Shown: positions 1 to 64,000 of the stretch, piece by piece
Layout of the letters: every line of letters starts with the position of its first letter
Numbering within the stretch: the first letter of the stretch is position 1
Assembly (NCBI GenBank): GCA_003993805.1
Contig: RSEF01000001.1
Span: 59,902,204 to 59,966,203 of the forward strand
DNA length: 64,000 nt
Origin: Himantopus leucocephalus
Lineage: Eukaryota; Chordata; Aves; Charadriiformes; Recurvirostridae
Direction of reading: 5' to 3'
The notes under the pieces: model-generated
Databases searched by the model: none
Told to the model about the DNA's origin: nothing
What the model saw: only the letters and a program-made list of their open reading frames with translations
Program-made: the position numbers and the translations under genes

Positions 1-3000
1 GTTCCTACTGAGGTAGAGGCAGGGCTCTTGCACAGTAGCTTCTGTTTAGTAGCAGTCAGGTCATAATTGGCACACGTATAACTTTGGACAAGCCAGAGGA
101 GATGCCTTCTTTTCTCTCCTGGGAGAATTCCAAAGCTTGTATTGACAAGAATAAGTTAAGCAGAACTGGAACAATCTCCTATTTGCATAGTTTTGTTTGT
201 TATTTTTTAATGTGAAAATATGTAAAAAAGACTTCCTGATTTTGTGTGTATTTTTTTCTGCGTGCTTACTGTTTTTTCTTACTCATGACCACTTTTTTTA
301 ACGTAGGCTGCAATGGTATCAACAGAAATAAAGCTTTTTCATTTTATTCAAGATCAACATTTGATATCTGGGTTGAAGATGGGTGTGATTGCAGGTAACT
401 GGCAAAAGGAGAGAATCATCTAATCCAAACTAGTTTTGCCAGTGGGTGTGTTTGGAATGCTGTGCTCCAAACTTCTCTAGTTTTATGTGTTATTGTTTGA
501 AGTGTGTGTCCTCAAATGGTCATATCGATCATTGGATACTCGTTCTCCTGAGAGAGCAAAGCTGCATCAGATTTGAATTACTGTATTTATAGGTGACTTT
601 TGGCAACTTAGTACAGCTACGTTATAGCTTGCTTATGTTAGCTTCTTTGTTTTGTGGATTTGCAGATTATGTTGCAAGTTACAAACTCTGGAAGTGATTT
701 TAATCCTTAGATACTAAAGTCTGATAAGCTACACGAGAAGGTACATTTATTATTTGTATTTACTGTGAAGTCATACTGTGCTATGTAATAAAAACCCACA
801 AGTGATTACTTGTAAGCTGTCTTTAATACTTAGTGAAGAGGTTTAGATAAGCAAAAACTCCCAATTGTTTGGTATATGCCAAGCAGAACTAGTGGTGGTG
901 GTGTGTGTGTGTGGGGGGGGGTATTCTGTTCATTTTTTTTTTCCTAATATGGTTTCTGGAGTGTTTTTTAAATTTTATTTTCAGGAAAGAATAGCACCAG
1001 GGAAATCAATTTTCTGTCCTTGTTGCAAAAATGATTGGGGGGGGGAACGTTTTAATGCTGTCAACCTCTGCTAAAGATTAGAAATTTTCCTTTGAGTTTT
1101 GGGATAATCTGTGACCCCTTAAGGGGTTACTTCTCCCTGTTGGTCCTTGTCAAAAATGACTATTCTCTTTGATTATCAAATGCAGACACATGAATTTTGC
1201 AAATCATGTTTTATGTAAGATGTAATTAGTTTTAGGCTAAGCTATTTCAAGCTTCAATAGTTATATTCCCTTAAGGATACTCTGGCACACTAGACATGGA
1301 TTTTTCTCAGCAGTCTGACCTTTTTAGTTGATGCAATACTCAACTTTGTGATGATGACACTTCGTGTTTGTTTGGGATAACTGAATATTAAGTAGAGCCA
1401 TCCAAACCAGCTGTGCGTTATAAATATACTCTTCCTTAATTCATTTTCCTGTCATGTTTAAAATAGATACCAAGTCACTAAACTAATGGATAATCCAAAT
1501 AGATGAGAGAGTAGAGAATTTCCACAGAAAATTTCTGCAGCTCAAATGCATGTAACTCTGGCTTCATGTGACCAGGAAAACTTGAGAATGTTACGGAATA
1601 AAGTTTGTTATCCAATTTAAAGCACCAAAGTGATGTTTACTAATAATATACTTCATTACCATCAGGTCAGTTGGCAAAAAGCTTAGTATGTGTATATATT
1701 TATATGAGCCACCACAAATAATTTTTTTCTTTTTTTAAATGGAGACTAAAATGTTTACTGCAGGATGTTCACTGAAATGTTTTTAAAGGGATGGGATAGT
1801 ATGGATTTCCATGTTTTCTGTACTATACTTATGGTATAAAATTCATAATACTGAGTATAATCAACACTTGTTATCTGTAATTGAGTACATAAGTCTGGAA
1901 ATATTTAAATAAAATTTCACATTAGGAGCTTGGTATTGTCCATAGAGCAGAGTCAAATTTTGTCTCCCTTTCTTCTTAATACTCTGTCCAAAAGCAGTGT
2001 GTGTTTCAGGGTCCGTCTGCCACTGTATGATCTAGTACAGTCCAAAACCAGGAATTAAATTAGATCTTTAATCTGCTTCTTTACAGTACTTTATTTTTGG
2101 AGCTTCCAAGAAATAACTATATATTATTATATATGTAATTAATATTATTGCACCTGTTGCTTTTATGTCAGAGGAGTAGTTATGAGCATTTAAAAATACT
2201 TAAGATAACCTACACTTGGAGATATCAAATATATTTCATTGTGGGAACAGCCTCCTTGCCCTGTCCCTAAAAAGCCTGAATAACCAGATGAAGCTGACTT
2301 TATGGGACACCTGTAGTGCTCCATCAACCTCTGCCTGGTTGGACGAAGGAAGGTCTACCTGTCCATTACAGTTCAAGGAGCTGAGTTTAGCAAAGTACTG
2401 ATCCTATTAAATATATACCTGGAAGTTAAGCTCCGTGATCTAACTCAGTGCTGTAGTTGTACAGGTAATGTAAGTTGGTACTGAAAGGCTGGTACGCAAC
2501 GCACTAGTCTTGAAGCTGTTCTCTGTTCCTCCTTCTGCCCCCTGTCTTGGGCTGGCTTAAGTGTTAAAAGCAGTTGCATGGTTAAGAGCATCAGACAACT
2601 GATGCTTTTTTTTTTTACTTGCTGGGTTGTTCTGTATTTGCTGGGTTAAACTAAAAGGTTAGCTTCAACGTGGCTGAGGTCCCTGATCAGAATTCACATG
2701 CAACCTCACCAGTGCTTGCATCATATTCTCGCTTTATTTCATCCTTCATATGCAAACGTGACTGCATACTGTGTAATGTAATCTCAACACACTTTATGTG
2801 GAGTGGATGCAATTTTGTTATTAATACACATTCAAAAACATTGATCAGAGGAATAAACTTTTAATTTTTTTAAAGAAACGAGTACAAAAAGATTTTCCCA
2901 TCAACTGAGTGATTACTTTCAGGACGTTCCTCTGGTCCTCCTTTGCTTTTGTTGACATGAGTGTATTAGCATTAGGTGTAAGTCGGCATCTCAGAAATCA

Positions 3001-4799
3001 ACAGGGCTTATCATGCTTTGCTGCTTGTTTAAGGTGCTGCTGATGCAGATCAATACCACTGTGCCACTTACAAGTCGTGTGACATTATTTCAAAATTTAT
3101 ACCTATTTGCATTGAATTTTAAAAGTGTGGCACGAAGATACTAATGAGAAAAGGGAATCTTTTATACAGTAACAGTTAAATCTGATATGTTGCATTTGGT
3201 CTTAACTCGGGCAAGTAAGTGCAGCAAGATCATAAGTCTACCGACTATGCAGCAAGTAGAATGAGAAAAGGGGAGTAGGCCCAAGGTTCTAGAAAGGAAG
3301 AATACAAGAAGAATCAATACTTTTTCAGGTTACTTTTTGTCATCAAAACCCCTTTCAAAGCTAGTTCTGTTGTTCTTAACATTCATTTCTATGACTGGAA
3401 GTATGTAAAGAAACCATCTTGTGTTTTCCACTTTCTGCTCCTGTTCCTTGGTCAGTTTAGCAAAAAACCAATTTAAGTCTGGCAGTCTGTGTTTGCAGAG
3501 CTTGTTCTAAGCATGCTTAAGTTGAAGAATCATCTATGCTATGGTTGCTTACGTGTTTGATGATGAAACGTTTAAAGTGCAGTTTGGGTAATACCTCGGG
3601 TAATTTTTCTTACACGTTTGAGATACGTGACAAATCTTTGCCTAGCTGCAAATACAGAAAAATAATTGTCTGCTCGTTGACCCAAGAGAATTTAATCTGC
3701 CGCTGTACACTTTTACTAGGGTAAATAAATCTTATTCTATTGTATGCTCGGTATAATAAGAAACTGACTGCCATAGAAATGTATTAGAGAGTGACTGCTT
3801 ATCATTGTAAAAATGTGAATTACCTGCATTATCTAGGGTTCTTAGCATATTAATACAGTGGGCAACCACCACTGAAAACACACTTTTTGATTTTTCTCTT
3901 GTATCTAGTAATGAATAGAGTGTTAGGTTGATAAGTTTGTTTTTCAGTTCCCATCCTTCCCCAACATTAGTTTCTTTTGGAAAGCATTTAGCCTCTGATT
4001 AATGAGTAACTGTCTTGTGGGCAGGGGGGCACAGTTGCTACTAAAATTTATTTAGCTAACTAACTTCTATGGAGTAAGCTACCATTCTTTAAAAAAGGAT
4101 GCGTGTGACAAGTCTAACAGTAGGTATGGACAATAAAGTTTTCGTAAATTGTAGCTTTTACAAGACACTCTTTGTGGTTTTTGGTTTGGTAGGGTTTGGT
4201 TTCTTTTTCTTCTGATGTTGTTTGAAGATTTCTTATGTGCAGTCTTTTGTCTTCCTTCACTTTAACCTTCGTATTGGGATTTCTGGTTAATTTTTGTGAT
4301 TCCGTTTTGTAGAGTCATTCAAAAGCTATCCACCATTGTCAGTGGTCACTCTGACCATCTGCATCGGCCATCTTTCTGCCTTTTCTCCTTATTTAATTAT
4401 GACAGCCTTCTAGAAAACATATTTTTACATACCAGAAATGGTTATGTATCGCTGACGTATCAGATAGTGCTTTTCAGGCTGCCAAAGACCTGGATTAGGC
4501 AGCTGTACATGTCCTGTGTGCATTGGGTGCTATTCTCATCCATCTCATTATGTTGGCTTCCACCTACCTTTAACCAGTTCCATGAAACAGAAACCTGGGG
4601 GCACACATGGTGGATAGAGAAGAGCAGAAACATCTTTAGTTGCTTCTGCTGCAGTCAGAAGAGTTTATGCCATCAATTCAGTAGTACTCAAAATCAAACT
4701 TGTGTAGATGATACACGTTTTGCAGGTTGCAAATGGTAAAATGCTGTACATGTAGATAATTGCTGAAGGTATTCATAATAGAACATGTATTTACATAAT
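1..4799. other. 5' flanking or intronic DNA, no gene found
   Basis: This AT-rich stretch holds only short chance reading frames without splice-supported homology to any family I recognise. Visible simple sequence includes a GT/GGT run followed by a G run near 894-920 and poly-T tracts. There is no recognisable RNA gene or CR1 end. It lies upstream of the first CpG-rich segment and is probably intergenic DNA 5' of ATF7IP. Confidence 0.6.
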
Positions 4800-4979
4800 C
4801 ACTTTTAAATTGTGTGGTTTACTTACCCCATTTTGTATTTAATTTTTATTCTCAAGACGCCTTATCTGTTTATGGAGTTTCTTTTCTTGGTTCAGCCTGC
4901 TCACCTTTCCAGATCCCACACTGGCTTTCGTTCGAGTGCGCGAATTGTACGGGTGTGTCTCTGGTGAGGTGTGACTTAC

Positions 4980-5102
4980 CAAGGGGTGACTCAGGAGCCA
5001 AAAAGGAAGTTTTTAACTTCAGGTGTCAGAGTCCATGTTTAATAAGGATTCAATGACATGTGTTGCGGATGACTCAATTGTCATGTCACCGAAGTGACGT
5101 GG
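4980..5102. promoter_or_regulatory. AP-1/CRE-like site cluster before CpG island 1
   Basis: Two perfect AP-1 motifs TGACTCA occur at 4987-4993 and 5070-5076, and a CRE-like TGACGTGG at 5095-5102. The second AP-1 site is flanked by a short inverted repeat, TGACATG near 5054 and CATGTCA near 5082. The cluster lies about 130 bases before the CpG-rich segment, which fits a promoter-proximal enhancer. The motifs are seen; the function is inferred. Confidence 0.35.
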
Positions 5103-5229
5103 GGTATTAAACAGTCGAGAGTAAGAAAGATGTTTTCTGTTCCTCCTTGCTTAGGAATGAAGGCGGGAAAGAAGCTTATGTTTTGATTTGAACAGAGAAT
5201 TACTTCAGAAATTACTTTTTTTTTTTCTA

Positions 5230-5760
5230 TTTTAAAAAACGCCACCAAAACACGCAGAACCCTGGGGGAGCCAAGTGTGCCACACCGCCACGTAACGCCT
5301 CTGCTTTTGGCACAAAACTGTGAAGATCGGGTCTCCCTTCGTTCCTCGTGTTTGCAGCGGGGCTGTTCCTCTGCGCCTCCTGGGCAGCGCCCGCGTCGCG
5401 CGTACACGTCTCGGGCGGAGGAGGCCCTGCCCGGCGTGTTCTCATACGTGCGCCACGTCACCATCGGGGAGGCGCTCCGTCGCGCCCCGGCTGGGTGACG
5501 CACCAGGGCGCCCGTTCTATTTTTAGCCGGTTGCCGGGCAGATTTGCACGGGCCTGCGCCTGCTGGGGTGGCTCCGCCTCGCCGTTGCGGAGCGGTTTAT
5601 GCAAAGCAGCTCTCCCGCAGCCAATCCCGAGCGGGTATGCAAATTTTCCGCCGTCGCCGGCCATCAGGCAGGGGAAGTTTGGCTCTGCCGGGCCGGGAGG
5701 TGGGGAGGGGGCGAGGTGGGTGCGGGCCCCCCCCCAGGCCCCTCTCCCACACCCACAGAC
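5230..5760. promoter_or_regulatory. CpG island 1, candidate ATF7IP promoter
   Basis: The segment is strongly GC-rich and dense in CpG against an AT-rich background, the usual look of a vertebrate housekeeping promoter or first exon. Motifs seen are a MEF2-like CTATTTTTAG at 5517-5526, a CCAAT box at 5621-5625 and a perfect octamer ATGCAAAT at 5637-5644, with a second ATGCAAA at 5599-5605. Open frames on both strands here follow from GC richness and lack of stops and are not treated as genes. I cannot place the transcription start or the splice donor of the noncoding first exon. ATF7IP is the nearest downstream gene on the + strand, but divergent transcription is possible. Confidence 0.6.
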
Positions 5761-8099
5761 AGAAAAATTTATCATTTCACGTGGGAAATAAGCAAATAGC
5801 CTTCCTGCCCCCCAAATCTAAAGGTTAGGAAAAGTCCCTACCAGGCTTCAATTAGATGAAATTGTGAAACAGCTGGTTCCTTCACATACTGCAGACCTGC
5901 CTCCTCCAGTCTGAGGTGGGATTCGGCAGTGACCTCTGTGTGTGGAAGCACTGGTCCACGCAAGGCAGCACTGCCCATCCTGAGAAAGGTTATCTTCCCT
6001 AGAGGAAATAATGATAACACTTCCTAAAACAAGAGGTTTGCGCAGCCAACTAATCCACCGCTATTTCAGTTCCATTTTAAATTGTTGCTTTTTTGTTACT
6101 GAGAAAATGCAATCTTTGCAAAAAAAAAAAAAATCTGAAAAGCGATGTATGGATGACAATAACATTTTGATGCAGGATCACATTTTTTTGTTGCAAGTTT
6201 TCTTTTCATTTCCGTTTCTTCTGGCATTTGAGAAGCCACCTCAGGGGACCGCTGTTAGCATCAGACAGCTCACCTCTGAAATGTGATGTCACCACATTGC
6301 AACAGTTTGAACCAAAATATGTAATATGTGAACTAGTTTAGAAAATACTTTACATACAGAATGTTAAAGGTAAATATATCGATTTTTTCATTAGGATAGT
6401 GTTACTCTGGTTTTCATCTCATGAGACTTGTAAAGAGATCTGCCTTGAAAGGATGCAGTTCTGTAGAAATTAGTGATACCTTCTTACAGCTGTAGCCTGA
6501 TGAATTTTCACTTGAAATTTCACCTATAAAAGGAAAAAAAAGTACTGTCTTTTATAACGTACAGAAGAACCTGAACATGAACGGAGTATCTTGCCTTTTG
6601 GGGTTTTTTAAAAGGATTTTTTTCACAGTTTCTCATATTTTTTGGTCTGCATGTACACGAACAATTAATTCACGTTGCTTAGGTTTTAAGTTTGAAATAT
6701 CAGAAGTTGGGTAAGTTTTTAGTTGTAGATGTGTTCTGGCAGTTATTGTCCACTTCCACGGAATTATTAGCTCGTCATAATTAAGGATTACGGTAGCTGT
6801 TCATTCTGTGCCAAAGATGGAATTGCCATTTAATATTTAAACTGTATATAATAAAAATATTCCCCAAATGTATCTTAAAATGCACAAATTCAATTTTATA
6901 TAAAACTTTAGTAAATCCATTTTTTACAGAAAGAAACATAGTTAGTGCTTTAGCTTGTGCTAAAAAATCCATCTGTAAGAAAGATGAACAGATACTTCAA
7001 ACAGCAGTAATGGTTTGGTGTTTGGAGATCTCGCAGCTGAATTGAAAGCTGTTTTGAGTTGTTGATGACAGTTGAAATCTCTTAACACTGATGGGAAGTA
7101 AGAAAACACAGTATCTACCACTGGTACTCTGGCTGAGTTACACTCAAGCAGTTTACTGGTTTAATGACCTAAAAGGCTGTTAAAATTCAGTTTACAGAAA
7201 AAGACAAAACTCTTCTTGGAGAATGAGCTTAAGCTTCATGCACCGAAGAGTGGATGTTTCTAAGGCACTTTGAGTTGTTTGTGTAAGGCTAACTGGAGTA
7301 TATACTTTAATTAAAGGTTATCTAGGAAAGATTCTCACTTGTTTTCCATCCTTCCATCTTCAAAAGTAGACATTTTATGTGTAGTAGTCATCAAGGCATA
7401 AACTGATGAACAATGTAAGGACAATTCTGCAAAACCATCAGCAGATGAAAGATCTTAGTTGTGTAAATGGACCTGACAGTCCTTTTTTTCCCCATGAGGA
7501 ATCCATTTTTTCTCATGAGGCATAGCAGCCTCACGGGAAAAGAACTCTAAAATTACTAATTTAGTATGAGAAACGTTTCATGAGCCAAAGTCAAAGGTGG
7601 TGGTATCCTCTGGAGGTGAAGACACAGGACAACTGCTTAATGCACTGTGACATCAAAGTGACGAGAGCATAGTTCAAGTTTGTACATGAAGTTGTCGATC
7701 AAGGAGAGTACACAAAACTGTACAACCTGTTTGAACCCGTACTGTGGATTTACTCTGGTTTACCAAGCCTGTAACCATACATTTGGGTGTTTTTCTTAGG
7801 CATAGATACACGTGTGGACTTAATGTTTTGTGAGACTGATTTTTCAAAAGGCAGTTCCCAAGGGTGGGGGAGAATGACCTCTCCTTTCAAGGCAGAAGTC
7901 ACTGCACTCATGAAAAAACGCTTATTTTCATGCTTCTATTGGGGCACTAGAGAAGCACGGGCAGTGCACAGTATTTGAAGAAAAAGAAAGGTTACCAGCT
8001 GCTGTACTTGAACCGTGTTTGGCTCTCAGCAGGTTTTTTTGATTCAACAGAAATTCACTAGTCTTAAAATAGCCTAAAAAAATCTCCTGCATCTTAAAC
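5761..8099. other. Spacer between the two CpG islands
   Basis: AT-rich DNA with short chance frames only. I see no CR1, LTR or RNA gene. Confidence 0.55.
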
Positions 8100-8560
8100 A
8101 CCGAATCTTTACTGTGGCCGCGCACCCCCTGGGCACTGCGCTGGCGGGTTCACGCTTCTGTGCAGCTCCAGGTCTCGAACTAAAAACCTTTAACTTTTTC
8201 TTACGTCCTTTACCACCTCTTTGGAAAATCTTGTTAGTTTACCGCGAACCCGCTCGCCCGCCCCGTGCGCCCCCGCGTTCGCGTGCACGCCCCCGGCCGA
8301 CTTCCTGCCGGCGGCCTGCTGGGGCTTTGTTGCTGGGCAGAATTTAAGGTGCTGCCGTCTGATTGGCTGCCGTGCAGCCGTTCCTTCCAGCCAATCGGAG
8401 ACGGGGCTGGAGTCGGTTCCCCCGCAGCGCCGAGGCGACGGGCTGCGGGCGGGCGGGCGCGTCCCGCGGGGGGCGGCGGGGGCGCAGCGGGCTCCCCCTC
8501 GGGTGCGCTGGCGGCACTACAGGGCTCTGCTGCAAGGGGAGAATGCCGCTGGTTTCTTAA
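8100..8560. promoter_or_regulatory. CpG island 2 with paired CCAAT boxes, candidate ATF7IP promoter
   Basis: A second GC- and CpG-rich block. It contains CTGATTGGCT at 8359-8368 (an inverted CCAAT box with the full NF-Y consensus flank) and a direct CCAAT at 8391-8395 about 30 bases on, followed by G-rich Sp1-type sequence around 8445-8480. An AT-rich GAATTTAAGG lies at 8340-8349. Paired NF-Y boxes followed by GC boxes are typical of TATA-poor promoters. It lies 5.5 kb upstream of the ATF7IP start codon, so it could be the main or an alternative promoter with a noncoding first exon spliced to 14078. The donor is not identified. Confidence 0.6.
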
Positions 8561-8599
8561 AGCGCGAACCTCAGTACTGGGTATTAAACACGGGGGGGG

Positions 8600-11500
8600 A
8601 GGGGGGGATATAACCTAAAGAATTTTTTTATTTTTTTTTTTAATTACCGTGGACCTTGTATTGCTGTATGTGCACTGGGTGAAATAGGGCAGGATGGTGA
8701 CATAATTTTTTTTTTTTTTCTCAGAAAATGGCACACCCTTCTTTCACTTTGTTCAGCCAACACTAACGTAATTTTAGCCTAAAAGGGAGGAAAACGCAAA
8801 TCGTGGTGTGCTGAAGGAAATACTTTTTGCACTTATACGTCCTCTGGTTTATTACATTTTAAAATAAAGGCATACTTGCATGTGGATTTCAGTAGGCTGG
8901 TGGTGTGTTATCTTGCATTCAGTCCAAGTAGACTTGTATTAGGGGTAGAAACCCAAATTATGGGCACACTCTTACAGAATGCATGCTGAAATAGTAGGTC
9001 ACAAAGGGTTATCTTTCTTCTTTGAAAAAAAAATTTTAATTTCTGACTGTATCAATATTGCTATAGAGGATTTCAACTGAAAACTGCTTTTTATGAACCG
9101 CTACTTAAAAGGTAGGTTCTATTCACCACTTTCGTTCTCTGGGACTCTTCATCTAGAACAAAATACTCCTGACCGTTTGCTGCCTCGCCTTCCTTGATTT
9201 GACTATGTTACATTTTAAGTAGACTTGCATATTTGAGCATTGATTTTCACGATCCAAGTCTTGTCTTCCTCCATGTAGTTCTTGTGCTTTGGCAAATGTT
9301 TTCTGGTTGTGGCGGTCTTGGCTAGCACCGCCTGCGCGCCAGGAACCCCGTGCCAGTGCTGTTCTAGACTGATGATACTACGCAAACCCCGTTGTGCGCT
9401 ATTGTTTAGATTCCAGCTTCCCTCCTCCCTCCCGTGTTTCCATGACCTTCTCTTTGTCTGCTGCCTGTTACCAGGCAGGATTCAGGCAGCTGCTTGCTGA
9501 TTGGCTAACGTTTTGAGCAGCTCTTGGGCTGCTCATCTGAGCACACGTTTATAGGCTAATCCATAGCAGCTAAGCTAATACCGTCCTTTGTTGCTTTAGG
9601 GCTGTGATCTCTCTACAGAGTAGGAGTAATAATAACAAAGGAAATTGAGGAAAAACTTTCTAATTGGCTGAGAGAGGAGGCCTTCATTTATTCCTAGCTG
9701 CACTGGCACATTTTGGGTTTTGCCATGTAGCACGCATTCGGTCATGAGAAAGAAATGTCCAAATATTATTGGAGGGAGGTGCCTAATGGTGTGTTTGTGT
9801 CTCTCATGCTGAAGTATGTATGACTTTCAAGCCTAAAAAGAAAAAGGGAATTTTCATAAATGGTATCTAAACAAATGTACGCAGTGTTTGTGTGTGGTGG
9901 TGTTTCAGAATTGATTCTTGTATTTTTTAAAAATCAAAGCAAAAAAAGCAACGCAAAACCTACTACCTTATTTACAGCATTTAACCCTTACACGCTTAGC
10001 TCTACATGCAGGAGTCATTTTGTGCTGTTCCGTACAAATGTCTGCCTTTGAAATAAAAGATGCGTCTCCGTTGGCTTGGTGCCTGGGCCGCTCATTTTCC
10101 TTCTTGTGACTTGGTCACACGATGAGTAAAAACTGAAAATACCCAAGCATCAGATGAGGGAAGTGCATAGCAAACGTCACTAAACATTGTGTTGTTACAT
10201 ATAGAGGGAGATTACCAACATTCATTTAGAGCACTACTAGTTTTAACTGCTTTATTTGCGCAAGTCTGAATTCCCGTAACCTGCTCTGGAGTTGCTCTCT
10301 GAGGGGCAACCTCCTTACCCCTCTGACAGACTGGAAGGCAGTATTTATTAGCTGGCTGCTGATTGGCTTGCAGCAGTATGACCAAACCTGTCTGGACTGG
10401 TTACTGATTTATTTGTTTCTTCTGTTACTTGGCTCTCACATGAGATCTCTTACTTGGCTGCAGTGTGCTCCCTTGTGGGTATGGCTGGAAACACTTTAAG
10501 GCTGGTCTGCAATGATACATGATATTTAGCTGTTAAGCATCATTTAGTGTTCATCTTTTAATCTCATCTATGCTTGTAATTTTGTCACTTAGGGTTGCTT
10601 TTAGTGGATATTCTTTGGTTGCAAAAGATTGTGGGATTGAGCTGAAAATATGCATGAGTTACTCAAATAACCATCTAACAATGGAATTTTATGAGAAGCC
10701 TTTTTTCGTGCACGTTCACTGTAGAACTGTATTAGAGCTTTGTTTTTAAACTAGATTTTGGATATAATACTAAGATATAAAGTTAACATAATTTCGAAAT
10801 ATCAGAAATTTAAGCTTATTCATTTAGTATTTTTTTAAGAAAAAAGTAAGGATGCATCAATATAAAGGTATTCTGATATTTAATTTTTAAGACTGCTATT
10901 CTTGGAAAATTTAAAAAGAAAGTGCCCTTCGTTTTACTCTGGTTTTACTGTATTTTATTTTATCTTAAAGTAGTAATGAAAGGCTGCTTAGATGATTAAG
11001 GAAACTAGAGCAGAAAATATTTGTGTTAAGTTGTATTTTATAATTACTCAAGTGATGCAGTTATGAATTTGATTTTAAGTTATCTGTGAACACTTTATTA
11101 ATCTGTTAGTGTATCTTCTGGTCATAGTAGAAGTAGGATTGTGAATTTTGTAATATAAGAACTTTTAAATTCTGGGTAATGCTTATAAAAGAAAGCATTG
11201 TGGTTCGGGAGATCAAACTATTTGTCTGTCTTAATTTTGATACAAAGGCCGTGTATCCTTGTACTACATTAAGAAGACTATCACTAGCTGGTAAGCTATT
11301 AGGAGCTCTTGGAATTGTTCAAGGTTAGCCAAGCCTGGAATTCTCTGTTTTTTTCCAAATTGGCTCTGCAAGCTACACATCTGTAACAGCATGCATCTTA
11401 GTTGTAGGGGATTATACGCATGGAACGTGAGTATGATGGTCAGTATTCTGTTAGTGGCAGTGATACATACTTTTATAGTGAGGTGAAAAAACGTGCTTTA

Positions 11501-12304
11501 CATTCTAAGTTCTTGGGTAGAAGGAAGCGATGTGCTTTCAAAAACTGCACGTGCACTTCTGAAATACTAGAGGGTTTTATATGCTTCTCCTAAGTTCAGG
11601 ACTAGAATTACTGTGTTAAATATATCTTTTCTGGAGAAGTATGAAGATACTGTATTTAGCATGTAGACAGCTCTGGGAGGACATTAACAGCTGGAGTTCA
11701 TATTTGTTCTCATCACATAACCATTTTCAGTCAGATCATTTTCTAAAAACAAGTAAACTGTTGTTGCAGATCAGTGTCTCTTATAAGTGTTATATTTTGC
11801 TCCCACTAGTGGCAATGCAGCAATAGACAATCCTGTTCAGAAAATCTAGCTCAGACTGGCAAAAATTCATTTCTTAATGGTATTATTGAGAGTATGTAAA
11901 TAGAGCCGATACAACCTCCTGTGAAGATTTGTTCGTCTGTTCCTGAGGTGTGAATGGAAGTGTTATTTAAGCACCATCAGTTACTCAAATACATGGATTC
12001 TAGATTGTCATGCAGAAAAGAACTGAAATAAAGTGGAAGGGAGTCTCAGTGTTTTGTTAATAGGAAATGCAAAACACGGAAAAATTTTTTTTTTTTTTTT
12101 AATCATACTGCTTTCTATTTTCCTCGTACTTTTGCCAGATCATGTTAAATACATGTAAAAGAAGCCTTATAACTGTAAAATACAGTATGTCATGATTGTA
12201 AGATTTAGAGTTTGTCTTGATAGTTGAATTCATGTGGTACGTTAGAATATTGTAGTTGGGTAATGTATAAATATTAAATAATTTCCTTCATAAACAAACT
12301 GTTC
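8600..12304. other. Probable first intron of ATF7IP, no gene
   Basis: AT-rich DNA with poly-A/T runs and, apart from the CCAAT boxes listed separately, no feature I can support. Confidence 0.5.
9497..10368 (+). promoter_or_regulatory. Further NF-Y type inverted CCAAT boxes
   Basis: The 10-mer CTGATTGGCT, identical to the one in CpG island 2, recurs at 9497-9506 and 10359-10368, with a variant CTAATTGGCT at 9660-9669, all in the same orientation. This matches the NF-Y consensus. Function as proximal elements is inferred; chance recurrence is possible because the core is only five bases. Confidence 0.3.
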
Positions 12305-12490
12305 CAAGTGTCCACGAAGGATCCAGCAGAGGACTACCAAAATGATAGGAGCCTAAAGCACGTGACCTACGATGAGATGCTGAGGGAGCTTGAAAACTTT
12401 AATCTGCTGAAGAGAAGGCTAAAGGGCAATCTTAATGGTCACCTAAATAAACCTTGTAGGCAAGGCTGGTTACAAAGAGGGTGGAGCAAA
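12305..12490 (+). repeat. CR1 LINE fragment, sense strand (end of the reverse transcriptase region)
   Basis: Translation on the + strand gives a frame with the pattern TYDEMLRELENF and LLKRRLKGNL, which matches the C-terminal part of CR1 ORF2, where the consensus reads like YEERLRELGLF...KRRLRGDL. It is about 60 codons long with no promoter or poly-A end. It is a short, diverged 5'-truncated relic and not a gene. Confidence 0.7.
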
Positions 12491-14077
12491 ACTGTTACTT
12501 AGAGGCTGTGGAATCTGTTTTGTGAATTTTATTACTTGGTTGTACAAAACCATCACTGATCTGAGCTAGTGTTGGCGATAGTCCTGCTTTTTTATAAATA
12601 AAAAAAAAAAAAAATACCCCACCTGAAAAGACAAAATGCACTTTATTAATTAATTTCTCAGCTCTGTGAATGAAAGTGGATTGGGGGAAGATGCAAAATG
12701 AACTGTAGTGAATATTTAAAATGCATCCTCTGTGTAATAATTGTGCTGTATGAGTGGTATAAACATTTGCTTATTTGGTATTCGTGCAAAAAATAAAATT
12801 AATACAGAGATAACTGCCTGATTTATTTTCTTTTTTCTACTTGCTATAATATCTCTTAACTGCTGTTACCCATGTGAATTTTCTTATGTTTTAAGAAACT
12901 TAAGTCATATCCTAGAGAGAAGTAACTTTTGATGGTGTAGTAGCTTCAGTAGAGCTAAATTCAAGATCTTAGTTGCTGAGTTCCATTTAGTATATACCAA
13001 GTTCCTTAACTGCTTTCTGCTTCTGAACAACATTGTCATATCTAATCCTTTAAAACTGGGTTCTAAAAGAAGACCACATGAGGGAAAAAATACAGTTTAA
13101 AAATCCCTATGGATTTTTTTGTTTTGTTTAATGGAAACAAATGAAATAAGATCTTGTTGTTTTTCCACAAAATTATTTTAGCTTCGTAGGTAATGCTGGA
13201 TTTAACTCTTATTTATTGATTTGATGAAGTAGACTTTTGAACATTACTTTTCTTAATTTTTTTTATATTAATACTTTTCTTAATATTTGCATGGGTGGAT
13301 GGAATGAATAAAATGATATGGAGGGCAAAACCATCAGTTTTCCTTGAAAAAGGAAATTTTTCTGAAAGGAGCTACAAAAACTGTAGTTCTCATGAGTACA
13401 AATGGTCTTAGTGAAATATTATTGCAAATTCAATGAAAGTGCTCTAAAAACCCAAGTTCAGTTAACCATTGTATAAATATGAAGGATTAAGGTCTATTTA
13501 ATTTATACAGAAGGGAAAAAAGGTATCTTAATGACGCATTCAGAAATTCTTTCAATATATTGAAATTTTCTTAAAAGTTGCTTGATATAAAAATCTTGTC
13601 ATTTACCCGAGTTGTTATTTCTATTTGAAACTCATGAAATTACATTTATTTTATCTTTCTAAAACTATGTAAACTGATGGACCAAGAATATTTCTTACTT
13701 TTTTACGAGAGGAGAGGCTGGTGGCTCTTAACATTAGCACAATATCTCTTTCTAGCTAGAAAAACTCATTATGTGGCTTTGCTATAATAAAACTACGAGA
13801 CAACTGGTCTAAAACGTGTAGTCAGGATATTACTACGTAGTGTTATAGTGTGATCTCAGTGATCTTTACATACACGTGTTTGTGCAGCATACATAGAAAC
13901 TTGTATTCGCTTTTTCTGAGGACAAACAAAATTTAAGTGTGTTGTCAGGTGTTTGTAGATACAGTTGAACCGGTTTGCTTTAAAATGTGCTAAATGCTAC
14001 AGTCTTTCTTAGGAACACTGTAATATGATGATAATAAATTGTTACCTTCACAATTCTTTCTTAACTTTTTTTTTAAG
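12491..14077. other. ATF7IP intron 1, 3' part
   Basis: AT-rich intron ending in a poly-T tract and the acceptor AAG at 14075-14077. There is a 12-base poly-A after TTTATAAAT near 12600. Nothing else is supported. Confidence 0.6.
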
Positions 14078-14084
14078 GGTCAAG

Positions 14085-15138
14085 ATGGATGGCACGGATG
14101 AACCTCAGAAAAAAGTCTTTAAAGCACGAAAAACAATGAGAGTAAGTGATCGACAACAACTTGAAGCAGTATATAAGGTTAAAGAGGAGCTATTGAAGAC
14201 AACTGAAGTTAAACTGTTAAATGGAAAGCATGAGAATGGAGATTCTGATTTAAATTCCCCTTTAAGCAATACAGACTGTACGGAAGACAAGAAGGAAGTT
14301 AATGGCCTAGTGGACTTGTGTGTTAACTCTGAAGAAGGAAGAACAGCTTCTAATGAAATTAGTGAAGCCAAAAGCCCTGAAAGTAGGACAGGGAACGTAG
14401 TCAATGACATAGAACCCAAACCTCTAACGCTGTCTCCAGAAGATGTTACTCCTGAGCAAGAAAAAGAAACTGATACTGCTTTAGCTTGTGAGGCTGAAAA
14501 TGGAGTGCTTGGTAGCAATAAAGATAACTTCCATGAAGAAAATAGTACAAAAGATCATTTGGACCAAAGAGAGAATGACATCCCATCAGAAGGTGAAAGT
14601 AAATCAACCTGTGATATTAGTGACTCTTCTGAAGAGAAGGGAGAAACAAATGACTTAACTATTAATTCCAGTTCATCTGTTGAGGAAAAGAGAACTGAAG
14701 AAGTAACTGTTGAAGATGCTGTTGGAGAAGAAGCCATCTCTAGCAGTATGGAAGCTGACCAGGAACCAAAGGACAAACAAGACAGCACTGCAAGTCTTTC
14801 AGAAACCACTGTTCAGAAGACAACAGATGAGCCAAGTGAAAGTATCTTGGGCAATAATGACTCGATGGAAACAGATGAAATTATTCCAATTTTGGAAAAA
14901 CTAGCCCCTGCTGAAGATGAACTGAGCTGTTTTTCTAAAAGTTCTCTGCTTCCAGTCGACGACACAGTCACAGATTTAGAAGAGAAAATGGACAACTGTT
15001 TGGGTTCACCATCCAAGCAGGAAAGTAATGAAAGTCTGCCAAAAGAGGCTTTCTTAGTACTGTCTGATGAAGAGGATCCCTGTGATGAGAAGGAGGAACG
15101 TGCTGAAGTGATATTACCCAACAAGTCAAGTCTTCCAG
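14085..15138 (+). CDS. ATF7IP: ATF7IP first coding exon (N-terminal acidic region)
   Basis: The exon begins at 14078 after a poly-T and AAG acceptor, and the ATG at 14085 has A at -3 and G at +4, a strong Kozak context. An in-frame ATG further upstream (from 14025) lies before the acceptor and is intronic. It encodes 351 codons plus one base. The first 40 residues are nearly identical to human ATF7IP, the middle is a low-complexity Glu/Ser/Asp region, and the end carries conserved blocks such as SMETDEIIPILEKLAP and KEAFLVLSDEED. The donor CAG/GTAAGA follows at 15138, phase 1. Long antisense frames here are shadows. Confidence 0.95.
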
Positions 15139-18100
15139 GTAAGACTTTTCTAAATTGGTAGTTTTGATGTAAGTCTGGGGTTTTATTCATTTATTAGAAT
15201 GACACACTTGTGACATGTTTCTAAATCAAGAAGGCAGTCCTATCCACCAGTTCTGTGTTACATAGTCTTACAGTTTTCAAGGATGGAATTTGAGGCCCAG
15301 AGAAAAAAAGAAAACACCAAAAAACTGTCATCTTCGAGATCTGGTTTATTTTGTTTTTTTTCCTCATAGTCTTTGCAAACTGGGCTGGGGTGGTGGGTGG
15401 AAGAAGAGGAAAGAAGAGTAATTGCCAGACACGGAGCAGAAAGATTTGTGGGAAGAGAAATGTGCCCATTTACTGTTCTTGATGGGAAGAAAGGATTTCA
15501 ACTTCGTTTAACATTCAAATAAATAGTAAGAATGAAAACATGCTGGTAATCCAGGCATGCCACAAGTCGCATTTGTTTCAAATATATTTTTTCCACCAAA
15601 AGACAGCATTGGAAAGATTTCATCAAAAACACGAGCCATGTATGGTTTTCATGCCATACAGCTTTTATTCATTTAACTCATAGTGTTTTTATCTAACTTT
15701 GATGACTATGCCAACTGGTTAACATTTGAAAACATTAAATGTAGGAAGCTGGCACTTTAGTCTCTTCATGTAGTTAGCAGAAATTTTTTTTTTATGTTAA
15801 ACTGAATGGATGTCCTGTATAGTCTATTATTATCATACAGTTTTGTAAGCTTTTTTTTTTTTGACTATTGCACTTCTGAAAATACAATAGATGAATAATT
15901 TACAGCTAAGTTGACATTGCTCTTTTGTCTGTAATTAAGCAAGCTGTTGTTTCAGATGATCTTGGGGTTGTTTTTTTTTTGTTGGGGGGTCCCCATTATA
16001 TAGCTTTTATGAAATAATGACCATGCTAACCCAAATGTGTGTAAACTTGCTTGACTGGGTAGGAAATCCATAGATTAAACAAGATTCAGGTGTCTTTCAG
16101 TCTGTGGGAAGTTAGTAACTATAGTTTCTCAACGCTTGTCTCACTCATGATGAAACTGTCTTTCACTAATGTGTGATGGCATTCTGAGTCTTCAGTCTCT
16201 AAACAACTAGAGAAAGGGAGATAAGAATATGTCTCTTCAGCCATGTTTCAGATTATTGCTTCTGTTCTGGTATCTATCTTTAAATTTATGCCAGTTAAAC
16301 AGAGAAAAGGTAGGTTTTATAGTTTCTTGTAAGGATCTTATTTAGGTGTTAAGTGTTGCACTGAGATTGCAAAAGTGATACCATTGTTGTGCAATAAAAT
16401 CTTCCAGAAACTATTTGGAGGTGGGGGGTGGCAGGGAGAAAAAACATTGTGTGTACTTGTGTCAAAATTGTAGTGTGTAGAATCCCTTTTATAAAATGTA
16501 CATTAAAAATACATTGATGATCCTTGTTCTTACTGAAGTTTAAGTGTTCTTTCGTTGGAGATGAGTGAAATTAGGATATCAAGGTTACTTTTTTCATCTT
16601 ACCCAATGAGAAAATACACTGTGGTCACACTGGAGATTTTGCTCTGGAGCAAAAAGACCAAAGTGAATATTAAATACTGGACTACAGTTTGCAGAAGTCC
16701 CAAATGATTGTATCCAGCAANTTTTTTTTTTTTTTTTTTTCCTCCAGATTTTTGGTTTTGGTGACGGGACAAATTCTCTTGACTAGTTGTTTTATGTGTT
16801 GGCTATAATAGTTTGACTTTTACAGTTGCATGGCTATATCTGACACTGATCATGAAATGAAAACTGGCAACTGTGAAGTATGTTCTGTCCTTAACCCGCA
16901 GTTACCTGTTAATTTCTGCATTCTAAGATTCATAAAGCTTGCTCATCAAGTTGCAGGGAAGGGAATTTAGTTTTTCCTGAATAGTACATTCTGTGTGAAA
17001 TTCTGGGGACCCATTTTGTACTGAATTTAACATGGTATTAATACAAAAATTTTGCAGTCCTTTACCAATTTCAGTCTTTCAATAACAAAGATAATAGCGG
17101 AGAGGTTGCAGGGGCAAGAAACAATTATACGAGCAAACAGATAGAGTTATCTTGGAAGATAAGGATTAACTTTTGGAAAGAGTCTGTGAGAATTAAATCT
17201 GTGGACACAGTATGGAGATCATTTGAAGATGCTATACTGGAGACACAGGTGCAAGCTGCTCAGTTAAAAAGTACAGTTTTCAAAAAGCCTAGACAAAAAA
17301 CAGCATGGCTAAACAACTATGTAAAGAATGGTACTAAAAGACTTCTTCAAATGGTCAGATTAATAGAATCTTTTTCTCAAGTAAAATTGGTAAATATAAT
17401 AGCTATGTTGGCACTTAAGATTTTTGTAATGGAAGATCTTATGCTAGAAAACCTTGGCGATCTTTGAGAAAGTAAACAACCACATGACAAGGAAGACCTG
17501 ATTGATGTATTTTAATTCTTTTGCATATCCAAATCCAAATGATTCCTACCAAGAACTTTTGGGAACTGAACTGTCTTCAGATAAGATGGAAAGTCCTCAT
17601 GGAGGAAATACTTTCCATTCTTCAAATGATTAACTCTACAGTAATCTGTTTCAGAGACTGTGATGTATGACAGAATTAACAATTTACCTAAAATGAAGGA
17701 TGACTAGTGAGGTGACAGTTTGTTGATGATAGTGTGAAGAGCTGTGGAAGAACCTTACAATGCTGAATGGCTGGGGTATAAAAATGGCAGATGACACTCA
17801 TTGTGGTTAGCTACAAAGTGGTACAAATTGAGTACGAAAATGTTCATAACTCCACAGGAAGATAGAACTGACTCACCACTCAAGAATGATTTTCTAGGAT
17901 TATAGTAGGTAGTTTTGTGAAAACATTGATACAGTAGCAGTTGAAGAAAGCAAATAAAGAATGTTGGAAATAAATTAAGAAATTGAGGAAAACTTCTCTA
18001 TGGGACACCTGGCTCTTAAGTGTTCTGCATAATTCTGTTTCCTTTCCTTTCCCCTCCCCATATCAAAGAAGATGTCACAGAACTGGAAAAGGTACATAAA

Positions 18101-21100
18101 AGAGCAACAGGGAAAGATGATGGAATTGCAGAGTAATTTTAATTCAACCCTCTGATGGTATTTATTCCAACCTCCTACGCAAAGTAGGTCCAATCATATC
18201 AGATGGCTGGGGGACCTTGACAGTTTACTTTTGTGCATCTCCAAAAATGGATATACCACAACTTCTTCTTGGGTAGCCTAATACTTAACCAACCTCAAGG
18301 GTGAAAAATTTTCTGCTTAATTGGAATCTTTGGTGTTCCAACTTGTGTCCATTGCCTCCTGCCCTGTTGCTGTGCTCCTTAAAGAGTAGTAGCTCCATCT
18401 TCTCTCTGCCTTCCCATTATGTAATGGAAGGCAACGATACAATTTCCAATTAAACTTCACTTGTTAAGATTGAGCAAAGCCAGTGGTGTCATCTGCTCAT
18501 CATAGAGCACGTACTTCATCCCCTTGACCTTTCTGGTGACCCTCTGCTAGACTTGCTGTGGTTTTGTCCGTGCCTTTCTAGTACTGGCGATCCAAAAACT
18601 GGACATAGTGCTTCAGATGGGGGTTTCTCAAGTGCTGAACAAAGGAGAATCACTTCCCTTATCCTGCTGGACACATTTCTTGTTAATATGTCATGAAATG
18701 CTATTGAACTTATTTCACGCTGATGACTAATGTTCAAATTGTTTTCCACCAGGAATCAAGGCCCTATAAAGTTACATTCCATCCAGTCAACCCCCAGCCT
18801 GTCCCATTGCATAGGGTTATTCTGTGCCAGATGCAGGACTTTGTATTTGCACTTGCTGCACTTTGTGTTGGTCCATTTTTCCAGCCTGTCAGTGTGCCTC
18901 TGAATTGCAGCTATGCCCCGCAAAATATTTACCACTCACTCAGGTTTGTACCTGCAAACTTGCCAACGGTGATCTCCTGCCCACAGGTCCAGGTCATTAG
19001 TAAATACAATAAACTGCATCAGCCTAATATGGATCCCTGAGGACTGCCTCTAGTACTAAGCCACTAGCTGGACTATATGCCACTGATGCCAATTGTTTGA
19101 GCCCATCCTAAAAAGCTACCAGGTCTGTCAGGCATGATTTGGAGTTACTAAATCCAAGCTGACTAATTCCAGTCACCTTCCTCTCCTTTGTGTGCCTGGC
19201 AGTGGCTTCCTATGAGGATTTTTTTCCATAACCTCCGCAAGATGTCAGGTGAGGCCAACCGGTCTGTAGTTTCCCTGAATCATCCTCCTTGACTGTCTTG
19301 AAGATGGCTGTGACATTTCCCATTTTCCTGTCATCAGGAGCTTCCCTTGATGCCATGAAGATGGTAGACTGGGGCTTTACAATGCCAGCAGCCTACCTCC
19401 CTACGAGGTAGTTACGGAAGCCCTTCTTACCCTTCACATCCCTCACTGGCTTCAATTCCAGTTGAGCTTTGACTTTTCTTATTCCATTCCAGCACAAACG
19501 GACAATGTCCCTGTGTTCCTCTTACTTACTTCCTCCTCCTGTGTCATTCTTTTTTATGTTGGGCTTCTGTCAGGAGGTACCTATTCACCCATGCTGGCTT
19601 TCTTCTGTGCTGGCTCTACATTCTGCACATTGAAATGAACCGTTCTCATTCTTTGAGGAAGCTGTCCTTGAAGAACAACCAGCTCTCCTGGGTCCTTTTG
19701 CTTTCCAGGGCAGCTCCCTTTGGGATACTACCAAGTAGGGCCAGAATAAGGTGAAATCTGCTGTCCTGAGAGCAAGGACTGTAATAATATTTGTCCTGCT
19801 GACATCTTGCAGAATTTTTAATTCCACAGTCTCATGGTTACTGCAGGTCAACCTACTCTTGACCTTCATGTCCCAGACCAGTTCTTCCTTGTTTATGAAT
19901 AAAAAACCCAACAGGGCATCTCCCCTAGTTGACTCATCAATTGCCTGTGTCAAGAAACTTCATCACACTCCAGAAACCACTTGGGATTGTGCCCAATCGT
20001 ATAGCCCATCCAGTTAAAGTACACCCATGAGTCAGTCCTGAAGCCTGTGATTGCATGAGATGGCTCTATTGACTTTCTGTCCTTGATCAAGTAGTCTGTA
20101 GTGAGTGCCTAGCACAACATTGCCTGTGTTGCTTTGCCACCTTCTCCTTGGCCACAAGCACTCAACTGGCTCATCACCTGTCCCATGACAAAGCTCTGGG
20201 CCCTCCTCTGCATAAAGCACAACGACTGCTCACGCTTTCAGCCTGTCTTTCCTGAAGAGACTGTGTTCCTCCTCTTGTTTCTTGTGCTGCATTTGTTTGT
20301 GTCCTGGTTCTGGCAGGGATAGGGTTAATTATTCTAAGGATCTGGCACGGAACACAGATATTCTCCATACCTTGTGACGCCATGCCCAGTCTGTAGTGGG
20401 GAACTGGCCAGGGGAGGGGGCAGGGGCAGGAAGTCACTGCTTGGAGCTGGCTGGCGCTTCCCAGATCTGGTTGGTGAGCTGTGGTACAGTAATTGTGTTT
20501 GTACATTCCTCTACCAGTGTTATTGTTGTTGTTTTCCTCTTTCCTTTGCTGTTCTTTTAAACTGCCTGTATCTCAACCCCTGAGTTTTGCCTTTGTCTTC
20601 CGATTCTCCCTCCCTCCCTGCTGTGCGGGGTTGAGTGAGCGGCCACATGGGTCTTTGTTGCTGGCTGAGGCTAAACCACAACAGTCCTTTTTGGCACCCA
20701 AGGTGGGGCTCGAAGGGCTGAGATAATGACAGATCCAACTGGAGCCTGTTAAAACAAATTTGGTATGTGCATTTATTGTATTAGTTAAATAGTCGCTGGT
20801 CACAATGTTGCTTTGTTTGCATGGCTGTGTTACGTAAATTCTTATGTCCTATGTACTCCCCATGATGCTGTTTATCACCTCTGGGAGAAGGATCAGGATT
20901 ATCATTTTGCTGTCCTGTGTAATATCATTTTATGATATGATAACATCACTGTTCAGGCAGTTGTGTTTGGGGTGTTTATGCAGCATTGTTGTCCTGCCCA
21001 TGCCTCAGGCACCATCTCAGAATTTATTAATAATCACACCCAATCTGGGGGGAAACAGATGGGGATACTTTCCCCAGCTCTTTCATCTCCCTTTTCTCCT

Positions 21101-24100
21101 TCAGGCCAGGTATGACAGCTTTTGAGAATTTTGAATATTCTTGGGATGCTCAAACCAGCATGGTCCTATTTCTTTGTCTCCTGAATGTGTTTCAGGTCTT
21201 GTTTAGGGTTAAACAACTGTTTAAGACTACTATCCAGAGATCTGCCCCGAGTCTGGATAATCATGGGTGGCGTGGCATGTGGGAGAATATGGGCAGGTAT
21301 CTAGAGAACTTCTCACCTCCAAGGGTTTGGGACTTCACACCCGAACAACTACAGGACCCTGATAAAGTGATAGAATCACTTGAAAGGAAAATGCTGTGGC
21401 TATTCCAGAGAGGCACAACTTACTGCACTGTGCTGGGGCCTGGCCAGTATCTGCCAAATGCTGCTCAATATTATGCAGCACCCTCAGGGGAAAAAGGAGG
21501 AAACCAGACCCAGACCGGCAGGCACTGCGGCTACTCCAGCCCCTAAAGCAGGTGCTGCAGCTGCTCCAACCCCGGTGACAGGCATTGCAGCTGAACCCAG
21601 CAACCAACCCATGCTGGTATCAGTTGGTCCTATACAGAAGAAGAAACACACCAAGAAATCAGTTTGCTTCATAAGGGGTGATGATTACCCAGGGGCATCA
21701 CAAGAGCAGGAGGAAGAGCCAGAACCAGAGATAATCAGTGGATCGCTATCCCTGAGTGAGCTGCAAGATGTGCAAAAAGATTTCAGCCGACTTCCTGGCA
21801 AGCTCATTGTCACCTGGCTGCTCCGATGCTGGGATAATGGAGACAGTAGCTTGGAATTAGAGGGCAGGGAAGGGAAGCAGCTGGGATCCCTGTCTAGGGA
21901 AGGGGGCATTGACAAGGCAATTGGGGAAAAAGACACAAGCCCTCAGCCTCTGGAGGCAACTCCTGTCAGGAGTGAGGGAAAGGTACTCCTTCAGCAAAGA
22001 TCTATGTATGTCATCCAAGCAAGTGGACCACCGTGGAATCAACTGTCCAGTACCTGAGAGAATTAGCCATGAGCGAGATGATATATTATGACCCAGACAA
22101 TGCACAGCTACCCACAGATCCTGATGAAGTCTGACGCACAAGGCCCATGTGGTGGAAGTTTGTATAGAGCGCACCGTCATTGTATGCCAGCTCCTTGGCA
22201 GTGATGGAACGGAAAGGCGAAGAAGGACCAATGATGGATGAGGTAGCTGGCCGATTTCAGTGATATGAAGAAAGTCTCTCTTCCCCCCTCATCTCAGCTG
22301 TGGAGAAACTGTCGTGGAAGGTCCAGCAACTTGAAAAGAATATGTCCTACTCGCCACCTGTCCAGGCCAGTATCTCAGCTACTAGGAGCGGGTGTTTCTC
22401 TACTCAAAAGAGAGAACATAGAGGGTACACACCACAAGGTGCCCTGTGGTTTTACGTGCAAGACCATGGAGAGGACATGAGGAAGTGGGATGGACAATCT
22501 ACCTCGATCTTACAGGCAACATGGGTTGCAAGGAAGAACAATCACAAAAGGGGATCCCTCTAGGAAAAGTGCCACTCCAGTTTTCAGTGGGCAGTTCCCC
22601 AGACAGAGTAGAAGGCCTGATCTTACCTCTGATCCTCTTGAAGGGACTTCCAAGTAATTTCTGCAACAAGCGAGTAACAGATACTCTGACCAGGATTAGA
22701 GGGGCCCTGCTTCCAGCAAGGGGGGGAAAGGGACAACCAAGTTTATCGGGCTATGTGGATTCGATGGCCTGGCACATCAGACCCACAGGAGTATAAGGCT
22801 TTAGTAGACACTGGTGCAGAGTGTACCCTAATACCATCAAGCTATAGAGGGGCAGAACCCATTTGTATTTCTGGAGTGACAGGGGGATCCCAAGAGTTGA
22901 CTGTATTGGAAGCTGAATCGATCCTAACTGGGAATGACTGGCAAAAGCATCCCATTGTGACGGGCCCAGAGGCTCCATGCATCCTTGGTATAGACTACCC
23001 CAGGAGAGGATATTTCAAGGACTCAAAAGGGTACCAGTGGGTTTTTGGCATAGCTGCCTTGGAGGTGGAGAAAATTAAACAGCTGTCTACCTTGCCTGAT
23101 CTCTCAGAGGACGCTTCTGTTGTAGGGTTGTTGAGGGTCGAAGAACAACAGGTGGTGATCACTACCACAACGGTGCATTGGTGGCAATATCGCACTAACT
23201 GAGACTGTCTGATTCCCATCCGTAAGCTGGTTCATCAACTAGAGACTCAAGGAGTGATCAGCAAGACCCGCTCCCCCTTTAATACTCACATATTGCCAGT
23301 GCAGAAATCTAACGGAGAGTGGAGGCTAGCAGTGGACTATCATGGCCTGAATGCAGTCACGCCGCTGCTGAGTGCTGCTGTGCCAGGCATGCTAGAACTT
23401 CAATATGAACTGGAGTCAAAGGCAGCCAAGTGGTATACAACAATTGGTATTGCTCATGCATTCTTCTCAATCCCTTTGGCAGCAGAGTGCAGGCCACAGT
23501 TTGCTTTCACTTGGAGGGGTGTACAGTACACCTGGAATCATCTGCCCCAGGGGTGGAAACACAGCCCCACCATTTGCCATGGACTGATCCAGACTGCACT
23601 GGAACAGGGTGAAGCTCCAGAACATGTGCAGTACATTGACGACATCATTGTATGGGGCAACACAACAGAAGTTTTGGAGAAAGGGAATAGAATAGTTTGA
23701 ATCCTTCTGAAAGCCTATTTTGCCATAAAATGAAGTAAGGTCAAGGGACCTGCACAGAAGATCCAGTTTTTGGGAATAAAATGGCAAGATGGATGCCCTC
23801 AGATCCCAATGGATGTGATCAACAAAATAGCAGCTATGTCTCCACCGACTAGTAAAAAGGAAACACAAGCTTTCTTGGGTGTTGTGGGTTTTTGGAGGAT
23901 GCATATCCCAGATTACAGTCTGATTGTGAGCCCTCTATATCAAGTGACTCTGAAAAAGAACAATTTTAAATGGGGCCCTGAACAATGACAAGCCTTTGAA
24001 CAAATTAAGCACGAAATGCTTCAGGCGGTAGCCCTGGGGCCGGTCCACACAGGACAAGATTTTAAAAATGTGCTCTACACCACAGATAGGGAGAATGGCC

Positions 24101-27100
24101 CTACCTGGAGCCTTTGGTAGAAAGCACCAGGGGAGACTCAAGGTCAACCCCTAGGGTTTTGGAGCCAGGGATACAGAGGATCTGAAGCCTACTATACTCC
24201 AACTGAAAAAGAGATAGGCAGCATATGAAGGGGTTCGACTTGCTTTGGAAGTGACTGATACGGAAGCACAGCTCCTCTTAGCACCTCGACTGCTGGTGCT
24301 GGGCTGGATGTTCAAAGAAGGCGTCCCTGCCACACGTCGTGCAACTGATGCTACATGGGGTAAGTGGATTGCACTGGTCACACAGCGAACTCAAATGGGA
24401 AACCTGAGTCGCCAAGGAATCTTGGAAGTGATCATGGACTGGTCAGAGGGCAAAGATTTCGAAGTATCACCAGAGGAGGAGGTGACGCGTGCAGAAGAGG
24501 CCTCACCGTATAATAAATTACCAGAAAATGAGAAGAAATGTGCTTTGTTCACTGATGGGTCCTGCCAGATTGTGGGAAAGCATTGAAAGTGGAAGGCTGC
24601 AGTGTGGAGTCCTACCTGACAAGTTGCAGAAGCTGCTGAGGGACAAGATGAATCAAGCCAGTTTGCAGAGGTGTAAGCCATCCAGCTAACTCTGGATATT
24701 GCCGAACAAGAAAAATGGCCAGTACTTTACCTTTATACTGATTCATGGATGGTGGCAAATGCTCTGTGGGGGTGGTTACATCAGTGGAAGCAGAGCAACT
24801 GGCAGCACGGAGGCAAACCCATCTGGGCTGCTGAACTGTGGCAAGATACTGGTGCCTGGATAGAGAATCTGGTTGTGAAAGTATGTCATGCAGATGCCCA
24901 TGTACCCAAGAATCGGGTCACTGAGGAACATCGAAACAACCAGTAGGTGGATCAGGCTGCTAAGACTGAATTGGCTCGGGTGGACCTGGACTGGCAACAT
25001 AAGAGTGAATTCATAGCTTGGTGGGCCCATGACACCTCAGGCCATCAAGGAAGAGATGCAACATATAGATGCGCTCGTGATTGAGGGGTGGACTTGACCA
25101 TGGACATTATTGCACAGGTTATCCATTAATGTGAAACGTGCCGCAATCAAGCAAGCCAAGCGGTGAAAGCCTCTTTGGTATGGAGGACAACGGCTAAAAT
25201 ATAAATATGGGGAGGCCTGGCGGATTGATTATATTACACTCCCACAAACCCGCCAAGGCAAGCACCATGTGCTCGCAATGGTGGAAGCATACCCTGTGCC
25301 CATGCCACTGCCTGGAACACTGTCCTGGGCCTTGAAAAGCAAGTCTTATGGTGACATGGCACCCCAGAGACAATTGAGTGAGACAATGGGACTCATTTCC
25401 GGAACAGCCTCACAGATACCTGGGCCAAAGAGCATGGCACTGAGTGGGTATATCACGTACCCATCATGCACCAGCCTCTGGGAAGACAGAATGATACAGT
25501 GGGCTGTTAAAAATTACACTGAGAGACCTGGTCTGGTGGTCCAGACTCAGCTGGCTCTGATGCCTGTGTTAATAGAAGATTTTCCTCTTCATGTGCCCAT
25601 CAGTGCTATACCTGTTCAGTAACTGCGGATTAGCAAGTAGAGAGGGAGTCTTCATTGTGTCGCTGGAAGTCACAGGCTTCTTACATCCTCCATTTTGAAT
25701 ATCTCCATTTGTTACTATTTTGAATATAGCCTCTATCTGTCCCTACTTCCTTGTACTATGGGGCTTGGGGTTTTGTCTGTGCAGAGTCATAGTTTATCCC
25801 CACTTTGTCCATTCTACGCAGTTAGCTTATCTCTTCCTACAGCTTCTTCACTTTCTGACTCAGATCAGAGAGAGAACTTTTAGGCGAGGATGGACTGTAT
25901 TTTAGAGTAGGCTCTTTCAGCCTGAAGATGGAGGAGAGATGTGACAAAGGTCTGTAAACAGTAAGTGGTATGGAGAATGGATATTTGCTGTCTTTTCCTC
26001 TACAAGAACCTCATGTATCAAATGGAGGAAAGCAAAAAAGTGAGAGGCAGGATCAAGGCATAGAAGAAGAGATGGCTCTCCATGTGGGAGCTATGGAGCT
26101 CCTTGCTAGCAACACTGTGACTGCTAAAAGTTTCCCTACGTTTGTCTTCTGTGCAAGAGGAATTTTTTTGAGGGCACAGAATCCTTAAGGCTCTGGAGGT
26201 TTTCCAGCAGCAATTTTTCAGTAAGCTGAGGAAGTTTTCTGGGACTGTGTAACTGTGTTCTTTTCTCCTCCTTAATGCTTCCCTGCTTGATCATCTGCTG
26301 TTGACATGAAAGTGGTGGAGATAGGATCCTGGGTTAGGCGAACTGTTAGTTTTACCTAGTGCATCTGTTGCTATGTTCTCTTACCTAATCTATAAACTAT
26401 CAAGTTCGACTAGGTGAGGATGTGTACCAAAGCAAATCTGAAGTCTTTCTTTCTCAGAATTGCTAGCACTTTGAGTGCATTCTAGACACCTTGATTCTAG
26501 GCTTCTCTACAGCAATGGCATTTCATGCCCTTCAGGAATAGTTTGAAAGAGAACTTATTAGTGATCTTTGTTAAGGGAGTCTGAAGTCAACCAGCACACC
26601 CAAGTACAACCTTTTAAGAATAAAGAGTGCAGTTAACATTTAAAAGAATACGGCTTGTCTTCTAGACAGCAGTGTTTGAAGAGAACTTCAGAGCATGTGA
26701 ATGGCAGATAAACAACTGAACGTGAACTTTTGTTCCTGTGTTGTTATAGAATTAGCTGTCAAAATTCTTGAATTCACAAACAGGAAAATGTTATGCTTAA
26801 ATGGCACCAATGAAACCACTTTTCTGCAATACTATTTCTATTTCTGGTCTTTACTTCAAAAAGGGATAATAGAAGGCTTTCAAAGAGTTGCTGTAAAAAA
26901 TATTTCAGCATTTGGGAGACTTTATACTCGAAAGCTTAGAAGAGCATAAGTTTTGTTCATCCAGTAAAAGATTAAGGAGGTCTATAGTATCTGCAAACGG
27001 GAGCTGAATATATGATGAAAAGAAGTTTCTTAAATGTAGCAGACAAAAGACACAAGTGCTGCATTTTTGATCCACTGGATTTTGCAAACCAGATATCAGG

Positions 27101-30100
27101 CACACTTCTGTCCAACAGACTTAGAAGGACCGATTAATGGATGTTTGATTCATCAGTTGTAATTGTTAAGTCCTTTATGGATTTTTTTCCACTAAAAATG
27201 TAGTATTAATAACTAAAGAAGAGAATATTGTGCTTTGTGTCTGAATCAATTAATAATTTTTATATAAATAGGCAGGGGGAGTTGTAGCCAAATAATAGAG
27301 TAGTGCAGGTTGGGAGGGACTTCAAGAGGTCCCTAGTCCAGTCTCCTGCTCAAAATAGGGTCAGTTGTGAGATTAGACAAGGAAGCTCAGAACTTTATCC
27401 AGTTAGGTCTTGAAAACTTCCACTGATGAAGACTGGATGACCTCTCTGGGCAATCTGTTCCAGTGACTCTCTTCATGTTGGAAATGTTTTTCTTTCTATC
27501 AGTTGGAATCTCTTGTCTCTCATCCATTGCCATGCACCTTTACAATGAGTCTGACTCCATCTTCTCAAAAGTCACCTTACAGGTATTGGAAAGCTATTTT
27601 TAAGTCCCTATTAAGATTTCTTCTCCATGCTGAACAAGCCCAGCTCCCTCAGCCTCTCTTAGAGGTCATGTTCTCCAGCCCCTTAACAGTCTCTTGTTCC
27701 TTACCAAGAGATGGCATAATGAGTGCCACATAAAGGGCAATAACCACTTCCTATGATATACTGGCTCTGTTCCTGTAAAAGTAGCACAGGAGGCTGTGGA
27801 CATCTTTTTCTGCCAGGGCACACTGTCTTGGCTCATGCTTTGCTTGCTGTCTATGTGAGTCCACAAAGCAGAGCTGCTCCCCAGCCATGCAGGCCCTAGC
27901 CTCTGTCATTGCAAGGGTTCTCCTTCCCCAGGTGCAGATTTGTCCTTGTTAAGTATCATAAAGCATTTGTCATCCCGTTTCTTGAGCTCGTCTAGGTCAT
28001 GATGATTCCTTTAAAAAATATACGAATCCATGATTTCTTTCTAAAACAAAAATAGTCAAATCCTGTCATGTTTCATGGGAAAAATCTGTATTTCTGTTTT
28101 GTAATAACTTTTGAGTAGAATTTGATCAAAGATGCACTACTTAGAAAGGCTGTGCTTAGAATCAAAGAATCGCCTAGGTTGGAAGGGCCCTTTAAGATCA
28201 TTGAGTCCAACCGTCAACCTAATGCTGCCAAAACCACCACTAAACCATGTCGCTAAGTACCATGTCTACCCATCTTTTAAATAACCTCCAGGGATGTTAA
28301 ATCCACCACTTCCTTGGTCAGCCTGTTCCAATGCTTGACAACCCTTTTGGTGAAGAAATTTTCCCTAATATCCAATTTAAGTGTCCCCTAGTTCAACTTG
28401 AGGCCATTTCCTCTTGTCCTGTCACTTTTTACTTGGGAGAAGTGACCAACCCCCACCCTGCTATGCTTTTGTACTTTCTTGTGATTGCTGTCTGTACACA
28501 TCCGTTCTAGCCAATCTGTGAGAAGAATGTTGTGGTTACAGGATTATGGAATAGTGGGAGTATTACTATGCAGTCCAGAGTAACTTGCAAATACTATGTG
28601 CTATGAATATTACTTCTTGCATAAATTAACAAAATGAAAAATCTCGTAATTTCAGTTTTTGGTTTTCTGACTCCTTCCTTTTTCTGATTTATTAGGCGAC
28701 TTATTTTAAATCATTCAAAAGTTCTTCATAATAGAAGAAAAAGTGTTAAGAGAGCATCAAGCATATCTTCGTAGCCAGAACTTTCTCCAAAAAAGCTAGT
28801 AAACTCTGCTGTAATAGCAAAATGAAAGCAGGAAATTGGAGAAGTGTACAGTTCAAGATGTGCATAGCAGTGCTGAGTTGTTCTGTTATATTCTGGATGA
28901 ATGTTAATGTAATCTTAATAGTTCTACATTGTATCTAGCAAGCACAAGAGGTGGCATATACTGCCTGTACCAAACACATAATGGAAGTTTATGGAACATA
29001 TAATAAAAGTTTTCAGGAAGCGTTAGCATTTTTCATTTTAACCTGTGTGCATTTGGGGGTGTTATTTCAGATTTTTCTTTATTTAAGAATTTCTTAAACT
29101 GTATGTTTTTAAATGACTAGCTTTAAATTGTGATACTTTGTATTAGGAAGAAACTTTAAATGAAAATTCATGTTTGTTAAGAAGAATCTAGGCCTTTTTA
29201 TACCATAAAGGTTATGGGTGAATTTGCCACTTGTAAATAACTAGGAGAACATATTAGTATTTTGTTACTGAAATTTTTATACTTTTTTCCTAGGTGAAAA
29301 ATCAACTAAAATAATTCCTTGAGAACTTTAACTACATTAAAAATACATGGTTTTTTTCAGAGGTAACTTTGAGGCATTCTGTTGATTTTTAAAGCTAAGC
29401 AAACTTAGAAATGAATCTTACTGCGTTGTATGGTAGTTCAAATTCTTCTGAAGTTGTGAAGGTTTCCTCTGATTTTTTCATCTCTATTTCCTCTGTCTCA
29501 TACTTATTTCTCTCACCTTCCCCAACACGGTTTTTTGTAAGTATTCCAAGTTCACTAGTTGAAATGGGACTCTTACGAGACTTTTGTAGGTCAGTATAAG
29601 TAACACGTGGGGTTTTTTCTTCTGTTTGTAGAAGAGGTGGAAGAGGAGAGACAGAAGGAGAGTGAGGAGCATAAAGAAGAAGAGACCCAAAAAGAAGAGG
29701 AGAAACACACAGAGAGAAGTATGTAATGTTAAAACTATTACGCTTCACTGGTGGCATGTGTGAGAAACAGAATCATGGAGGTTGGAAGGGACCTTTGGAG
29801 ATTATCTCGGCCCTATCCCCTGCTCAAAACCAGGTCTACTAGAGCAGTTTGCTCAGAACCATGTCCTGACAGGTTTTGAGTATCTCCACAGATGGAGACT
29901 TCACAGCCTTGCTGTGTTCCACTTCCAGTGTTTGACCACCCTCACAGTAAAAAAGTTTTTAAAGTTTGAATGGAATTTCCTGTATTTCAATTTGCATCCA
30001 TTTCTCTCGTCATTTCACCGGTACTCACTAAGAGTCTTGCTCTATCTTTTTCACTCTCCACCCATCCAGTAATTTACACATATTATAAAATCTCTTCTAA

Positions 30101-33100
30101 CCACCTTCTCCAGTTGCATAATGCCAGCTGTCATTTCCTCATAGGACAGATGCTCCGGTCCGTAAAACATCTTGGTGGCCCTACACTGAACTCTCTCCAG
30201 TATGCTAACATCTTTCTTGTATTTAGAAGCCCAGAACTGGACACAAGACTCAAGGTTCAGTCTCACAGCGCTGATCAGAGGGGCATAATTACCTCCCTTG
30301 ACCTGCTGGTGATACTCTTCCTCAGGCAGCCAAGGATGTTGTTGGCCGCCTTTGCCAACGGGGCACATTGCTGGCTCATGTTCAACTTGATGTGTATGAA
30401 GACCACCAGGGCCTTTTCTGCAAAGCTGTTTTCAAGCCATTCATTTCCCAGCCTGTACTAGTACATGGGTTTATTCCTACCTAAGTGTGGGACTTCGCAC
30501 TTCCTTTTTCTGAACTTCATGAGGTTCCTGTTTGCTTATTTGTCCAGCTTGTCAAGGTAACTCTGAATGGCAGCATAACCATCTAGTGTAGCAATCACTT
30601 CTTCCAGTTTTGTATCATCTGCAAATTGCTGAGTATGCCCTCTATCCCGTTATCTAGGTCATTAATGAAGATGTTAGTGTTGGTACCAGTATCATCTTCT
30701 GGTGTATGTTACTAGTGATAAGCTCCAACTGGACTTTGTGCCACTAATCACAACTCTTGGAGCCCAGCAGTTGAGCCAGTCCATTTATCTAGGCCACATA
30801 TCATGAGTTTGCCTCTGAGGATGTTTCGGGTGCCAAAAGCATTACTAAAGACAAGGTAAGCAACATCTGTTGCTCTACCCCTCATCCACCAAGCCAGTCA
30901 TCTCATTGTAGAAGGCTATCTGGCTGATGAAGCATGATTTCCCCTTGATAAATCCATTCTGACTATTCCCCATCACCTTCTTCGTAATACGCTTAGAGGT
31001 GATTTCTAGAATTACTTGCTCCGTCATGTTACCAGGGATTGAGGTGAGGCTGACCATCCTGTTATTCCCTGTGTCCTTCTTTCCCTTCTTGAAGATTAGA
31101 AGAAAGCAGATGTCACTCCTGTCCTCAGGAACCTTATGCTATTGCCACAACCTTTCAGAAATTGAGAGTGGCCTTGCAGGCACTTCAGCCAGCTCCCTCA
31201 GCACTAGTGAGAGCATCTCTCTGGCTTGGATGGACTTGTGTATGTCCAGTTTGTTTAAATGTTAATGCAGTGCTCCTCCCCTGACAGCAAGTCTGCCTTT
31301 GCTCTAGCCTGTCTCACTGGTCTCAGGGAGCTGGCATTACTGAAGGCAAGTCTTCTCATTAAAGCCTGAGGTAAAGAAGGTATTGAGTGCCTGGGCTTTT
31401 TCTGTGTCCTTTGTCACTTGCTCCCCTGCCTCATTCAGCAGGGAAGATGTATTTTTCCTAGTTTTCCTTTTGCTGCTGGTATACTGATAGAAGCCCTTCT
31501 TGTTGCCCTTCATGTCCCACACCAGATTCAGCTTGAAGTGAGCTTTGGCTTTCCTAACCCCGTTCCCACCCACGTAGTGCCTTTATCTTTCTCATAGGTC
31601 ACCTGTCCATAGCAGACAGGGGCCTTCACCCCCTGCAGGCAGGGAGTCACTTGTTACTAATATGTGGTGCTACTGCATGGCTCAGGCTTAGCCAGTTCAG
31701 ATGTTTCACTGGGCACAGCTCCCAGCCCTGTATCTGCTGTGAGTGAACTGAACAAAATCTGTCATTGTCCTATACATTTGCAGGCAGAGTGGGAGCTGCC
31801 GTCCTGGTGCTTCTGGCCTTTGTCATCATGGGAATCTCTATTTCCCATCTGGATAAGCTCAGGCTCTGACTGTACCCCCTCTGGTACAGCTGGGGGTTGC
31901 AGTTTCTACGGCTGCAGGATCTTGGAGTATATCCAGTCAATCTGTTTCTCACCATTTCTGATGCTGTGCCATCCCCTGACCTCCTCTCATAGCTCCTTTA
32001 ACTTGGCAACACAGCTCTCCCACTAGTTTGCACCTTCTGTAGCCAAGAAGCTCATCTTCCTCTGCCATAGCCTCAGTCAGAATGGGAGGCCATAGATAAT
32101 CCCTGCAGCTGCAGATTTTCGAAGCCACATCTTCCCCCAAAATAGCTGTCTGGGTGGAGGCTCTGACATTACCGGGCTGCTGGAGACCACACCATGTGGC
32201 ACATCACCACCATTACAGAGTGTAGGGACCATCACCTTTCTGTGCACCCTGCTGTTAAAAGTCCTGTGTCTGTTAGCTGCTCTCTGGGAGCTGGTCTCTA
32301 GGCCCAGCAGTAATAAAGGTCTCTCCCTAGTGCCTGCTGAAAGGGTGTTTGAGCCTTCATCAGGAATCAGCTGGAACATGAGCACAAAGCTCCCTTTGAT
32401 CGAGAACAGCTGATGCAGGTCATTAGAAGCTGCTAGAGTTTCCCAGAAGTCACAGCCTTTCCACCAGTAGTAAGCACCCTGAAACTCTTCAAAGAGAATC
32501 TAACTGCAATAAAATTAGATGTAGCATCTGCTTCAGAATAAGTTAGCTGAACATTAAATGTGTTCTGTTAAGTATGTTCTGTTAAATAGGTAAGTAGCTC
32601 TTGCATGTTGCAGACTACTTGTTGTACTGTTCAGTGGTTAGGCTTTTTCTAAAAAGACTGACTGGGAGCAGGAAAGAGTTGTATGGAAGATTCTAATAAA
32701 CGTTTCATTACTAGTCTGGGAATAGTCTTCTAACTGTTCAGATTTATTTTTTTTAATTTTATTCCTACAAGCTTTTCTGATGTATGGAAGANTTTTTTTT
32801 TTTTTTTTCTTCATTTTCCACTGTTTACTGTCAATCTTTAAAAAAAAAAAACCTCATACCTTAGACATTTATATTGCTTGCAAATATTCAGCATTCTGCA
32901 AATGTTTATGAAGAGCCCTGTAGCCCTATAAAACGTACCTAAAAATGAGGACCTACACTTTCACAAACTTTTAAAAATAACCTAGATTGTTGTGCAGATT
33001 TTAAAATACTACCTTTTAATAATTTTTAGTAAAATAGTGCCTTTTCAGTGCAACTCACAAAAAAAAAAAATCAGAAACCATCAGAAAATCAGATCAGACT

Positions 33101-36100
33101 GAAACCGTGAGAAATCTAACAATCCAAAAATCAAATTATAAGAAATTTTTGAAGTTAGAAATGTAACTTACAGAGTGTATGTAATACAAGTAAAGAAAAA
33201 ATGGCAGTGGAAAGTAACTATTTCTTATGCTGGTTCAGTCTTCAGTGAATCTTCATTGATTCTGTCTTTCTGTATCATACTCAGGTTTGGGGTGGAGGGG
33301 GTGGGGGGTATGGTCTTTGGTGTTTTGATGGTGGTCAGATACCCACAGTATACTCTGTAGCTTCCCTTCCTGAAAATTTATCTATGCGTGTTATTTTATG
33401 TGTGGATCTCTAGACGATACAGTGCCAGGAGCTGGAGGAGTGAATGAGGTCTCTTTGGTTCTTTTGTGCTTGATCACTGTGATGACAATGACTTTATAAT
33501 ATACTTCTGAGCCGGTTCTTTTGTTAGATTTTCGCTTTCCTTCTTACCCAACAAGTAAGAAAAAGGTTTGAATGTTTTTTTCTGTCAAGGATTGGAGGTG
33601 CAGGTTAAAACTTCATGGCAGGTAGAAAAAAAGTTCATTGCTGACACAGGCAGTATGTGATGAGTTTTATTTGGCTGGAATCCTGATAAGAGGATTCCTT
33701 TTTCAGAAGGGGGTTTTGTTTTGCTTCTTAGAAGCCGTATTTAATTATAGGATGGTGCTGATGGGAGCAGGAAGAACTGGAGGCAAGTTCTGGAGAAGGG
33801 GATGCTGGTACTACAGCCATTTTGCATTTGGGGCAGTGGTTTGGCAAATCACAAAGCAGAACTCGCTAACAGGACAGCAATGTACAGAGACCAAAGGGAG
33901 TGTTCTGCTTTGATGTCATCAAACATCTTGTTTTTCCAAAAGCATTCTTACTGGTTTAGGATGAAAAAGCTTAAACTGGGGACAAATGGAACTTGATAAT
34001 AATCACAGCATTCTGCAGATACTTGTTTTTTCAAAGGTTCCTCACAAGCAATTGTATCTAACTGTTCCAGGTGAAGTGTCAAGGAGAAAGCGTTCCAAGT
34101 CTGAGGACATGGACAGTGTTCATTCTAAACGTCGTCGGTACATAGGAGAAGATTATGAAGCAGAACTCCAAGTAAAAATTACAGCCAGAAAGGATGTTGA
34201 CCAGAAATTACAAAAGGTAGAATGGAGGTGCAGAGCAAAGATGGCAAACATACCTATCGCTTGTCTTACCATATTTGAATTAGCTATCCTTTCCCACACA
34301 CTCCCTGCCCCCCCCCAAATAATTTCTCTTTTATGTGGTTGAAAATTGGACATACTTCAGATAACTTCAGGTGGCTTCATTCATATTAAGTCCCATATAC
34401 CCCTGCTTTTAAAAGGAGACCAAATATCATTTGAAAACTATACTGCAAGAGTTAAATTTGAAATGTGTTAAATATTTAAACTCTTAAGTCTCATGTGACT
34501 ATAGATGGAGAATCTTAGCAATGGAGGTATTTAAGTGTGGTAAAGCTTTATGTATGGTGCGCTTTATTGTGTGCCTAGCTTTAAAGAAAGTGTGTCTCCA
34601 AACAGGAGTGCAATCAGCATAGCATTTTGCAGATTTTTATAGAGCTGTCAATTGCCTTATTGCACCATTGACACGTAAAGAAACCTATGTCCTTGAAAAA
34701 AAAAATGTGCCCTTTTTCCATTAGTTAGTTAACTAGTGCGTGTTGTAACTTCATTAATGTAGGATGCAGAAAACTGAACCATATTTTTGTTTCTTGTTCA
34801 TTTTTGTTTCCTAAGGAAAATTTTTGCACTGCAATAGGTATAGGAGGGAGAAAAAAATGAAATAAGTGTATCACGTAAACTTTGTGGAAATTGGTCTCTT
34901 TTTTTCCATTTTTAGCTTTTGTAAGAAAAGCAACACAGGACATTTCTGCTAGGAGAAAATGCATCTCAGAAATAAAGATTTGTTGAATGTCTTTAGTTTC
35001 TGTTCTTTGAATGCCAGTGTCCATCTAGAGAACAGAAAAGTAAGAGGAAAAATTAATTTGTCTAAACACAGCACTTCAGGAAAATACCTTCTGTTGTTAA
35101 TGTTCTTTTTATATGTAATAAGGTTTTATATACTTATACTGCAATTAAATTAATTTCTTGAATTAATGGCAAAGAGGGACTGTTTTTATTTGCCAAAATA
35201 GATGTAGAAACTTTTCTTAGTTGTGCAACCACATGCTTATTGATGACTATAGATTTATTTGATTGACAGGGCACAGCTGTTGTATCCTGCTGCTAACAGA
35301 ACAATGACTTGTTAAGAGTTGAGAATATTTTTATAGATGGTCTCCCAAATTCTGGGATTGCATTATTTTTCTTTTTTTTTTTTAATAATAATAATAATTT
35401 TGCAGGTTATCCAGAGACTGTTAGAAGAAAAACTTACTGCTTTACAGTGTGCTGTTTTTGACAAGACTCTGGCAGACTTGAAAACCCGAATAGAGAAAGT
35501 AGAATGTAACAAGAGGCATAAAACTGTGCTTACTGAATTACAGGTGAGTGTGTGTGTGTTGAACATACTGGAGTCAAATTTAAAAATAAGTTCCTCAACA
35601 TCTAGTAGTAAGTCAGCTGTAGTTGTCAGTAGGGAAGCCATTTTGACTTCACAAAGGGAAGGAGGGGGAAGCAACAAATACTAATGTTGCCCTTGAGTTG
35701 TAAAATTCTAATTCCCTACTCAGCAAGGAAAAAGCAACCAATTAATCATCAAAAAACCCCAAAGCAAATCTTCCTTCAGGCAAACTGCTTCATTAGCTGT
35801 TAGCAAATCTGTTTTTCTCTGTTCTGCTCCATTTAGACATTTTTCAAATAAATGTTAAGTATGAAAATATCTAATGCCTCTGTGAAGCCAGAAATTTGCT
35901 TAAAAAGAGAAAAGTGCAGAAAGCAGAAGACAATAGCACTGGACTTTGTAGAATGTTCAAAGAAACATCACGTGCTACTTAGTCGTGATATTTCCCCAGA
36001 AACTAAATAATTATGGTCCAGCAAGGAAGGAAATAGCTAGTGTTGAATGCAGTATGCTTTCTTGCATTCTTTGTAGAAGTGGTGTACATAGCGGTGACAG

Positions 36101-39100
36101 AGGAACATCACAAAAATCAAAGAATTTTAAGTGACAAGACAATTAAAAGCTTATGTCACAACAAATTCAAACAATGAGGCCATTTTACTTTTAGCATAAA
36201 AAAAAGTGCGGAGTTTGCCAGACCAGTTTGTACTACATAACTCTTCCCCCTCACCACCCAGACATTTTATGTTGACTTTTTGTTAAGTGCTAAGACACTT
36301 TCAGTATAGTTGTTTATCAGTGTCTTTAGCCATCAACTACAGTGTCCAATTAATAACGTCATAGAAGGCTGTGAATGTGTTGATGTTAATATACTTGGAA
36401 TCTAAGCTTACACAGTTTTGTTACACAAGATGCTCCAACAGATCTCTACATTGTAAAAGATAACAGAAAATGAAATATGAATCCAATTAAAGGCAGACTA
36501 TAATTGTAGCCTGTCATGTTGCTTTGTAAAAATGTGGAAGAGGTGAGGTTTCTAAATGGACCAGCTCCTTTTAGGTAAGAAGTTCTGAAATCATGGTATA
36601 TGAAACTCACTGATTTTTTTAAAAACTTCCATTCTTCTAGTGCTAACCTAGTGTTTTCAGGAGTTCCTGAAAATAATTTGACTCTTCTTTCTGTGCAAGA
36701 AAAGAAAAGAAAAGAAAAAGTACCTGCTTAGAGCTAGTGGCACCGCTACTGACTCCATACCAAGTCAGCCATCAGAACTGCAACCTAGACAGGGTTAATT
36801 AGGATGTTGTAATGCAGAGGTAATTACAGAAGGAATGGTCACCAAATGGTATATTGAGGGAAACACAAGAAGTAAAGGACAAGATGTAAGAATGGTACTT
36901 AAGAAGATAATGAACCTGACACCTGAACATCAAATAGAGTGGAACAAAGCTGACAGTAAGGTGTGTGGGCGATGTAGTGTATCAGTGAGAGGGGGAAACA
37001 GGATAAATGGGGGAAGAGTAGATAATATGAAAGGCAAAAAGGGGTGCATATTTCAATGTATATAAGGCATTACAACAGTCAGATGCTTTCAGTTTCTTTC
37101 ATTCATGGCAAATATTGCATGAACCTCTGCAAGGTGGATTCTGTTTGTGCAGTTGTGAATAGGAAGGAAAATACTTCAAGTTGTCTCTAAGATATCTTGA
37201 TTGTGATGCACGTGTGTGTCTTTCTGCTGCTTTGAAGTAATATAGTTGTACCGTATTTCAAGGAAGAATAATTTCCCCTGAAATGAAAATGGTCTTTGAC
37301 TTGGTGTCTTAATTATATTTTTTTTTGTTTGTTTGTATAATTTCTTTGATGGTTCTTGGGGAGGATATTTATGGGTTTGTTGGTTTGTTTGTTTGTTTTC
37401 ATCTTCTTCCCATTTAGGCTAAAATTGCTAGATTGACAAAGCGGTTTGGAGCAGCCAGGGAGGACTTGAAGAAAAGACAGGAAGTAAGAACTAGATTTCT
37501 TATATTTGTTTTTCTGAATTAGCCTAAACCTTGTGTTGAAAAATAAAGAATTTTATATGCAGAAAGATGTGACCTGGTTGTTCAGTGGTGTCTTGTTTGG
37601 TAAAGGCAGTAATATGAAAGAATAGTCTTTTAACGTGTGTTATGTAATTCTGATTTGTACAGAAGGTTCTTTAGGCATTATTAGTGTGAAAGCACCTTAA
37701 ACCGTATGTAAGTAAATCTAATTTACTCCAATATGAAGAGTACAGAGTAAATAAGGGTGCATCCCAATACCTTGATTTTGGGGGTAGAGGGGGGAGAGGA
37801 GAGGAATGGACACAAACAATAGTATTTCTCCATGTCTAGAATGAATATTTTGGATTAATTATAGTGAAGAAGTGGCAGATAAAAGCCCATTAACTTTCAA
37901 GAAGGAATTTTGATTCTCGTGCTATAAAAACCTGAGGACAAGAGACTTATAAAAAGGGAGGATGTAGGAGAGGGAGGCAGGTAGGACCAAGGAGGTTTGA
38001 GGGGGGTTGTAAAACATGTCATGTTCTCCTGTGGTGTTGGCTCTAGAAAATGTATATCTCGCACAGAAATACTCCAATGAAAGCGTAAGTTTGCAAGCTG
38101 TATGGTTCTTTTTTTATGACTTTTCTCTTTCTCCTTTTTTCTTTTTTTTAAGAATGCACCAAATGCACCTCTGTCTCCAGGGAAAGCAGCAAGCGACACT
38201 GGAAACACAAATAATGCAACATATCGGTAAGCAAACCCCACCACTGTGACTGTGTTAAAATTTACAATAGGACACTGGAGATACCTAATATAATGGATAA
38301 TCCCTGTACCTTCTTTTTTTAATTAAAGTGCTCTTCCTTTTCCTTCACTGCTCTTCAATTGTAAAATTTGATTTTCTTTCAGGAGTCATAGATGGACAGT
38401 ATTGAATCCATTTGTAGGAAAACGGAGATGAGTGCTGTTTCAACAGTTAAAAAATAATGGTTAAAAATGGAAGTTTAATTTCAAGAAAGGGAAAATTCTC
38501 ATGGTGAAAGGCAAACTTGGTGTAGGCAATTGAAAATTTACAAATAATGCTGCATTTTTTTTTAGTAGGGGAATATCCGAAGTTAATTTGCATGGGGATC
38601 AGAAAATAAATGTGTTTAGAAAATCTCATTGAAAAGAATAGCTGTAAAATAAGGGGTTTTTTCATCACTGTGCTGTTCACAATTATACCTGGTGTGGCTC
38701 ATTGAGAAATGCTAACTGAAACGTCATTCCATAGAAATGCTGGCACAGTGAGGCAGATGCTGGAATCAAAAAGGAATGTAGGAGAGAGCACACCAGCAAC
38801 TTTTCAAGCCCCTGTGAATGCAGGTAAGAAACTGCCTATGGAGTATAAACGCACTTCATAAAAGTTTTATTGCTTTCCATTAAAAAAGTAACTAACTGAA
38901 CAGAGCGAAACTGGGTTTTGTGACTTTTTTTTTCTGACATCAGAAATCATTATTTTTTGCTCCCTACCACATTCCCAGTTTATATTTGTATAGTGTGCTT
39001 ACCAGGCAAGAGAAAAAAATGTGTTGATTTGGCCAATCAGAACATGTGGGTAAATTAGATGCTTCAGCAGACTGCTTGCTGGGTATGGCAGCAAAACTTG

Positions 39101-42100
39101 CAGTCTCTCAGCTGCCAAGAAGTGAAACACATGACTCACAGGCCATTTTTTGTACTTGATCGTAGTGGGGTGCTGATATCTTCCCCTCTACCTAATGGCT
39201 ACAGAAGTTGAGTGGGGAACTAAAGAAAGTCATAAGCCCCATTTCATAAGGGAATCGAAGTTGAAAAATGGAATTCCTAGATTAGAATTCTATAGGTAGT
39301 GTAGAATCAAAATTACCATTAATTACATTCATTCTAGCCACACCATACCTGGTTTTAAAAGTAGTTTACCTAATATTGAATGCTGAATCTTTTCCACAGA
39401 ATAATCTCAGACTGTGCGTATACTGGCTTTCTGTAGTGTATTATGCTCCTGATCTTTAGATTTAATCCCGAAATTTTGTTGCATAAAAGCGAGTATCTTC
39501 TCTGACACATTAATCCTTGGTTTCAGTAGAACCTTCTGGATACAAGGTCCTACCTATACAAAGCAAGTTTGTCATGACTGCCTTAGTTTTTCTTGTGTTT
39601 TCTGAAGTACCAGTTGTTCTACCATTTCTGTAATGAGTGTTTAAAATGCTATATTTAATGTGTTTTCAGCAGTTAAATCTTGGGTCTTTTTTCAAGCCTG
39701 TTTGTCTCATAGTATATCCTAATTTTTTTGCCATTTATACATAGTTCTTTCAAACAGAAATACAGTATTGACTGTATCTTCAGTTAGGCTATTGAATATC
39801 AGAGTGTACAACAGAAGAAGAGTATCTATAGCCTTTCTTTGAAAAAAAATTTAATCATATACCACATTTTTCATACACTCATAGAATGGTTTGGGCTGGA
39901 AGGGACCTTTAAAGATCATCTAGCCCAACCCTTCTGCTGTGGGCCAGGACATTTTTCACTAGATCAGGTTGCTCAAAAGCCCTGTCCAGCCTGACTTTGA
40001 ACACTTACAATGGTAGGGCATTCACAGTTTTTCCAGACAACCTGTTTCAGTGAGACACAGCCCTCATCATAAATTGTTTTCATTTGTTGTGTTGGAGTGA
40101 AACTTCCCACTTGCTTCAAATACTTAGTTCTTTTGTTGGCTTTTTTTGTTTGTTTGTTTGTTTGGTGTAGTGCCAGCTTCCAGTCTTGCTGCTCCTGCAA
40201 CAATTGTCAGTGGACATCCTAAGCCTCAGACTCCAGTGACCTCCACCAGCTCTTTGACAACAACGGTTCTTCCCGCAGCTAACACAGCTACAGTTGTAGG
40301 CACTAACCAAGTGCCCAGTGGCAGCACTCAGTCAGTGTCTGTCTCATTGCAGTCATTGCCTGTAATCTTGCATGTACCTGTTGCAGTGTCATCCCAGCCT
40401 CAGCTCCTGCAAGGCCACACAGGGACTCTGGTAACTAACCAACAGTCGGGCAACGTTGAATTTATATCCGTACAAAGCTCATCTACAGTTGGTAGCCTTA
40501 CCAAAACTACAGTGTCTTTGGCATCAGCTAACCCAACTAAACCAAATAACAGCCCATCTCTGCCCAGTCCTGGTATTCAAAGGAACTCTCCAGCCAGTGC
40601 TGCGTCAATAGGCACAACATTGGCAGTACAGGCCGTTTCTACTGCACATCCTGTTGCCCAGGCCGCAAGGACTTCTTTGCCCACAGTGGGTACTTCAGGA
40701 CTTTATAATGCTACCAGCAGTCGAGCTCCCCTACAGATGAAGATTCCCCTCTCTGCATTTAGTAGTACAGCTCCTATTGAACCACCCACCATTACAGCGC
40801 CCAGAGTTGGTAAGTTATGCTTGAATGTTGACACTGGGAAAGGAAAATAGTTATCAAAGGGAAACACAAAACTCCACTCCTGTGGAAATTGCTTTGGTAA
40901 TTTCATTGAGACGTTCCTTCTTGGTTGCCTTTCTGTTGCAGTTGTCAAGATCAAAATCAGCTCTGTCATAGATTTGTTTCAGCCATTGTTGAAAATCGTC
41001 TCTCCTTAGAAGGAGCCAGCAGTGTGGCTCTGTAAGATTTGTTTTATTTAGAAGTTGATTTATATCATTGCTAGCATGAAATCAGAAACTCCAGTTCTGC
41101 CATTGACAACTTGGTATATTATTTTTAATACAGCATCTAAGCAAAGACATACTGAAAGGAAAAGTATAATCATTAACTTAATTTTCACAACACTTTCAAC
41201 AAAATGGGGGGAAAAAACACAACTGAATACTAACCTAGTTCCAAAGAAGTACATTTATTGTATTTAATATGAGGTCTCTGAACACAACGAATGTTCAAAT
41301 ACAGTATCTAGATTACTTACTTTAAAATACTTTCTTTCCATCATTGGCCATGCCATGATGATTCTCTGCACTTCTGATTTTACATACCTTGACATTTTTT
41401 TTCTAAGAGGTCCTCAAGATTTCTAAGAGAGTTGGTATTATAGCAAGTTTCTCACTGGCACAATATAATGCTAAAATGAACTCAAGCAGAGCTTGACATC
41501 AGAAATAGTTTTATTTCATTTTCCCACCTCTAAGTTACCTATGTTAAAATGCGTCTTCCATAGAGTTGGACGGTTATATGTTTTGTATTGACTTTTAGCT
41601 CTAAAGCTGATATAATGATTTAATACAACATAAAAATGGTTGTGACAGATCAGGCACAGTGACCAAAGGAAGGGCCTATGTGTCCAAAAATGTCTCATTT
41701 TCTGCAGTTCACATAACCTTAGTGTATATCCTAGTAGTTTTCTCACCAGAATTAAAACACTGCTTTGGGCCAGCACAGTTGCTAATAAGCTGTGGTTAAA
41801 ATGAAAAGGAATGAGAAAGGAGAAATTGAATTTAAACTTTTACATCAAATACTCGAGCAACTTGTGCTTAAGTTGCTAGTGTAGATACATGTTTGGCTGA
41901 GCTAATAAAGATACTCAGTCTCCCTGCACAAATCATCTCAGTTATGTATTTTGAAGTCTGTTTAACAATCCTTTGTTCAGTCAAATTTTTGTACAAAAAT
42001 GTTGAGTAATGGTAATTTTTTTCAGTTTAATATCTTGTTAGTTTACATACATAGGGAGGAGAGGTTGGAGTTATGCTTTATCCACAAATAAGTGAAGGAA

Positions 42101-45100
42101 TTGTTGATAAAATATTTTGAATACACTGTCAGACTTTCAAGGAAGGGAACAGGTACTGCTTCTAGGCTGGAAAGTGCTATTTTGCTTTTCTGTATCTTCT
42201 GTTCCCTCTGGAAAATGGTAGTAATCAAGCTTGAATATTTATAATTGAAAATTAGGGCTAAAAAATGTTAAATGTGCCACATACTGAATGTTATCAAACA
42301 ATTTTGAATATTGCCTCCAAATTTGTGTAGTGGATAGCAGTATTTAGTACTGATTAGATACTGCAAATGAACAATTTCTTGACCCCTCAGAAAACCAGAC
42401 AAGCAGGCCGCCAACAGATACTTCGGCAAACAAGCGAACTGCTGAGGGAACAACACAGGTAGGTTGTTGATTATGTTCCTATATAAAATTCTAAAGTTAC
42501 AATCCACAGGACAAAAGTTCTTTACCTTTTGCTCATAATGAAACAATTTTAGTTTCTTTTTTGTGCCATCCTTTCTAGTTTCTGTCCATTTGTATTTTTC
42601 TTCTTCTTCTGATCCAGTGTATTACTTGGAGCATGAGCTTCTGATTATCTTTTCAGAAGTTTTCTGATGGGGTTTATGTAAATAGATGAGTTAGTAATTC
42701 AGGAGCACACTAAAAACTTGTCTGATACAACAGAGCTAACATACAAAAGAAAACTCTGCCCAGTTTTTGTCTGAAGGGCTCGAACTTAAAGCTACAAATA
42801 CTTTACAAAATTATTGCAGCTGTCATTTCCACACTAATCCAGAAGTTAATAAGAATCAGGGTTCTAACATTTCATTGCCATATGTCATAGAAAAAAAAAA
42901 AGGAAAAGAAACTTCCTTTAGGAGTAACTACTTCATGATAAACTTGCAGTACTTCTGGATTCCTCGTCTTAAGATTTGTTGAAATTTCTTTGTAATTTAA
43001 AGGTTGACATTAAGCTATTTAAAATTATTCATAATTAATTTTATTATTTCTGCATACAGATATTCCACAAAGCACCTCATAGTTACATTGCCGTTAACTG
43101 GAAGTTGTTTTATTAAGGAGTGTAAAATTAATTTCTTCTAGCCAAAATTCCCACATTTAGTAGTGTTTCAAGGTGCAGTTAAATCTGAATTGTGTTTCAA
43201 AGCAAGAAGAAAATATACTGGACAAGATTCTTGTTTTCACCTGTCGCAGAAATAGTCTGGCAAAGATAACCAGTACTATAAGAGTATAAACTGTGCCTCA
43301 CTCTACCTTTTTATTAAGGCATTTCATAAAGAATGGTTGTTTGGAACTTCATTTTTCAAAGATACCTGTGGATTATAGCTATTAAAATGTTTGTCAGTAC
43401 TTCATATGTAGAAAATTCAGTACCAGAATGGATGACAGATACACGGTTTTAAGATGTAATTTTCAATATAAGCTGCGTATTTTGGAATTCTTCTTCTTCA
43501 GTAGAGCCTGAAAGCCGGAAAAGATGTTGGAAAAACAGATTGTGTGTAATAGTGGTATTTAGCAATGGAAGGTGAGCAAGGAGGGAAATAAGACACATGA
43601 TGCTTTCCGGTTTTCAGTCTTCTGTTATAGTGTATGTTTCTAGGTTTGCTTTCAGTCAAATCAGTTAAAGCATGTGTAATGCCATGGTTAATAAAGAAGA
43701 ACCTGATGCATTTTAATTGGCTAGTGAGGTATGGAATTGACATGCCGTATCATTTGAAAAATCCAGTTAATGCCACCTGCTTTTTGTTACGTAAAATCCA
43801 AAATATTATGTATTACTCCACACTTCACAGCTCTCAGAACAAAAAGTAGTTCGCTGTGTGCCGTATACCTGTGGCATATTTGATGGTACAACTTTGATCA
43901 ATTGTTTCGAAAAGCAGTTGAAACAGGAAGAGACTTCATCAGAAAATAAAGAAGCGGTAGAAGCAGCACAGACGAATTTTAACTTCCCCGAGGATGTCCT
44001 CTTTGGCTTGGAGGAAGAGGAAGAGGATGCTAAGAGCATCAAAAACACCCACAAGCAGACTGGCTGGGCAGCTAACCTATTAAAACAATGGCTGGCCAAA
44101 AATGGCAAGGATCCTAGCTTTGAATTGGTCCCAGTAAGTGAACTCAATGAAATCTTAAGAGAGTTTTATTACACAGTAAGGAATCATGATGGAAATACCT
44201 ACAGTGTGGCAAGCTACAAGTCAATGCGTGCTGGCTTAAACCGGCATCTCAAAATGCCACCTTATAATCGTCAGATTTGCTTAATGAAGGACAAAGAGTT
44301 TGCTAGTGCAAACATGGTATTTGTGAGCGTGCTGAAGATGCTGCGCATGCAGGGGAAGGATGAGACTCACCACCATCCTCCTATAGCTGCTGAGGACTTG
44401 CGTAAGATTAAACAATCTGGTGTGCTGGGATTGCACAGTCCACTGGCGCTCGTCAACAAGGTGTGGTTTGATTTGCAGTTGCATTTTGCCAAACGAGGGA
44501 GGGAAATTTTAAGAGATCTGGCTCCAGATGCTTTTGTTGTTGAGAAGGACAAGAACGGGCGTCGATATGCTATGTTTAGGTATCCTGGCAAAGGAAAAAA
44601 TGGAGAAGATCCTCATAAAATGGGTAAAATGTATGATATGCCAGGGGACCCAAACTGTCCTGTTTTTTCCTTGGAGCTTTATTTGTCTAAGTTGCCTCCA
44701 GAGCCCCCTGCCTTTTACCTGCATCCTTTAAAGCTAACGTCAGAGCAAATGCAAGAACAGCCTGTCTGGTACAAAAGAGAACCGATGGGTGTGAACTACT
44801 TAGGTACCATGATGCCCAGGATAAGTGTGGCAGCCAGGCTGTCCCAACGATATACCAATCATTCTCTCCGAACTACCACCATCCAGCTACTGTGTGAAGC
44901 AGGACTGGGGCCTAGAGAAATAATGGCAGTGACAGGCCATCGCTCCGAGTCTGCTATCAGACACTACTGGGGAGCTGCAGAAGTTCGCTACAGGGCTTGG
45001 TCAGATATAATGGAGAATAACGCCCCCAGTTACCTATATAGCAAGATCCCAAATGAAGTGATAAAAGAATCGCTATCTGGTGCCTCCACCTCTTCTATAA

Positions 45101-48100
45101 ACCATGTTGTTCTAGAACAAAGCAAAGTTTTATTCCCTAAGAAATCTGTGGTGCCACCTGACACCAATTCTGTGACTTTAGTCCCTGAGGGACACCCAGC
45201 TCTGAATTCTAAAAGCCCTGTCTTGTTGAACCACAGTTCTTCCAAGGTGTTTCTCCCCAAGAACATGGCCAGTAGAAACCTAACTGCTGGTCCCCTTCAA
45301 GGCTGTTGTAACGAACCTGTCTTTATAAAGCGCGTGATAAAACAAGAACCAATGACTTGATGCTTCTGTAATGGAACTGTTTTCAAATGAATTGCTAAAA
45401 TGGAAAAATTATCAGATTTGTTTTTTCACTTGGTCTACTAACAAAGTTTCTTACGGTCTAGTTCAGCAAGAAGTATCCTGTTCGCACTCCTGAAGTGAGC
45501 TATGGAACAAGAAACTTAAACAGAGCAGGGCTTGGAGTTTGTATGACTTTTTGTGGCAGCTGGGACTCTAAGTGCTGAGCAGAGCTATTTTAAAAAAAAA
45601 TGAAAGGGAGATACTGATTTCCACTTAGCTGAAGAGCTACGCTTTCTTCACTAAGTGCATGGCTTTTATATTTTGTGAAGAGTGTATTTATTATACCATT
45701 TTGTGCCTGCTGGCACTAATGTAGCATCTTACAAATCAAACACTTGATTACTGAAGAGCATGGAGAAAGCAGAAGCTGAATGAAATAGACACAGATACAC
45801 TACAAATATATACATGTGCATGAAAACACCTGGAATTGCTTGACCACTGTCACCCTCTCTGTTCAAATATCAGACCTACCAGAGGATTGTGCCTTTTTTC
45901 CTTTTCTTTTTTTTTTTTTTATTCTTGTGAATTGATTTTTTGTGAGCTACAGATTTGTATTGCAGGTCTTTCCTTTTTCCAAATTAATATTTCTGGCGAA
46001 GACTTCAGTCATTCTGTTCTGCAAAGGCACTATTTGATACAAATTACATTAAAATTAGGATCTCTTCAGTTGTGCATGAAATGGGGAAAACGTTCTCAAA
46101 AAAGCTGAGAACAGGTTTGTTGCTTAAAAGGCAAGTAATTAGAGTTGAAGTGTTGTCTCTGTATGTGCTTATCTTGTGAGAGGTTTTTTTGTATTTTCTC
46201 TCACCTACCCCTTCCATTACATTTCACGTTGTCTTTGCACTGAAGTCAGTGTAGTCTTTGTCAGTATAGTGTGATTCACAAGAAGCACATCCTGTTTTCC
46301 CCACCAGACCCTATCCAAATGTGTTTTTTTGGTTTTAACTTCTTTAGATTAGTTCATTAGAGTAAACTGATCCTATCTTTACATTTTCCATAGGAGATTT
46401 TTACAGGTTAGAAGGTCTCAGGATAGTGTATGTGAATTTTGTCAGAGAAATGAAATTGTAGTTAAAAGGCTGTTAATGAAGAAAAATTAGAAATTAGGAG
46501 GGCTAGTAATAGTTCATTTTTAGTGAATCACACTTGCGAATCTAACTCACGGTTTGTCTCTGCTATTCTATGCCATGATTTCCACCATGATTTCTGCCAG
46601 AGATTCTGACAAATAGAGAGATCTTCCTGTAAATAAAAATGGTAAACTGGTCATCAGATCACAAATTATGGTAGGTCCACTTTGGAAGAAGGATCAGTGT
46701 AGCATTTAAAACCGTTTTCCATTATATTAACTGAATGAAATAAAAATGGCTTCATCCTTTTTAAATGCGTGTGTATATGTGTGTACACACACCCACACAC
46801 ACAGAGTTTATCACACTAAGGACTTCACTGGAAGTGTTTGTTGCTCAGCAGTGGACAAAATAGAGAAAAATCCCAGCTGAAATAACAAATTGACCGTGAT
46901 AGACTCTTAATTTTGTGGAAAACTTCCTTGGTGGGAAAGGCTTTCAAACACTGAATGAGATTTATCACTTTGTTGTAGTCTGAACAGAGGACGTGATGCC
47001 TGAACCTTGGAGTTTTTATGTTGGCTAATAATGTTTACCTTTGTGGCCTTGGGCAGGTTTTTCACACTTACTGCATCAAATTTCCAAAGTGTAAGACCAG
47101 CATAGTGTTCCATTTTCTGATGGATAATGTAAAAGATGAAAAGGTTTTGAAAGTGCTATATTCATCTTATGTATTGTGTTTACGGTCACTTTTATTTGCT
47201 GTTGTTATAATGTTATAATGATTGAGCAAGTTGATCAGCTATAATTGTTAATATAAAAATTACTTCTGCACAATCCTGCGCTTCCTTAGTTGCTGCATTA
47301 ACTTACGACATCAATGACTAAAGGAAGGAAATCATGGATCCAGGACTTTAATTTTGTCAAGCCTAGCGTAAATCAAATAGAAATGGTAGAGAAAATAATC
47401 CTTTCTCATGGCTAGAAAGAAGAAAAATTGAAAAAAACTAAGCGGAAACAGTTCTCAAAATATAGGAGAACTGTGCAGTAACTTATTCTAGGATATTTTA
47501 GAGTAACATGGATTTCCAAATTTTAGGGATTCATAGAATTCATAATTCAGCCAGACTGGCTAATTTAATTTCTTGTTTGAAGAGATATTTACTCTAAACT
47601 TTCACCAAGATGGGTATGTATTATTTAAAAATATATATATATTATATTCCTGACTTTGTCTCAGGTAGTTGCTCGTTCCAGCATACTGGCGTTGAACACT
47701 TATCCTGCAGAAACAAGAAAAGTGTGTTGCCAGGAGATGATTCCTTTTTGTTCCCTCTTGCTGCATACTGTGGTCATACTGACCACATGCCCTGCTCTGG
47801 TCCTAACTGCATCTAGGTAACTTACTGTAACAGCATATGGCTGATTGCTTCATTCCTTAACAGAAATCTAGTTGGTGATATAAATTGAAAAAGGGACTCT
47901 TTTGGCCAATCTGGGTGTGTGTCTGATTCCTTTCAATTATGATTTGGCTTCTAACTTGACTTCCATTCTGTTGGCTCATAATTGGATATTTTTGGCTTCT
48001 CATTCGTTAAATTCTAATTCTGTTGGCACCAACTATACAATGTCCTCTTACTACCTTCAGTTTGAACCTGATACTTCAAAGCTACTGACTGCAGTATTAC

Positions 48101-51100
48101 TAGCTTTTTATTTTTGTATGGGAGAATTTTTTTTTGAAAATGAGAAAAAGCATTCCTGGTTTGGGGTGGAAGTATTATTGCTTCACAGGAGCTGGAGTCA
48201 GTGTTCACTAAGCTTTCTGCTAATATTTGAATTAATTCCAATTAATAGAACATATTTCTAACCTTCCAGAAAAATCTTTCTCCTGTTCCCCCTCCCACCC
48301 AAAGTGTTAAATGAATCTCTTCTACATGTATTTCCTTACTAGAAAAGCTGAAGTAGGCAAACAGAATAGGTGTTTTGCTGCTTTTGTAAAGTGAACTTTG
48401 GCTATGTGTACAGTAACGTGGGCAGCAGGGGGTCTTTTCTTTCTTTTTTTTTTTTNTTTTTTTTTTTTTTTTTAAACTGTGAGATAAAATTTCAAGTCAA
48501 TCCAGTTCATTACAGTACAGGTTATGCTGTGTGAACATTATGAATTCTATTAAAATGGACATGAATTGGACTCCTCAGTGGCAGTATCAGCAGAGAACCT
48601 CAAACAGCAGGATAACTGAGTTTCTTTTTTCTTTTTTTTCCTTTCCATTTTATTTCCATTATAGGTGAAGCATGTTGGTGAACCAACAGGTTAAGTACAG
48701 TTTGTCTAAACTTAAATTTAGACTTTAGCTGTAAACTTAATACATAATTGTTAATAGTCAATTAAAATTCATTTTAAAAAACTTAATATAACATATACTT
48801 TGAAAGAAATGTATCATATGTCACTCTTGAATTTTCTAATTAGAATTTTTCCTAAAATAAGAATATTTCATTTCAGTTGCAAAAAAAACAGCACGTAACC
48901 ATAACTAAGTCAACTGTAATTTTTTTTAATAATGGCTGCCATGTCATTGATTAAATACAGTTTCCCTTGATGGAGATGACTTTGAAAACAGTGGGGAATG
49001 ACTGGAACCTGATATAATACCTAATATATATATATATATATATATAATATAACCTAATATATTTAGTTTTGCATCTCAGTTTCATAATGAAGCTTAAGTA
49101 TTGGTGCTGTGAATCTATAACTTGTTTTCTGTGCCTTTTCCTGTTAAGTTTGGAAATCTCTGCTGTTACTTCAAGGAGTACCCTAATTACTTTTTATTTT
49201 TATTAAGTTGGCACCGTGTCTTACAGTATGTTAAATTTTTTATTCTTTTATTGCTATTTAAGTAATTTATCCCCACTGTAAGGTACTGTGATCTGCACTG
49301 TGGGAGATGTGGAAGGTAAATATTCTTCACTATATGCACTTTCTCTGTGCCCCCTGAAGAGTTCCATTGTGCATAGTGTCAAATACTTCAAGGCATTGGA
49401 AGGATGCTTTGAAATTGAATGTGTTCTTGGCTTTGTTATGTTTTTAGTCTGGTACATCTCTTTTTGGTTGTCCTGAACTGTACAGCTTCTTGTTAGTTGC
49501 ATACTGGTTAGGTCAGTATAGTCAAAGTTTTCATTACGCAGCTTGGAACTATGATTTTGCTGTATGACTGCTGCTCCTTTTTCAGCCTTCCTCTGCTCCT
49601 TGCTCCAAAAGGAATGGCCACAGGGATGTGGGAGGGGGCATCTTACTATGTTCGTGTTAGTCTCTCAACTTCCATTTTTTTTCCTGCATGCACAGAAATT
49701 TAAGGGTTCTTATTCAGTCCCAGTCATTTTACCAACGGCTGATCCGGTGCCTCAGGTCCTAGAATTGCATTTCTGAAGACATGACAAGCACTTTTAATGT
49801 ATTGGGTAAATATTATTGTTACGGAGGCAAAGGCATTTTTAATTATATACCAAATCTTTAGAATGGTTTTTAAGTATTTTATTATGAATCCCAGTTATAG
49901 ATACAGGATTTATATATATTATATATAATATATAAATATAGCTATGGTATACTGAGGGAATCTATGAAAGAAGTTTTTATTACATTGTGACATAAAAGAA
50001 CAGTGAACAAATTTGAATGGGGTTGGATGTGTTAAAAATGGCTGACATAAAGTCAGTCTGTTCAAGAATGATGATGTTATGTTTGTTAAAACACCAGGTC
50101 AGGTAAATAGTCTTTTCTTCCCTGTTCCCCACTGCAGGTGCACCTTATCCTCTTACGTAGTAAATCTTTTTTCAGTCTAAATTTCATCTGTGCGTTTCAC
50201 CTTTTCAGCTAATACTGGGGTTTTGTTGGGGTTTTTTTGTTTTGTTTTATTTTTTTAAATCCACCAGTGTCCTATCCATTTCCCATTGTTTCTGACATGC
50301 CTTGATTTGTTTGGTTAAACTACAGTTTAATTTAAGCTATTTTGCTGACTATGGGAAATTCATCTGGTAAAATGTTAATGAAGTACATTTGTAACTCCTA
50401 TGCCTTTATTTTGCAATGTGTAACAAACTTTGTGAACGTCTGTTGGGAAACAATGTGAACAAAGTGGATATGTCAGCTTATGATTTATAAGCAGCTCTTA
50501 ATTCTATATTGTTGAAGGATTATTGATGAATATGTTTCCTTGCATTTCATGGTTTTGTCACTGAAAATAAACGTGCATAATTATATATGTAAAATGGGAT
50601 ATTTGATTTTTGTCTCTGGGGTTATGTTTACGCTGTTTAAAATGTAACTAGCTGTCATCTGTGAGGTGGAACCTTTACCTGAGACTAATTAAAAATCTAA
50701 ATGATAAAGATGTTAGTGGGAGGACAGTTTAAAACTTATATGTGAATGGATTCACTTGAATTTTGTTCCTTACAACAGCCACTCAATTCAGCTACGTGAC
50801 GTCCTGGTGGGAATTTTTCAGAAAATTTTTTTAATTCATTTTTTGAAGTGGTTTGTCTTTCCCTGAGACTATATCTGTGTTACCTAAACCACCTTCCATT
50901 ACCGAGAGCAGCTTTCAATAAGTAAATGTACTTGTGTTTTGTAGGCTCCAATATGTCATTTTGGGCCAAAAAATTGAGAGGAATATTAAAACAATCTAAC
51001 TGATTGTCTTACTACACCAGACATAGATAATAGCTTTTAAAAGCTGCATTAAACTAATCTGAAATGTACTGTAAATAAAATCTATTTACTGATTAATAAG

Positions 51101-54100
51101 ATGATCTTCCATCATCCAAGATGGCTATCCCACATAATACTGTTGGGAAACTGTCAGTGGGCTCTGGGGAAACAAGGTAGATGTTTCACCTTAAAAGAGT
51201 AAGAACCAGTAAAGAGACGTGTGTGTGTGCAAGTGTGCATGTATGTGTTTATTATATACCCTTTTAACTGTTTGATTAAGGAAAAGCAAAATCACAGCAG
51301 TAGAGAAATACTTTAAACATTGTGTCAAGTGTTCCTTTATGGCTTTTAGTTGGAATTGTGATTGCTAGTGCCTTAAAAACAGCATTTCTGGCAACCCATC
51401 TCTCAAGACAGCCTTTCTTGATTTATGATTCTTATTAACAGGGGTAGCAGAACCAATGTCTACTCTTTGCACCAGAGAAATGAGAGGGTATATAATACAT
51501 AGCGGTTACTAAGACTGGTTATTCATTTTTTCCATGCTTGCATTGTTCTTGTTCTGTAGGAAGTGTTGCACAGAACCAGTTAAGAGTAAGGGGAACACGG
51601 CAATCTTGTAAATGCAATACGTAAAATGTCTGTTAATAGTGTTTGAGTACTACACAAGTATGCAACCACACACTATCAAAACATGTATTGCAGCCCTGTG
51701 AAATTTTGTTTATGCAAACTGTGATCTCGGTAAAATGATGACATTATTGCATTATCATTTTAATTTCTATCTTGGTAAGAGATTACAAATAGATTTGGTA
51801 CCTGGTCAAATAAATTTTCATGATAGCTTTGCAAGGCTGGAATAATTACTTCAATTTTGTGGGAGTTACTGCATTGGAAAAAATAACTGTTAAGGAGTTA
51901 TAAGTCTGACATTGAAGGAGTTAGTGACTGAAATATGCTCCAAAATGTATTAAACAAAATAATTTCCACAGCTGCTTAGACTTGTGTTTGAAATCTGTAG
52001 TTTTGTATATGGATGACTAAAAATGTAATATGGGCGTTATAATTATGCATACAAACACATATCACCACACTCCTCAGACACACCCCGTTCCCAGAACATA
52101 TTTTTAGCATCACTACCCATCATTTAAGATTGATTTTGCTATTATATAACGCCTTGGTGCGTCATGTATGATTGTGGTGGTGGGATGCTTCATGGATTGT
52201 CTGTTTTACAACCCCCAGAATTTTTTCTGTTCTGTTACTGTAGAGACGAAACGGTTACTAATAAAACTGTCTGCGCTGTGTCAGTGTGCCACACGTAATC
52301 TTCAGAATTTTGATCTTTACTACCCTGGAATTAATTTTTATTTTGCACTGTATTTTTTTGTTGTTGCATTTTTTTCCCTTCATTTTTCACTTTTACGTGC
52401 TGAAATGTTCCTTTATGAAAAGCAGGTGGCATTACAATGAGTAGCATTGTTATCTCTATGTGATGAACTGAACCGTGGCGTTATATAATACCAAAACCTT
52501 TTCTAAATCATACATATCATATGTGAATAGAGGAATGCATATTCAGAACTTTCTTCAAATTACCAACATTTACCTTTTGATTTTTCCTGTGATACAATAC
52601 ATGTGCATGTTGGCGTGTGTATGTATGCTGTTATATAAAATGATGTAAGAGGTAAGGTTTGCTGTTCAATTTGAGTTTGAGCGATTTCTTTCCCAGTTTT
52701 CTTCAGTAGTTTGCCATTGACATATATATGCTCTGATGTTCTAACTACTTTTTTCTGTGTTAAATTTCACAATTGTGGTTATGGCGGGAGATTTTTTCAA
52801 CATCAAGTCTACCATATGTGCTTTGGCCTTTAAATTCAGTCTCCTTCCTTGTATTTGTTTTTCTCATGGAATTGGAATAGCTTTTTTCTACATATACACA
52901 CACCCCACTCCTTTTTTCTTTTTCTTTCTTTTCAAAATTACAAATAATGAATCAACCTAATTTGCAGCAGTGCTGATCTGAAAAAGTTGTGGGATAGCAA
53001 AGCTAAGGTGATACTCTTTCTCCCACTACAGTGCATTTTACAACAGTGTGAAATGGTCTTAGCATGTGGAAAAACATAAAAAGATAGCAGCCTGTCTCAG
53101 TGTCCCTACTTTTCCAGAGGCAGGTGGGGAAACTGCTTCAGAATCACTTTAACACCAGAGACAGTCCTTCATTTTATTGCGAGGCTGATTCCTTTCTGAT
53201 TTCCTTTTATTAATTTACTGTTGACTAGTGTGTACATTAATTATTAGATATTGCAGTCAATGGCATACTAGGATATAATGATGGTCTTCCAAAAGAAGGA
53301 AGAAAGTTCTTAATTGTAAAGTATTTATATTGGTTTTATTGCAAATTTTAATTGTGACTCCAGAGTCAGGTGACCCTGTTCACTGTATTTATGTGTTTTT
53401 AACATGTTCCAGGATTTTTAGTACTTCTAGGAACTCTTTTTCTATTGCACTGCTTTTTTAAATTTCTATAATATCCACATGGCATTGGTTCTAGAAAGTC
53501 ACTCTACAATTCTTTTCTTCTTCAAGGAAAACTGTATGATTGTTGCTTTTTTCTAGCACTTCTCCCCATAAGTATACCTTGTTTGTCAGTACATCTATTA
53601 CTCAGTACGTTGTTTGTTAAAAATACTTTTGTGGTTGGGATTGGAAGAAAGCAGATGTTATGTTGTCATAGTATATGCAGTGGAAAATGCATGAAATTGA
53701 GTATAGGTCATTTTTACCAATTCTTTGTTGAAAACCCTGAATTGAAGTGTAATTACTGTAATATGAGTAGAGATTCCATGTAAGAAATTAAAACAAAGTG
53801 TTTTCTAGTAGTTTTCATGGTAAAAAAAATCTGAAAATTTCCAGATTTTTTTTTACAGAAGAATCAGTACTCTAGATCACTTTTCAGCAAAAGAATCTGA
53901 ATACTTGCATTCATTTTATACATACTTTTCATTATTTTATCTTCCATATGCACTATAAAGCAGTTTATGCTTAACTGATTAAGTGATGTTTAGAGGAGGT
54001 TATGACAGCTTCTGTTTCAGGACTTACCAGGTTTCCCTCAGATATTTGAAAGGGCTGAGGATGTACTCTTTCAGTTTTGTCCCTCTTCTAGGGTCTTTCA

Positions 54101-57100
54101 CTTGCCGGTTTCACAAGTTACGTGCTTGGCATTCAAATACTTTTCCTTCACACTTGACAAGTTAGATGCTTGCCTGGGGCATTTGGCATGCAAACAGACC
54201 CCAGGGACAGTGATATATTGGTAAATACAGTAGGTGTGAATGTGACTTTGCAAACTGAAGCAGCTGGGTAGAAGACATGCAATTTGACAAGATTTTCTTT
54301 AAAGAACACACTTTTCAAATCAGATCAAGATTATAAATGTGAAGTGCCTACTCCTTGGCTGGGTGTTTCAGGAAAAAACGCACAACACTGAATGAGAATA
54401 GCGGAGTAGCATTACAGTACGCCCGCACCATCCTTCTGTATTTGTGGTGGTGCATGCTTGGCTGCTGCTTGGCTTGTCATTCCGTTTTCCCCTGCTGCCT
54501 TTTTTTCCTCCCTCTGCTGCCTTTTTTCACCTTTGTTTCTGCTTAGTCATACCTTGCAGTCCTCTTCCCCCGCTTCACCCTAGTGTTTTGCCTTTCAACT
54601 CCAAGTTGTGTGCATCTTCTGGGCTGGATCTACATTAGACTTACGTATGAAGTGTTCGGTTACAGGATGCATTGTTTTTATGCAAAACACCTTAATTGCA
54701 AATGGAAGTTCACCAACCAGATGAAGAATAAAGATGTGACTATATTAAAATTAGGAAAAGATGAAATTTTGTATTTTTCTTGCTCTCTTCCTAAAAGTTT
54801 TTTTTTCACACTTACCTTTAGCACTCTGACATTTCAGAGTAGGTTTTGATCGATTTAATTTTAAATTTCATTTTTTCTTTGCATTGTTTTGTGTTAAGAT
54901 TATTACACTGCTGGCTGCTATATGAAAGCAGAGAAAGATTTAAACTAAGGCAGCTCAGATACAGTTGTGGTTAACTGGATGGTTTTGTTCGTGATGTTGC
55001 TACTTCCAGGTTGTACAAAGTTACCTCATCAGCTATGGATAAAACAGGTCGAAAATGGCAGTGTGAATGACAGTATTTTGGAGGATTTCCACTTACTTGG
55101 AGTTTAAAGGCTTACACATTAAGATACATGAGCTGTTAAGAAGGATGGGAAAAGGGAGTTTGGCAGTTTACACCTCTTTTAAATTTCAATGTAAACTTTT
55201 TTCTGTCTGATATCTAGAAACTACCCAGATGCTGTTGTAAACAATCAGATTTATGTGCCACTTCTGGTCTGTTTGGAGACCGGTGCTATGGTTCTGACAA
55301 ATGATGAAACAGTGGTTTGGGGGTTGTGATTTTGTTTCCTTTGGTTTTTTTGTAACTGTGATCTTTAAACAGATAGAGATCACTTCGTATTACTGTGATT
55401 ATTTTGCTTCTGTTCCAGTTTATGTGATGTTCTAAGGCCACTGAATCTTCTGATAGTCAGACTTGCTAGGGAATATGTGAACTGAAGCACCAGGCATATG
55501 TTTTGGGTTCTCATTAAATGGTTTTGATTATTTCACTAGTGTGACTGCGCTGATGAAAAGGTGTTACGATTGCATCATCTGCATCTGTGCTCTTCTGCAG
55601 AGATCAGCTGAAGCAGGTTCAGTTTCTTGGCTTCCTGTGTTTGGAGAAAGCTGAAAACTGATACGAGACCAGAATGCCTTGACTTTGCTTTTCTGCGTTA
55701 CCAGTTTCTGCCCAAATGCTTGTTGAAACCTAATGTTAGGAGCTGAAAGACTTCTGTGAGGGTGGTTCATACATGACTGAAGGTCCAATGTCAGGCTTCC
55801 CTTTGCCTTCATCAGGGCTGCAAGCCTTCTTAAGCTGGTTGCTAATTTTGCTCAGATCAACGTATCCGAATCTCCTCTTGTGATGTGTGGCGTGGCAGTC
55901 TCCTCCTCAGAACCCCCATTCCCTTCTTCTTCCAGAAGCAATAGCAGTTGTTTCTGTCTAGCCTTCCCTCAAACATAGCTCTGTTGTAAACTGGACTATT
56001 CACAAGTCCTTGTAGAAACAAAAATTTCCCTGAGCGACTTTCTGAATTAAATAGTCATGATGTTCAAAAGGGGTATTTTTATTTTCTTGATTGTTTGGGC
56101 CTAGGATTTTCTGAAAATGATTTATTACTTGCCTTTGGCAGTGATGATTCCAAATGGTTCCATTTGTAGGTCTTAACCATTCAGGTGGTAAGTGACAACA
56201 CACCATATCGCCCTGCACACAATGTGCAACATTTTCAGTGTTTCTGGTTTCCTTAAAATTTTCCTGTACCCCTAAATTTCAGTCAAGGAGATACATGGTT
56301 GGTGAACTAGGGGAATCTAGTTGGGGAGGCTGGGGAGCCAGGATTTCAGGGTGTGCAGTGTGTGGAGTACAGCATCTTTTGGAGTAGCTGGAGTGCGTGC
56401 CCTGGAACTGGGACTGGGGGATGTACCACAGAACACCACTCAAAACGCTGCCCTGCAGATGTGCAACTTGTAGTGTGGGTTGTGGAAAGAACCTAACTAC
56501 AGATAGTTCCTGTTGAGATTGCTGCCAGGGTTGTTTAGTAGAAAACCTTGAATAGTGTGGCTAACTACAAGGTCTTTCCTCCTGAGAAGTGCACATATGG
56601 GACCTTGTCAGCTGATTTGATTTATCATTTGTTGCCTGTTTAACTAACTCAAGATTTTGGCCTTTGAGACACACCAAAATAAAAACTGCATGCAATGACA
56701 CCTGCTGACTTGGAAATTCAAAGAACTTTCTTAACTGGCATGGTTAAGTAGGACTTCAAAACAGGATTTAGATTTCTTTGCAGAGGAAAAATTGAAAGGA
56801 AATTACTTCAGACTAGTGTATTTTATTGGGGGAGAGAAATGAATAGCTTAGTGTTACTTTTTTTTTTTTCTTTCTCCAGTTCCTTATAAATCTCCCCCTC
56901 CATTTTTCAATCTGCTCTCTCTTGGCAGAGTGCCATAGTTGAAAATACACATCGTTGACTGGGAAGATTATCAAGTTGGAATGAAATTCCTCTTGACTTC
57001 ATGCTAATCAAATAATCATTGATTATTTGAATGTGCCTTTTATCTTAAGCGTCAAGTGGGTAAATCAGCTCATCATACTACGAAAAATGAAGCTGGAAAG

Positions 57101-60100
57101 TCTTTGAAATAAAAATCACTCAACAGAACAATTCCATGGTTAATAAACGTGAAGGGTGTTTCTCTGTGTATAGCAAAGATAGAATCCCTGTGGACGTCTC
57201 TTCTATCACCTGTGAACATAAGTAGCTAGATATTTCTTACTCAAATTGTGTGTCGTGTAGGTTATTAGCAGAGTTTCATCAGTGGCAGCATTAGAACTTA
57301 AGGCAAGAAGAAATCAGGTTATAATAATGCATAATGAAGAGATCAGTCATGTCAGGCACTCCAAATTCAATGACCAGTTATTTGGACACAGCTTTTGTTT
57401 GCATTTAGTAATCATATGATACCTCTTTTCCCTCTCCTCAAAGCCTTGCCTGTGTGAGAATTGTTTTTAGGACCTCCTTAAAGGCTTAGTTTTAGCCAAA
57501 TGAAAGGTCATAGAGCAGATAATCTTGATGCATAGGCTTTTTGCACCCATCCCCATCTGACTACACAGAAAAATCTCTAATCTTCCTAGGATTTATCATG
57601 TTGGCATTTGTACAGGCCATATGGGGCTGATAACTTATGCTTTTTTCCATGTTAATTGTTCAGAGATTTTGACAATTATGTTGCTTTCCTTAACCCTTTG
57701 TCTATCCTAAGGAACCTGGTTTACTCTAATCCGTAAATCAGTAGCAGATCATTCCAACAACAGATGATCATCTCTTCTACAAAACCAAAAAAAAACTGAT
57801 TTTTGCAGCAAGTTTAAGGAACTAGACATAGACATAATTCAAGATTTTTTTCTACGAAGGATATTTAAAAACACAGAAATATATAGGATCTCTTCCGGTA
57901 TTTTTTTCATCACCTAAAGGAAAATGTTGGTGGTGGTCCCTCCAGTCTGAACAGCCAAAGGACAGCAATTGATCCAGAAGATAAATCTTGTTTGATGGTC
58001 TTCTAGGGTTTTTTATAACATTTAGCCTTCAGAATAGCTTAAAAGATCCCTTTATTCTCTCTAAAGAGACGGTTACAAATGGCTTCATATATAGAGTAAC
58101 AGAATGCTAGAATTCGTGGTAATGGATAAAAATACAGTAATGAAATTACTTTTAAAAGCTGGATACAATTAGAGTTTTCTGATGGCTTTTGATGACATAT
58201 TTTATAAGCATTACAGGTTCCAGTGTAGCTTTCCCTTTTTCTTATTGTGAAGTTAACTTCTTTATAGGCACATAGCCCGAGCTGTCTCAAGATAAGTAAT
58301 ATATTGCCCCGATGATTGTTCTGTTACAAGGTTATACTACTATAAAGGAAAGCACAGATTACAACTGGATTAAAATACTAAGAGGGATAATTGAAAGATA
58401 TTTTATAACACCAAATTGTTATTTACCCGTAAAATAACAATATGCTACTGGTCATAAGGGGTTTTTTTACTCCTTACAAAGCTGAATACTTTAATATTTG
58501 ATACCACACTACAGTTTTTTGGTTATTGCCAGTTTTTCAAGTCCTGGGAAACTTGTCTGAAACTTCTTCCTGCTGCTCATTTCATAAGTTCCTTTCTAAT
58601 AAGTGCATCAATTCTGAGACCTCTCCTTCTCAATGTTTAATTTGTATCCCTTTTCCACCTATGTTCCCCTGGATTTGCTTTTGCAAAATGAAGGAGTTTT
58701 GTTTTTCAGAGCGGGAAGGTCACAGGAAGTGATTCAGGAGGTGTCATTGATCTTACACTGGATGAAGAGGATGATGGCTCTTCTCAAGGTAGGTGAAAAA
58801 GATTTTGCTAGCTGCAGGGATAATTGAGCTACAAGTATTGTTTCAGTGGGAAGAGATTGACATCCCATGGCATGCTTGGCAGCCTGCAAACTGAGAGACC
58901 ATGCAATAGTAGCCTACAACTACTTGGAGGATAGTTGGAGCACAACTCTTCTCAGGAGTGACAGATGATATATCAAGGGGCAGTGGTGATGAACTACAAG
59001 TTCAGGAGGTTCAGGTTGAGCTTGAGGAGAAAAGAAATCACAGTAGGAAGGTAGTGCAGCATAGAGGAATGGCAGGAACTCTACTTCTGAATGATCTCAA
59101 GATTCAGCAGGGCAAAACTGCAACTAATTTGATTTAGTGTGGGTGACAGTCCAGCTTCCACAAGAGGTTGGACTACATGGCTACCAGAGGTCCTTTCTAG
59201 CCAGGATTTTAATGATTCTGTGAATTGCTTAGCCAAGTGTCAGAATAGCATAGGGAATCAAGCTTTTACCACTCTCCTCTCTTCTGAGGGTTAGATCTCA
59301 AAAAGATAAAAAAGATGGTTGCGCTTGGACTGTGGAACTCTGTCAGGTAAGGTTAAGCTACCCAGTCCTATTTAATGTTCTGTAAAAGACTTGGAATTAT
59401 GGTATGTTTTAAAGTAGCATGTCACAGTATTGCAATGTATTTCAGCTAATCTTTTTCTATCAAAAGTAACATTTTTCAGAGAGGTTTTTCCTCCCTGATT
59501 GCATAAAGTATGTCTTCACCTCACCATAACCATAAAAGATAGACACCGTGGTTGCATGTGCAACTACAAAATTGCTTCTCTAAGTACATTCAGGCTAGGT
59601 TAGCTCCTGTGTGTCTCCATTGCAAAGCAGAAGCTAGACTCTCACTGATTGTCTGCAGCCTTGCAGATTCGCTTCTGTTTAGAGTTTGTGTGAGGAGTCT
59701 ATTTTTTGTATTTTTCATATAAGCTGTAGAAATGTATGGACTAAAACCCTAATAAAAGCGTGAGTTTCACCGTGCAGTGACAACACACCTCTAGAATTTT
59801 GAGCAAGTTTCTTGGGAAATAATTCACGTGTTCCGATAATAACATTCAGATTAAACAAAGGCAAAGTACGCTTCTGACAGCTTTTGCATAATCATAAGCA
59901 TGCGTATACCTTTGGCCAAATATTTTTTGTTTACAGCGAATGTGGAGCAAGTTTTATTTTGTTCTAGATTTATTGGTACACAAAGTACCTCCGGTGTTAC
60001 AGTGTTTACTGCAGTGTGCTGGAACATCAGTTCAGTACTAATTCAAATAGAAGAGCAACACCTATATAGTGTTCCCATGAACACTTATCCTGATTCTTTT

Positions 60101-63100
60101 GTTTAAAGCGCTGTCACCCACATACTAAATAAACCCAATTCTGTTACTTATAAAAGGTATTCAAATAGATGTTAATGTCTGGAGACAGATGTCTTATCAT
60201 GTGCTTCCCTTTAAATCTTTCCTGGTACAACTAGGAAACAAAGTTATGCTGTTTTGGTGGTATACGGTAACAATGTATATCCTTGTTGGTTGAAATTACT
60301 AAAGATTCGGGTTGAGGGTAAATTTTAACATTGTGGTAGATTTTTAAAATGGTTTGTGTAATCTATTCTCTGTCCCTTCCTTTTTCCAATGAAGTTTCCA
60401 TTTGGATTAATAATTAAAATCAATATCAGTAATAATGTATACCAAAGTATGCATATAGCGTAAATTAGACTTAAACTTTACGTTAGGAAATACAGAATTT
60501 TTAGGTGTTTTGTTTTATGAAGTTATTAAGCTGAAATCAGAGTTTCTGTATTGGGTCATGGAAGAGCAGACCTGTATAGACTGTCATCAAGCCCAGTCTT
60601 CAGTCACGGTAGATAGACAAAACCCTGTGTATTATTTTATAGGGCTAATCATGGATTTGACGGTGGGGGATTTTTGGTTGGATTTTGGGGTGGGGTTTGT
60701 TTGGGGCTTTTTTTATAGTAACTAGGGCCATGTGCTTGAGCCACTGGGTTTGGACATGATACTCCTACAAAACGACATAGCTGTCATTCAACAGCTGTTG
60801 TTTTGGCATTTTGAAACCCCGCTCCTCTATTAACACAGAAACACATCTCTAACTTCCAACCTGCTTTTTATATACAGTAGTTTGCATTCAAATAGTGCTG
60901 GGAGGGGGGGAAGTATTAGCATCACACTGTGGAAACACCCAATACAGCCTAGATCTGTATTTCCTCTCTTTACTTTATCAGTGAAGCAACACACAGGCAT
61001 TCGTAATCAACAACATACGCAGTTTTTCCTGATCATCTTCACTGCCCCATACATGATTTCCCACATCAGTAGTAGAAGTTCTTATGAATTCCTAAATGGC
61101 TGATGTTGTACTCTTGGCTATCATCGTCTTTTTTTCTAATTCTCAAGTCTTAGCTTTGTTCTTGTGTGATGTTTTGGTCCACCTCCATACTGGCAGCACC
61201 TTCGAGTTTAGTACACTGCCAGCTAAATTTAGTGCACGCCTTCTGATGTGTGCAAAAATTATTAATGAAAATGTTGCGTAACATTTGAGAAACCGTGGTG
61301 TTAATTTCTGTTAAGAACAATTATTGTCATCCTTTTATCAAAGAGTACTCTAGATACTTTTCTGTCTGCAAGTATCTTGCAATACTTGCACAGTCCCTTT
61401 TGTTAAATATTTGTGCAGCATACTGCATCAAATTATTTCCTAAAAATATTAAAATAACTAATAGATTTAGCTGATACCTATCGCTCGTCTAAAGTGGATT
61501 TGTAATCTGGGAAAGATACAGAAGTGTATTCTCAAAACCAGCCATGTTCCACTTTTTTTTTTGCATTTATCTTTTTGTTGGAAAAAAATATTAAAGACAT
61601 ACAGTATTAACTTTTATTTTATAAGCTGGTTGATAAGCAAATGTGTAGTTTTCTGGATCATTTCTTGTCTTATTCTTGAACATGCGTATGCTGTTTGCTA
61701 TTCTGTAATCCCATTATACCACTTCTGAATTAGTACGCTGATTAAAACTCCTTACTGCTATAACTGCAGTTTTGTAGGCCCATTTTCTTGCATGGAAATT
61801 AACCCCTCTTTTTCTCAATTTTGTGTATTAGATTTGGAGTTTTGCTTACGCCTCCAGTGGCAATGATTTCCATTTTATGCTCCTTTCCATAAATCAGATT
61901 GTCCTGTCTCCTCCAGTGCCACATTTTTAATGAATACGATGCTGTGTTCATTTAGCATTGGAACTGTTCCTGTATTACTTTTAACCTTAGTCCTGTGCTT
62001 ACTATGCACCCAGTCTTCCTGTTTTTCGTGTTGTTTTTTTACTTACATAGCTAAATTAGCCATTGCTATTTGTTTCCATTTATTTAGTGAAGTCTAGTTG
62101 GTTATCTTTCGTCACTTCCTGTTGTTGGTACAATCCTGACCTAGTTTCCAGCAACTGGAATCTCTGCAGGGCTCTTGATTTGTCGGGGACAAATGAACTT
62201 GTTTCTGTGTGAGATTAAAAACAAGAGCAAAACCAAAAAAGCCTTCACATTTGTCCAGACTGTCATTTTTACTTGAACTACATTTTCACAGCAGTAGCGT
62301 GTGTCTGGGTTCTTAATAGTTGGATCATGAACACATCTTCTCTAGGTCATGACTAAGAATGCACTCGCATCACTTAAATTATCCAATGGCAGTTGCAATG
62401 TGCATCGGTCTGTAAATATTCAAAGTGAACAGGTGCACGCATCTCTGTAGGAATCTCTTCAGAGCCAAATAATTTGTTGAACACTGGGAAATCTCTCGTA
62501 CTCAAGGAAAATAAAAGGAGCTTTAACAAATCACAAGACCTGTTACTTGATGAAAGAGCAGGAAACATCACCTTTTTGTTTTCAAAATGAGCATTCCTTT
62601 ACCGCTCCTTTTATAGACTTTGAAAAAAGAAAGAAAAAAATTGTATTTTCATCAAAATGGCTTCAGTGAAGTAGCTCAGCTATTCAGTCTAGGGGTAGAC
62701 AATACCATCTGCAATTTATATTGTATTTTATTTTTGAGGTCTTGAATTGTATTTAATTTATCATAGCAGTTTGTGAAGGGTACTGCTACTTCAAGCTATT
62801 AGTAGGTGGTGTTAAAGACAGCTCAATGAGACCATCAAAATAGTCTCCAGCTGCTAAAAACCCCAGCGTTTTGAGCTACGCTGCCATTAACCCTGTTCTT
62901 AATGCTTTGAAATCTAGTTAGTACATTTAATTGATAGTTTCTAAATGTGTTCTTCAATATATTGTTGATATAGTTTCTCAAGAGTAAAATACATAGTAAC
63001 ATATTTTTTAACGTATTTTGGCTGCTGCATGTGCAATTTTATTAGGGCAAATCTTTTTTTGAATGAGTGCCCTTAAAAACCTTCTCTTTTGTCTTGTGTT

Positions 63101-63878
63101 TTGTAGTTTTTGGTGGTGCCTTCTCTGCCCACTACTACTATACAGTGTTAGAAAACAACTTAAATTCTCTTTTTAAAGTTTTCTATAAATAATAAAGTGA
63201 TTCCCCTTTTTTAAGAAAATAGCATGAAAATTCAAAACGGCAACAAACCAGGCTGACTAACAGACTGCACAAAGGAGAGAGTCAGCAAATAACAAATGGA
63301 AGTAAGCATCAAAGGTGGACAAGATTTATTTAGGGAGCTCTGTCACTTTTTTGAAACAAATTGAGTACAGCAGTGTTTAGGCCTTTAAGGTTTTAGACTT
63401 TTTTTTTAATAGAAACTTTTAAAGACTTTGGCATAGTGTTCCATTAAATTCAGGTTTCCAAATTATGCTGAAATATGCAGACTTGGTGATGAGAGAATGA
63501 AACGTTATGGAGTACAGGGGGAAAATATTGGAATGATGAAAGCGAAGGGAATTGAATGAATTTTCTACAGTTTTGTTTGCAGAGTGAAAAGATCAAAGAA
63601 ATGTCATGCTAGGAAATATTCTTCGCTAATCTGCGAATGACGGGGGAAAAAAGATTTTAAAAGTCTGCGATGTTCTTATTTTGGTTTGCTATTGTCTATA
63701 ACTTTATTTTGTTTTAAAGCAGATGGCAAGAAGCAGAACCAGACACCTGTCGCCGGATTGAGCATAACCACCCAGCCTTTGGCTCGCCCCTTGCAGCCTT
63801 TGCAGCCAAACCCTGTGCAGCAGACAGGTGTGCCAACAAGTGGACCTTCCCAGACCACCATACATGTATTACCTACAG
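14085..63878 (+). CDS. ATF7IP: ATF7IP (MCAF1), eleven coding exons in the window, 3' end beyond it
   Basis: Activating transcription factor 7-interacting protein is a nuclear cofactor of the H3K9 methyltransferase SETDB1. It stabilises SETDB1 and keeps it in the nucleus, and links it to MBD1 and SUMO-marked chromatin for heterochromatin silencing. The joined exons follow the human protein closely. The start reads MDGTDEPQKKVFKARK; then come an acidic, serine-rich first coding exon, a basic bipartite nuclear signal (RRKRSK ... KRRRY), the conserved helical SETDB1-binding block (exons at 35406 and 37418), a long Ser/Thr/Pro-rich exon (40171), a SUMO-interaction motif (VIDLTLDEEDD) and the start of the proline-rich linker. 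Every exon has AG/GT borders and compatible phases. Codons from 14085 to 42458 total 787. The linker end and the fibronectin III domain lie to the right of the window. The first coding exon is shorter than in human because the mammalian SGD-type repeats are absent. Confidence 0.95.
15139..17089. other. ATF7IP intron 2, 5' part
   Basis: Noncoding intron with several poly-T runs and one undetermined base (N) at 16721 heading a T run of about 20. No gene or recognisable repeat. Confidence 0.6.
17090..18125 (+). repeat. Old, diverged CR1-type LINE body, sense strand
   Basis: A 93-codon frame at 17186-17467 contains a block like AAQLKSTVFKKPRQKTAWLN, which resembles the linker between endonuclease and reverse transcriptase in CR1/L3-like ORF2. 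Downstream, 17700-18120 keeps the order of the 3' ORF2 sequence of CR1 elements: a subtract of the 'gctgaatggctgggg', 'aaaatggcagatga' and 'gaactggaaaaggtac' type. It is broken by many stops. The family is inferred from remembered consensus features; the precise subfamily is unknown. It ends where an antisense CR1 starts. Confidence 0.55.
18130..20299 (-). repeat. CR1 LINE, antisense, about 2.2 kb
   Basis: Read on the + strand, the element begins with the reversed 3' region of CR1 (the 'ttccaacctcctacgcaaag' type block near 18160). It continues through the reverse complement of the ORF2 reverse-transcriptase end, with typical phrases such as 'gcctcctgccctgttgctgtg' near 18355 and 'ccaaaaactggacatagtgc' near 18592, up to about 20290. 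All frames are interrupted. It stops exactly at the LTR start, so the provirus probably inserted into or at its edge. Confidence 0.8.
20300..20683 (+). repeat. 5' LTR of the ERVL provirus
   Basis: This 384-base segment starts TGTCCTGG and ends CCACAACA, the TG...CA ends expected of an LTR and the end sequences typical of avian ERVL LTRs. It is followed after eight bases by a primer-binding site. No clear target-site duplication can be confirmed because the 3' end is missing. Confidence 0.85.
20692..20709 (+). other. Retroviral primer-binding site, tRNA-Lys(1,2) type
   Basis: TGGCACCCAAGGTGGGGC, followed by TCGAA, is close to the primer-binding site complementary to tRNA-Lys(1,2) (TGGCGCCCAACGTGGGGC), with two differences. 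Its position just after the LTR agrees. Confidence 0.75.
21112..22260 (+). pseudogene. gag remnant of the ERVL provirus
   Basis: An ATG at 21112 opens a 144-codon frame. A second, overlapping frame (about 21380-22057) carries an Ala/Pro-rich segment, a Lys-rich block near 21640, an acidic stretch near 21710 and a region with WLLRCWDNG near 21815-21840 that I associate with avian ERVL Gag. The parts lie in different frames, so at least two frameshifts break it. Its product, if any, would be non-functional. Confidence 0.7.
22750..23202 (+). pseudogene. Retroviral protease remnant
   Basis: The frame contains the aspartic-protease motif DTGAECTLIP (Asp codon at 22807), as expected for a retroviral protease, and a downstream ILGIDY block near 22982, which fits the protease C-terminal part and the junction to Pol. 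It ends in a stop at 23200-23202, before the reverse transcriptase. Confidence 0.8.
23220..23988 (+). pseudogene. Reverse transcriptase remnant
   Basis: The frame shows the palm signature YIDD at 23632-23643, a WRLAVDY block near 23322 and LPQG near 23543, all typical of retroviral reverse transcriptase. Stops at 23698-23700 and 23986-23988 interrupt it, in the same frame as the protease. The thumb/connection part between 24000 and 24245 is also broken. Confidence 0.85.
24245..25600 (+). pseudogene. RNase H and integrase remnant
   Basis: Connection and RNase H features: LFTDGSC near 24542, YTDSWMVANAL near 24734 and HADAH near 24889. These are followed by an interrupted integrase with His/Cys zinc-binding residues (about 25020-25150) and a catalytic-core DNGTHF near 25383. 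Stops at 24584-24586, 24944-24946 and near 25081, plus frame changes, make it non-functional. Confidence 0.8.
25621..27289. other. ATF7IP intron 2, middle part
   Basis: I expected a 3' LTR after the integrase and found no second TGTCCTGG...CCACAACA copy. The rest is plain intron with short chance frames, for example at 26701-26949. Confidence 0.5.
27290..28015 (-). repeat. CR1 LINE 3' fragment, antisense
   Basis: The + strand reads 'gcaggttgggagggacttca' followed by 'ctcctgctcaaaatagggtc', the reverse complement of the CR1 3' end, then continues with typical CR1 sequence to about 28015. It is degraded. Confidence 0.8.
28150..28450 (-). repeat. CR1 LINE 3' fragment, antisense, second copy
   Basis: It starts with 'aatcaaagaatcgcctaggt' and 'tggaagggccctttaagatc', the CR1 3'-end signature in reverse, and ends at 'cctcttgtcctgtcac' near 28430. 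It is a separate, younger-looking subfamily from the copy just upstream. Confidence 0.85.
28451..29631. other. ATF7IP intron 2, 3' part
   Basis: AT-rich intron with no repeat or gene recognised. It ends with a T-rich tract and the acceptor TAG at 29629-29631. Confidence 0.6.
29632..29718 (+). CDS. ATF7IP: ATF7IP coding exon 2 (Glu/Lys-rich)
   Basis: An 87-base exon between TTTGTAG and GTATGT, phase 1 in and 1 out. It encodes about 29 residues dominated by Glu and Lys (EEVEEERQKESEEHKEEE). This corresponds by position to the acidic, rapidly evolving linker before the nuclear signal in human ATF7IP (EEEEQVIHEDDE). Sequence identity is low; splice sites, phase and order are the main support. 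Skipping would keep the frame. Confidence 0.8.
29764..32470 (-). repeat. CR1 LINE, antisense, about 2.7 kb with ORF2 relics
   Basis: It opens 'gaatcatggaggttggaagg', the reversed CR1 3' end, only about 45 bases after the preceding ATF7IP exon. On the minus strand, 30051-30368 encodes an ORF2 C-terminal relic (FWASKYKKDVSILERVQCRA), 30875-31057 a reverse-transcriptase piece (SLTSIPGNMTEQVILE, NGFIKGKSC) and 31337-31573 the upstream linker (KGNKKGFYQYTSSKRKTRKN). All are broken by stops. The 5' boundary near 32470 is approximate. Confidence 0.88.
32471..34070. other. ATF7IP intron 3, 3' part
   Basis: Intron with an undetermined base at 32792 before a poly-T run and poly-A runs near 32840 and 33058. 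It ends with TTCCAG at 34065-34070. No gene. Confidence 0.6.
34071..34216 (+). CDS. ATF7IP: ATF7IP coding exon 3 (nuclear localisation signal)
   Basis: A 146-base exon, phase 1 in and 0 out. It encodes SEVSRRKRSKSEDMDSVHSK and then RRRYIGEDYEAE..., near identical to human ATF7IP. Two basic clusters about 14 residues apart form a bipartite nuclear localisation signal. The end (KVDQKLQK-like) begins the helical SETDB1-binding region. Confidence 0.95.
34217..35405. other. ATF7IP intron 4
   Basis: Intron with a short C run near 34310 and a TAA repeat at 35384-35398 just before the acceptor GCAG at 35402-35405. Nothing else is seen. Confidence 0.6.
35406..35543 (+). CDS. ATF7IP: ATF7IP coding exon 4 (SETDB1-binding helix)
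   Basis: Exactly 46 codons, phase 0/0, starting VIQRLLEEKLTALQCAVFDK and ending NKRHKTVLTELQ. Highly conserved with human. The heptad-like Leu pattern fits the coiled-coil segment known to bind SETDB1. Flanked by GCAG and GTGAGT. Confidence 0.95.
35544..37417. other. ATF7IP intron 5
   Basis: Intron without recognised repeats apart from GTTT runs near 37325-37340 and 37380-37400. Confidence 0.6.
37418..37483 (+). CDS. ATF7IP: ATF7IP coding exon 5 (SETDB1-binding, basic helix)
   Basis: 22 codons, phase 0/0: AKIARLTKRFGAAREDLKKR and then QE. It matches human AKIARLTKRFEAAKEDLKKRHE. Skipping would keep the frame but remove part of the conserved helix. Confidence 0.93.
37484..38152. other. ATF7IP intron 6
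   Basis: Short intron with a strong polypyrimidine tract before 38153. An antisense 115-codon frame here is a chance frame over exon 6. Confidence 0.6.
38153..38226 (+). CDS. ATF7IP: ATF7IP coding exon 6
   Basis: A 74-base exon, phase 0 in and 2 out, encoding NAPNAPLSPGKAASDTGNTN and then NATYR with the next exon. It matches the human PPNPPVSPGKTVND...YR segment. Flanked by TTTTAAG and GTAAGC. Confidence 0.93.
38735..38823 (+). CDS. ATF7IP: ATF7IP coding exon 7
   Basis: An 89-base exon, phase 2 in and 1 out: NAGTVRQMLESKRNVGEST and onward. The block is nearly invariant with human (RNAGTVRQMLESKRNVSES). The preceding 508-base intron (38227-38734) shows nothing else. Confidence 0.95.
38824..39877. 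other. ATF7IP intron 8, 5' part
   Basis: Intron; it includes a GGCCAATCAG (CCAAT-like) near 39031 but no CpG-rich context. No gene. Confidence 0.55.
39878..40115 (-). repeat. CR1 LINE 3' fragment, antisense, ending close to an exon
   Basis: It reads 'ctcatagaatggtttgggct' then 'ggaagggacctttaaagatc', the reverse of the CR1 3' end, and runs to about 40115. It lies some 55 bases before the ATF7IP exon at 40171, with a GTTT-rich stretch between. Confidence 0.85.
40171..40809 (+). CDS. ATF7IP: ATF7IP coding exon 8 (long Ser/Thr/Pro-rich region)
   Basis: A 639-base exon, phase 1/1, about 213 residues rich in Ser, Thr, Val and Pro. Conserved stretches such as LPVILHVPVAVSSQPQLLQ and GNVEFISVQS match human. 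This is a disordered region without an enzymatic fold. Flanked by GTGTAG and GTAAGT. Confidence 0.95.
40810..42390. other. ATF7IP intron 9
   Basis: Intron, no repeat or gene recognised, ending CCCCTCAG. Confidence 0.6.
42391..42458 (+). CDS. ATF7IP: ATF7IP coding exon 9, branch point for two isoforms
   Basis: A 68-base exon, phase 1 in and 0 out: ENQTSRPPTDTSANKRTAEG and then TTQ. It corresponds to human ENQTNKTIDASVSKKAADSTSQ. Because it ends between codons, it can join in frame to the next canonical exon at 58710 or to the candidate terminal exon at 43831. Confidence 0.93.
42459..43830. other. Intron between ATF7IP exon 9 and the recombinase exon
   Basis: AT-rich, no CpG-rich promoter and no repeat I recognise. 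It ends ACTCCACACTTCACAG; a branch-point-like TTACTC lies about 15 bases before the acceptor. The pyrimidine tract is modest, suggesting a weak acceptor. Confidence 0.5.
43831..45360 (+). CDS. Candidate alternative terminal exon of ATF7IP encoding a Crypton/DUF3504 tyrosine recombinase
   Basis: An uninterrupted 510-codon segment (509 residues plus TGA). After a CAG acceptor (43828-43830) it is in frame with the phase-0 exon ending at 42458, giving a predicted 1296-residue fusion. There is no ATG until codon 132 (44224), so it looks like a captured exon and not an independent gene. Order by exon residue: SUMO-consensus LKQE (K31), acidic patch (60-66), an N-terminal core-binding segment of the Crypton/KIAA1958/KCTD1 type (from THKQTGWAANLLKQWLAKNG, with PPYNRQICLMKD), then the catalytic half. 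Active-site candidates: R222 and E225 (RGRE), H344 and R347 (HSLR), H370 (TGHRS), Y379 (HYW). A Ser-rich tail ends in VIKQEP (K504), a second SUMO consensus. Known family: Crypton-derived DUF3504 domains occur in ZMYM2/3/4, QRICH1, KCTD1 and KIAA1958. The fusion and its role are my inference. Confidence 0.8.
   Translation, partial: LSEQKVVRCVPYTCGIFDGTTLINCFEKQLKQEETSSENKEAVEAAQTNFNFPEDVLFGLEEEEEDAKSIKNTHKQTGWAANLLKQWLAKNGKDPSFELVPVSELNEILREFYYTVRNHDGNTYSVASYKSMRAGLNRHLKMPPYNRQICLMKDKEFASANMVFVSVLKMLRMQGKDETHHHPPIAAEDLRKIKQSGVLGLHSPLALVNKVWFDLQLHFAKRGREILRDLAPDAFVVEKDKNGRRYAMFRYPGKGKNGEDPHKMGKMYDMPGDPNCPVFSLELYLSKLPPEPPAFYLHPLKLTSEQMQEQPVWYKREPMGVNYLGTMMPRISVAARLSQRYTNHSLRTTTIQLLCEAGLGPREIMAVTGHRSESAIRHYWGAAEVRYRAWSDIMENNAPSYLYSKIPNEVIKESLSGASTSSINHVVLEQSKVLFPKKSVVPPDTNSVTLVPEGHPALNSKSPVLLNHSSSKVFLPKNMASRNLTAGPLQGCCNEPVFIKRVIKQEPMT
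45361..46745 (+). promoter_or_regulatory. Probable 3' UTR and polyadenylation signals of the recombinase exon
   Basis: After the TGA at 45358-45360 the sequence becomes AT-rich with no further long frame. Candidate poly-A signals are ATTAAA at 46049-46054, AATAAA at 46632-46637 and AATAAA at 46739-46744; further ones lie near 50566 and 51810. Use of one of these would end the short transcript. Which site is used cannot be told from sequence. Confidence 0.4.
46764..46803. repeat. GT/CA alternating simple repeat
   Basis: A TGTGTATATGTGTG block directly followed by an ACACACAC-type block, giving an imperfect self-complementary stretch. Confidence 0.75.
49024..49047. repeat. AT dinucleotide microsatellite
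   Basis: An uninterrupted alternating AT run of about two dozen bases in the long ATF7IP intron. Confidence 0.85.
58710..58788 (+). CDS. ATF7IP: ATF7IP coding exon 10 (SUMO-interaction motif)
   Basis: A 79-base exon, phase 0 in and 1 out: SGKVTGSDSGGVIDLTLDEE and then DDGSSQ. The hydrophobic VIDLTL core followed by acidic residues is the SUMO-interaction motif conserved with human (VIDLTMDDEES). It would be absent from the recombinase-exon isoform. Flanked by TTTTTCAG and GTAGGT. Confidence 0.95.
58860..59225 (+). repeat. CR1-type LINE 3' fragment, sense strand
   Basis: It ends with 'cacaagaggttggactacat' and 'ccagaggtcctttctagcca', the forward 3' end of a CR1 element, then a degenerate 'gattctgtgaatt' tail. 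It starts within about 75 bases of the ATF7IP exon end. The 5' limit is uncertain. Confidence 0.7.
59226..63719. other. ATF7IP intron before coding exon 11
   Basis: AT-rich intron with a G run near 60903 and many poly-T runs. No gene or clear repeat. Confidence 0.55.
63720..63878 (+). CDS. ATF7IP: ATF7IP coding exon 11 (proline-rich linker), last one in the window
   Basis: It encodes DGKKQNQTPVAGLSITTQPL and continues to SGPSQTTIHVLPT, matching human DPKKLNHTPV...TSGPSQTTIHLLPT. The acceptor is a tandem AAGCAG (NAGNAG): use of the first AG starts at 63720 and adds one Ala; use of the second starts at 63723 and matches human better. It ends phase 1 at ACAG/GTACC. The remaining exons lie beyond position 64000. 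Confidence 0.92.
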
Positions 63879-64000
63879 GTACCTTCATTTTACAACATTA
63901 TCTGAATGCAGTGACTGCTTTTTTTTTTTTCCCTAAACTAGACTCTATGTTGTGCTAATCTTTTCAGTCTTCCATTCTAGTCAGTTTCCCGTAGCTTTTT
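63879..64000. other. Start of the next ATF7IP intron, cut by the window edge
   Basis: Intron sequence with a poly-T run; nothing else. Confidence 0.6.

Follow-up and report, generated by a model that had tools for sequence, protein, structure and literature searches.

An intact Crypton-type tyrosine recombinase frame in an ATF7IP intron of a stilt: a candidate alternative last exon

Kojima and Jurka (2011; PMC3212892) demonstrated that the DUF3504 genes derive from Cryptons and gave ATF7IP a section of its own. The passages of that paper used here describe an intact recombinase frame in an ATF7IP intron of the zebra finch (ABQF01015803). The chicken copy is 97% identical to it but frameshifted, the turkey copy is likewise frameshifted, and the 97% protein identity between chicken and zebra finch spans about 107 million years. 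Partial copies occupy the same ATF7IP site in platypus, kangaroo, horse and human, the mammalian copies being broken or missing. Alternative splicing of the recombinase into ATF7IP was predicted in these passages, the fusion being backed by neither an mRNA nor an EST, and retained catalysis in some birds was raised as a possibility. According to the consulted parts of 'Paleozoic Protein Fossils' (2022; PMC9004415), the insertion dates to the ancestor of jawed vertebrates (gnathostomes), some nonmammal vertebrates, among them alligator and chimaera, have intact frames, and there is evidence that a few of the oldest fossils have a regulatory function. The relevant passages of other open-licence papers naming both ATF7IP and Crypton do not treat the ATF7IP copy, and no report of a fusion transcript appeared in the titles and abstract openings of the open-licence literature. 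The locus and the fusion proposal have been known since 2011, and the novelty implied by an earlier sequence-only reading of this DNA is lost, because the ATF7IP section of PMC3212892 makes the same proposal. Added here are the exact exon phases, the coordinates of the junction and a check of the catalytic residues.

The window, i.e. the whole stretch of DNA that was analysed, comprises 64,000 nucleotides of the stilt Himantopus leucocephalus. The recombinase segment and its main domain matches are located as follows.

43831 to 45360, plus strand: Crypton-type tyrosine recombinase segment, candidate alternative last coding exon; 509 codons and a stop; Pfam DUF3504 and Phage_integrase, PHROG integrases
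44413 to 44826, plus strand: Pfam DUF3504 match, E 2.1e-15; residues 207 to 344 of translated 43795-45357
44773 to 44970, plus strand: Phage_integrase match over the HxxR...GH...Y box, E 4.7e-5; residues 327 to 392 of translated 43795-45357

The open stretch starts at 43795 and runs to the stop codon at 45358-45360. From 43831 it holds the 509 codons and stop described before, and its first methionine is codon 132, preceded by 131 open codons. Under a first-order Markov model, a mean of 29.5 in-frame stops was expected for the segment. Open runs reached at most 187 codons in 2000 simulations of the segment under such a model, and at most 182 in the six frames of 30 simulated 64-kb windows. The other two forward frames of the segment contain 37 and 34 stops. 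Thus a chance origin of the 509-codon reading frame is excluded. The GC content of the segment was 45%, compared with 33% in the upstream stretch (42459-43794) and 36% in the 2.1 kb downstream; by codon position 1, 2 and 3 it was 51, 38 and 46%.

The score for DUF3504 was 57.6 bits with a curated Pfam cut-off of 29.7, whereas Phage_integrase with 23.7 bits stayed under its cut-off of 27.1. PHROG integrase families matched the C-terminal box of the segment with a best E of 1.5e-4. These families place the segment among the Crypton-type tyrosine recombinases, and the DUF3504 match bears out the origin claimed in the sequence-only reading. That reading had let the conserved domain begin around codon 70; the Pfam match begins at about codon 195. 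A weak match to the Pfam QRICH1 domain (E 0.25, far below cut-off) covered approximately codons 102 to 157, and PDB gave a weak, non-significant match of the segment to QRICH1 with an E of 0.14. Five other PDB matches with E of 0.4 to 0.62 were taken as chance. NCBIfam yielded no match and Rfam none at gathering thresholds. In the viral and prokaryote collections 18 and 56 stretches, respectively, matched a pattern, none of which was confirmed by tblastn. A single-sequence AlphaFold model of the segment had a mean pLDDT of 37.4, too poor for a comparison of folds.

Two SUMO-type psi-K-x-E motifs of the segment, LKQE (43918, residue 30) and IKQE (45337, residue 503), stand outside the recombinase core. 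The idea of a SUMO function was dropped because shuffled sequences gave at least two such motifs in 20% of cases.

Escherichia coli XerD, the catalytic roles of whose residues are known, served as the reference for catalytic positions in one pairwise alignment with the segment.

44494 to 44496, plus strand: codon of R222, aligned with XerD R148
44590 to 44592, plus strand: codon of K254, aligned with XerD K172
44860 to 44871, plus strand: codons of H344-S-L-R347, the HxxR motif in the XerD alignment
44938 to 44940, plus strand: codon of H370 (TGH), 23 residues past R347 as in XerD
44965 to 44967, plus strand: codon of Y379, nucleophile position, 9 residues past H370 as in XerD

All six tyrosine-recombinase positions (R, K, H, R, H, Y) matched XerD with R222, K254, H344, R347, H370 and Y379, the placements of R222 and K254 depending on a single pairwise alignment of distant proteins. 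By this alignment the segment carries the tyrosine recombinase catalytic set R, K, H-x-x-R, H/W and Y in order. The likeness to XerD and phage integrases thus comprises R, K, HxxR, H and Y as well as an identical spacing in the last box. The sequence-only reading had suggested a DNA-binding module and did not mention the catalytic positions. A DNA-binding role of the segment is possible, and the alignment indicates that the catalytic positions are kept too.

An intact frame with intact catalytic positions would also be expected of a recently inserted, mobile Crypton. This is scarcely credible in view of the orthologous copies at the ATF7IP site of zebra finch and chicken and the partial ones of platypus, kangaroo, horse and human reported in the passages of PMC3212892. 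We rather regard the segment as an old captured copy. It resembles the zebra finch recombinase of that paper in the gene, the intact frame and the proposed splicing into ATF7IP, and by gene, intron position and domain it appears to be the same copy.

The other captured Cryptons differ from it. KCTD1 isoform b is similar in that a Crypton recombinase was captured by a host transcription regulator; in KCTD1, however, the Crypton was inserted upstream of the host gene, whereas the ATF7IP copy lies inside the gene as a candidate last exon. ZMYM2/3/4, QRICH1 and KIAA1958 likewise carry the DUF3504 domain within a larger host protein. According to the passages of PMC3212892, the tyrosine and the second arginine are lost in all human DUF3504 genes and the histidine in all but KCTD1. 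KCTD1 accordingly lacks the tyrosine and the second arginine, both of which are present in the ATF7IP segment, and ZMYM2/3/4, QRICH1 and KIAA1958 lack all three residues, whereas the ATF7IP segment keeps the set. On the other hand, the latter genes show high conservation in vertebrates, while in mammals the ATF7IP copy is either disrupted or absent (PMC3212892, same passages).

The assignment of the host gene and its splicing frame is based on these features.

40128 to 40809, plus strand: upstream ATF7IP exon in an open stretch; Pfam ATF7IP_BD; GTAAGT donor, phase 1 end
about 40168 to 40170, plus strand: acceptor-like TAG, possible start of the upstream ATF7IP exon, the exact exon start not being fixed
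42391 to 42458, plus strand: ATF7IP exon of 68 bases; CAG before, GTAGGT donor after; phase 0 end
43828 to 43830, plus strand: candidate CAG acceptor opening the segment in the ATF7IP frame, from frame and splice reading
63720 to 63878, plus strand: coding-looking stretch, by eye a later ATF7IP exon; incoming phase 1 required; no Pfam match
46632 to 46637, plus strand: AATAAA, possible poly(A) signal for the terminal exon, by motif alone
46739 (AATAAA) and 46048 (ATTAAA), plus strand: further possible poly(A) signals, by motif alone

Pfam recognized ATF7IP_BD on the plus strand at 35385-35540 (E 3.2e-21) and in the open stretch 40128-40847 (E 9e-7), both upstream of the recombinase segment. 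The two stretches lie on the same strand as the segment, and we concluded from these matches that the host gene is ATF7IP, in agreement with the sequence-only reading. PDB held no match for the stretch 40128-40847, and the open stretch 14085-15158 had none in Pfam. Exon 42391-42458 reads ...NQTSRPPTDTSANKRTAEGTTQ. Its phase 0 end and the continuation of the same frame behind the CAG at 43828-43830, both claimed before, were confirmed on the sequence. Joining the exon that ends at 40809, exon 42391-42458 and the sequence from 43831 onward gave an open frame that reads ...ITAPRVENQTSRPPTDTSANKRTAEGTTQ|LSEQKVVRCVPYTCG... across the junction. The candidate acceptor is preceded by 13 pyrimidines in 20 positions, equal to the acceptor of exon 42391-42458, and by this reading is of moderate strength. 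The in-frame junction alone is weak evidence since it arises by chance in 1 of 3 cases. As for the regular course of ATF7IP, the required incoming phase 1 of stretch 63720-63878 implies, if this is a later exon, that one or more ATF7IP exons, entered in phase 0 and left in phase 1, were missed within 42459-63720. In the search for the exon following 42458, filtering by phase and splice score left 2 of 822 open candidates, neither of them convincing, and scans with other filters gave no candidate.

The sequence-only reading took the lack of an ATG in the first 131 codons as an argument for translation from upstream ATF7IP exons. The position of the first methionine stands, but the argument is weakened because Met132 precedes the Pfam-matched DUF3504 domain, and a start there keeps the catalytic domain. 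A separate gene inside ATF7IP might then have the segment as its main coding exon, with its own promoter and a small first exon or with Met132 as the start. It could encode a shorter protein that retains every catalytic residue, and the frame match to the ATF7IP exon would be the one-in-three coincidence. Yet for a start at Met132 the 131 open codons before it are superfluous. Furthermore, at 33% GC and a CpG observed/expected ratio of 0.27 the stretch 42459-43794 shows no CpG-island promoter. We therefore consider a separate gene unlikely.

We favor the view that the segment is an ancient Crypton recombinase in an intron of ATF7IP that was kept as coding sequence and probably serves as an alternative last exon. 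An ancient Crypton element would have inserted into the ATF7IP intron and its recombinase would have been kept as coding sequence in the stilt lineage. The donor at 42458 would join the acceptor at 43830. In the resulting protein the recombinase domain would replace the normal C-terminus of ATF7IP behind an N-terminal part that includes the ATF7IP_BD region. SETDB1 is the chromatin partner of ATF7IP. Through the fusion, chromatin partners of ATF7IP such as SETDB1 may be recruited to the DNA or the proteins to which the recombinase domain binds. The fusion transcript, the exchange of the C-terminus and the function of the fusion are all three inferred from sequence features. In favor of the fusion are a reading frame far beyond chance, the DUF3504 and integrase families, ATF7IP_BD upstream, the open joined frame and the six catalytic positions. 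The moderate acceptor, the chance of an in-frame match and the weak no-ATG argument speak against it, as does the fact that PMC3212892, in the passages used, knew no mRNA or EST.

The same lack of mRNA and EST, together with the broken or missing mammalian copies and the frameshifts in chicken and turkey (PMC3212892, in part), would also suit an untranslated fossil, the frame of which stayed intact through slow decay or through a regulatory role of the DNA; evidence for a regulatory function of some of the oldest fossils is given in the consulted parts of PMC9004415. However, an insertion of gnathostome age by the dating in the same parts, with 509 open codons where the Markov model predicts about 29 stops, points to selection on a protein. 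So does the finding that the protein sequences of chicken and zebra finch, about 107 million years apart, are 97% identical (PMC3212892, passages as above), and the six catalytic positions are kept. An untranslated fossil is in our view rather improbable. For the favored alternative last exon, the frameshifts in chicken and turkey and the decay in mammals imply that the segment is not essential across amniotes.

A further-reaching possibility is that the ATF7IP fusion has been a working site-specific tyrosine recombinase since early jawed vertebrates, under the silencing control of SETDB1, in some birds and reptiles. We judge this highly improbable. If true, a retained recombinase would set ATF7IP apart from the other vertebrate DUF3504 genes. 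RAG1 is a parallel for a captured recombinase with catalysis kept, and the gnathostome ancestor lived more than 400 million years ago. With the large number of bird genomes and RNA data sets that have become available, whether the fusion is made and recombines DNA can be answered directly. A captured recombinase that has kept its full set of catalytic residues since the gnathostome ancestor, as dated in the consulted parts of PMC9004415, would be rare.

Two other elements were seen in the window. An open stretch at 30054-30431 on the minus strand, which had no Pfam match at E 0.01, looks like a piece of a CR1-type LINE, namely the C-terminal portion of its reverse transcriptase. Upstream of the recombinase segment, positions 21034-25622 of the plus strand hold a broken endogenous retrovirus-like element, in which a protease-like RVP match (E 0.003, below cut-off) and the reverse transcriptase RVT_1 (E 7.2e-19) lie in separate open stretches.
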